From contig NC_089323.1 of assembly GCF_036669915.1 (NCBI RefSeq), positions 19,201,804 to 19,265,803 of the forward strand: a stretch of 64,000 bases of DNA. Direction: 5' to 3'. This document shows positions 1-64,000 of this stretch, piece by piece (within the stretch, counting starts at the first letter, position 1; each line of letters starts with the position of its first letter). The stretch comes from Pocillopora verrucosa (Eukaryota > Cnidaria > Anthozoa > Scleractinia > Pocilloporidae). Below the pieces are notes generated by a model. The model worked only from the letters and a program-made list of their open reading frames with translations. It did no database searches and was not told the origin of the DNA. A program made the translations under genes and the position numbers.

Positions 1-2596
1 TCCTGTCTTTCTTTCTTTAGCTTTACCGAAAAGATTCTACGCTTCTAAAACACTGCGACTGATTGGCTTGTGTGGGTGTTGGTAACTCGTGTGAGACAAA
101 TTTGGTTCTGACAGCCTGAAAGCATGCCACTAAACCCTTACAATCTTCGTACATACGTAGACGTTTAACCGCTAAGTTTCATCTATCCGTATGTCAAAGA
201 TGTTATGTCAGCATGTAATTTCAAAGCACCCCCCTAAAATTAAAAACGAAATGGTATTTCTGACGATTGAGTCTGCGAATAAGGCAGAAATAAATATTTT
301 GTCGGCACGAGATACGACAAGGCCCGGGCCTTAGGCCCGAGCATCATGGGTAATGATGCAGTGGTATATAAGGGGAAGTATTACACGTGGCGTCCATCTA
401 GGCCTCAGAACCAACCGTTCACCTCTGGCTCATGACAAATTTATTTTAGTTTGAAAACTTATTTTCTTTAACTGTGAAGCCTCGTAGGACGGGCTGCCAA
501 CTGCTCTGAGTGTGGGCCATGGTTCCTACCCAGATTTCCTGTCATATTTTTTCCCCAAAAGGGGTTTTTTTTCTGGCAGGTTTTTTCTAGCCTCCGTATA
601 ACCGTAGTAATGTCTTTGTAAGCGGTTGCCCACCTCTGTTGATCCCGACTTGGTGAAGTGTGCATGTTAGTCATGTATACCTATTTTGAATGTGTAAGGA
701 ATTGACTTTATGTCAGGATTGCATATGGTATATCAGTTGCGAATGTATGTATGCACGCCTCGGGCTATATGTGCCTCGGGTTGGTTCTCGGCAGGCTTCC
801 CTAAATAAACTTATTTGGTGTACACTACTGTGTTTTTTGTTGTGTAGTGGAGACTAAATGTAATATTTCCTTCGCATTCGACCAGCTGGTGGACTGCTAC
901 ATTCTATAGTACCATAAGCGGTTCCTTGACAACTTATTTATAATTTCTTCCAAAAACAAAAAGAAAGGAAATTAACGTTAGTCAAACAAGGATTATTTTT
1001 TTGCATCTTCAGGTACACCCTTCTCTCGTTTATGTTCCTTCTTCTAAATGTAAAAAAAAAAGAGAAAATCCCATGAAAAACTCAGTTTTAAGCTTTTTTT
1101 CCACCCTCACTCCTTCTTTTCCGTGATTCCAAAGACCAAAGGTGCTGTAAATGACAAAAATTGGATGAAGAATTCAGCAAAAGAAATAAAATGATCCCTA
1201 AACTTAGATAATTCTATCGTTAAAATTGCTCTAACTTATAAGTTTTAACAACTCAGAGGCAAGTACATTCTTTAACAATACTGACTGAGGCGCAGTATGT
1301 GCACTTTAACCTTCAGAAGTATTCCAACATATGATACACCACGAGCATATTTCTTTGCTATAAAAATTGCAACCAAGGAGGTGAGGGTACCTCAATGGAA
1401 TTCAATTTCCCAGCTACATTTTTCATCAAAATAGTTCTGTTATCTTTCAACAAAAGCCTTAAGCCGTGATAATTCTATTGTTATAACAGCACTAACTGAT
1501 GCATAGCTGACAACTTCCTTAACAAAAATTAATTGAGACGCGATATGTGCAGTTTTTCATCCGTTAAGATTCCAATATAATACACAACAAGCCTCTTTCT
1601 TTAGTTTTTACAGTTTGACCCAAAGAAGTTGGGGGGGGGGGGGGGGGAACTCAACAGAATGTAGCCACAGCTACAGTTTTCAACGAAACGCTTATTGTAG
1701 GTTTTATAATAATGGTAGTACTGTTTTCAGAAAAGAAAGGAACAAAAACAACAAAAGCAACCAATATCAGCAACTAATCGTCATTGGGAAGGAAGTTTGA
1801 CCAATGACAAAACGTTACGTTATTGTTCCCTTATTTCACCTGCTACACCCCATCGGCCATGAATCAGTGGAAAGTTACCCTGTAAGATAATTCTTACCTA
1901 GAACGCGTGGAGGTTACGTTAAAAAAAAAATTTGAAAAAGCCGAGGTAAGGAAACTCCTTTGCGTTACTTTAAATTTTTAGTTTAGAAAAAACGTTCGGA
2001 TTCTCTTTCTTTATAAAATGATATATTTTTAAAACTATCTTTCTTAGACAATTTATTCGTAAGTAGATGAAGGACAAATGTATATTTGCCTTCAGGCTAT
2101 AACTGTAAGGATAAGATCTAAAGTTTTTTTCATTTTGTGTTCACAAATAAGGCATTCTATTTTAACTACTTATTTATTTACATAGGGCCATTTAAACACT
2201 CATTAGCCGTAAACAAGATTCTTAGATATATTTTCCTTTTCCCTTCTGTTTTTTTAACTAACTGATCGACTTTAAGGGTAGCGGAAAGAACAAGTTTAGA
2301 AAAATCCAAGGCTAGTTGTCTCTGTGTGAGTAAAAATACGGAGGTTATGGCTTGCATAGAGACGCACACGGAGATGTGCACACAGGCGCAAAGATAGCCT
2401 TTTTTTTTCAATGACTTTTGCAAGAATTTAGCGATCGATTTAATCAAAATCATGCGTTAGTACTTTTCTTAGATGTAAGTGATCACTGACTCGGAAATTC
2501 AGGACTGCGATAGAAACATCTGTTTTAAGGACAGATGTTCATGAATACTAATATCTTTTGTTATGTTTTGTTTTTTAACCAGAACTCAAGCACAAC
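1..2596. other. gene-poor stretch upstream of the six-cysteine peptide gene
   Basis: I see no supportable coding exon here. It holds a TATA-like box (tggtatataagg, about 363-374) followed about 440 bases later by a polyadenylation-like aataaa (about 804-809), a direct duplication near 1.2-1.7 kb, a 17-base G run at 1631-1647 and several A/T homopolymers. The short open frames are low-complexity and have no family features. Confidence 0.5.
1206..1735. repeat. diverged tandem duplication, about 262-bp unit
   Basis: The segment starting gataattctatcgtta near 1206 recurs as gataattctattgtta near 1468. The later landmarks follow in the same order at the same offset: cgcagtatgtgcac / cgatatgtgcag, then attccaacatatgatacacc / attccaatataatacacaa, then tttcaacaaaag / tttcaacgaaac. 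The copies are clearly diverged, and no coding sense is visible in either. Confidence 0.6.
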
Positions 2597-3202
2597 ATGT
2601 CTATCGTGAGAAGTGTTTGTATTTTGCTGCTTTTGACGGCTATTGCTTTGGAGGCAACCCCATTGTCAGGTAAAGGTGACGTTCAGCCTGATTAGATAGT
2701 ACATGAGTACACTAAGTAAATCATGAGAGTAATGCTATACGCTGACTGTGTCTGCTACATAGTGTTTCACGTTTAACTTTTAGCAATTAAGTAGGCGTGT
2801 TAGTAAATGGGTGATCTTATGGAAAGCAAGACAGAAAAATTGGGAGCGGACTGGTGAACTTTAAAACTGTGGGGATTGTGTGTTGGTAAAATTTACGCAA
2901 TTTGAGTTAACTGTTTCTACTGTTAAGCACTAAAAAACTAAAGATATTTTTGATTGGTCCCGACAGGAGGATTAAAGAAGAGATTGGGACAGCCATATCC
3001 GTGCACCGACTCGTGTGTACCAAAAGGAGAGTGTGACGGTTGGCCCCTGTTATATGGAGTCTGCAGTGATTCCACCATGCAATGTTGTGATACCGTTAGT
3101 ATTAAGAATATTATTGTGAAGATCATTTATTTGCTCGGCAATAAAATTTATAATGAAATAACTGGCAGCATGACGGTTATAGTTCCAGAAAAGAAGTTCT
3201 AA
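2597..3202 (+). CDS. secreted six-cysteine peptide (beta-defensin-like cysteine spacing)
   Basis: Two exons are clear. Exon 1 (2597-2669) starts at an ATG and encodes a signal peptide with a run of leucines, ending at tcag/gtaaag in phase 1. Exon 2 starts at 2967 after cag and continues in frame. The mature region is short and basic (GGLKKRLGQP) and is followed by six cysteines spaced C-x3-C-x5-C-x9-C-x6-CC. This falls inside the spacing range of beta-defensin-like folds, which include antimicrobial peptides and some cnidarian venom peptides. The function is therefore undecided, and the family call rests on spacing alone. The frame can run on to a TAA at 3200-3202. Alternatively it is spliced at 3094 (acc/gttagt, phase 0) to one of two short downstream exons at about 3684 or 4036, each followed by AATAAA (3767-3772, 4131-4136). 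Translation would then stop within a few codons, so the six-cysteine core does not change. Confidence 0.6.
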
Positions 3203-4175
3203 GTTCCAAGTTACAAGTGACAAGGCTCAAAAATACTTGCGGCTTAAATTTAACCTTTTTGTAATTTCTGAGCGACTCGATCGAATTCGAAAGACTCCGT
3301 GTAGTTCCAAATGGCTCGTAGTCGAATGCTGCACTTAGAATAGTAGAGAATGACTTGCAAGTAAAGTCGTTATTCGTTTTGCTTTGTTTTTGTTTTTGTT
3401 TTTGCTTTTTTTTCCTGGGACAAATTCTTCGACTAGCAAAAAAGCTTTTACTCTATTATAATATGAAAGTATTCATCCATTTATCCATTAATTTAGCCAT
3501 TTTCTCATCCATCCATTTATTTCTTCATTTTTTTTTTACTTATTCTTTCACTCCTTCATTTATTTAATTATTCATTCATTCACTTATTTATTCATTTATT
3601 TGTTCATCCATCCATCCATTAACTCATTCACTCATTAATCCAAACATCTATCAACGTATATCGTTTTTCTATTCTTTTCCAGTATGTGCAGTTTATGGGG
3701 TGAATGTCAGCAAGAAATACAATACCGTTGTGACTGTCTAGCATTTCTAAAATTATAGAGTCAAAAAATAAACTTGAGATAATTGCTCAACACTTGAAGT
3801 TCTATTGCCTTGGATAAATGCTGTCATATAACTTGTTAAGAAAAAAAAGCCAAAAAGATCAGGCTTCGGCTGATTCATTAACGAGTTCATTAAAATTCAT
3901 GCGATAAAATATATGATGAAATAGCCCACAGCAGTGACGGCTTGTTCCACTCAGAGGATAAGTTCCCACTCACTTGAGTAAGATCCAACAATACTTGTGG
4001 TTTTAACTTAGGCTAAATCTTCATTCTGTTTCAGGAAAGGTGAATGATGCTTCTCATCAAGTGTGACAGTTTAGAATCGTCGAGGATGAAAACTTCACTG
4101 GAGTTACATCAATAATTTTGAGGTCACAAAAATAAACTTAAAATAATCAAACAACCTTTGAAATTCCGTTGTTTT
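3105..4175 (+). repeat. duplicated 3' portion of the six-cysteine peptide gene (two candidate terminal exons)
   Basis: The sequence after the cysteine-rich exon occurs twice in order. Block a at 3123-3245 (aaaatttataatgaaata, cagcatgacggtta, ggctcaaaaatacttg) matches 3898-4010 (aaaatatatgatgaaata, cagcagtgacggct, gatccaacaatacttg). Block b at 3684-3800 (gtgactgtctag, aataaacttgagataa) matches 4036-4170 (gtgacagtttag, aataaacttaaaataa). Each block b sits after a polypyrimidine-AG acceptor and before AATAAA, so both could serve as terminal exons. A CATT-type microsatellite expanded inside copy 1. Confidence 0.6.
3465..3655. repeat. (CATT/CCAT)n-type degenerate microsatellite
   Basis: Runs of attcatccatttatcc and cattcattcactt units form an imperfect tetranucleotide tract inside the presumed last intron of the peptide gene. 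It follows a T-rich stretch (tttttgtttttgcttttttt). Confidence 0.75.
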
Positions 4176-4217
4176 AAAAAAATACTACAGCGTAAGTCCC
4201 TTTAAAAAGGTGGGGCA

Positions 4218-4385
4218 AAATGGGCGTGCCTCCCTGTAAAATGTGCATGTCTCCCTGTAAAAGGCACATGCCTCCCTGTAAAATGGACATGCCTACCTGT
4301 AAAAGGCATGTGCCTCCCTGTAAAAGGCACATGCCCACCTGTAAAAGGCATGTGCCTCCCTGTAAAGGGCACATGCTTCCCATTA
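4218..4385. repeat. 21-bp minisatellite, about 8 units
   Basis: The unit is cctccctgtaaaaggcacatg with variants in the last third (aaaatgtgcatg, aaaggcatgtg). Because 21 is a multiple of three, both strands stay open and appear to encode a PPCKxHM-type heptad. No signal peptide, splice context or homologue supports translation, so I call it non-coding. Confidence 0.7.
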
Positions 4386-4884
4386 AGTTGCTGAGATCAA
4401 GGGAGAAGATCCATGTAATTATCTTCATTTATCAACTCAACAGTCTGGTTCTATTGTGAAGTAGGGTCATGCATATAAATATTACGCCAGTCTTTAATTT
4501 GCGATCGCTGTTAAGAACCAAATGGGCAGTAAGTGAAGACAAATATTAAAATTTGGATAAGCTAATTGCATTTGATGGATAACTTAAATAATAATAAAGT
4601 TGCTATACACACTTGTAAGAGCAAGTCTATCCAGTAATTATAAAATCTTGAGCAGGTTTAATTAGCACAGTAAACAATAAAACCTTTAGTATCGAGTAAA
4701 GTCTGCAAAAGCGTTGACTAAAAAAACTTACCTTTGCTTTGTTTATCTTATATGGAATAGGTGTTTTTAAGAAATTTTCTGTGATTTTCATGAATGTATT
4801 GGTTAGATATAAAAAGTAAAAAAGAGAGAACAGAAAATAAGCGATCGACAAGAGCAAAGGACCAAAAATTAAACAGTCAGCAAA

Positions 4885-5105
4885 GCTGCTTAACCCTTAA
4901 ATTCCCAAGTTCTGATTCTTAATTCTCCCTTCTAGCTGCTACATATTTCCTCATAAAATTGTTTCGAGAATTTGGTGTTGGATCAAGATAGCAACTTCCA
5001 CCTGATAAGTTTGAGTCTTCTCACTACCTGTTTGCTGGATAATGTATGGATTTTATAAGGAGAAGTTAAATGTTAATCACTTGTGCGAGTTGAAGGTTTA
5101 AAGAC
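4885..5105 (+). repeat. dispersed repeat family B, copy 1
   Basis: A short interspersed element of about 215 bp, from aacccttaaattcccaag to gagttgaaggtttaaag. It shares ordered landmarks (gagaatttggtgttggatca, ataaggagaagttaaatgtta) with the stretches at 16.8 kb and, inverted, at 48.8 kb. The ends are roughly inverted (aaccctttaa / ttaaaggg), as in a MITE. It has no coding capacity. Confidence 0.6.
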
Positions 5106-5547
5106 CCACAAAAGCCCATACCCACTGATCTGGATGATCTAATGAGGATTTAAAATGTACCCCTGACCTCGCGCCATAACAACAACTTAAAAGTGCTACA
5201 AATGGCGACACGTAAACTTTCGACCTCATCGCCTAACGAAGAATGTTACGATAAATACACTATTGATTAGCATAACTCTTACATCGTGAGACAAATGATT
5301 AAAAGTTCATCTATCTATAAAAACACGATGAACAACAACACATTCTGTAACATAATCTGGATTTTTTTTATCAAATTCTAACACTAATGGCCTTTCCCGG
5401 CACATTGCAGTAACTTTATCACTTCTCAATCAACCACCTTTTCTTCATAATAGCAATTAAAAACAGCTGCATACTTAAATTAAGCCATTTTTACTTTCCA
5501 CTCAAGATATCTCTTATCATAAGGTGATTGAATTAAACTCAATGTAC

Positions 5548-5553
5548 TATAAA
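5548..5553 (+). promoter_or_regulatory. TATA-like box upstream of the first LU gene
   Basis: TATAAA lies 56 bases before the ATG at 5609. The transcription start has not been located. It is one of the few TATA-like sequences in the window that stands at a sensible distance from a gene start. Confidence 0.35.
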
Positions 5554-5608
5554 TTGCTCCGTTTGCAATTTTCATCATGCATCGAGCAAGTCAGCGAGTG
5601 TGTTTGAA

Positions 5609-6135
5609 ATGTCTTCAAATATTTCGTACATCGTGGTGAGTAAGATTCTATGAGGAAAATCAGCTTTTATTCGTTTGAATGGGTTTAGCATACAACAAAA
5701 TAGAACAGAAAATAAAGTTTTCGCATGATAACGAAATATCGAATCTTAATAAAACTTTTTCAGTTTAAACATATTAACAGTTTTTCTTTTGCTCGGTTAC
5801 AGGTGTTGTGCCTTCTTTATGGCGTCCTCATCAATCTTCCACCAGCTCTCACGCTGCAGTGCTACGCCTGCTTAGAATACCCGGGTTCACAGGATTCTTG
5901 CGCTAGTGCATCCGTCGTCCAATGTCCATCTTTCTTCGACTCTTGCATGACAATGGTCGCCTCGGCCGAGTACTATGGCATGCAATACACAACGACTGCT
6001 AAAAACTGTTCCTCGTCTATTTACGGTTGTGATGAGTCGGTCATGTGTGGTTACGTGCAAACTTCAGTGTCTGGCTCTGGTGGGAGCTTAAAGAGTTGTT
6101 CCCTGAACTGTTGCTCTGGAGATCTTTGTAACTAA
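5609..6135 (+). CDS. secreted Ly6/uPAR (three-finger) protein, LU gene 1
   Basis: Exon 1 (5609-5635, phase 0, donor gtgagt) plus exon 2 (5803-6135, acceptor ttacag) encode about 119 residues. The joined start gives a hydrophobic signal peptide (VVLCLLYGVLINLPPALT) split by the intron. The mature chain begins LQCYAC and ends CCSGDLCN, the hallmark start and end of an LU domain, with 12 cysteines in all. LU proteins are disulphide-rich extracellular ligands or surface proteins. The stop comes directly after CN, with no GPI or transmembrane tail, so it should be soluble. A donor-like tag/gtgtgt follows 7 bases after the stop, at the position where LU gene 2 splices into its tail exons. A 3'UTR exon near 6281 with AATAAA at 6331 fits. 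The gene is a tandem paralogue of LU gene 2, and its specific role is unknown. Confidence 0.8.
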
Positions 6136-7844
6136 TGGCTAGGTGTGTACTTTTCTTAAGATTTTCTTGCATTTCATAATGAGATGAAATTTGTTGGGTT
6201 TATCGCTTCTGTCCTGCTACTGCTTAGAGCCAATGCGCTTCTGAATCTCTGAGTTGATATCACATTTTGCTCTTTCTTAGGGGATGGATGAACGACAGAA
6301 TTCTCAAGACAAAATTAAGATGAAGATGAAAATAAATGTCCTGTTCAATCAGTAGTCATGCAAAAATGATATGAATAAATACTTAAAAAGTCGTCTCACG
6401 ATTAAGATGTTTCTGTGCAAATAAGGGCCGTAAGTTAATTGAGGGCCGTAATTTAGAAAACTGTAATAGGTTATCTTGGAGGGGAAGGGAAGTAGGAAAC
6501 AAAGAGATCATGATGCCCGCGAATGTTTTTTCTGTGGCAGACCCAGAGGGCACGAGTTGATTGAGAAATAATTTTGAGCCCCCTTTTCAAAAGTTCCAGG
6601 ATCCACCCTTTCTTGGATACCTTTGAAGCACACAGGTTGGAAAAGCCGCTGTCGTTACAAAAGAAACACTTCCTTTTGCATAAATCAAAACAAGAAAAAT
6701 TTGAATGGCGCACACTCTGACGTTTGCGAGTAGCTCTTTAAGAGCAACTCCAGGTTTCTTGAATAATGTCTAGTGACTCAAGTAACTTTCGCTTTGACTC
6801 TGAGTGACTCGAATGAGAATGTGTCATAATGGTCAAGAATTGCCCTGAGTCAGTTTCTCGATCTTAAACCAAACAAGAAAAAAGAGTTAAACTATTCAAG
6901 CTCATAAAGTTAGTGAGTCTTTTCAAGAAATGGACCCCGAAGCGACCTTCTCAATGCAAGCTATACCTGTCTATCAACGTACTACCTGGCGAAAAAATTA
7001 GTTGCGCGCACTGAATTGTGGGGAAACAATCTACATAAACACATTGTCTTGAAAGGCACCATAAGAAATCCTATATCTATTTAACTTTTCCTTATTAACT
7101 CCAGTTCAATTTTTTTCTGATCGCGTAATTGACATATTCTGCGGAATTTCACAATTAATTTCACAACTTAATAAAAAATTTAACGATTCAAGTAGAAGTT
7201 TATTTATTTATACAGCTTTACAATTGTTATGTCGTTGGGCCTAACCATAAAAAATTAAGAAATAAATGATAGGGGAAAGTGTTTCCTAAAGAGAGACACT
7301 GTTCAGGTATCTTCTATGTTAGATCTCAAAATGATTCTCAGTGTTCTGTTTTGAAAATCCGTTTTCTCTTCTCCCCAGAACAACTCCCTGCAACGGGCTC
7401 ACCAATCAGCTTGCTGTCCTAATAACTACATTACGTTAAGCAAAACTTGCTACTATGGCAACACAGTTTTCAAAAGTATGTGTAAAAGCCCACTTTTTTG
7501 GAAAATAGTATTAATTTTTAATTATGAGACCGCGCTTTATATTTAGAGCCACTTCTTAGAGTTTCTCATTAAGTTTTAGATTAGTTTGCTCGGCGAAAAA
7601 CAGCTCTATAATTATTTGAAGGAACTGTACATATAGTTTGGTCAAGTAACAATTTTCGAGTTCATAACTCTCGCCAGTTAATTACATCGCCTGAAGCTGA
7701 AGTGTACTCAAGAGAAAAAAATTAATAAAACGCATATTGACTCTTAGTCTATACATTTCTATAAATTGACGATTTCGCATTTTAGGCGTGGCTTATTGCG
7801 TTTGTATCAAGTGGATGAGACAGATTTCTGTAACGATTCCGGAA
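6136..7844. other. 3'UTR and intergenic DNA between the LU genes
   Basis: It contains the probable untranslated last exon of LU gene 1, starting about 6281, with polyadenylation signals at 6331 and 6374. Beyond that I see nothing coding. The 80-codon open frame on the minus strand (6471-6713) has no recognisable features. Confidence 0.5.
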
Positions 7845-10800
7845 ATGTCGTTCGCGTTGGTGAGTAACAACTTCTGTATTGCTTATCAATTGTTCTTTTC
7901 TTTTAAATTGTAGTTTCCAACCTACAGTTGCCTGATAATTTTGACCAAATTTATTGATTGATCATTAAGTCAAGAAGGAAAAGCCCGGCTTCTGTATAAT
8001 TAGGAACCCCTAAAGCCTCGTCTATAATTCCTTCAAGCCCTTGCCACCTCCTGCTTTCTGGGAATACTTTTCCTTATAGTTTCCCAGCTCGTTCTAAAAG
8101 TGAGTTTCATGCATGACATTGTTTATCGAACGTTTGATCTTGTTAAGTATGAGGTGTAACCAAGCCCCAAAGCGAAATTGGTATGCTGACTGAAGCATAC
8201 CAATTTCAGTTGAAAATGTAGATTGGCAACCGTAAAGAAGGAAAAAGCTGACGTTTCGAGTGTTAACCCTTTGCAAAATACTAAATTATCTATTTCACTC
8301 TTTTAGTAACATATATTATCATAATATTATCCAACAGGGATTGTGCCTTCTTTATGGTTTTCTAGCCAATCTCCCAACAACTGTTGGAATCGAGTGCTAC
8401 GCATGCGCAGATTACCCAAATTCACCCACCCCATGTGGTGACAACGCTACCGTGCTGACCTGTCCATCATATTATGACTCCTGTGCTACAATGGTGATGG
8501 GCTTTGACTACTCAGGCTTCAACTTCACAACGATAGCTAAAAACTGTTCCATGGTTGATTACGGTGCCTGCAATGAGAGTTACATTTGCAGTCTCGTGAA
8601 CAGTTCAGTGGCCCCTGATGGAATCCTGACTGAGTGTTCAGTGAGCTGTTGCCAGGACGATCTGTGCAATGGGCCAGGTATTTACTCAGGGGGATGGGGA
8701 CGGGTGGAGGGGGTTTGAGGTGGAGACTCCCACGATAACATTAAAGGTGATTTCAAAGAGCCCTGAAGGATACCAGGGCCTCGTTTTTAGGGTGAGGTAA
8801 AGCATTTTTACGCTGAAAAATACCAGTAGTCGATTCGTAGGACTGACCATTGGTCTTATTTCATACTTTCCCGGTAACACATAATTTCCCGTCACAGAAA
8901 CACTGAACATGCTGTACAAAGGTTTTTTTTTCAGGATAGGTAACAAAATGAATCTTGATTATCCAACTGCAATTCTATGATGATGATAAGAAATTTGAAT
9001 GATATCACATGGAAAATTGCAATTGTATTGATGCTTCAAATAATACTTGAATCAAATAAAGGAACCTTTTAAACTGCCGTGATTGATTGAGAACTCGAAA
9101 CATCGACTGTTTTAAAAATTTGATGAAAAAAAAGGCAAAAACTATTAACTGCCCAGTTTATGACCTGGAATAACTTCTTCCACAGCCGGACCAGGACCAG
9201 AACCAACAGTTGGGCCAGAGCCTCCCGCTCCTGGACCAGACACTAAGAGGTATTTTGCTGGGTACCTTGTCTCTAAACATCTTGGATCTTCATAGAGTAG
9301 CAAAAATATGCTGAGACAGAAGGATTTGGCTGGATAATAACCTTTTCCTTAAACTAACCCTGTTCCTAAGCTATGCGGCTTTTATTTGTCTTATTTTTTC
9401 TGGAACTACTTGACTCACAAAAAAAATATTTTTCTTAGTTTGAATCGTTGTCTTTGTACTGCTTACAGTATGAATATTTTTAAACAGTTTTCACCTAATC
9501 TGTAGGGTCTCTACAGGCTCTCTTTACTTCTCACAAACCAAAGATTCTATTTCTCCATGCTGTTTTCAAAACAGTGACCACGCTACTCCGCGAAACACCC
9601 ATCTATTTAAATTAAATGAATGAGTAAAGTGGTCAAGATAAAATTGAAAATTCTTGGGCAAGTTATTTCAATACATTTTCAAGTGGCGAACGTATAGAGA
9701 AGTCTATGGTTATCAACGTTATATTAAACTTGTAATCGTCGTTCTCATTTCAGTCGTTTACAGTACTACATTAAAACCATACGCGCCATGCTAGATCAGG
9801 TATGAATCAGTCTTGAGGACCTAAAACAACGCCTTCGTATATTTCAATAAGAAAATTATGGTGGGAAAGAGTCTTGACAAAATGCTGGGGATAGAGGATG
9901 GCTTAATGCATTCTATACCACTTCTTTAAGCATTTCGACTTCCTTCTTAAAGTTTGGCTATTTGAGACAATACAATTCAGAACATGAAATAGAAGCAAAT
10001 GAGTTGATTATCCCCAAGAGATACACATAACAATTCAGTCTGTTTGTTCGTCTGTTGTTTTAGATGGAAAGTATCGTGGAGAACGAAGTCGGAGGCAATA
10101 GGCTAAAAAGGGAATTCAAAGGTACTAATTTGAAATTTAAGGTTTGCAATAATCTTAAGTCTCGTGAAATCCCCTTAAGTAAGATCCTATAATCTATGCA
10201 ATTCTCTATATCTCGTTTCAAAAATCTATTTAAAAAATCTTTTTCTTTATTCCAAAATGTCTGCCTAAAGAATAGTTTCGTTAACCTACAGAACGTATGC
10301 GAAGATCTCTCACAGATGTGCAACCGGCATTGGATAGTGAAGGAGGAAAGCTCGACGCTTTCGTTAATCAGCTGAAAAACAATGCTGCAGTGGCCATGAG
10401 AACACTCCAAGCTAAGCAAGGTATTCAATCAATGGCTTTCTATCTGGTTGTTTTAAAGGGGCCGGGTGAAAATGAAGGCACTGAAGCCGTTGAAAGTACC
10501 GATAACAACAGGGGTTGCGATTATAGCTTTTTCCTCCTATTCTTCTCGTGGATCCAGCGCTCAAAAGTCTCACAACACAGCCAGCTACACGTGCTAGGGA
10601 ATGTATACGTCCACTAGTGACGAGTTCCAAGCATGGGCTCCTCTGTCTCGAAAGATCTTTCCTAATTTGATCCAAGTTTTCATTCTTTTTTTTTCTGGTA
10701 CGATAAAATTAAATTTCAGATCGATTCAAAAGACGTGCTGAGATGAAACTGCCGCAACAGAAACGAAAAGCCAAAAGAAACCAATTTCTGAATGAAGCCA

Positions 10801-10850
10801 TGAAAACTATCCAAGAAACATTTTCAAAGTTGTCTGCGAAAAATCGCTAA
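7845..10850 (+). CDS. Ly6/uPAR protein with Pro-rich linker and basic helical tail, LU gene 2
   Basis: Seven exons join in frame: 7845-7859, 8338-8677, 9186-9249, 9754-9799, 10064-10121, 10292-10420 and 10720-10850, giving 260 residues. Exons 1-2 give a signal peptide (MSFALGLCLLYGFLANLPTT) and an LU domain from IECYAC to CCQDDLCN with 12 cysteines. Exon 3 is a GPGPEP-type linker. Exons 4-7 encode a charged, helix-prone tail of about 120 residues with basic sites NRLKR, RMRR, FKRR and KAKR, which look like furin-type processing sites. The stop is at 10848-10850, 4 bases before a donor (gtgagt), so a 3'UTR exon follows (about 11323, AATAAA at 11446-11451). The tail exons match those of the CUB gene at 23.4-25.5 kb in order, phase and near length. 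I do not recognise the tail. It may be a processed peptide precursor or an interaction module. Confidence 0.75.
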
Positions 10851-11977
10851 ATGGGTGAGTAGTAGAGCTCACGAACAGAAACACAAAGACAGAAAAAAAA
10901 AGAAAAAAAGAGGAGAAGAGGAAAGAAATAGACGACAACTAAGCACAGAGTATTAGTCACATTTTTCTCTTTGCAGAAAGAGAGTTTTTGCTCAATTCAA
11001 AGAGGATGGGAAAAAATTTATACTATGCACTATTTTATAGATGTATCCACCATAACTTAGGGCGAACTCATAAGCTGTAAGGATGCGTACAGCACAACAT
11101 GCTGAGTCAAATATTTATGGTCATGAGGATAGGGAGGAAAAGGAATTGATTATTAAACAAATTCTCCTTGTCAGTACCAAAAAAAAATGTTTAAGGGGCT
11201 GTGTGGAGAAACACATGTTGATGTAAAGGTGTAAAAGAAACTGAAATTGTTCTGATACTCCTTGTTCACTACCCACGGGCAAATTTAGAAGCAAATGATT
11301 CATGTTCTTTCTTTTCAACCAGAAAACAAGATAAAGAACGCCTATATCTGCAAATGTGGAAATGATGCAGGCAGAAAAATAATGATTTACTGGAATAATT
11401 CATTTATTTAGTACGGGATAGTAAAATGTTCAATGAAGCAGAATGAATAAAGTGTGGGAAATCTCATGTTTTGTAGTTTTAGTCGATGCATTTATGTATC
11501 TAAAACAAGCTTAAAAATAGTCTGTCATCGTGCCTCAGTAGTGTTAGACAATACACTAAATAAACAGCTCCTTTCCAAAGATTGATCCGAACTTAAACTG
11601 CCCCAATCCTACTCTCTATCAAATAGTGCCCTTGTCTCCGTTGTACCTTTCAAATAGAAAATTAAATAGCGATAAAAACGCAACATAAGCTACCTGGGGT
11701 GCATCAACTTTACTTCACATCACTTTACGATTGATTTAGAACACGTGCTCGACTTTATCAACCAACGAGATGTTATGCTGAACCCAAATGATGCGTAGTT
11801 TTTCCAACGCTTCAGGAACTTTTATTTTTTTTACTAAGGGTTTTCAGTGGCTCATTGTTATAATTCCTTCGTTTTGATTGGCCTTTGTAATTGTTTTACA
11901 ACCATTAATCGAAATGAGCTCTGAGACAAAGAGAATCTAGTTCATAACAAAGTGATACTCCTGGCTCCCAATGTACG

Positions 11978-12080
11978 AAAAGTGGATAACGCTATCCACT
12001 GGATAAATCTCTATCCAGTGTATAGTGCAGCATGTTTTGCTAGCACTTCTATCTACGTTATCTGCCCTTTGAACAACTGG
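11978..12080. repeat. fragment of a 'gtggataacgctatccac' palindromic-end repeat
   Basis: It starts agtggataacgctatccac, itself an inverted repeat, followed by ggataaatctctatccag. This resembles the terminal inverted repeat of a MITE. Only one clear end is visible and the other end is eroded. Confidence 0.45.
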
Positions 12081-14854
12081 GGACAGATTTGCAATACGAA
12101 ACCTATGTTGGCATTTTGGGCAAATCACGTTCCTGATTATTCATCGCCGTATCAATAAATGCGTCATAGCGTGCAATATCCTCTTTCGAAGTTTAAGCTC
12201 ATAAGATCAATGAAATATTTATTTCTACAAGATTTAAATCTCTGGAAATTATCAATTCAAAGAAAGCATTCACATAATTTTTTAAACCGTCGGCAGCTGT
12301 TTCAAGTAACGTGAAGAAAGACAGTTCTCAAAACATCATCAATCCCATATAAACCTGCACTCGCTTCCGTGCATTCTCCCATATGTCCAAATTCGTATAT
12401 GAAATATGTGGGTCCACAGCAAAACATGTATTAACAGAGACGAAAATCAAAGTGCTCTGTGAGCAAACTCGTGAATTGACACATGATTTTTTAGATTATG
12501 TTTAATGTTATCTGGTTTAGGGAATTTTGTGGTTGATTGTCATATCTAGAGTACGAGCAGTAGTTCAGTGTTCGCTAATGTAGCAAAGAAACAAAGTAAC
12601 GTTGGGATAAGAAGGCATTACAATTGAAATGATCATGCTATTACATTTGACAAGGTGGATGATGTCGTGTTTTAAACGTCTATCATTTTTGTTTCTGGTT
12701 CAAAAGAAAAGGTTGGAAGTAAATGTGGGTGAAAAGTGAAATTTACTGGCTTTCGTTGTAAATATTAGAAAATCAAGGCAATACTGTCTTAATGAAAACA
12801 TTAACGATTCCCTCTTTATCAAATGAGACAAACGGGAACGAGTTTTGAGTGATATAACTAAGCCAAGCCTGCCACCGTCATTTTAGATCTCCGCCTGGGT
12901 AGATTTAAGTCACGTGCTAGGCAACGTATAATCAATAACAAGATAGAATTTCATTTCAGGCCTATTTATCAATTTTATGGTGTGTAACTTTCGCATTTTA
13001 GTACGTTGTATGTATGTTGAATCTTCAAATTGTCTTGAAACTTAAAAGAAAATTGTTCTTTAAAAATTCACTGAAAATCGGTAACTAAAATTGTTTGTTT
13101 AGGTGTTATTTGATTTTCTTGTTAACTTGTTATTTCGTCAGTCGCCGGCATCTTTTGTTGCTTCACACAGGAAAAACACACGCGACGAAACTTAATGATC
13201 AATTTTGTCCTCAATCTCACGCTATAACAGACTAGACCCTGTGAGCAGGGTAACTGGGATACCTGGATGGTACTGGATCCTTGGAATCAAGTGCAGTGAT
13301 ACTACGGGTGTCGGACTAGGAAACTGAAATAGTGCGCTCAAGTCTGGCCAAGGGCATACACCTATTTCAAAACATAGGCATGCTATGCGTGCAAGAGTTC
13401 CTTTTTGTAGGGTGGGTGGATTACTTGAAACATTGTGAGTGATGTCTACATTCTTACAAAAGGAGAGAAGAATATTAATGTGGGAAAGAACGAAAATGTC
13501 GAATTACCTCACTCAGAGGTATTTTGTGGTAGATTATATGTGTCTTGCGAATAAATGTAACCAAAAATAAACTGTATTGGTGCCACGGATACCTGTTAGT
13601 ACAAAATGCAGACAGCAGACCGGATACAAAATATAGACTGCAGACTGCAGAGTGGGTACAAAATGCAGACTAAGAATCTGTAGAGTTTTTACGTCTGGTA
13701 TATAATAACATGTCATCTTACAGCTTACCGAGCGTCACGCAATCGCTTTTCTGCAATCCGCCTTCACGATTATTTGCACTATTGTGGAATATTCCTGGCC
13801 CATTTCTTGATGAAAATCGATCGCAATATTATTTCAAGCCTTCAATATAGTCTTTTTACTTTGAGCGCGAGTTGGTTGGTGTGATGTCTGTACAGATTTT
13901 ATCAACGTAATAAAAGTAGATGATGTGAACAACAGTGATGGTAAAGCAAGCTTAAAACGGCAGAAATCGCCAGAAAATACAACGGATACACAGGGTATGA
14001 GTAAGTTTTATAGATTTTAAGAGAAAAATGTTCATATTTCGAAATATGTATCGTTGTAAATCGACCATACTTCGTTCCCTGTACTATTCCCTATAACGTG
14101 CAGTTCCTCTCGTAACTTAACACCGAGTCACACAACGCGTGACGCGTTCATGAATTGATCGTTGGCTTTTTCTCGAGACGTGAGCTTGGGCCGCTTGTGA
14201 CAAGACAATTGCGTAAACAATATTTAACATAACAACATTATACACAAAAAAACACAGGGTTTTGGATCACGTATTTATTAAAAAAGAATATCCATACAAC
14301 TACATTGAAAACAAACATAAGATTCACCTTTCTGATCGTGAAATTAATATCATTCGTACTGTTATCGTAGCTACGTTCCTTGCCATCAAGTGAATCCAAC
14401 ATGTCGTCTTTCTTCACAAGCAGTTTGCATCCCATATAGTTATGTTCTTCAGTCTCACGGTAGTAGCGTTGTTCAATAGATTGCATAGAGTATATGCAGT
14501 TTGGTTTCAAATTTCAGATTTTGCTTTTTACAACAAGTGAACGTTTTTCAACTAAGACATTGGCATACTTAGCATACAAGGCATTCAAGGCTTTCATGGC
14601 TTTCAAGCGTTCGCGACTCAATCCGTTCCAAAATTACCGCTCAATAACATCTTTCAGTGTGGATTAGCCGCGATTAATACGACTTGTATATGCGTCTGGA
14701 AGTATTTTGCGCGTTTGCGCTATAATACTCCAGGAGATCGCAATCCAATTACGTTGAAATACAAAACAACTGACCAAAGAGTTTTATAAGCAAAATCTCG
14801 TGTTCGTCATGTGACCCGGCCCTGTCTGTGTATGACAACGTCAATCATTATCAA

Positions 14855-14986
14855 CATAACACGCGTGATCAGCATGTGAACACCTCATTGGATCACAGTT
14901 AGTTGTCATGGTGTTGAGGGATAACGTGCGTGATCCGTATGTGAACACCTCATTGGATCACAGTTAGTTGTCATGGTGTTGAGGGC
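14855..14986. repeat. two-copy tandem duplication, 64-bp unit
   Basis: The string cacctcattggatcacag and its downstream neighbour ttgtcatggtgttgaggg recur at exactly 64 bases' distance (14881 and 14945). The 3' two-thirds of the units are nearly identical, while the 5' part (cgcgtgatcagcatgtgaa / tgcgtgatccgtatgtgaa) has diverged slightly. Confidence 0.8.
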
Positions 14987-15456
14987 CCAATGACCTCTGG
15001 GTACTATTGCGCAATTTTTCCATTTTGTGGCGGAGGAAAAAAAAAAAAAAAAAGACGACAAAAAAACAGAGGCATTTTATGACTGGGCTACCACAGGTAT
15101 CCCAGTAAAAAAGCTTTTGAACATCTGTAAACTCCGAGCGCTTCGCAGTAAGTGATATTTTCAATGAATCTTCGGATTGTTTTCAAGTTCAAGGATTGTA
15201 AATTACAATTTTATGAAAAACGAAGGTTGTTCTGTTATTTCAGTGTGAATCCTTGAATGCTTGCCAGTCGCTGGCGCCGCTTGTTGAAACTAAAACGAAA
15301 AAGAAAACTCTTTTAAAATTATCATTGGCTTCTTTTTCATCCCACCACTATTCTTAGCAACAAAGGTCGCCATTTCGTCTGTTTATTGCTCGCCAAAAAC
15401 TATCAAATGCACTCAAAAGCCTAAAATCTAAAAAAAGTTTACAGGAATCGACCAAT

Positions 15457-15483
15457 CGAGCGAGCGAGCGAGCGAGCGAGCGA
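15457..15483. repeat. (CGAG)n microsatellite
   Basis: Nearly seven perfect CGAG units in gene-poor DNA. Confidence 0.9.
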
Positions 15484-16804
15484 ATGCTATTGCCCCACCT
15501 CGTATCTATAACTCGCTCTTGCGCATGCTCGACAATTTCACGAGTTAAAAGGGGAAAAACCTAATTGAAATGATGGACTTTCCTTGTCGGGTACTGGTAT
15601 AAGTCTAATAATAGTAATAATAAATATAATTGATTAAGTATCAATGAATGAAACGTCGACCTTAGACGAAATGGTGTTTTACTCGTCATCACAAAATGCC
15701 ACTTTCAAGTCTTAATTAAGTGTTAATACAAATAGCCCAAATTTCACAATTGGTGGGGGTTGTCCATAAACCCTGTTCACTTTAATTTACATTGTACAAC
15801 TGGAAGTGCAAATAATCGGTCCCTACATTTTGTATGCTCATCTCTAATACTAATTCAAAGAGATTCCTATTCTTTTTAAAAGCATTAAAAATCTGGCCTC
15901 TAAAGTTGAAAATTTATCATGGTTTTTTTTTTATCAAATCAATGAAGTATATATTCTACAAGCGAACAGAGATTCCCGGAGGAAAGGTTCAACTCCAGAG
16001 TTTTGTAGTGTCCCTTCAAATAGTATTCGCATCGCTTAATTAAAGTTTTTCTTTTCTGTTTGACTAATGTTCACATCGAATCAGGAAACCATTCTGCTTA
16101 TTTACTCTATGTGCGAGCTTAAAATTGTCTTCTTACTTCCCTCAACAATTTTACTCACTGAACCGTGCCGAAAACCGTAACACAATTAATATTTTCAGTT
16201 ATCCCGTGAAAAATTTAAGTTTAATCTTTTCGTTGTAGCAATTAAAGCATTCATGAAGCATTGCTAGGTACCTTGTTTCGCTCACATGAAGCTTCAATGT
16301 CAATGCTTGCAAACTGTATAAAAAAGTCTAACGCATCTAACTCGGATTTAAAGTTTTCTGTGTATTCTCAAAGTAATAAAAAATTCTCATTTCTTCAGTT
16401 CTATTTTCTGCATAGAAACACTTTTGTTGCGTCGGAATTTTCTTTACTTCCGACAAATTAACTGACGAGAAGGAGCGTAAATTAATTAAAAATCGCTTTG
16501 CATTTTTGCAATTACCATTCCAAAAGGAAAAAAAAAAAAAAAAACAACAATCACAACATATAAATTTACCTATTTTGCCCCTAACTTAACCATCATTTGA
16601 GGCTCTCCTCTGGCGCAAATTAGTCCTCGGAATAATGCACGCTTCAGAAGATGTCAGCACCTTGGTAGAGTATTTAATCACCAACCCTTTTTTTACTTTG
16701 GCTTCTAAATACACGCTTTGGACCACTGGAAGTCCGGTCCTAACTAAAAGGAGCATACTAGAAACGTGAAAACCGCCTAAAATTTTCAGAAAAGGCGGTT
16801 TTAC

Positions 16805-17022
16805 ACGAAACCCTTTAACCTTCCCAGATCAAATATGTAACTCGCCTTACTGATCAACTATCCAATTTTTATAATGTTATTTCAGAGAATTTAGTATTGG
16901 ATCAACTTCTATCCGCAAATAGATATTTTTCTTTGTTCTCATCACTTATCTATTTGATATTGTATTGATACCGTAAGGATAAAATTCTGTCTTGGTCCGT
17001 CATGAGAGTTAAAGAGTTAATA
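16805..17022 (+). repeat. dispersed repeat family B, copy 2
   Basis: Same orientation and landmark order as the copy at 4.9 kb: aaccctttaaccttccca, gagaatttagtattggatca, ttgatattgtattgatacc, gagagttaaagagttaa. The ends are approximately inverted (aaccctttaa / ttaaagagtt). Confidence 0.6.
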
Positions 17023-18132
17023 ATCGCTCAAAAACACCCTAAAAAACCACCGGAAATCATGATTTTCAATCTAGAATGAAACAGTGAGGGCACGGAGTTG
17101 GGCAAGTCCAGTAACAAGCCCGTGACACCGCTTTTAACGACTGTCGAAAGCGGCAAAAAGGAGAAAGGGAGTGGAAAGAAAGCGGCAATGAATATGACCA
17201 AAATTGGAAGCCGGAAAACCGCCCGTGCCTTTAAATTGCTCTGCAGCTAAGCCCCACTAAAATATTTTCCATTCACGTTGGAAAATTGGAATGTCGCTTT
17301 AAAAAGTAACTTGAATGATTAACAGAATTGGAGTTATTTCCAATTGATTCATTGTTCAGATCTCTGTGGTGGTGGTGATTGCTCTCTTTTGCTAATGTTC
17401 CAACAGCATTTATCAGTAAGTTAGGAGTCTTTTCATATATTTACTTTTCATTCTCTTTACAATCACTATTGTAAAGCCGCTTTCAGTTAAAAGATGTCGA
17501 AACACCCAAATAAATATGATCAAAACGGTCAAATTAGAGCCAAGCTTAACATCGTCAGTAGCTAAATAGGAACAGCAGGGATAAAATTAAACGAAAGTGC
17601 AGTATTACACGTGACTGGCACCAGTTGTTTAGAACAATCAAAGAGCAAAGTTAAGCGAACCAAAGAGATTCAGGATTACTTTCCGTACGCAATCGACAAA
17701 TGCTCTCACATTAAATACCTCCTCGATAATATTTGAAATACTGTAAAAAATCTTTTTTAAAAAAGGTTCTTAGAAGCTTTGATCTATGGGCATAATATGT
17801 TTGGAATATGATAACATTAACATTATTAATATTCATTACTATTATTCTATTAATATGAAGTTAGACAATTTCTCATTTTCTACGGAACCTGACTTTTGAA
17901 AAATACGTCCATAGCCTCGGCATATTGGAAAGCCTGGTTCCGAAGTAAAAGCGGATGAAGTACAAAAAAGGCCTCAGGTGATATTTACAAAGTGAAGCTT
18001 TTATCTAAAAAAATACTGTGGCAAACAAGTTCACAGACAAATTGTATAAACTGGCTTCCATATGACTGACCATGCTATCCTAAGCTTGCGTTCTTAAAAG
18101 ACTATTTAACATTGATAATTTGTGTTTCTACA

Positions 18133-19970
18133 GAATGTGCGGGAATGTGACGAATTAATGAACTGAAAAGTCCCAGGTACCCGAGTAACTACCCAAATAG
18201 CATAGATGATTGCGGTTACTGGGTCGTCATTTCTGCTGGTCAAGACAATGCACATCTACTTTAATGACTTCCATCGCGAATCTAGCTTCTCATGTGGGTA
18301 AGTGGGATGTGAAAGTAGAACGGGGAAAAAAATAAGATATTTCATCAGAACTCTGTAAATCTCCCATACAAACTTGACAATCGGTTACACCATCATTTAT
18401 TTCCATCTCGTATGCATTCAGTCCTATTCCATTCCTAGGAGTGACCAAAAAGGTATTTCTCTTTGATATAAACTTTTCCCAGCTGAAAGGTGTTAAGAAA
18501 GAAATCTATCTCATGGAGATGTTTATTTATTTAACATCTATTTTCTAAAAATTTCACCCCTATATACATTAGGGTCACAAGAATAAAAGAAACGATGACC
18601 AACTCAAGAAGCCTTGATGATTTAAAAACTCTCCTTTTCAGTACCTCAGGAAATGTATGGAGAAAAGTATGGCAAAATGACTGTAAGGTGGAAAGGGTAA
18701 AGGATGATTGAAAATAAAGATAAAATTTCCTACTTTTTTAACGAAAACCCCATGAACAAGTCCTATTTGCATATAAATATTGTCTACCACAATATTTGCC
18801 AATGGAGGTAAACATGCCTAAAATAATTGTTCATCCATTTTGAAAATTACCTGACTATTATTACTCAGGTCAGGATCTCATAATAGTCCACTTTGCTCAG
18901 GTCAAAACGTGACAGAGGAATTTGATTTAATCTTTTACATAACAGCTTGGCTATTTGAAGATTGCAAACGAAAAAGATGAGACATTTGGTGGGCGCAATG
19001 GAAAGTACTGTGGTTGATGAATATGGAAACGTCAGTGTCACTGGTCAATACGCTGTGTTAACATTTCATTCAGACGGCAGCGTCTCACGTGGAGGATACA
19101 ACTTGACATTCACTTTTGCCCCTGTCGGGCTGTAAGTACGGTGACATTTTGTTTTCATATGGGTCTTTACTTCAACCTTCTTAGAGATAAGATATTGCAA
19201 AGAGAAAAAGATGATGGTTAAGGATGATGGAGATCAAGCTGAATTGTAAATTAAGGAACTCCAAAAAATCGAGGCTGTCTTTTTCCAGATGCAAAAAAGT
19301 GTGTGCTGATAAGCCCTTTCTTTGGCTGTTCTCGTATCACTGAACTCCAGTGAGTTTCCACTACTCGGCGTGAGTTATAGGAGTACTGGGTACTCTCAAT
19401 CTATAACGATTCCATGGGTGGACCTTAATGTAGTGATCTCATTTCACTTTGCAGCAAATGGTACACAGTCTCCGCCCACTAACCCTCCAAGTAAGTAGTA
19501 CTGTGTTATACATCAATTTCAAATGGCATTATGTTACTGATTATTCAAAATCAAATTTGGAAATAAAACACATTATGTGGGTAGACAAACCCTAAGTGAG
19601 ATAAATGTGCTTGAAAGGGAAAAAAGAAGGAATATAGTGGAGAGGATCAATTTAGAAGATTAATGTATATTCCCGGAAAAACCATGAAATAAAGGTCACC
19701 GATAATTCATCAAACCCTGTTCTCTTCCTTAGTAGACAAGTGATTCAATTTGGTTCATCTTGTATCAATCAACTCCAGTGATTCCCCCAGGATGGTAGTG
19801 GCTTAGCAGTTATAATAGCTCATTACAAGAACGTCATTACAGCATTAAGCAACTTCATGAATGTAATGTATTAAGTGGGTGTGGTTGTTTTCACCTCTTC
19901 CGGGACTCGGTACCCCTTATACTCCCACATACCCTCCAACATCAGCAAACCATCCATGTAAGTAGCACTG
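18133..19970 (+). pseudogene. decayed CUB-domain exon pair and linker exons (duplicate of the CUB gene)
   Basis: It parallels the working CUB exons 2.5-2.9 kb downstream. The first-half exon (about 18133-18297) still shows the SPRYPSNYPNSID block but has a stop near its start in every frame, and a TAA interrupts it before its end. The second-half exon (about 18949-19133) is very close in sequence to 21797-21981 but has a one-base loss near its start (cttggctatttgaag against ctatgactatttgagg) and a TGA after the YCG codons. Linker-like exons remain at 19463-19491 and about 19910-19970 (TYPPT type). Introns are also homologous, so this is a tandem segmental duplication and not a processed copy. 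Confidence 0.75.
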
Positions 19971-22745
19971 ACTTATCCATCAATCTCAGTTGATATCTTT
20001 CAAATATCAAGAACAACTTTTTTATGTAAATTGTAACATTGATTTTAACAAAACACAATCTAATGAGTCAATCTACACTGTGAAGTAGATTTCAACTGAG
20101 AGTGAAATGTTATTTAAGATTGCCATTGGGTTTGCTTTACTTCACTCGTGATTGGGTTAAGAACAGTCACACTACCCCCTTAACCGCTAAAAAAAAACCA
20201 AATAACTTAAACTTATGGAATTTTTCTCTTTCCTTTGTAACTTCTATTTAATTCACCGTTGGGCCCTCTTGTAATATTATCATTGTTTTCCATAGTTGCA
20301 TTCGTTTTTTCAATTCAGTAGGTACTCAAGGTCCACAAACATGTCCCCCAACAAATCTCCTTGGTATACCACAGCACCACCAAACGGTAAGAAGACCAAA
20401 GTACTACACATTTGAATTAGTTTGTTGAATTGTAAAATTCCATTGAGTCAGTATTTTCTCTTTCCCTTTATACAGTTGGCCTCTTGTAATACTATCAGTG
20501 CTTTCCATTGTTGTGTTTGCTTTCAATTCCACAGGTACCCAGGTCCACAAACAGTGTACCCAACAAATCCTCCATGGTATACCACAGCACCACCAAACGG
20601 TAAGAAGTCCAAAGTACTAAAGAACTTAATTTAATTTCTTGGATGTTGTAAACTTCATTTGTGTCGATATTTTTCTTTAAATAATCCTTCTACTTTTATT
20701 ATACAGTTGGTTGTGGTTACGTGCAAGGTTATCAGCTCACAAGTCCCGGATATCCAAACAATTATCCGAATGGGATAGACTGTGAGTACTGGGTCTACAT
20801 TCCTTATGGCAAGGCGTTAAGAATTTACTTCAATGAATTTCAAGTTGAGTCCCATTCAAGTTGCAGGTAAATGAGTTGTGAAGCAAACAGGTTTCAAAAT
20901 TACCGCGTAATGCATCAGTACTACATATACTGATCTTCTGTAGGAACATGACAAGTGATACTTGACTTGGATGGGGAGGGAGGTGGGGGGTGGTGGGGTG
21001 GGGGTTGTGGCTGGTGGGAATTAGAAAGCGAGGAAGATGTACTGCACCCTGACCGAAGGCTGTTAGAATAGAGTATGGTTTATGACGGTCCCAATGGAAT
21101 ACTTAGAGAAATGATTACCATACAAAGCATACTCGCTGGTGCATTTTATGATCAAATCCAGTACCAAGCTCTACTGCGATTCTATCTTTAACTATTAGAT
21201 TATGGGCTCGAGATTTCTATCGCATAGTTGCTGATAAGGGAAAAGCCCAAATCAACTACTACTTTGGCAATCGAGAGAGAATAATGTAATTATTTTGGTA
21301 TAAATCTGCAAGTAATTAAATCCTTAACAAGATAGGTTCATGTTATTTTTCTGTCTAGTTTAGAACTGTTCACTGAAAGGTCTTTCACTCAATTCACTGT
21401 CTATCACCAAATAGGAAAATATCTATCTCAGAATAGAAAGCGAATAGCACAGCCAATCAGGTTGAAAGAACGCAAGTAGATTAAAACGAAAAGGAAATAG
21501 AAATAATTGATGAATAGTGTAGCGTTTGTTCCTATATTTGGATAAATACCGTAGCCATTAGATATCTTTATTTCATTGGTTAGCACACCCTTGACCGCAG
21601 TCATGTGATTATCCATATATATTTGCTTATAAATATTGTCCACCACTTCACTTTAACTGCAATATTTGCTGATGAAGGTAACACGTCTATAATAATTTTA
21701 TAACCATTTTGACAATCACGTGACCGTTTCTCAAGTCAGGAGCCTCTGCTCAGGTTTAATTTATAGAGGAATTTGGTTTAATCTTTTTCATAACAGCTAT
21801 GACTATTTGAGGATTGCAAACGAAATAAATGAGACATTTGGTGGGCGCAATGGAAAGTACTGTGGTGTTCAATATGGAAGCGTCAGTGTCACTGGTCAAT
21901 ATGCTGTGTTAACATTTCATTCAGACGGCAGTGTCGCACATAGAGGATACAACTTGACATTCACGTTAATCCCTACTGGCTGTAAGTACTGTAACATTTT
22001 TTTACAGATCAAGTCGAATTGTAAAATAAGTAACTCCAAAAAATCGAGGCTGTCATTTTCAAGATGCACAAAAGTGTATGCTGACTAAGCCCCTTCTTTG
22101 GTTGTTCTCGTATCACTGAACTCCACCGAGTTTCCACAGCTCGGCGTGAGTTATAGAAGTATTGGGTACTCTAAACCCATTACGATTCCATTGGTGGACC
22201 TTGATACAGTGATCTCATTTCACTTTTGCAGCAAATGGTACCCAGCCTCCGCCCACTTACCCTCCAAAACGAACCCCTGCAAGTAAGTAATACCGAGTTA
22301 TATATCAATTTCAAATGGCAGCCTTTTACGAAATATTCAAAACAAAATTTGGAAATAAAACACATTATGAGGAAGACAAACCGTGGTGAGGTAATTGTGC
22401 TTGAAAGGGAAAAAAAAGAACGCAGTGGAGAGGATCAATTTAGAAGATTGATGTATATTCAAAGAAAAACCATAAAATTAAGGTCACGAATAATTCACCA
22501 AACCCTGACCCTTCCTTAGAAGATAAAATAATCAATTTGGTTCATCTTGTATCCATCAACTCCAGTGATTCCCTACAAGATGGAATGGCTCATAGCAGTT
22601 ATAATAGCTCATTACAAGAAGTCATCAGTTACAGCATTAAGCAACTTCATAACCATAATGTATTAAAGTGGTGTAGTTTGTTTTCACCCCTTGTGGAACT
22701 CGTATCCCGTATACGCCCACTCATCCTCCACGGGTTTCGTAGATC
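18765..22745 (+). repeat. tandem segmental duplication covering CUB exons and introns
   Basis: Intronic as well as exonic stretches repeat at a spacing of about 2.85 kb. Examples are atataaatattgtctacc (18.77 kb) against ttataaatattgtccacc (21.63 kb); the ctccaaaaaatcgaggctgt stretch at 19.26 and 22.03 kb; ggaaataaaacacattatg at 19.56 and 22.35 kb; and the cttgtatcaatcaactccag block at 19.76 kb against 22.54 kb. Copy 1 is the decayed one and copy 2 carries the open CUB exons. Confidence 0.75.
20329..20599 (+). repeat. duplicated Pro/Thr-rich linker exon (two copies 207 bases apart)
   Basis: Two near-identical exons (20329-20392 and 20535-20599) are both followed by a gtaagaag donor. They encode a PGPQTVYPTNPPWYTTAPPN-type linker. 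The first copy differs by small indels that shift the frame within it, so only the second is certainly usable. This shows recent exon duplication in the linker of the CUB gene. Confidence 0.65.
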
Positions 22746-25480
22746 ACATTATGTTTCAAACCATGTTTAAAAGGTGAACTAATCGGAGTAATGTGTAATA
22801 AAGAGATGAGACAAATTCTAAGTTTCATCGGTCTCCGCTTCTATAGTTTCAACTATAATGTTTTCGCTAATGTTGTTTTCTTTTAAAAGGAAGATAACAT
22901 AAACATAAAATTTTACTTGAAACTATAAAATCAAAAATAGAGTTCACCACACCAATACCAAACACAGCTTGTCCGACAGCCAGCCGTGAGTATTTTAGGA
23001 TTTCGTTGGCGCTCTTCTTCTGGATAGAACTTCATAACTGTTACCAAGTTTCACGCTTTAACTCAAATTCAACAACAAGGTCACGAAATTCGCCTTCAGT
23101 TTGTCCTCAACTTGTATAAAAAGTGAAATTATGTTTCATTTCTTCAGAAACTATCCATAACGCTGAAAACAGCAACGTAAACTCATTCAAACGCCAGAAT
23201 TTAGAGATATGTTTTCCACGAAGCTTAGATAAATCTCGACTCGAACTAAATTGGGTAATGTACACGGTAAAATATTTTGTTATGTTTGTGGCGGATCACG
23301 AATCACGCAAAGCTCAATACAAATTTACCTTAAGTTTCGCGAGAAAGTTAAAATACCAATTCAAGCTTCACGCATCATTTACAGTGATGTAAGTTTAATC
23401 TAAGATGCGAGAAAATGATGTTGTGTAAAGTTTCTATCCTTTTCTGGACCTTTTTTACCAGCTATGTTTCCATCTGTTGGACCATCTCCCGATGCAAAGA
23501 GGTAAATAGCGAAATCTGAGTTTTAATTTTTCCATGTAGTTCCTATTACCGAGTAACAGCCACCGAAATACCAAATATTAAAGTTGCTTTTCAGCAGAAA
23601 TTGCTGCATTAAGTTACACTTTTAAGTCATAAATAACCAGACCTTGCATACTTGATTTTGGAGTAACGGATAAGCTAATGATTCTATTCATTGCTTGCTA
23701 ATAGAGGAGTTTTTTGTCGTTTTTATTTTCAGTGAACTCCAGTACCTCATTGCCATCGTGCGATACCTCCTAAATCAGGTAATAGCATTGAATGAAATAA
23801 AAGTTACCGAGATCCGTCAGGTATATTAACGATGGAAGTCTCCTATTTGTATTTGGGGACTGCAGAAGTCCCTAATTGATGCCTTGTTCGACCAGAAAAC
23901 CTCTCTACAGAAATGAAAGACTACTCCTATATCGTCTATAGAAAAATGTAGCCTGGAAATATGGGTTGATGAAGAAAGCCCAGATTGAGAAATATAGAAG
24001 TGGCGTTTTTTCCTTGCATTTTCATTTGATCTAATTCCCCTAATTCGAAATTCAAGTTTTATCATAATGGCAAATGAAAACCACCTCGTGTGACGTAGGC
24101 TATATGTGTTTAGAACTGTATTATAACAGAAGCACATAACATTCAGTTTATGACGATGATGATGAAGAATATGATAACGATGCTAATGAATATGATATTG
24201 ATTGCACTTCATTTCAAACCACCCAACCAAGTCATCAAGCAAAGGTATTGGATAAGTTCCTGTCTGTCTTTCAAAGTTTCTCCAAACTGAAAAATTTAGC
24301 CTAAATTTTTGAAGTTGTACATGCGCAATTCACAACTATCGGTTTTCCAACGACCCACTAAACTGAGAGAAACTAAAGATATCGTTACGTGGCTCCATTA
24401 AGGCGCTAAATCTTTACAATTTCCTTCCCCAGATGGAGTATGTAGTGAACAATGAGGTTTTCAGTGTGTCTGTCAGGGATTATGAAGGTAGGCCGTTTAA
24501 TCAAGCATTAATGTACATTCAGAATGTTATTAAAAAAACTTACAAGCCTACGATTAAAATTGCATCTTGTTTGAGCAGATGTACTTTATGGGAAAACAAA
24601 CAGCAGCCGTCTCAAAAAATATCAATGGACGAACGAATAAAGAATGAGCACCAGTAATGAAACAAACGAACGAATCGAAGAACAATGAACGAACAAACGA
24701 CCAAACTGAAGAAACTAATAAGCCCGCTAACATACAAACGAAAGAACCAAAGAATGACAACCTGAGAATGAAAGAACGGACGACCAAACGAATGAGCCAA
24801 TGAGGACCAAGGAACGACGAAACGATCGAACGCAGGAACGAACTATCGAGGGCCAAGGATTGAGCGAATGGACGAACGACCAATCAAACAAGCCAACAAA
24901 CGAACTATTGAAAACCAAACAATGGACGAACGAACGAACAAACAAACGAGCAAACAATAGAATAAATGAATGAATCAATGAAGCAACGAATAAATGAATA
25001 AATGTTAAAGTTTTGTTTAGTTTTGTTGAGCCGTTCAGCGGACCTCTATCTGAGCCACCATAAAACTTCCCTAAAAATAGATGATTGCGTGAAAACCAAA
25101 ACGTGGTAAGATGCACCCCGGCTTCGCCCCTAAAACCATGGTTCAAATTACTACGTCAAGTTTTCTTGTTTTTAAACCGACAGCTCGAGTCAAGAGAGCG
25201 ATTACTGATGTCCACCATGCTCTACGGGCTGAAGGAAGGCAGAAGCGTGACGTTAGTAGTGTGGAGATGATTAGTCAGTTGGAAAAGAAGGCTGACGATC
25301 TAATAAAGCAACTGCAAATCAAAGAAGGTGGGTAACACTCCTTGGGCAACTCATAACAAGATGAAAAAAATCATTCGTTTAAGACTAGATAAAGAGTCTT
25401 TGTGTCCTGTTTTAGATCGATACCAGAGGAGTGCCCCTAAAAGGAAAGTTGCTATTGAGGATGCTGAGAAAGCTCACTGA
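20535..25480 (+). CDS. secreted CUB-domain protein with Pro-rich linkers and basic helical tail (5' end not found)
   Basis: Exons 20535-20599 (Pro/Thr linker), 20707-20866 and 21797-21981 (one CUB domain), 22232-22282 (linker PPPTYPPKRTP), 22968-22985 (possible 18-base microexon), 23462-23501 (linker), 23733-23778, 24433-24487, 25184-25327 and 25416-25480 join in frame. The CUB half-exons show GCGYVQGYQLTSPGYPNNYP, then the YCG and LTFHSDGS blocks typical of the fold, with C...C pairs. CUB domains bind proteins and glycans outside the cell. The last four exons repeat the tail of LU gene 2: S-E-LQYLIAIVRYLLNQ, then basic sites RVKR and RQKR, then a short basic end. The stop TGA is 4 bases before a donor (gtaagg), so a further exon exists. 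The signal-peptide exon was not identified. Upstream lies a decayed duplicate CUB pair. Confidence 0.65.
24620..25015. repeat. degenerate (GAAC/GAAT)n tetranucleotide tract
   Basis: About 400 bases of aacgaacgaacaaacgac-type units inside an intron of the CUB gene. It keeps long open frames on the minus strand (Ser/Phe/Val/Arg-rich) purely from base composition. Confidence 0.8.
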
Positions 25481-25956
25481 GCTGGTAAGGATATTAGTTA
25501 AAACTAAAGTTATAACGATAAAAACCACGAAATGTTAAATACATGGCAGTAACAGCTGAGCTGTAGCAAAAAGTACACAAAATATAGCAAAACAGTCCTT
25601 ATTACCAACTCTCCTGAAAACAACTAAAAGGAAACTATTATAGTAATTCATGGTTTCAAACAGTAACATGATTTTCTCGACATCTGCTGGTAAAGTAAAC
25701 TATTGCTATCTAACAATACCAAGAAAATTACGGCTAAAAACAACTTAAGATGGGTTAAAAATGGGCTCACTCCTTGAGAAGTAGATGGGGAAATAGGCTC
25801 AGAGAGATTGAAGATATGAAGAATGGAATTAGGCCGCTACCCTTCAGCTTACAACAATGCGGCACTGAGCAACAGGAGAGCGATTAAAAGTTAGGAAAAA
25901 ATAAATGTTCAGATCTGAAAACAAGTTGACACTGACGTTCTTCTTTTTGTCCACAG

Positions 25957-26111
25957 ATCAGGTTGACATAGTCAAAGCAACCAGAAACACTAAAAAGAAA
26001 GTTGATACTAGAAGAGAAATAAGCGTAGAGAAGAAAAACGAACCCGACCTGCTTACTAAAAAACTGAATAATAGCTGTGCTGTGGGGATTGGGTGCGCAT
26101 ATTTGAGTTAA
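25957..26111 (+). CDS. alternative last exon of the CUB gene
   Basis: It follows a clean acceptor (cttctttttgtccacag) in phase 1, the same phase as exon 25416-25480. If the 25184-25327 exon is joined directly to it, the frame continues DQVDIVKATRNTKKKVDTRR and on to TAA at 26109-26111, with AATAAA at 26119. If exon 25416-25484 is included instead, its own stop precedes this exon, which then becomes 3'UTR. Both outcomes give a lysine/arginine-rich C-terminus, and the longer form adds two cysteines. Confidence 0.5.
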
Positions 26112-26124
26112 GGCACTGAATAAA

Positions 26125-27438
26125 GGAACTTATGGCATAAAAATGTTGGACTCTTTGTTGGACTAAAATTGTTGGACTTTTCCCACAATTTATGGTGCTT
26201 TTTTGGTGGGTTTTACGAGATAAATTGAGTTTTCAGTGTAAATTGGCCTCCTATCCATCCTCCTCCGATCAAACGACGAAGGGCTAGCGCTTGACCAGTA
26301 ATCTCTATAAAACTCTTTTTGGTGGCCAATTTATATCACAAATTTTGTAGGTAAAACCAAATTGTTGTCGCTTTCAGCAAGTAAGTGATTCAGTCATTCA
26401 GCAAACTTTTAAATTCATCACGAAAAACCCGAGAAATTCTGACTTTTTCTATCAGGGAGAACTACGGAAACAATTTTGTATCGATCAAGAATTCGATACA
26501 ACTTTCATTCGTTTTAAGGCAAGTCTGCCTATTTTGTATGCACTGAAAAAGAACTTTTATTGTTAGTTAATAACTAAGATATTACCTGAACGCTTCTCTT
26601 TGATTCCCCTTGAACAAATTTCCTATTATCATTGTGTTTTGAATTTCTTGTTGACCACGCGTATGGATGAGTTGAATTGAACTACTGTGCAACCGGGTGC
26701 GGCTTGTGCAGCCGCGTTACTTTTGGCGCGAAATTCTGCTGACCTCACGCGGGCCAACTGAAAGCGGAGCCGCCTACTAAAAGAACTCCTACTGAGACTA
26801 GCTTTCGAGGCTTCATTCTAAACCCCAGACCTCTATACTGATATAAATTTGTGAATTACCCTTTTTGTTCCATTTTTTTTTCTTGAATTTTCTATTATAC
26901 CCTAGCCAACGACCTTAGAGTAACTGATGAGGTCTGAATAAAGCGTATATTTCACCTCGTGCTGTTACGCACACATTTGAAATACTGCGAGATCAATTTC
27001 AATTTGGCTCCCACCAACACTGTACGATGTCGTGTAATAATCACCAGTCAGTCAACAAGTTTTGATTCGTTCCCTTCCTTTTTCGGACATTTGATTTCAA
27101 AATTTCGAATTTCCCGCTGATTGATTTTCATCGTAGATGAATCCAGGTGGTAAATTTTTAAGCTGTGTAACCATTCATGTTTTTTCAAATCTGGTTTTTT
27201 TAAGAGAATCCCCCGCATTAGTTTTTCACTCTTGGTTTTTTCGCAGCGTGTGCATTTTTTCCCGTGATGCCGTTCTTCCTCTACTCCTCTTTACGTGACC
27301 GACCCCTTCCTAAGAAAAATTTAATTATATGAATCAGATAAAAACTCACTGCTGCGTGACTTTTTGTTTACTCTGCGAGTGTGTATCTTGTGATTGAAGA
27401 GTAAACGCCCTGACATTCTTCCCCCGCCTTTAACGAAG
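26125..27438. other. intergenic DNA between the CUB gene and the TGF-beta ligand
   Basis: No exon or clear repeat was found. The last few hundred bases should contain the promoter and 5'UTR of the ligand gene, but I see no strong TATA box or initiator. Confidence 0.45.
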
Positions 27439-29606
27439 ATGAAGGATCCTCGTGTGTTGTTCCTATGCGTCATATTTGCAACTTTTCACTTTGCCATTTC
27501 GCATAAGCGAGAGACAAAGCCAAAGATCCTACATTCTTACATGCTAAAGATATACAACACGCGTGCGCGAGGAAATGAAAATGGTAGCTTTACAATCTTG
27601 CTGCGCCGAAACCAGAAGATTCTTGCTGACTCCATTCGAGGTTTCCAGCTGGAGAAAAGCGGTGAGTACCGTCTGAACACAGTATGAACACATACCTTTC
27701 TTAGTGGGAACATTAAGCTTTCTTAAAGGATCACTAATTCGACTAGATTTATTAAAATTTCAATACTCTAGCTGAAAAGTAAATATACGTAACCGTCGAG
27801 GAATCTCAACCTTTCTTGAGGTGAGGAATTTTTCTCATCAATTTCTAATAAACTTTTTTCAAAAGTACCTCAGCTGTTATTTGTTGTCATTTAGAGATAC
27901 TGAGTAACGTTGAGAGGAACCTTCCATCACGGATAAATTCCACGAGAATGCTGCACTGCGTGTGAAAGCGTAATCCACGTCACGTTCGATGCACTCATAG
28001 TATGCACTGACTTACAAAAGAGACGTAACCAGCGCTGATTAATTAAAAGTAACTGTTAGTTTTCCTTATCCATTTTATACTGAGTAAGGTTAGCATGTGT
28101 AGAATTTATTTTGCATAATAGTGCATTGCTGAAAATTTTAGTGTTTAAAAGGAGCAGATCGTTTGAAACCACCGCCCTCGGCCGGCTGCGATCACGAACG
28201 AGTGTAATTGAAAATCTCCTTTGAAAGATGAAAGTAGAGGTTTTAAATTGACAGGTGCGCATGACTTGCTCAACTACCTTGATCTTATGGTGAATTCTGG
28301 TTTACTGCTTTTATAATTTTTTTCGAAGTTCACTTAAAACAAGACGTGCTCGTTATCCATTTACACCCTCTTTGATGTTTTATTCCGTGATAATTTTGTT
28401 GTGCTAACATTTCTTAGGAACCACGTGGCAAGGGTCTATTGTCGAGATGAAATTTCACATGGGGAACAGTTTCAAGAACGATTTCGTAGTGGAAGCTGAG
28501 CTTGTTATGACCTCCAAACTGTCCACTAGAAATATGAGGCGACGATATAATGTCAGCGTGTACCATGAAAAATCCGCATCGAACATATCGGCGCCAAATA
28601 ATACAAGGCTTTCAGATTCCCGCACTTTTCCAAAGAGGGCAAATGTTGAGTTTGGTCTTAACGTGACACAAGCTGTTAGAATGTGGAGTTCAATTTTGGC
28701 TAGGACTTACACACTATTGGTAGGACTTTGAACTTCATATCTCGATTTTCTGTTGTACACTAATGACGTTCGTTTACCATATTTGCGCCATACTGAGATT
28801 TGCTAAAGTCTTAAATGTCGTTTTATTTTTTCATTTGATTTTTTCTTCTACCAAACAGTTTCGTAAAACAGTATTAACAGAAATGTTGATCCTCTTCCAT
28901 CACATGGCCTTTCTTCACACCTGAAAATCTTTGAGTTTTCCTTTTTTTCTCTCCCCTGTTTAAACAAATGTTCTTTGACACCATAATCTATTCCTTTGTT
29001 CATTTTACTTTCTTATAGGTAAAAATAGAACCACTCGATGACTCTAAAGCTTCTTTAAGTGTGTTGAGATACCTCGATCATGGCCACTTGCATGGACCCT
29101 TCCTTGTACTGTACACACAATCTAAACAGGGACAAAACAATAATGACATCTGGAAGCTGTTGACAATCAATTGGCTTGCACTTTCACCTGTGCTCAATAG
29201 TACCACTGCTCAAAAGGGTTATAGAAATGGCAGTTATACACAACTTTCTGGGAAAAACACCAGGAGATCTCCTAGGAACCCAAGTCTCACTTGCTACAAG
29301 GTCTCATTCTCAGTAAGAATGCAAGACATATACCAAAATATAGTTATACCAAAGACTGCATATATAAACTACTGCGATGGCTATTGTTACTTCCCTATTC
29401 AAAATCACTTAACTCCCACTATGCATGCCATAACATGGGCATTGATTTGGAAAAGGCAAAACCCCACAACAATCACACCCAGAAGACCTATGTGTGTACC
29501 ATCTAAGTTAAGTGCTCAAACTGTAATCCAGAGTGACCCTGATACAGGACAGCCAGTGCAGAAACAGTGGTTGAATTTTTCAGCCTCTGAGTGTGGATGC
29601 CGTTAA
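27439..29606 (+). CDS. divergent TGF-beta superfamily (BMP-like) ligand lacking the inter-chain cysteine
   Basis: Three exons (27439-27661, 28418-28719, 29019-29606) join in frame to 370 residues. The ATG at 27439 gives a signal peptide (MKDPRVLFLCVIFATFHFA). A prodomain follows, then basic residues NTRRSPR, a probable proprotein-convertase site, then a mature domain of about 105 residues. The cystine-knot landmarks are present: first Cys (LTCYKV), YCDGYC (CxGxC), NHLTPTMHAI, MCVPSKL and the terminal ECGCR. The usual CCVP is MCVP here, so the cysteine that normally links the two chains is Met while all six knot cysteines remain. Known relatives without that cysteine (GDF3, GDF9, BMP15, Lefty) act as non-covalent dimers or as antagonists. 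The WxDW-type motif after the first Cys is also lost. AATAAA lies at 29633. Subfamily is unassigned. Confidence 0.85.
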
Positions 29607-30307
29607 ATTTCAACCTGGTGGTACTCATTTTAAATAAACTTTTGAGAAATAAGTTAGGAAGAGTCTAAAACAGAAAGGAAAGGGAGATATTCCTTTACTT
29701 GTCTGGCCTGCTAATAAGTTAACAAGGGTTTTGTGTTTACTCAAACATTCTTTCCTGTTTAATTGTATATAGTGAACTTATTCACTTTTTTGCAACCTTA
29801 GGGATTGATAGGCCACTGTTCATTTGCTGGTACTTTTGCTTAAAGTAGTTCATTTTAGGCTTGAAAATATGTAGTTTATCTGCAAGTTTCAAGCGCATGG
29901 TAGTTAATTTTAGCTCACACTTTGTGTAGAATAACAATAAGCATTAAAAAGTGAGCTCAAGAACTTGAGTTTATAAAAAAACCTATACTGCTGAAGAGTC
30001 CACTGACATTGTTTAATTTTAGAGTTTATAACCTTATATTTTTGTTTTCATCTAGCAGTATAAAATTTTGATACAAAATGGAAAAGCAGTAGCTGTGGTT
30101 TCTATTGCATATAATTGTTCCCACAATTCTTGATGAGAGATCTTAGGCTCATTGACAGTGCATCCTTCACTTACTCTGACTAAAAAAAGAAAGACGGATA
30201 CATTACAAGAAGCAAAGGTAATCCCAAATAACTTTGATGTTCAATTAGAGTTTGTACTATTTTGAAATTGTTTAACTATACAACGCAGTTAGCCCCTGGG
30301 AAAGGAG

Positions 30308-33300
30308 TTATTTGAGACCGGTAGCACCTACAATTGAAAACGCGGCCCAATGTTGAGGACTTCGAGTGTCCTCTTTAGTTTGAAGAGTCTTCATGGACTT
30401 CTGCAACGATACCGCAGCATCACGGGAAGCTTTGTATTCGCGATAGAATGACGTCATCAACTCAGAAGCAGGTTTGTCATCAATCTTCCATAACGTGACA
30501 ATCACGCAAGCTGCACCAGCTGCTAGAAACGCCCGTGACAAGCCTATAAGAAAGTGAGTAATAATTACAGGGTATCTCCATTGAGTACACGGCATCGCTC
30601 AGTAGCTATGCAGAAAATGGAGCCACACCACTGATGGAAATATGGTGACGAGAAACAACAGCGTAGTTCCATTTTCCGCATATAAACTCACACAAAAAAC
30701 TTACCCCCTCTATTCTTAAAACGCTGAGGCCACTTATGGTAGAAGGTAGCCTTGATTGCGTCTTCAAAATTCTGGAAGGCTGAGGAGAATACTACCACAA
30801 ACTTAAGCATAGGCGTAAAAATCCTACAAAAACGTTTTCAACTCACCCAGCATTCCATCGCCTGTCACTTTACCCAGTCCGGATTCGCAACAGCTTAGCA
30901 CAACAAGTTCAGCATTCAGTTCCAAGCCCCTCACTTCCTCAGCTGTGAGAATACCATCACATTCGAGCCCAGACTTTGTAAGTACAATGAGTCCTCTCAT
31001 GCTAAAATCCCCGTGGGAGTCTGAATCATCTATAATAGCGTGCGTCGCAAAATGTAGGACCCTGTACTTTGGCATGGCCTCTATCACCACCGCCTTTTGG
31101 GCCTGAGATCCTATAAGAATTTCAGACATCGGCGATTTAAGAATCTCTTTGATCATGCGTACTTCGTACTCTGCAGAGGGGAGCTGTGGAAGTTCTTCGA
31201 AAGGCATGATGGGGTTTCCAACTGCAAGAAGACTAAGCTCCAGAGGCGTTGTGGTCTTTAAAGAAGTTTCACGAGAGGCGCAAGCTAAATCGAGGAAGTG
31301 GATCGCTGGACTGGTAGAGATTATGAAGTCCTCCATGAAATAGTGACCCCTTGCCTCATTTTGTAAAGCAGCGAAGGGAACTTTGAGCAAAAAATCTTGA
31401 GGTATGAAAGTCACCCTATGAGATTCATCCTTTTTGGGCAGAAATTCCATAATGGGCTCAATAAGAATCTTGTGGAGCTGGCTCAGCATCGGCGTCCAAG
31501 GATCCAATTCTGGGTCACTCTGAGGTTCATTTTTGTGTACCTTTGAATGTGCGCCCAGGGGCTCAGTTTCAACTTCGTAAAAAGGACCTGATGAATTGCC
31601 CACAGAAACGTGATCATCATCTTTCTTAGGGAACTCATGGAGCTGATCTCCATATTTCCCTTCAATGTTGTTGTCACTTTGCATAGAAAAATTAGATTCC
31701 TCACATGAAGGCTTAGAGGCGATACCATGTTTAAGACCTTCTGCGGTAGCCCCAGAGCCGTCATGACTTGTTACTATCAGAGAGGGCTTATCTGCTTCTT
31801 CTTCAAAGGGATTGTCACTTGGTTTTGAAGCTGCCAATATTTCAGATTTAGCTTGGCCAGACTCTAATTGTGTGCACGAGTGCGAGGGCTCTGAACCACT
31901 TAGTGAATGTTGAAGGCTTTCTTCGCTTGTTGCCAAAGGAAATGATTCATTTTCCTCGACTTTAGCGGGATTCTCGCGTTCCATACTTGAGTCATCTTGA
32001 GGATCTTCTACTAGGCATTCAACTATGAGGGGTGACTCGCCAGAAATAACATCAACTTTATCAAAAGTCATCACATTACTTGGCTTTACAGATTCAGTTG
32101 AATGGGCTTCAGTTGAATAGGCAAGCTCCTCCTTACTCGAAACTACGTAAGCTTCTTGACTTTCTGAGCTACAAAGCTCGGTTTTAGAGGCGGTTGGCTT
32201 CTCTGCAACTGTCTCGTTCCAGCTCTCTTGGCTGCCTGTTGACTCGTCAAAGGTTTCGTGTTTAGGTATTGAAGCTTCTTTAGATAACAGTTCTTGTTTT
32301 CTGAGATCCTTAGTTTTGAGCGGAATACCAAAACCCTTCCAACCGGTAATAAAATCGTGTTCAAAACCTCCTAGCGAACTCAAGATGTCCTCGACTTTAA
32401 TTGCCGCAACATGTACCTTAGCCTCCCTGGAAACCTTTTTTTGCTCTCCACATGATCTCAGAATCTTGCTTACTTTTCCCATTTGAGATTCCTGGCCCAT
32501 AGATCGTCTAAGAGACGCTATAAATTCGTCGTTGATCTCAACTTTCGTCTCCAAATCGTGCTGCAAACGAGTCTTGTTGAAATTAAGGCTCCCGGAAGGA
32601 CATAACACCCAGGTGTACACCCATGTGAAATATGCCCCTGATTGGTCAAACTCTTTCGCCACCGAGTAAAACACAAGTGTTGTGGAACGCTTACGGCTGA
32701 TTTCCACAAGATTGTTGAAGGATTCGGCGATAAACTCTTCATTAAGAGTTACCGTTTCTACTCCACTAGAGATATCGCTACAGCCTGATAATCGTTTCCG
32801 AACAATTTCTGCCAATGCTCGTCCTCTGCTTGCATCAGCTAAAACAAGAGCCTCTTTAAACTTCCCCTGCGCGACGAGTATAACTTGTAACAGATTATAT
32901 GCCTCGGCTTGGTTCTTCTCAAAGTTAGACAGTTTCGATTTGTCTTCTCCACCGACCTGTGAGCGGATTCTTTCCAGTGTTTGAAACGCATCGAGAACCG
33001 ACCTCTCGGCTTCCGGTAGCTTTCCCAAAAGGAGGTAATCCATAGCTAACTGATGCTGCATAATGGCTACCCCACCGATATCCATTCGCCTTTCAGCATT
33101 ATCTCTATACTTAACATGGCAATCAATCGCATCTTTAAACTTTTCTAAAGCTCTGTAAACCGTGCCTAAATTTCCCCACGCCATTCCTTCGCGAGCAACA
33201 TTGTCTGCCTTATGCGCACGATCGATGGCGAACTTGAACATCTCTTCGGCTTCTTCATTGTAACCTAGTGCGGTATAAAGTTTGCCAATTTTGTTAAATG

Positions 33301-35010
33301 CCATTCCCATCCTTGCAAAATCACCTACTTCCCCTGCAAGGGAGTATGCAATATACTGATACACCACAGAATCGTCAAACTCTTTGGGGTTATAAAACTT
33401 CAAATATCCAATATTGTTGCATGCAATAGCCAGGCCATGGATGTCTCCTCTGCTCAATGCGAACTTGTAGTGAAATGAGAAGAGTTGCTCTGCATCTTTA
33501 TACCTGGAACGAATGAGTGCCTGAGAGTAAGCGATAACTAGTTTATGTCGATGGAAATAGGGCTGTTAGAGAACACAGAATTAAAAGATAAATTGAATCC
33601 TTTAGCTCCAAAGATTTTTAAAAGCATGTGTCTTCTTTCAAATACCTCACAAAAGTAACAGGATGAAATTTCTGAATTACATACAACCCTTAATACCTTC
33701 CTTCCGATCTGAAAACGTTACCCAGGTCCCCGCAGCAACTGGACACAAGACCAACGTCTCTCACTTCCTCGGCAAGGTCCAGGGCTTCTCGGAGATACTC
33801 TTTAGCTTTGCCCCAGTCTGCCGCAGATCTACAGGCATTGCCGTAATGCTGCAGGAAAAGAGCTCTTGTGTGAGGTTTCAAAGTGGCTTTGAAAACCATC
33901 AGTGGCTTGAAATAGGTGTCTATGGCCTGTTTTAGTTCACCGCGATCGAGCAAACAGATTGCAAGATGTATTTTAGCTAAAGATTCTCTATCAAAATCTT
34001 TCACAGATGAAGCAATGTTCTACGCCTTCCGATAAAACTCCTCGGCCTCGTTTAGTTCTCTAAGAAGGCGATGTATTGTTCCAAGATTGAGAACAGCTTC
34101 AAATAAGAATGGTGCTGTAATACGAAAAAACATGACATCAATTAAAAACCAAAGAATGGCAGAAATAACCAGACAAATTATCACAAATCCTACAATTAAT
34201 ATCATCAATATTTCGAGTCATTTCTTTTGTGAATACAATGACTGGAATATTGTTATCTTCTGTGGACTTTCACTCAGTCGTGTTGAAAATTATCTACCTT
34301 CTCGACTCACTCAACCTGAACTGAGTTATGGCTCTGATTGAAAAGAAGAGTCATTGGGATGCACTGAGTGGGAAACTTTGACCAGTGATCTACTTTTAGA
34401 TCTTTTTTTTTTAAACTCCAACTGAATTCTGTGAAGCTTGTTCATCAAAGCTTCCTTGATAGCTAAAATGTGGAAAGCGTGACCTTTCAAGCTCAGCAGT
34501 CACGAAAGTAAACTAGCGTGACGATCAAAACTACAGAGCAAAGTGCAAAAAATTTTCGACAAGTCATCGTGCTTTCTACTGCTTCCAAAACAATGTTTCA
34601 TTCCAAAAAAAAGAGTCTAACTTACCTAAATCGCTCTCCTTCGCTTTTAGACGAACCAAGTTATCAGATGAGTACTCCTGAGCAGCGTCTTGATACAATT
34701 TCTTTGCTGTCTCAACAGCCACTCTCCAAGGACCTGTTGCGATTTGAACTTTAAATATTTCGTTCATTGCAGCAAATTTCTGTTGCTTGCAATTGCTCAT
34801 GGCTCTCTTTAGTATATATTCCCATAATATTAATGCTGTTGGCAGATCTCTACTCGTGAAATCCTGCGCCATTTCAAATAAACTAAGAAATGGCGTTTCT
34901 TCCGCTTTCACTTTCTCAAAGACATCTTCATCAGCTGACGGCAACTTTTGTCGTAAATTGTCGAGTCCAACTTTAACAAGATCTTGGTGTTCTGGCGCTA
35001 GGTATTCCAT
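30308..35010 (-). pseudogene. TPR-CHAT protein gene, copy 1, with an in-frame TAG
   Basis: Four exons on the minus strand (35010-34626, 34114-33697, 33503-30847, 30543-30308) join in frame over 1,231 codons. Order: N-terminal region, TPR repeats (EEFYRKA, NNIGYLKFYNPKEFDD, GNLGTVYRALEKFKDAIDCH), a Ser/Glu-rich disordered linker of several hundred residues, then a CHAT domain in the last third. The CHAT His lies in LHFATHA (codon 31042-31040) and the Cys in LSCCESG (codon 30889-30887). CHAT is a caspase-like peptidase fold, and TPR-CHAT proteases in bacteria cleave partner proteins in defence systems. One codon is broken: TAG at 34022-34020 (about codon 160), where copy 2 has TGG. Otherwise frame and splice sites are intact, so the decay is recent, or an allele or sequence error is possible. 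Confidence 0.75.
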
Positions 35011-35185
35011 AACAGAGCCGATTGAGTTTTAACGGCGATCAAAGCCAAAAAGGCTGTAAAGATCCTTTCAGAACAGTCAGCGAAAACTATCAAGTTCGCC
35101 GCTCTGTTTAAATGAAGGGAAACTCCCTGGGAATTGTGGGAGGAACAGTTTAAATGAGAGGAGTCTGGAAATAGCTAAATTTTAA

Positions 35186-35302
35186 ACGTGGCTGATGCTA
35201 AAACCGTGAAAGGAACAAATCCACAGTATCTTGTCGAGAAGTAGTTCGCTTACGTGTTTATGACAATAAATACTGGAACGAGCAATATTTTGCACTTTCA
35301 GG
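35186..35302 (+). pseudogene. relic of PRPF38A exon 1
   Basis: This stretch aligns with PRPF38A exon 1 at 45248-45377: gctgatgctaaaaccgtg / tctgatgcgaaaaccgtc, then acaaatccacagtatctt / actaatccacagtatctt, ending at ctttcag/gta in both. The start codon and the next few codons are missing, and a one-base loss after the GAGAA (gagaagtag against gagaaaatag) brings a TAG. No further PRPF38A exons follow. It was carried along when the TPR-CHAT gene and its shared promoter were duplicated. Confidence 0.85.
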
Positions 35303-36393
35303 TATTAAAGTCTTATTATCCCTAATATGACTAGATTTGACTGGGATATAATCAACCCTTTGGTATCCAAATTTGTTGCAGTTTGTTGCATTTATTTAAA
35401 TATAGATGTATGTAAATTGAACAGAAGGGTGTATTTTTATGAATATGACAGTACCGTGATAATATCTGGAAGCACTACAGTGTCGAAACTCTCCCTAAAA
35501 TTAGATCAAACATGAGCTGATATGAGATCAGAAGTTGGTTGATCGAGTTGAGTGCTCGTGGAAACTAATATAAAATGATAATTAAGAGGCCTCAGCCTTG
35601 TGTTACTCGTGTTTAATTTAATCAATTCTTTATGACAAAACTACCTCAAAAATATAAAACGGAGGTGAAGGAAAAGAAGTTAAAAATTCACTGTCAATTT
35701 TGCATTCCTTTATCTGGCTGGCCGGTCAATAAGTTGAAATAAGTATAAAAAGGGTTTTGTGTTTATTGTTTACCACATTCCTTGCTATTCAATAATACAA
35801 AGAAAACTTGTTTGTTTCAAACAGCTTAGAGATAGACGAGTCAACCAAACTTTCATCTGGTGTATGTTACATTACATTTGTTGGTACCTTTTGCCAACTG
35901 TGCTTCGTTTTGCATTTCCTACTTAAACAAATGTTAATAGCAGCCTCCACAATTTTTGTGGCTTAAAAATGTTAACATACGAAATTCAATAACATAGTAG
36001 TTGATTTTAGTGGGATTACTTCAAACTTTGTTTAGATTTAGAGTCAGTATTAGACTGTGAGCAGAAAAACTTCAGTTGAAAAACAAACCAACAACCGGTT
36101 GGAGAGTCCACTGACATTGTATAATTTTAGAATTAACTGAATATTGTTGTTATTATCTGGTAGTATGTAAAATTTTGTTGCAAAATGAGAAAGCTGTAGC
36201 TGTGGTTTCTATCGCTCATAGCTGTTCCCAAAACTTTTGGTAACAAATCTTAGGCTCATTAACACACCCTGTGCTAAAAGTGAATAAAAAAATTTGGAGG
36301 ATGACGTATCCTGAATGACTATCGATGCTCATTTAAAGTTTGCACTATTTTGAAATATTAACTGAACAAAGCATTTGGCTCGTTGGAAAAGAG
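35303..36393. other. junction region between the two TPR-CHAT units
   Basis: The left part continues the homology with PRPF38A intron 1 for a short way. The right part (from about 35.70 kb) is the 3' flank of TPR-CHAT copy 2, homologous to 29.68-30.30 kb. No gene is seen, and the breakpoint lies between about 35.5 and 35.7 kb. Confidence 0.5.
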
Positions 36394-39387
36394 TCATTTG
36401 ACAGCGGGAACACCGACAATGGAAAACGCAGCCCAATGTTGTGGACTTCGAGTGTCCTCTTTAGTTTGAACAGTTTTCATGGCCTTCTGTAACGATACCG
36501 CAGCATCACGGGAAGATTTGTATTCACGATAGAATGACGTCATCAATTCAGAAGCAGAATTGTCATCAATCTTCCATAGCGTGACAATCACGCAAGCTGC
36601 ACCGGCTGCCAGAAACGCCCGTGACAAGCCTATCAGAAGGAAGGCAATTGTTAAGGTTGAACAAGATATTGTCCAACAGATTTAATGAAGGGCTACTTCA
36701 GACAATCGAGTCACTTGCTATCTGCATTATTCACATTCAAATTACTCTTCCTAGTAAATGAAGGTTCTCTTCATGAACTTATGCGATTCACCGACGCACT
36801 GAATATTTTGGGTAGTAAGGATGTATAAATACACATATGGAACAATCCGTTGTCCGTTGTCCGTTGTTTGGAGTGAAAAGGGCGCGACGCCTTAGCATTT
36901 TTTTTTGTTTTAAGCAAACTAAAACGCTGGAAAGAATGGGGAGAATCCCAAAACCCATAACGAGTGAATTAACGACATAAATTAAAAGCTTTACACTAAT
37001 TACTTCCATCAGCCCCTGCTTGCGTCCAGTCTCAGCTTAAACTTGTTCCCAACTCCTACCCGTCTAGACTCTTTGGGCCATCGAGACCTACCCTAAAAGT
37101 TGTGAAAATGACTTCCTACAGATATTGCTATCAGATGGATTTGTTTGTGTCTTCGAAATTTGGAAAGGCTAAGAACAAGATAGGAATATCGCAAATATAA
37201 ACATAGGCGTAAAAAAATCTACAAAAAAGTCACCAACTCACCCAGTATTCCATCGCCTGTCACTTTACCCAGTCCGGTTTCACAACAGCTCAGCACAACA
37301 AGTTCAGCATTCAGTTCCAAGCCCCTCACTTCTTCAGCCGTGAGAATACCATTACATTCGAGCCCAGACTTTGCGAGAACAATAAGTCCTCTCATGCTAA
37401 AATCCCCATGAGAGTCTTCGTTGTCGATAATAGCGTGCGTTGCAAAATGTAGGATCTTGTATTTTGGCATGGCCTCCATCACTACCGCCTTTTTAGCCTG
37501 AGATCCTATAAGAATTTCAGACATTGGCGAGTTGATAGTCTCTGTAATCATGTGCACTTCACGCTCTGCAGAGGGGAGCTGTGGAAGTTCTTCGAAAGGC
37601 ATGATGGGGTTTCCAACTGCAAGGAGACTTAGCTCCGGAGGCGCTGTGTTCTTTTCAGCGGTTTCACAAGAAGCGCAGGCTAAATCGAGAAAGTGGATCG
37701 CTGGACTGGTTGAAATTATGAAGTCCTCAATGAAGTAGTGACCACTAACGTCACTTTGCAAAGCAGCGAAGGGAACTTTGAGCAAAAAATCTTGGGGTAT
37801 GAAAGTCACCCTTTGAGATTCATCCTTTTTGGGCAGGAAATCCATAATGGGCTCAATAAGAATCTTGTGAAGTTGGCTCAGCATTGGTATCCAAGGATCC
37901 AGTTCTGGGTCACTCTTAGGTTTCTTTTTGTGTACCTTTGAATGTGCGCCTAAGGGCTTAGTTATAACATCATTTAAGGGACCTGACAATGTGCCCACAG
38001 AAACGTCACCATCTACTTTTGCAGGGGACTGATCTCCATATTCTTTTTCAATGTTGTTGTCACTTTGCAGAGAAGAATTAGATTCCTCAGGTGAAGGCTT
38101 GATGGTGATATCATGTTCAAGGCCTGGTGCGGGAACGCCAGGACCGTTTTGACTTGTTGTCATTAGACAAGGTTTATCTGCTTCTTCTTTAATAGGATTG
38201 TCACCCGCTTTTGAGGCAATCAATACCTCAGATTTAGCTGTATCGGACTCCAAATGTGTGCACGAGTGTGCAAACACGGAATCACTTATCGGATGATGAA
38301 GGCTTTCCTCACTTGCTGCAAAAGATGATTTATCTTTCTCCAATTCGCTTTGCGTCTGCTAGTTGTCTTGGAAGTCTTCCTCTGGGCATTCAACTATGAG
38401 GGAAGACTTACCAGAAAAATTGTCAGGTTCATCGAAAGTTACACTTTGCTTTGTGACACTGCTTTGCTTCATGGATCCACTTGAATGGACTTCCTCTTTA
38501 CTCGACACTTCGTACGATTCTGAACTTTCTACACTGCAAAGCTCGGTTTTGGAGGTGGTTGATATCTCTGCAACTGTTTTGTTCACTAACCAGCCCTCTT
38601 GGTTACACGTTGACTCGTCAAAGGTTCTTTCCTCATTAGATATTGAGGACTCTTTCAGTACCATCATGTGTTCTTGTGTTCCTTGATCCTTAGTTTTGAG
38701 CGAAATACCAACACTCTGCCAACCGGTTATAAACTCGTGTTCAAATCCTTCCAGAGAACTCAAGACGTCCTCGCCTTTAAGTGTAGCAACAGGTATCTTA
38801 GCCTCCCTGAAAACCTTGTTTTGCTCTCCACATGATCTCAGAATCTCGCCCACTGCACCCATTTGAGATTGCTGGCCCATAGATCGTCTCAGGGACACTA
38901 TAAACTCGTCATTGACCTCAACTTTCGTCTCCAAATCGTGCTGCAGACGAGTCTTGTTGAAATTAAGGCTCCCGGAAGGACATAACACCCAGGTGTACAC
39001 CCACGTGAAATATGCCCCTGATTGGTCAAACTCTTTCACCACCGAGTAAAACACAAGTGTTGTGGAACGCTTACGACTGATTTCCAAAAGATTGTTGAAG
39101 GATTCGGCGATAAACTCTTCATTGAGAGTTACCGTTTCTTCTCCGCTAGAGATATCGCTACAGCCTGATAATCGTTTCCGAGCAATTTCCGCCAATGCTC
39201 GTCCTCTGCTTGCATCAGCTAAAACAAGAGCCTCTTTAAACTTCCCCTGCGCGACGAGTACAACTTGTAACAGGTTATATGCCTCGGCTTGGTTCTTCTC
39301 AAAGTTAGACAGTTTCGATTTGTCTTCTCCACCGACTTGTGAGCGGATTCTCTCCAGTGTTTGAAACGCATCGAGAACCGACCTCTC

Positions 39388-42300
39388 TCATGACGAGCTT
39401 TGCTCAAGAAAAGAATTCTCACCAGGGATGCGTAAAATGATCCATAGGCTTGTCAAAGTAAAGCGAGAGGGCTCAATTAGCAAGTGAAAGCGAGGTGTTT
39501 GGCTTCGAGCGTGAAATTAATTGAAGTTAACAATTAAAATGTAAACAGGCGCCAGGATCCGCGCGGCTTGCACGTTAGGAGTGCTGCGTAAATTTAGGAC
39601 TCTTTTGCACAATTTTCTCTTTGGAGATAACTACGCATTCATGGCGTGAATGGCAATTTTCATAATTGTAGAATGATTTAGTGACAAGAACGGCTTAGCT
39701 AAGCCGTAGTGTGTCATGGCATTTGAGGATAGCCTGGTTGTAGTGCGTGACATGACTATCAAGTAACAGTTATTGTACCCAGCATGTTTTGTTCGTGATC
39801 TACAGATTTATTGGTTTGTGAAGCAAAGAGCGATTATCTGTTCTGTCACGACAATACCAAAATTAAATTGTGTTAGCCAACTTATATTTCACTCTGATCA
39901 GACCTTTGACCCTAAGTCAACATGGAAGCCGGTGAGCCGCTCGGTAAGGACCTTGTTACAAGAGAGATTTCGACTGCAGTATATTCTGGAGATACAAGAG
40001 TATCATTTAACACTTGAAACGATTGGGCAGATATTTTGATAATACTTTTCTGGCGTCCATACTGAGGAGCTCTTTCAGTATAAAATATCATTTTAGTAAG
40101 TCCCAATCATCAGGTAAGCGCGGGAACTTATCCCGCGAAAATTCTGTGCGAAGGTACGAGTATATTCGGCGGTATCTGCGAAAAGGGGCCATCGTTCTTT
40201 CCTTAAGGTAAGGTCTTAACTGTGTAAAACTTCGCGAGGAAGAAATTCTACTCGCTGGCCTGTCCAATTTGGCTTTTAGATAAGGTTGTATGCCTGATAA
40301 TTTCTGTCTAGAGCTATATGATGACGCGCGATAAATCTCGCTGCTTAATAACCTTTGAGCGGAAAATGATGATGCCCAAACCATTCAATCAGCAAAGCAA
40401 GGTTTACCTTTACTTCTGTGCTTTCGAAGCAAGAGAAGGAATTATTTCTGTGATAGTTAGGTGACAGATGCTTAAAATCACATGGTGTATTATCAAACTG
40501 TTGAAACCTAACATGAGCAAGATGAACTAATTATGGAATGAACCCTGACATCACAGCTCAAATATTCCTTCCCTATAAGATGACACGCTCTTGGCAGGTT
40601 AGTGTGTTTTCTTACTAATCGTACTGTACTATTTCGCACTTTCGAAAGCAGAATCCTGAAGATACTCTCGTTCTTTTGTTATTTCTTATCCACTCTCTCG
40701 TGTAATCAGACTTATCTCCGTGAGGGAAGAACCTTCATTTTTTAATTTTTTTCCCGGTTTTGTCATTCGTATGTGAGCTGTTGTTATCTGAAGGCAGAAC
40801 CTTTCCTTTTTTTTTTCACCTGGTTCTGTCTCTCTTGGGTAGTCAGTCCTGTTTGGGCTGTTGTTATCTGAAGGCAGAACCTTTCCTTTTTTTTTTCACC
40901 TGGTTCTGTCTCTCTTGGGTAGTCAGTCCTATTTGGGCTGTTGTTATCTGAAGGCAGAACCTTTCCTATTTTTTTCACCTGGTTCTGTCTCTCTTGGGTA
41001 GTCAGTCCTGTTTGGGCTGTTGTTATCTGAAGGCAGAACCTTTCCTCTTTTTTTTCACCTGGTTCTGTCTCTCTTGGGTAGTCAGTCCTATTTGGGCTGT
41101 TGTTATCTGAAGGCAGAACCTTTCCTATTTTTTTCACCTGGTTCTGTCTCTCTTGGGTAGTCAGTCCTATTTGGGCTGTTGTTATCTGAAGGCAGAACCT
41201 TTCCCTTTTTTTCACCTGGCTCTGTCTCTCTTGGGTAGTCGGTCCTATTTGGGCTGTTGTTATCTGAAGGCAGAACCTTTCCCTTTTTTTCACCTGGTTC
41301 TGTCTCTCTTGGGTAGTCAGTCCTGTTTGGGCTGTTGTCATTTGAAGGCAGAACCTTTCCCTTTTTTTTCACCTGGTTCTGTCCCTCTTGGGTAGTCAGC
41401 CCTATTTGGGCTGTTGTTATCTGAAGGCAGAACCTTTCCCTTTTTTTTCACCTGGTTCTGTCTCTCTTGGGTAGTCAGTCCTATTTGGACTTTTGCTATC
41501 TGAATGCAAAATCTTTCCTTTTTTTTATTTGGTTCTGTCTCTCTTTGGGAGTTGTTTCATTTTAGACTGTGCGTTTTCATCTTATGACAAACTAATTTTG
41601 AATTGCGACATAATTAAATTTACTTGCCTTGATTTTTTTTCCTTTGCAGATTTAATTGAACGTTAACCGCGAAAAGCCGTGATGAAAAAGCAATGTTTGT
41701 TTTAATAGAAAAAGATAGTTTTCCTGTTTAGATGACCAACCAACCTTAACCTAATTGCACATCATAAGTGCACGTTCCGTTGACTGGTAATTTTTACGTC
41801 GATGTTGTGTTTGCCTTGGTGGTGTCTGTCCTCAAATCCCGTGATTTTTCAATTAAAAATAAATAACGAATTTAGGAATAAAATTACCAACGAGTAAAAT
41901 ACCTCTTCTCGTAACGTATTAAATTGCATTTACATTTCCAACTCTTGCTTCAGACACGAGATGTAAAATCGGTCATAGATTGTAAAAGAGATTTGTGAGT
42001 AAAAAACTTTTTCTACTTGTCTTTGTTTATTTTCTCGCAGCCTTATACATGAGGTTCGCTGTGTTCGCAGTGGCGCGCCAAGAAACCCCAGCAGGAAAAA
42101 TTTTTTTAAAGATTTTACTCCTTTAATGATCTCTTTAGAGTATATTACTTCCTTAGCATTTAGCCAATTATATGGTGCCGGCGGAGGGTACAAAAAAACT
42201 CCATTATATATTTCTTTACAGGCCAATATTATCGGAAAAAACCCAAACAAACAAACAAAATGAGTTCTGTTGCGCTCTGTGATCCATGAGTGTTCTCATC

Positions 42301-42963
42301 GCGGTTAGGGCTTGCTGTTGTTTGCGGTATTATTTTCCGGAGTGGACATACCATTACTACATTTTTGTTAGCGTTTAAAAATCGGAAACACATGGTTTTG
42401 GTAAAAAAATTCATCTTTTTCAACACTTCACGACTGTCGAGTTGTGTGTATCATTAGAGTGGGTCAGCAAATTTGTATTCTATGTTGCGCAAGGGGCAAG
42501 AGAAAATGGTTGACTCCCCGCGAGTGAAGCTGACGCTCTAGGTCGATGTCGATCCATTATTATCCTTTGTAAACAAAATTTCGATCATGGAGTTAAATTA
42601 TAAAATTACTTTGGCTTACATTGTGCGCTTTAAAGTAAACTTGAGTTGTTAGATCCACGCGAGGGTTTAACCTTGAAAAATGCAATCACGCGAGTGGAGC
42701 TGACATTAACGCGTGTCCCCATCTGGAAAACATTCGTATTGTGACAAGAAGGGTCTGCTTTAAGGTTTTGGGTTACTCTCGCCATACAATTTGGACGCCG
42801 AAAAGTGCCAAAAAAGTAATTACTGAAAATTCATCCGCAACACCTCGGTCGTTCTGTGGGCGCGAAGTCAGTTCTTCTCTTACAGTTAATAATTGCCAGG
42901 CGGATCTCAGATCCGCCTCAGCCTCATTTGCATAAATTCTTTTGGTGAGCAAAGCTCGTCATG
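39388..42963. mobile_element. 3.57-kb non-autonomous DNA element with inverted ends (Helentron-like?)
   Basis: It interrupts TPR-CHAT exon 3 exactly where copy 1 is continuous. The left end catgacgagctttgctca is the reverse complement of the right end tgagcaaagctcgtcatg, and similarity continues inward (aaaagaatt). Near the right end is a perfect hairpin, aggcggatct-c-agatccgcct (42898-42918). The interior holds a long 80-bp minisatellite and no transposase or helicase frame. Inverted ends, a subterminal hairpin, an internal minisatellite and no clear target duplication (T on both sides) resemble non-autonomous Helentron/Helitron2 elements. A TIR transposon derivative is the alternative. Boundaries are good to about 3 bases. 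Confidence 0.75.
40771..41545. repeat. 78-80-bp minisatellite, about 10 units
   Basis: The unit contains ctgttgttatctgaaggcag, aacctttcc, a T8-T10 run, cacctggttctgtctctc and ttgggtagtcagtcct. Units start near 40781, 40861, 40941, 41020 and 41100, and so on to about 41.5 kb, where the last unit decays. Length variation is mostly in the T run. It lies inside the inserted element. Open frames across it are by-products of the repeat. Confidence 0.95.
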
Positions 42964-45081
42964 TTCCGGTAGCTTTCCAGAAAGGATGTAGTCCATGGCT
43001 AACTGATGCTGCATAATGGCTACCCCACCGATATCCATTCGCCTTTCAGCATTATCTCGATACTTTACATGGCAATCAATCGCATCTTTAAACCTTTCTA
43101 AAGCTCTGTAGACCGTGCCTAAATTTCCCCACGCCATCCCTTCGCCAGCAATATTGTCCGCCCTGCGTGCACCATCGATGGCGATTTTGAACATCTCTTC
43201 GGCTTCTTCATTGAAACCCAGTGCAGTATATAGTTTGCCAATTTTGTTAAATGCAATTCCCATTCGTGCAAAATCGCCCACTTGCTCAGCAAGGGAGTAT
43301 TCAACGAACTGGTACACCACGGAATCATCAAACTCTTCGGGGTTGTAAAACTTCAAGAATCCGATATTGCCACAAGCAATAGCCAGGCCATGGATGTCTC
43401 CTCTGCTCAATGCGAACTTGCGGTGAAGTGAGAAGAGCTGCTCTGCATCTTTAAACCTGGAACGAATGAGTGCTTGATGATGATTTTTATGTTAGGAATA
43501 GGGCGGTTAGAGGAGACACAAAGATCTTCTAAGCATACTGTACTTACCCTCTAACATCTAACAAGGTTGATCATCAACTATGTTTTTTTCTTGAAGAAGT
43601 TGAATGTGGGGGTCACCGTGCACCCCTGGCTACACCCTTGTATCTAACAAATTGTTAAGCTGAAACTCTAACTTATCTGTTGCCGCCGCAGAAGCCGCAG
43701 TAAAACCAACAGGAGAGAATTTCTAAATTACATAGAAAACTCGTTACCTTCCTTCCGATCTGAAAACGTTACCCAGGTCCCCACAACAACTAGACACAAG
43801 ACCAACGTCTTTAATTTTCTTGGCAAGGTCCAGGGCTTCTCGGAGATACTCTTTAGCTCTGCCCCAGTCTGCCGCAGATCTACAGGCATTACCATAATAT
43901 TGAAGGTAAAGAGCTCTTGTGCGAGGTGTCAATGTTGCTTTGGAAACCATCAGTGGCTTGAAATAGGTGTCTATGGCCTGTCTTAGTTCTCCGCGATCGA
44001 GCAAACAAATTGCTAGATGTATTTTAGCTAAGGATTCTCTGTCAATATCTTTCACAGATGTAGCAATGTTCCACGCCTTCCGATAAAATTCCTCAGCTTC
44101 GTTTAGTTCTTTAAGAAGGCGATGTATTGTTCCGAGATTCAGAGCAGCTTCAAATAAGAGTGGTGCTGCTATAAGGGGTTCTAATGAAGATATAACAATA
44201 ATTATTTAAAATACAAAGAACGGCAGAAATAACAAGACAAAAGCCACAATATACATCAGTAGTATTTCGAGAGTCATTCTTTTTGCGGATATTTTGACAG
44301 GCATATTGTTACCTTCGGTAAATCTTCATTCTGCCGACTTTAGTCTTTCCTACCTTTTCGATCTAAGTTCAACTCCGTCACTCCAAACTCAGATATGATT
44401 CTAATCGAAAAAAAAAGGGTTATTTCGCCTCCAGTTATTTGGGATACATTAAGGAACTTTGACAGGGGATCCATTTTTGGAACTTCTTAAATACTACTTA
44501 AATTTGTTGATGCTTGTTTATCAATGCCCCCTTCGATAACCAAAATGTGGAAAGCTTGACTATACCTTGAGCAGTCACGCAAGGAAGTTAGCGCGACAAT
44601 CAAAACTATAAAGTGGAAAAATTAAACATTCGATACGAAGTGATCGGACTTTCTACTATTAATGATACTAAGTATTATTTGAATGAATTGTATTGAACGC
44701 ACCGAGACGGTTTTTATTTCCTGTGAGTCCCTTCAAACCATCAGATGAGAACTCTAGAGCGGTGTCTTGATATAATTTCTTTGCTGTCTCTACAGCGACT
44801 GTCCAAGGACCTGTTGCGATCTGAACTTGAAAGAGTTTGTTCATAACAGCAAATTTTTGACGCTTGCTCGTGGCTTTCTCTAGCAAGTATTCCCATATAA
44901 TTGATGCGGTCGGCAGATTTTTACTCGTGAAATCCTGTGCTATTTTAAACAGACGAGGAAATGGCGTTGCTTCCGCTTTTACTTTCTCGAGGACATCTTT
45001 TTCAGCTGACGGTAACTTTAGTCGTAATTCATCAAGTCCTTCTTTGGCAATATCTTGGTGTTCTGGCGCTAGATATTCCAT

Positions 45082-45247
45082 TATAGAGCCGATTGACTCT
45101 TAACTGTGATCACAGCCAAAAAGATTGGCAAAATTCTGTCAGAACAATCAGCAAATAATGCCCACAATCGGCGAAAGGGAAATTCACTAGGAATTGTGGG
45201 ATGCACAGTTACACGCGAGGAGTCTGGAAATAGCAATCAAATCCAAA
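45082..45247. promoter_or_regulatory. bidirectional promoter, TPR-CHAT copy 2 / PRPF38A
   Basis: Only 166 bases separate the two divergent start codons, so they must share promoter sequence. No TATA box is apparent. The block ggaattgtggga (about 45190-45201) is kept in the duplicated promoter of copy 1 (gggaattgtgggag near 35131), which suggests a functional element. The fragment ctggaaatagc next to the PRPF38A start is also kept. The factors that bind are not known. Confidence 0.65.
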
Positions 45248-48200
45248 ATGGCGAACCGCACGGTGTCTGATGCGAAAACCGTCAAAGGAACTAATCCACA
45301 GTATCTTATCGAGAAAATAGTTCGTTCACGTATTTATGAGAATAAATATTGGAAGGAGCAATGTTTTGCGCTTTCAGGTAAGTCTTGTCTCTAACATGAG
45401 CAGATTTGACTCAAATATTAATCTCTGGTATCCAAATTTGTTGGAGTTTGTAGCAGTGTAAACTTCATTTGTTTGAATCCACAACTATGCAAGTTCACCA
45501 GAGTGGTCAATATCTATGTATAGAAAGGTACCGTGATAATATATAGGAGTGATAATATATAGGAGTTGAAATTCTTCCTGAAATCAGATAGAAAATTGGG
45601 TAATATGAGATGAGAAATTGGACAATCGAGCGCTGAATGCAAGTAGAGGGTATTTTACATGTATGTTTTAAAAAACTGAAACCATCCATCATTTGGTCAT
45701 GCTTTGTTTCCTAATTCTGTATCAAGCCTTCGTTCGAGAAAAGCAAAGACAGGTCAGGACTTAAATGAGACATTAATCCAAGCTGAATCTATTAATCTAA
45801 CATATTTTTATTGCACAGTTTGAATACTGTACCGTGAGATCTCAATGTTTTCCATGGTAAATTTCCTTGTCATCAGCATTTTTGTGCAGAAATGTTGTAG
45901 AGGAGTAAATTCTTAATATTGAATTATGAAGTTGACAGCAATGAGGACAAACACTTGGATCACAAAAAATGCTTTTTTTAAGTTGGAACCCCCCTTACCT
46001 AAAATCTTATTGAAAGCACTTTGTTAAACAAATCCAGCCCTTTGAAACATTCAAAAAGAAAGTATAAAATCATATTATAATCAATGTTTTTCTATATGGG
46101 GTTGTCACTCTGACCATTTAAGGTCCTGAATTTCTGGTTAAAACACACATGTACCTCAGGCCTTTGAAATTGAGGTTGAGAACTTAGTGAAAAAGTTGGA
46201 ATTTTCTAATCTCCAGTCCCTAATGGACTCACTGGTCACTTTCCCTTCTCTTAATCAGCTGAATTGTTGGTGGACAAGGCTATGGAGTTGGATCATGTTG
46301 GTGGTACATTTGGTGGGAATATTAAACCAACGCCGTTTCTGTGTTTGGTGTTAAAAATGCTACAAATTCAGCCAGAAAAGGAAATCGTGGTGGAGTTTAT
46401 CAAAAATGAAGATTACAAGTAAGTCAGAATTCAAGATGAATTGATGACAAAGGCTTCAACCACAAGTTACCTTTTTAAAGTATCTGTTCTCATCTCAACT
46501 AAAACTAAAGGAAATATTCTTGTCCACAGTAGTGTTTTTGGTTCTGTCTTCACCTGTGTAAAAGTTCATTTGGATATTTTGTGATACATTTTTGCCCATC
46601 ATCTGCACTAAGGCCTCATGTTTGATTTAAGGGGGTTAGTTTCTTAAGGAACTGGTTTTGTGTGTGTTTTAAAAGAAAATGTAGTTTGATCAGCTGAGTC
46701 AATGATGTTAGTTGGCCCTTGTATATAGTTTTTAAAGCTGTTGTTTCGATCATTAGTCCTTGGTGATTCACGCTAACTGACAAAGGACTAATGCTAGTGA
46801 TGTCAGTTTTAGAAACTTTCTATAGTGGCTAATTTATGTTTTCAACTCAGTTTTTAAAAATAAATATATGTTATTTGCCAGCTGGGAGGTCCGTATGGTG
46901 AAAAACTGTGACTGAGGTCTTGAAACTACTGCCCGAGGTCATAGGCCGAGGGCAGCATTTTCAAGACCGAGGTCACAGTTTTTCACCATACGGACCGACC
47001 CTTAGCCGGTAAATAACATATTTATTGTTTTTAAACTTGATGAAATTCTTTCCGAAAGAACCCGAAGGATTTATGGCCGTAAATATGGCAAGATCTTCCA
47101 TAAACTGAACAATTTTTGAGTGAGTAAATGGTAGTTAAAACAGAGGTGATGCAAATTTAAGAGAGATGCCTCAGCGAAACATTTTCATTTCCGTAACGAT
47201 AAAGGTGATTTAAAAGGCTTCCAAACAAACTTTGAAACATTATTTTTACAAGTATCTGTCACAATCTGACACCTGTCAATTAGAGAGCACGCAAGAAAAA
47301 AAAAGCATAGGAACATTTGAAAACCAACAGAACTTAGTTTGGCAAGGACTGTCACGACAATGTTTTATTCAAAATCAGTTAATGATCTAATGGAAAGTAT
47401 TATTCACTCTCATCGACCATTCATTCATGTACGAAGATTTACCTCTGTTCATTAAGTAAACGGTGAGGAAAGTAATTGTGAGTAAATTCAATTTTTTTAT
47501 TTTGAAGTTGTGAGAGTTTGCTCGTTTGTTTGCTGTAATGGCGTGTTTAACTCTGATCTTTCCTTCACAAAAACTAAATTCAAACGGCACACTCCAACGA
47601 GACACAAGGGAATGTAATGCGACCTTTTCTCAAAAAATTCCTTCAATTTCTGTTGTGCAATTTAAGGTACAAATGTCCAAATTGAACGGAATTGGAAAGA
47701 CTCACCAGGAGCGTATATTTGTTGTAGAACTTAAATTAAAACTTCGCTCGCTCTTTCACTATGAACAAATTGCTCAAGAAAATTCAGATATTAAATGAAT
47801 GAAAGTTCCATCGTTCAGTTTAACTGTAACCAAATACCTCACGTTTCAACTTTCTGGGTACTTTTTGTGAACGATTAAAATTAATTCCAGATGGTTTTTA
47901 GGCCGCTTGTCAACCAACGTAATGACACTATTGTTTCATTCTGAAACCAATATTTTTCTGTCAACCAAAGTGATTTGATAGAGAGAAAAGAGAGGATTCA
48001 TAAGTTATTTATCGGCTTGAGGTAGTGACCGAAGTGTTTGCTTAAAAATACTGCCCAGCTGGAAAACGAGGTATATTTATGAAAAATGACAACGAAAGTT
48101 GGGATGTACTCGGTGACTCACGAAAGCGTTACCGTGGCCCGTGGGCAGAGATAGGAAAATACTGACTGGGTAAAGAACCAATCAGATTGCAAGATTCGTT

Positions 48201-51200
48201 ACCGTGCCCTCTAAAAAACCAATAAATTATCTTATTTTTATTGTCACTTTCGGTGGGTGTGGAGTGCCTGATTGGTGAAAAAACATGAAAAATTATACAT
48301 TTTACAAATTTATGAAAATGAGAATTAGTGTGGATGAGACCTAAGAAGTAACAACCCTTGGTGAATTTTGTAAAGGCATTTTTTTAACAAAAATTAGTAA
48401 GTAATTGTTTAAAAATTTTTATTTTGGAGGCATTCAAGTTATATTTATACCAACAACATCTAGGTATGTACGAGCACTAGGGGCCATATACATGAGACTT
48501 GTAGGGACGTCACTTGATTGCTACAATTACCTGGAACCTTTGTACAATGACTACAGAAAGATCAGAAGGAAAAACAAGATGGGCAGTAAGTTTTCTGGCT
48601 TGTTGCTTTCACTGGTTTTGTATTTGAATAAATTATTTTTTTAATGGAAGTACTAATAAATACCATTCTCAGGACTGGTATGTACATGTACTTAAACAAA
48701 CCCCTATCAATGCATTGCACTATAAAATTTTAGGTATACTTGTCCATGTGCTAACCATTCAGTATTTTTATGAGCTGAAAATGAAGGATATTAACCATTT
48801 AGCCCCCTATGAGTGGCCAAGAAAGAATTCCTCCTTACAATATCAATACAATGTCAATACAATGTAGGGTGACCAGTGATGAAAAATGGCAATTAGGGGA
48901 TCATTAGTTGATCCAATACCAAAGTCTCCAAACTAACATGATAAGAATCGTGTGGCAGACTGTAAGGAGAATTCCATAGAAGTGAGGAGGTGACAATTAG
49001 TACCAATCCAGGATTAAAAGGTAACGTTTGTTTGAATTTTTCTTACTTTATATGGAATGATATTCTCTTTGTGCAGAAATGGAGCTTTCCCACATGGATG
49101 AGTTCATTGATGAATTACTCAGAGAGGACAGGGCATGTGATGTTATTCTGCCTCGCATTCAGGTGAGACCATTTTTTTGTAAAGAAAAATTAATATACCA
49201 TCATGTAAATTGTATAAGAGAAAAATAGATGGCAGAAAATAAATTTAATGATTAACGTCTCACTGTTACCTCAAATGTGTATGCTGCAATCTTGAGCATT
49301 TTTTAAGGAAATAATTGACAGCTCAAGGCAAAAGAGTCATTTGTTTTTTTCTTTTAATTTAAAATATATTCCAAATTTATTGAATATTGTTACCAACTCT
49401 TATTTCAATGAACAAACATGGTTCTGAACTTTATTTTGCTAGGTTTGCATTCTTTTTTGCTAGGGGCAAAATTCTCTACTCTCCTTGCGGCTGTCTTTGA
49501 TTCAAAAGAAACTAAAAACTATGTTTCTCATGTTCATGAAACCAAGGCCGGTTTACAATTAGCAAACAAAGGTTTGCACATTGTTTGCCAACTTAAACTA
49601 AGCATTGTGCTAAAATTCAGTGACTTCGGAGCTCAGTTAAAAGTGACTTATGAAATTGAGGGGATGTTTCTTCTCAAGGCTTTTTATTTTTTCATCACTT
49701 TTAGCTTGATTTTTTTCCTTTGTTTTATAGGCAATTAAGTTATGATAATTTTATAATTTCAATCCATTTTCAGAAACGCCAAGTGTTGGAAAACACCAAT
49801 CAACTTGAACCAAGGGTAAGAAAAACAACAGTCCATTATACATTGCTGATAGACAAAAATTTTGTTTAGGAAGAATTCATTTCCCATTTTTGATCAGATA
49901 TTCAACAATTTAGTGTTTATAATTTTTATCATATCAAAAAGTCCTCTCGTTAGTGGTTTGATGTTTGGGTTCTGCTTTTTAATTTACAGCGTAGCCTTCT
50001 TGATGATGATTTAGAAGATGTTGAATCAGAGTCAGATGAGGAAGAAGAAAGACAGGTATGATTGGCCACAGCTATGCCACATTCTTCTGTTGTTTTTCTT
50101 ATTTCTTTCTCCACTATGCTTATCTTTAAGAATTCTTTGAACACATAAACTGTATGCCCAAAAATGAATATACCCTTTGTATAGGACATGACCATATTTT
50201 TCTCAGAGGTGCAGGGCTGTCCCCCAGCTCATTTCCAGTTTCTTTCTGTCCATCAAGATGGTGGTCAGTTCAAATTCCCGACCCTGAGGTAGAAATTCCT
50301 TCAATGTCAAAATCTCTACTTACGAGGGGTCCTCTCAGTCATTTTCGGAGGAAAGCCCGCCCCGTCCCCCAACCTGGGGCCAACCATTGGTAGATAATAG
50401 GCGGCTTCTATAACCTTACATTACTTTTACAACTTTGCTTTATCTTGGGAGCCCAACTCTTATTCTTTAATTAGTCTCCGCGTCGCCGAAGCAGAAGTCG
50501 GAGTCATTCGCCAAGGCGTTCGCATCGCGATCACGACAGGAACCGAAAACGCAGCCGATCACCTGCACATCACAGGTACGTGTTGCAAATATTGATAATT
50601 ATCTTTTGGTCAATCTTGGAGAACGAAGAACCTTTGATATTGAAGATACTTTGACAGGTTTCAAACGGATTTTTGCAACGACAAAAATTTCCTTTTCATT
50701 TAGGGGAAAACCTCAATATGCTATTTTTCCTAAGAAAGACAAACAGAAGAACAGTCAGAATGAAACAAATAGGAAGAAAGGTTACTATGATTGTGTCTTT
50801 GTCTTTCTTTCAGACGAAGTCGATCCAGATCCCCTCGCCGTCGGCGCCGGAGGTAAGCTATTTACAATTTGAATGCTACTGCAGACTGAAATTTCTATTT
50901 CGAATTATATCCGTCCCTGCTATTGCTGTTGTCATTTTACTGCGAGAGTCAAATACTAAGCCTTTCGTGGACTTCTTTAGAAAATTTGATCCTAGACTAA
51001 AGTAACTCACATTCAGCAGCAGTCTTTCACCAAGCGAATCGGCATTGAACATCAGTTGTGCGTGAGTGTATTTTGATCTGTGGGTTTTTTAAGTTGTGGA
51101 GAAAGTCAGTCAAGAGTTTTTGTTTTCTCTTTTTGTCCCCAGTGCTTCACCTCATAGAAGACGTGGACACAGAAGTCGTAGTCGATCACCTCATCGTCGC

Positions 51201-51440
51201 CATTCAAGGTCACGCTCTCGCTCACGATCGCCACATCGTCGGCGTCACCGATCCAAGTCTCGATCAAAATCACCGGAGAAGTCGTCATCCAAGAAGTCAA
51301 AGAAATCAGAGAAATCCGACAAATCGGACAAGAAAAAGGATAAAGATAATGAGGGAGCAGGGATGAGCAAAGAGGAGTTGGAAATCAAAGAAGCAAACGA
51401 ACTCAGAGCCAAGCTTGGACTCAAACCGCTCAAGCCTTGA
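45248..51440 (+). CDS. PRPF38A: pre-mRNA-splicing factor 38A (tri-snRNP protein)
   Basis: Nine exons join to 347 residues: 45248-45377, 46259-46418, 48464-48585, 49077-49162, 49774-49815, 49990-50055, 50475-50575, 50814-50852 and 51143-51440. The Prp38 domain is nearly canonical: GTNPQYLIEKIVRSRIYENK, FGGNIKPTPFLCL, YMRLVGTSLDCYNYLEPLYN, MDEFIDELL and CDVILPRIQ. An acidic stretch (DDDLEDVESESDEEEE) follows, then an RS/RRR-rich region typical of splicing factors. The protein acts in the nucleus in U4/U6.U5 tri-snRNP and spliceosome activation. The last 23 residues end KEANELRAKLGLKPLKP, a motif like the Hub1-binding HIND element of SNU66/SART1, which human PRPF38A lacks. The start ATG fits MANRTV, matching the human N-terminus. 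Confidence 0.95.
46859..47026. repeat. palindromic (fold-back) element in PRPF38A intron 2
   Basis: The arms ggtccgtatggtgaaaaact and agtttttcaccatacggacc are exact reverse complements. Pairing continues outward (atatgttatttgccagct against ccggtaaataacatat) and inward (gaggtc / gacctc, ccgaggtcataggccgaggg). Total about 165 bases. This is the structure of a palindromic MITE. Confidence 0.85.
48780..49020 (-). repeat. dispersed repeat family B, copy 3 (inverted)
   Basis: The reverse complement of this stretch follows copies 1 and 2. Seen on + it runs ccttacaatatcaatacaatg, then agttgatccaataccaaag, then taaggagaattcc. It lies in PRPF38A intron 3. Confidence 0.55.
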
Positions 51441-53284
51441 AAGACTTTTATTTGTGTACATGTTAAATTTATCCACCCAAGGCTCCCTCGTCACTACGCC
51501 TAAGTACCCTGTAGACTCTAGGCCTTTGTGACCTCGTTTTCATGCTATTCTCACCAGGCCTCGCGCTACGTCCGCCATTATGAAAGTCGTGCATGTCTGA
51601 TTTTCCTTTGCATCTTAATCTTGATCGGTAGGATTTTGTGCTTGTGTGAATAGTTAGGTCTCCTCCGCGGCAAACTGATCGTCAGGTGGCCAACTAAAAA
51701 GATGACTGATGAGAGGACTTTTCAACTAGATTTAAATGTATAATCACGAGAGAGATGACATTTATTTTCCAATCAGTTTCACCTATAGAAATATTTGATT
51801 TACACCAAGCATGAGAAGTTGTCAGTGCCTGATTCAAACGTAGACTTAGTCACATGTTATAAGTTTAAACGATCCGGAAGCTTTTGAGAGAAGCGCCTGA
51901 TGGAAAGCGCCCCTTGATGCGATTCTACGCTGGACGTTGAGCCTTTAGAATTCCCATTTCCTATCTGCCTTAGGACCACGCATGGACTCAATTGAAAGTC
52001 CAGTTGTTGGAAACCGCACGATGCATTAATTATTCTTAATTTGACTGACATTTATAAGTGATTTCGTTTATCTCTACATAACCAAACTAACATGTATGCA
52101 GCACGTGCTTTATCCCCCCATATATGGCACTGTTCCACGTGCTTACAACGGGACGTTCAATGGTGTGTTGTTTTTTTTTAAATAAAACGAGAGTTGTGAG
52201 TGGGAGTCAACCGAAGCGTTGTAATAGAATCGCTAAATCAAGTGAATAAACCGTGACTTAATAAGGAAACGTGGTACATTCTTTCACGTTTTCGACATAG
52301 TCAGTCCTTTCTTCTTTTAATGTGTAACTCTGACCTCGCAGCTAAATCCAAATTTTCAAGGTAAACAATTGTGGAATCAGCTAAGTCCTAACACAGTTTA
52401 TTTGATTGTTTGCGTTCTGCTCTAACAACAAGTACCTTTTACTGCCTTTGAAGGTGTCTTTTATAACGAAATAAAAAACTTCGTACTTGTTTACTTTGAA
52501 GATACCTTATCACAATTTGTATAGGGAATGGTAGAATAATAACCCTTGGCACCTTAACACTAGTATACATATTCTCCATACCGTTCTCTGCACAAATCCT
52601 GAAGTGCAAACAAGGAGAATTTGTTTGACAATCAAGACATTCTTTAGATAATGATATTTCCTTTATTCTCGTGGCCTTGATGTTTGATTCAGGCGTGACA
52701 TCGAGGGAAGAAATTAGATGCTAGTTACTCTTAAGAGTTAAAGGAGTTAAAAAGGAATTTTGTCAGTGACAGTGATTGACGTTTTTTAAAATGATGTACG
52801 AGAAAATTTTCATTGTTATCTTTGTAGCTAGCATGTCATCAAGTTTCCACATTCTCTAACGTGTGGAAGCAAAGTGAGTTTTATGGCAGAAATGACGGAA
52901 AAGTTGACAAGGGAAACAGTGAGAAATGAACTATTTGAAATTTATAATTACGGGTGATGATAGAAACGCAGATTTCTTTTAATAAGTCGAGTCATAGATA
53001 GTCTTCGAAAAGAGATAAAAACCACATAGATGACCCTTAAAAAATTACTTTCTTGAGAAAAACACATTTCTCCTTGTTATTCAGAGCAAGTAAGTTTAAG
53101 AAAGATTCTGTGTGAATCTGTGCCCCAATCTCGTAGAATTTGCTCACATTAGTCTTTTGGGGTACTCCTTTCAGAAGGGATCGGGATCACTGATATAGGG
53201 TTTTGCTCCTCAAAAGTTAGATAACAGATGCTTGAAAATGTTAAATTGTTTTCCTCACATCAGGCAAGTTTGGCTTATTAGCCT
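51441..53284. other. PRPF38A 3'UTR and spacer before LKB1
   Basis: No exon seen. It contains dispersed repeat A at about 52.54-52.75 kb and an aataaa near 52,180 that is too far from the stop to assign with confidence. The short open frames here have no family features. Confidence 0.5.
52545..52745 (+). repeat. dispersed repeat family A, copy 1
   Basis: Landmarks are catattctccata, ctctgcacaaatcctga, acaaggagaatttg, ttattctcgtggccttgatg, tgattcaggcgtgaca and gaaattagatgctag. Two more copies lie at 59.2 and 59.9 kb in the same orientation. Confidence 0.65.
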
Positions 53285-53319
53285 CCCGGAAGTTCTGTCG
53301 TTAGGAACGAGTGACGTCA
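53285..53319 (+). promoter_or_regulatory. LKB1 promoter sites: ETS and CRE
   Basis: cccggaagt (53285-53293) matches the ETS consensus CCGGAAGT, and a full palindromic CRE, TGACGTCA, lies at 53312-53319. A second half-site-like tgtcacg follows. Both lie within 170 bases of the LKB1 ATG and there is no TATA box, as expected for a housekeeping promoter. Binding is inferred from consensus only. Confidence 0.5.
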
Positions 53320-53349
53320 CATTTCCTCTGATGTCACGATGCAAACAAA

Positions 53350-53412
53350 ATGGCGGACGTCGAGGACGATGTGTATCGTAAAGTCTTAGAAATTTTTAGA
53401 CGAGCATCATGA
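53350..53412 (+). CDS. upstream ORF in the LKB1 leader (20 codons)
   Basis: aaaatggcggac is a strong start context. The frame runs MADVEDDVYRKV and on to TGA at 53410-53412, 39 bases before the LKB1 ATG and in a different frame. If it is within the mRNA it should reduce LKB1 initiation or make it conditional on reinitiation. It might instead belong to an alternative first exon. Translation is not shown by sequence alone. Confidence 0.45.
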   Translation: MADVEDDVYRKVLEIFRRAS

Positions 53413-53451
53413 AATAGCAGTTATTTTGGTCGTGCTGACCAATGCCTTCAA

Positions 53452-58617
<5,166 letters not shown>

Positions 58618-58929
58618 AAACATACATAAATCTCTTAACTCCCTTAAGTTATGAATCATATTAATAATTGATTGTACTGTGTTTATTTTGTTTGGAAAAC
58701 TTATGATTCTCTGGAAGTGGTTTGGGGGAAAACCATTTAAAACTTTTTTCTTACGTTTGTTTAAGTGTACATAATCAATATTATTACAATAATTGGCCAT
58801 GAGGCAGCACGGATTTTTGTACATTTGTATTTGAAGCATCTTCCAATTTCTAGTCTGGCGCTAGTGAAGTCTTACAGCTGGTGTGATTAAATAAAATAGC
58901 AGTGAATTGATTTAGACTTGACTTCCGAC

Positions 58930-58985
58930 TGCCGAGTCCCGAATCCCGAATCCCGAATCCAAAATCCCGAATCCCGTAACACGCG
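58930..58985. repeat. (TCCCGAA)n short tandem repeat
   Basis: About six units of tcccgaa with variants just after the LKB1 3' end, decaying into tccccta / tcctata units up to about 59,070. Confidence 0.75.
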
Positions 58986-59177
58986 TTCATATCCCCTATT
59001 CCAAATCCCCTATCCTATATCTCACATCCTGTGTCCCGAGTCTCGAATCCATAATCCCCAATCCTAAGCCCTGCTGTGCTTCGAGCAGCTCCTACGCTTT
59101 TCCTGTGTTTTTTAAATTTTTCGCGTTTACACGGACTATAAGCATGCACGTTTATATTGCATGTTGCAATATACTTA

Positions 59178-59395
59178 ACCCTTTACTCCCTAACATCAGT
59201 ATGCATATTCTCCATACTACTCCCTAGACATTTCCTAGGGTTCTGACAAGGAGAATTTGTTCAACTATCGAGAGCTTCTCTAGAAGATGATCATCTCCTT
59301 TATTCTCCTTACCTTAATGTTTGATTCAAGGGTGATGTTGTTGGGAGAAGTTAGATGTTAGTCACTCTTAAGGGTTGAAGAGTTCACCGACGCGC
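59178..59395 (+). repeat. dispersed repeat family A, copy 2
   Basis: It starts accctttactccctaacatc and shares with the copy at 59.9 kb the landmarks tattctccatact, ccctag, ctgacaaggagaattt, gatcat, tattctc, gattc and ttagatg. It ends cactcttaagggttgaagag, so the ends are roughly inverted (ccctttactcc / gggttgaagag). Confidence 0.7.
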
Positions 59396-59924
59396 CTTCG
59401 GCCATTTTGAGACGCGCCATTTTGTCACTTTGTGTATTTTTGCACATTATGCGCCGTAAGGATATGCAGTGCATTAGAAGGAATCATCTTCATCCCAGGT
59501 GACCCTTCAAATTGTGCTGACTGGATGGAAGTAACACCTTATGTGTGATTGCCTGGTCGATAATTTACAGTTTTACTTAAAAAACAATCTGAAGAGAGTA
59601 TAAAATGATCATTCGTCGAATTTAAAGTGTTTGCGGTAGTCTAAGGGAAGAATTGAAGTTTCAGCACGAGCATATGCTGAGCTACTGCAAACAAGTTGAG
59701 CGATTGGAGACAACTACGCAAGTTAAGCGTCAAATGAAGTCGTCATCACAGCTAAGGTTGCAGATATTTGTTTCTTTATAATCATTCACTGGTCTGACAA
59801 ACTTTTCGCTTTCCCAACTTACTGTGGTTTTTTTTTTTTTTTAGTTTTTTTTATTATTTTTTTAAATAAAATCAATGCTTACTAAAATGGCAAATGTTTA
59901 CCATCAGGGGAATTAAATTTAACA

Positions 59925-60115
59925 CCGTTACATCAGTAAGTATATTCTCCATACTTTTCTCTATACAATCCCTAGGGTGCTGACAAGGAGAATTTATAAA
60001 ACAATCGATAACTACTCAAGGTGGTGATCATGTTCCTATTCTCGTAACCTTATTGTGTGATTCTAGGTTGATATTGTAAGGAGAAATTAGATGCTAGTCA
60101 AAGGGTCGAAAGATC
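59925..60115 (+). repeat. dispersed repeat family A, copy 3
   Basis: Same order of landmarks as the copy 750 bases upstream: agtatattctccatactttt, ccctagggtgctgacaagga, ggtggtgatcatg, ctattctcgtaacctta, aggagaaattagatgctag. Confidence 0.7.
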
Positions 60116-60443
60116 TATAGCAAATATTCAAATTTCTCCTGGAATTCACCTGACTCAAACCTTCAGTTCTTGTCAGACAACCTCCAAAAACATCATTTTA
60201 AAAATATCTGATATTCTTGATGTGACGGCAAATAAAAACCATTAAAAATTGTAGTGTTGCTTTCAACCTTACTTGACTAACAAATGTAAGCTGAAACTTT
60301 TGACATCCGGTAAGATTGAAATTTAAGAGAGCTGAATTGGCTCGAAGTAGTTTTAGCTATAAAATAATCTAAAGATTCACTTGATAAGTCGTTTTCCAGT
60401 GTTTTCCTATTCGAGTGACTGGAAAGTCAGACGAATGGAGATG

Positions 60444-63430
60444 TCATTTGGATCCCTCATCAGAAGTAAACATGACACCAAAATACATGACTGAGAAGAT
60501 GAGGTAAGAGAGCGGAAATAAGGCACGCGCCCCCCGGTCTATCGCATGGCCCCAGCTTTCCTTGGCTTCAGTTCCCGCTGAAGTCGTCGAGATTTTAGGG
60601 GAGTCTGTCCCTTCGTATCTCTCTTCTTCAGAAAGGATGTGCTCCGATGATTTATTCACTGTTTGCTCAAAGTTGAGAGTGCTGTATCTTAACATCATTG
60701 GTGATCTACAAGACGTCAGTGTTTCGGGTTTGGGAGTTTCGGTTTCTTTGTAAAATTCTTTTCCTGTCGGTGTCTGTGAAGTATGACTCTGAAAAAAAGA
60801 GTTATGAGAGATGTTAAACTAATGTGAGAGACCATGAAATTATTTGCATACGTTCTCTTTTAAGATGGCAAATCAAGAAATATCTACTTCATCACAAAAG
60901 ATCATTGGATTGTCTGTACAAGGACTTGGTTGTGTTTATGTGCCTTTTTTCAATCATTTTTTGATTTTGGATTACATCGTGTGATTTTAGCGATTACCGG
61001 GTTCTAAGGAAGACTGGGGCAAGAGAGTCGATTAGAAGAAGAAATTTAGATGAGAAGGGAGATCCAATTGAAATCAAATGTCTTCAAAATTCAGATTTCC
61101 AGAGGCTGGTATCCCTGTTTGCATGATAAACCGTATAGATAGATGAAAAAAGATCAAAAAATAAATTTATATTACAAAGTATTTGAGTGCATGATGATGC
61201 GACAAACGAGCGAATGAAAGAAGAGAATGGGTACGAATTGAAAAGTGAACGACCAAAATATGAATCAGTTCGAGACCCACCGACCCCAGGGGTAAGCCAA
61301 ACCCAGCAGACCCTGGATCGACACTGGAACAAATAATTACCTTATCTCTAATAGCCTGTTTTTCCGTCATCTTTCCACTGTTCTTTTTTAGGAGTGACCA
61401 CTGACTGACCTTGTACACCACTGCAGACTCAATCAGGGCCAAGAAGATGAACACGAAAGACACGATAAGGTACAGTTCAGCAACTTTCATATAACTGACT
61501 TTAGGCATCCCTTGATTACTAAACTCCAGTAGAAAGATCTCCGTCAACACTGATGTTATTCCCAGACTTGCTCTGTCACCGACGGCCATTTCATCCATCC
61601 AAAACTGGATCCAAGAGGCTACTGTGCATGCGATGCAAGGGACGTAAAAGCCAACGATAAAGTGCTGTAAGCGACGTTTTATCTTAAACTCGACCACAGC
61701 TGCTGTATGTGTTCCTAGAAAGTTCAAACAACCCAGTTCGTTAATCCATCTGTCAAAATTATCAGATGTTTTCGTATCTTCATTAAAAGATAAAATTATC
61801 ACCACAATTGCCATTACCATCGCTATTACCAGCATCATTATCATTTTCAATTTCATTACCATTAACATCATTATCATCGTTATTCTCATCATCACCATCA
61901 TCATCATTATTGCTATTATCATCATCGTCACTATCATCGTCATCGTTATAGTAATCGTTATCGTCACCTTTAAAGTAACTGTTATCGTTATCGTCATCGT
62001 TACAGCAACCGTTATCATTATCGTCATCGTTATAGTAACCGTTAACGTTATCGTTACAGAAACGGTTATCGTTATCGTCATCGTTATCGAGGCCATGATC
62101 ATAACAATTATCACTACCATTGCCGTCGTCACTGTTCTTGTCAAAATCAGTATCAAAATCATCACACTTTATAAATACCTTTCACAATTTCCAGTCTTAT
62201 CTTGTCTAATATGATGATTAAGAAATAAATACCTGAACTACCTGTAATAAATGACGTTGATTCCAATCTGAGGATTTGTTTTTCCACGTAAAACTCTGTC
62301 ATGTCATGTTCCTTCAGAGATACTTTTATCCATTCATACAGAACTTGATTATCATCGTAACTGTCTGAAAGAGGTAAATTCACCAAGAAACACAAATTGT
62401 CATATTTTATGGAAAACAACATTGTTTTAGAGCGAGAGGCGAAGTAATCACCTTAGGGTTTCCTTAGGAATTATTTGTTCTTGTTGGTTATAGATTAGTG
62501 ATATCTAAAATGGAGCCAATGAAATGCATCAGATGCATTGTTTGAGTTATCCACATGCAAAGTGCATACGCCATGATACAACATAAAACTTATGGTTCAA
62601 TTAAAGTTAAAAGAAAATTTGAATAAACTTTTCTTTAAAATCATACGTCATTCCAAGGGGCTTAATCTGTCTCTTAAATTTTTCTAAACTAAAAATTAAA
62701 GTTAGAAAATCACCTCTTGGTTGCATTATTGAACAAAATGTTTTCATACATACAAGCAGCAAACTGTACCCTCAACGTCTGAACATCCATTGGGTAGCTC
62801 TTAAAATCCATGTGACTTGTTAAAGTTGCCTTAATCCTTGAAAATTAGATAAAATGAAACACGAAACAGAATGGATTGTCTTTTGTGACGCAAAGAATGC
62901 AGTACGAGGAACTTAGCTTCTTACGTATTTGGGCGAGTTACTGAGCTCCAAGAGTAAAACAAAGTTTTTTTCTACTCCCTCAGCTTGTGGCCATCTAAAA
63001 ATCTATATGGAAGCACATGAAAGGAAACGTATAGAGAACAGTGTGGAGGATACGTCAGACAGTATTTAGGATATGCATACTGATGTAAAGGGTATAAAGG
63101 GTGAAAAGTCACAACCAGAATTTTCATCGTTCCTACGACTATCATCTTCATAAGTATACCATCATCACCATACTGAACTCAGTGAAATACAGTTCAATGA
63201 TGACTCAATCATACAAACCATTCCGAGAAAAATATCGTCCCATCACCAAACAGGTATGCTGTCCTTGTTTTATCGTCAACATCGTGTTTTCTGGCGTTCT
63301 CAATCATTGTATCAGGATACCAAATTTTCTTTAATAACTCATTTTTAAGTCTGACGAACCACGTTGCGTTGCCATATGCAAGTCTTGGGTCCTTCCACGT
63401 TTCTTTTAATATTAACTCAACTTTGTATTC
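60444..63430 (-). CDS. pentameric ligand-gated ion channel subunit (3' part), without Cys-loop cysteines
   Basis: Five exons on the minus strand: 63430-63219, 62836-62754 (the 83-base exon usual for the family), 62364-62242, 61714-61341 and 60788-60444. They join to 379 codons. The extracellular part has [16 protein letters not shown], the shortened loop [16 protein letters not shown] and VLYEW. M1 is [21 protein letters not shown]2 is [21 protein letters not shown]3 follows, and after a long intracellular loop M4 is [19 protein letters not shown]. It is closest to the GABA-A/glycine class by the LGIT motif. The two cysteines that name the Cys-loop are absent (S-H and QTL for SCP and QTC), yet all splice sites and frames are intact. 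GDR before M2 replaces PAR. The N-terminal exons, including the signal peptide, were not found and probably lie beyond the window. Confidence 0.85.
61790..62165. repeat. (GTTATC/GTCATC)n hexa/trinucleotide tract
   Basis: About 370 bases of atcgttatcgtcatcgtta-type units inside the intron between channel exons 62364-62242 and 61714-61341. The long Met/Ile/Thr/Val-rich frame read through it on the minus strand is an artefact that happens to run into the true M1-M3 exon. Confidence 0.9.
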
Positions 63431-63639
63431 CTTTTGAAGTAATGACATAAGGTAATAAGTTAAGAATGGAAAATGCTGGAGTCCTTTTCATTGCCTTACA
63501 GTGATAACTGATGCTTTCCCTCTACACAGTACTGATCTAACTTAAGAACTATTTTCAATAAAGAGCCGAAAGTTGCTCACAACGTGGACTCAAGAGAATA
63601 TAAAAATCTCCTGGTGCACTGCATTTCTTTTTTGTTACT

Positions 63640-64000
63640 TGGCTCAGTGATTGGTTAGAAATAAAGTTCGATCCGGCATATCAACCAATCAAATGCAACC
63701 CTCAGAGCAATTTTCAATCGAGTGTCGAAAGTAATACGTGATTGATTTAGTTTTACTTAACTTTGCTCTGTGATTGGTTCAGAAAACTTGCACTATCCTC
63801 TGAAGATGAAGACTACGAACAATCGCGACTTGATCATCAGCGTTTTCCCGCGCTTCAATCAGTTTGCTCGTTTTCACTTTCAGTTTTCATTGGCTAATGG
63901 TGATGATTACCTTGGTTTTGGTTTTTCTGACACTCGATTGGAAACTGGTCTAAGCTAATAACAACTTGGTCACGTGCGTTTTCCCGCGCCTCAAGCAGTT
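63640..64000. repeat. dispersed repeat with internal direct duplication at the window edge
   Basis: ctcagtgattggttagaaa (63645) recurs as ctctgtgattggttcagaaa (63764), and gcgttttcccgcgcttcaatcagtt (63840) recurs as gcgttttcccgcgcctcaagcagtt (63976). Linker landmarks (ttgatcatcag / ttggtcacgtg) also match. It is probably a dispersed repeat that continues past the window end, and it would separate the channel exons seen from its missing 5' exons. Confidence 0.6.

Follow-up and report, generated by a model that had tools for sequence, protein, structure and literature searches.

LU-headed and CUB-headed genes of the coral Pocillopora verrucosa share a homologous tail, possibly left by the splitting of a single LU-CUB-tail gene

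How did one tail come to stand behind two different heads? In the window, by which we mean the whole 64,000-nucleotide stretch of Pocillopora verrucosa DNA analysed here, a gene with an LU-like head (LU1) and a gene with a CUB head end in similar sets of four exons. A sequence-only reading of this locus had seen in them one portable tail, perhaps a peptide precursor, joined to unrelated heads within a single cluster.

The two tails are homologous exon by exon, as that reading had proposed. With their linkers they align at 41% identity over 105 aa (BLASTP, E 5e-21), and without the linker their local score of 143 far exceeds those of 5000 shuffles (mean 30.2, SD 5.4, maximum 65), which rules out chance similarity. 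The eight exons lie where they had been placed, with LU/CUB lengths of 46/46, 58/55, 129/144 and 131/65 and phases 2-0-1-1; four introns fall at the same aligned residues in equal phases, all eight exons have an AG acceptor and the six non-last ones a GT donor (Table 1). A GT donor-like site at the same distance past the stop is likewise common to both genes. The Pro-rich linker noted ahead of each tail is indeed there, and the linker exons are themselves homologous, extending the shared block upstream. Codon positions 1, 2 and 3 match at 59.6, 71.3 and 41.5% over the 94 codons of the two tails, so that conservation is at the protein level, and because the introns of the two genes cannot be matched convincingly (best E 0.02), the tail duplication looks old. 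A recent local duplication is unlikely on the same ground and because other coral families have both tail types.

Table 1. Positions in the window of the LU and CUB genes, their exons and the LU-only neighbour
Feature	Position	Strand	Evidence or remark
LU2, LU-only neighbour gene (exons 5609-5635, 5803-6135)	5609..6135	+	52% identical to LU1 head
LU1 gene	7815-10850	+	LU head, linker, tail
LU1 exon 1, start and first part of signal peptide	7815..7859	+	ends phase 0; GT donor
LU1 exon 2, remaining signal peptide and entire LU (Ly6/uPAR-like) domain, 12 Cys	8338..8677	+	ends phase 1
LU1 exon 3, Pro-rich linker, phase 1 to 2	9186..9249	+	aligned with CUB linker
LU1 tail exon a, putative first helix, S-LQYYIKTIRAMLDQ	9754..9799	+	aligned with CUB tail
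LU1 tail exon b, M-ESIVENEV...	10064..10121	+	aligned with CUB tail
LU1 tail exon c with RMRR; matches the CUB exon for which two helices are modelled	10292..10420	+	alignment
LU1 tail exon d and stop	10720..10850	+	GT donor-like site exactly 4 nt past stop; AATAAA at 11446
First exon of NCBI P. verrucosa CUB model	18998..19131	+	part of upstream CUB copy; P0009 letter for letter
CUB gene Pro/Thr-rich exon	20535..20599	+	P0009
CUB domain, first exon	20707..20866	+	Pfam PF00431 E 1.5e-22 in P0009; P0009 exon chain
CUB domain, second exon, ends phase 1	21797..21981	+	Pfam PF00431; P0009 exon chain
CUB gene Pro/Thr-rich linker exon, phase 1-1	22232..22282	+	P0009
CUB gene linker exon (phase 1 to 2), homologue of 9186-9249	23462..23501	+	alignment; P0009
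CUB tail exon a, putative first helix, S-LQYLIAIVRYLLNQ	23733..23778	+	alignment; P0009
CUB tail exon b	24433..24487	+	alignment; P0009
CUB tail exon c, RVKR and RQKR sites	25184..25327	+	two helices predicted, mean pLDDT 86.5
CUB tail exon d and stop	25416..25480	+	GT donor-like site exactly 4 nt past stop; AATAAA at 26119

Head and tail form one gene in both cases, because the NCBI Pocillopora verrucosa model P0009 has the same exon chain as the window CUB and tail exons, letter for letter, and because LU, linker and tail lie in a single 274-aa ORF (P0007, in a 1015-nt contig), 76-77% identical to LU1 over its length. These two, together with P0010 of Stylophora, in which CUB and tail lie in a single ORF of a 985-nt contig, rule out separate head and tail genes. 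P0007 and P0010 may be intron-less copies, and the 'lgn' contigs may derive from RNA or DNA reads. The interval given in the earlier reading (8678..25480) opens downstream of the LU gene start: the start ATG is at 7815 or, in frame, at 7845, and P0007 aligns from the former. We term the head LU-like since Pfam PF00021 scores LU1 at 19.8 bits (E 0.0011) and P0007 at 23.3 bits (E 8.8e-5), both under the curated cut-off of 24.8. LU1 and LU2 both have 12 Cys and a CCxxDxCN end, which we take to be a hallmark of the LU/Ly6-uPAR domain; an AlphaFold2 model of the LU domain from two sequences (mean pLDDT 46.4) was not usable. No tail was found in the LU2 gene, whose stop directly precedes the position equivalent to the LU1 head-to-linker splice, and querying the genome with the LU1 head gave ten matches: LU1, LU2 and eight weak ones on other contigs.

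The CUB assignment is firm, with P0009 passing the curated PF00431 cut-off of 21.4 at 80.4 bits and the window translation matching at E 3.8e-20; the P. verrucosa annotation names the gene DMBT1. Signal peptides are present in LU1 (by inspection) and in relatives of the CUB type. The product of the window CUB gene may be secreted too, although in the window the exon that matches the P0010 signal peptide is out of frame, as is the upstream CUB copy.

Tails of both kinds extend well beyond this locus. CUB and tail are joined in Stylophora (P0010, P0011, P0016), Desmophyllum (P0013) and, with three CUB domains, Acropora (P0019), and LU and tail in Oculina (P0017), so that, contrary to what had been supposed, the head-tail joins are not local to one cluster. 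Montipora P0020 combines LU, two CUB domains and the tail, and P0018 combines LU, CUB and the tail start, its contig ending after 22 tail residues; the order in both is LU-CUB-tail. Heads that belong to separate genes in the window thus share one chain in other corals. All named relatives considered here are stony corals. Because the profiles that found these relatives contained head columns (P0008, a head without the tail, was also matched), the tails were re-tested alone by shuffling: none of 1000 shuffles reached the score with which the Acropora, Oculina or Desmophyllum tail matched that of LU1 or of P0009. The tail of P0020, a model without the first tail exons, clearly beats shuffles only against CUB-type tails and that of Acropora, its scores against LU-type tails being reached by 31, 37 and 16 of 1000. 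Within the P. verrucosa genome, the LU-tail and CUB-tail queries gave four matches each, all in the query's own gene; neither query recovered the tail of the other window gene, so that more distant copies would escape too.

Two opposite routes can be envisioned from these architectures. The earlier picture of unrelated, separately joined heads is weakened here, since LU and CUB co-occur in P0020 and P0018 and the heads are therefore not independent. One LU-CUB-tail gene would have been duplicated in tandem, the first copy keeping LU and tail and the second CUB and tail; splitting of such an ancestor is a simpler account than a portable tail. In the tail tree, computed without P0018, tails from different coral families sort by type into an LU-tail group and a CUB-tail group (84/83 and 84/90); the LU-head tree groups P0018 with P0020 (93/97), which is compatible with partition or fusion, and most of the CUB tree lacks resolution. 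The same architectures could also have come about if LU-tail genes fused with CUB-tail genes. The strongest competitor, which we consider doubtful but worth keeping in view, is that exon shuffling put an independent tail cassette, entered through a phase-1 intron, separately onto LU and CUB heads, the LU-CUB-tail proteins being later fusions. It would explain matching tails on differing heads. Phase 1 is also found both at the end of each head and at the intron that opens each linker-tail block, and this is the phase usual for shuffled extracellular modules according to the available text of PMC8001218. Against it stand the LU-CUB-tail order of P0020 and P0018, and Pfam scans of ten long relatives, in which no third kind of head was seen.

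As for what the tail is, it comprises about 110-130 aa, lacks Cys and is basic (net charge +2 to +14). Exon c of the CUB gene, modelled as a single exon from a two-sequence alignment, is predicted to form two helices (mean pLDDT 86.5, pTM 0.58). Across seven of the 11 tails (leaving out the near-duplicates P0010 and P0016 and the partial P0018 and P0020), the first segment is best conserved, with a mean pairwise identity of 0.51, whereas the three segments that follow reach 0.42-0.43 and the C-terminus 0.28. In the same set, uncorrected tests of hydrophobic periodicity gave p of about 0.04 at both 3.5 and 3.6 for helix 1, and 0.03 at 3.6 and 0.11 at 3.5 for helix 3; these values are weak, and helix 2, at 0.07, fell short of significance. 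The tail is unrecognised, as had been claimed: Pfam, NCBIfam and PDB yielded no convincing match. We take to reflect chance or helix-like composition the sub-threshold hits to Laminin Domain II (PF06009; Stylophora tails, E 0.015 and 0.019, 15.8 and 15.4 bits, cut-off 33), to the Muted, OmpH, EstA_Ig_like, MSP1b and ZorA models, to an ATP synthase gamma chain (E 0.084) and to ELKS, OmpH-like and NEMO chains (E 0.26 and up). The Laminin hits are, all the same, weakly in keeping with a helical assembly tail. None of the 115 and 29 pattern matches in prokaryote and viral collections was confirmed, nothing in the window reached an Rfam gathering score, and the tail is named in no title or abstract start among the literature matches listed.

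We favour, with about even confidence, an account in which the shared tail is a helical assembly module of a secreted LU/CUB family and the window pair descends from a split LU-CUB-tail gene. The family plan would be an extracellular LU and/or CUB recognition head, a Pro/Thr-rich linker and a Cys-free, basic helical tail. Within the tail, an amphipathic helix 1, followed after a furin-type site by a two-helix segment, would let the proteins form pairs or bundles, each kind with its own or with the other, so that LU and CUB heads would be displayed together on one scaffold, and clipping at R-x-x-R could free or rearrange the last helices. A bolder version, which we hold to be rather unlikely as a whole, makes the tail a coral-restricted helical domain that predates the split of the two sampled stony-coral suborders and serves as an assembly adaptor, through which LU and CUB subunits re-form a mixed complex once their gene has been split, with furin-type clipping as the switch.

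The basic sites bear on a second competitor, in which the tail is a pro-region cut at R-x-x-R or KR to release a helical signalling or antimicrobial peptide, the head acting as carrier; we regard it as unlikely. Basic sites had been said to punctuate both tails. This holds for RMRR and RVKR, which align as R-x-[KR]-R (RFKR and RYQR align as R-x-x-R), and not for RQKR, limited in the window pair to the CUB tail, or for KAKR, limited with RLKR to the LU tail. The aligned sharing of sites in the window tails is mildly beyond chance (20000 joint column shuffles, of which fractions of 0.027 and 0.030 reached it), the charge of the tails would suit such a peptide, and RQKR is present in P0009, P0010, P0011, P0016 and P0013. 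Site 1, between helices 1 and 2, reads R-x-x-R in eight of the ten tails that reach this column (P0018 ends earlier) and strictly R-x-[KR]-R in five (LU1, P0007, P0009, P0010 and P0013). It is RIND in Acropora, which thus lacks the aligned R-x-x-R, and is missing in the Oculina isoform, and the best-conserved part of the tail precedes it. Moreover, the part of PMC7523074 available calls for three or more similar peptides in a cnidarian preprohormone, and for G ahead of KR, RR or R at three or more sites; the tails fall short of this, with zero to two amidation-type signals (G-[KR]-R or GR) in each of 11 tails and no repeated peptide seen by eye within any, which speaks against the earlier suggestion of a peptide precursor.

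A role in the coral extracellular matrix or skeleton, the basic tail binding acidic matrix or mineral-associated polymers, is improbable, even though the tails are basic and the available portion of PMC4890752 reports, from the skeletal proteome of Acropora digitifera, CUB proteins that have a signal peptide but lack any further known domain, given that names such as DMBT1 reflect general similarity and that the accessible part of PMC7115838 has 'CUB and peptidase domain-containing' twice and neither 'Bone morphogenetic' nor 'tolloid'.

Our results describe a protein module overlooked by the domain libraries searched and obscured by the misleading annotations DMBT1, BMP1-like and tolloid-like, and they offer a testable example of a multidomain secreted protein apparently divided between neighbouring genes with a common tail. 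If the tail reunites the parts, it would constitute a natural 'split protein' system of reef corals; if it is clipped, it would be a candidate source of peptides.

Among known systems, cnidarian neuropeptide preprohormones, as presented in the available part of PMC7523074, share basic cleavage-like sites with the tails but differ from them in their repeated peptides, more frequent amidation signals and the absence of large head domains. Secreted coral CUB proteins named as DMBT1-, BMP1-, tolloid- or CUB and peptidase-like have in common with the window gene the CUB domain(s) and Pro/Thr-rich linkers, whereas Pfam, read up to E 0.1, found neither a peptidase nor an SRCR domain in any of the ten proteins scanned, and the tail lies outside known families. 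LU1 resembles secreted single-domain Ly6/uPAR (three-finger) proteins in its signal peptide, single LU-like domain and CCxxDxCN end, and departs from them in its Pro-rich linker, long helical tail, one-exon LU domain and sub-cut-off Pfam score. Helical oligomerisation stalks are familiar from extracellular recognition proteins, collectin necks for example; the tail helices differ in being C-terminal and in enclosing a furin-type site, and the likeness would lie in the layout, a recognition head on one side and amphipathic helices on the other.

The LU gene, with its LU (Ly6/uPAR-like) head, and the CUB gene end in a common tail, as the sequence-only reading had observed: the two tails are 41% identical over 105 aa (E 5e-21), and the alignment score without the linker is 143, against 65 for the best of 5000 shuffles. 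The two genes pair one to one over their last five exons, the Pro-rich linker exon also forming part of the common block. Intron phases at the entry to the block and inside it are 1-2-0-1-1 in both genes, and in the tail alignment the four inner introns fall at the same positions. Codon positions of the two tails (n = 94) match in 59.6% of cases at the first, 71.3% at the second and 41.5% at the third position. Third positions agree far less than the other two, and the best intron match (E 0.02) is not convincing, so that the tails have the appearance of old paralogues conserved at the protein level. A GT donor-like site lies exactly 4 nt past the stop codon in both genes and 4-7 nt past it in all three when the adjoining LU-only gene, LU2, is counted (stops at 6135, 10850 and 25480), which suggests an intron directly behind each stop.

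Features of the P. verrucosa stretch (window positions)
Feature	Position	Remarks
ORF	2954-3100	six cysteines in a pattern that ends in CC and resembles defensin-like peptides; Pfam, searched up to E 1, gives no match
LU2	5609-6135	only an LU domain, sharing 52% identity with the LU1 head
LU gene (LU1)	7815 or 7845 to 10850	seven coding exons, every internal junction GT/AG; single open frame of 270 aa (260 from alternative start)
Linker exon, LU gene	9186-9249	Pro-rich; paired with that of the CUB gene
AATAAA signal, LU gene	11446
Exon corresponding to P0010 signal peptide	about 17370	out of frame
Region of frame breaks	17370-19131
Upstream copy of CUB unit	18.1-19.9 kb	aligns with the intact unit in two blocks of 79 and 83% identity
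CUB gene	18998 to 25480	ten exons
Linker exon, CUB gene	23462-23501	Pro-rich
AATAAA signal, CUB gene	26119
Duplicated blocks	30061-45155	72-92% identity, spaced about 6.1-6.4 kb and 10 kb; minus-strand ORFs resembling TPR/CHAT proteins
Minisatellite	40724-41605	about 79 bp, ten overlapping register copies

Homologue searches with alignments, which reach only relatives sharing short words, recovered the tail behind a CUB head in P0009 (P. verrucosa), P0010, P0011 (Stylophora pistillata) and P0013 (Desmophyllum pertusum), behind three CUB domains in P0016 (Stylophora) and P0019 (Acropora muricata), behind an LU head in P0007 and P0017 (Oculina patagonica), and behind LU and two CUB domains in P0020 (Montipora foliosa). 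P0018 joins LU and CUB to the start of the tail only, where its ORF ends; the LU label of P0017 and P0018 denotes sequence similarity to LU1, without a Pfam hit. Because the profiles of two of the searches also contain heads, the tails were tested alone. Those of Acropora, Oculina and Desmophyllum each beat 1000 of 1000 shuffles against both LU1 and P0009, and that of Montipora beat all 1000 against every CUB-type tail and that of Acropora. Against the LU-type tails, 31, 37 and 16 of 1000 shuffles reached the Montipora score, and against the short piece of P0018, with which it has no segment in common, the shuffles were not beaten. Montipora belongs to Refertina, and Pocillopora (Scleractinia, Pocilloporidae), Oculina and Desmophyllum to Vacatina; present in both suborders, the tail would predate their split unless it moved between them.

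In relatives, LU and CUB occur together with the tail in the order LU-CUB-tail, an arrangement that makes the LU and CUB genes likely complementary remnants of a tandem duplicate, in which one copy would have lost CUB and the other LU. Fusion in the opposite direction, with separate genes joined into LU-CUB-tail, is possible. In the tail tree, LU-tails (LU1, P0007, Oculina) and CUB-tails (Pocilloporidae, Desmophyllum) form distinct groups, each modestly supported (84/83, 84/90). In the LU-head tree P0018 and P0020 pair up (93/97) and LU2 takes no settled place; the CUB tree resolves few of its groupings. LU2 adjoins the LU-tail gene, and its stop codon falls shortly ahead of the point at which LU1 is spliced to the linker. 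A search of the whole genome (353.4 Mb, 52 contigs; window at C12:19201804-19265803) with the LU1 head found no other close LU exon, the next eight matches being 29-40% identical and all on other contigs. Of the earlier proposal of a portable peptide tail, the common tail stands, and the relatives weaken both its portability and its peptide role.

The tail lacks Cys, carries a net charge of +2 to +14 and measures 107-133 residues in the nine tails running from first helix to stop. Conservation is highest in its first segment (P-D-x-x-S-x-L ... Q-M-E ... N-E in most tails), where mean pairwise identity among seven tails is 0.51 versus 0.28 at the C-terminus, and hydrophobic residues there recur with the period of a helix (p about 0.04); two helices are predicted in the central exon of the CUB tail (mean pLDDT 86.5, pTM 0.58). 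Of 10 tails, 8 have an R-x-x-R between helices 1 and 2. The Acropora tail reads RIND at the site aligned with RMRR and RVKR of the window tails, and an Oculina isoform lacks the R-x-x-R segment, an absence that exon choice alone may explain. This isoform (P0017, X1) runs past the donor of the second tail exon, and read-through at 10121 in the window yields a peptide similar to the extension, possibly an isoform or a model error. Cnidarian peptide precursors are recognized, in PMC7523074, by several similar peptides and Gly before cleavage sites; by inspection the tails hold no repeated peptide, and Gly-preceded signals number 0-2 per tail, which argues against the suggested peptide precursor. 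From the helices, the conserved first segment and this mismatch with precursors, we infer a helical assembly module of putatively secreted LU/CUB proteins, which may be clipped.

Separate genes for heads and tails, the outcome that would have counted against the sequence-only reading, are ruled out by P0007, P0010 and NCBI's own model P0009, in which CUB and tail are joined. P0007 is an ORF of 274 aa on an assembled contig of 1015 nt; it opens with a signal-like start, continues through LU and linker into the tail, and is 76-77% identical to LU1 over its full length. Since the matching window exons span 3 kb, so short a contig must represent either a spliced product or a copy of such a product without introns. 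The ORF of P0010 is likewise 274 aa long, on a contig of 985 nt; its signal-like start is followed by a stretch with KR at its end, then by CUB and tail. The ten window exons of the CUB gene encode exactly the sequence of P0009, which is annotated as 'deleted in malignant brain tumors 1 protein'; the species is accordingly P. verrucosa or one nearly identical to it. The intact CUB exons are preceded by a second copy of the CUB unit, parts of which are out of frame. The NCBI model begins inside this copy, with no signal peptide by inspection, and the signal exon is out of frame, so secretion of the window CUB protein is only putative; by the same inspection, the starts of P0010 and P0013 are signal-like. 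The frame breaks may represent decay, an allele or an assembly error, and may be recent, since P0024, a related ORF, reads through the second CUB exon, which lies in the broken region.

The tail was rightly described as unrecognised: Pfam, NCBIfam and PDB gave no convincing match, the nearest hits being sub-threshold ones to families of helical or coiled-coil type, Laminin Domain II among them, and the titles listed held no literature on it. CUB is a clear Pfam match; the LU domain falls below the Pfam cut-off, yet contains 12 Cys and ends in CCxxDxCN. All species-named relatives are stony corals (6 of the 18 hits of one profile search, and Desmophyllum in another), in searches limited to short-word sharers. 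Judged by these sequences, the tail would be a module observed to date in corals alone, set on known secreted domains. The introduction of PMC10836209 refers to uPAR-like transcripts of the coral Diploria that respond to sediment, and these could be LU genes of the kind seen here.
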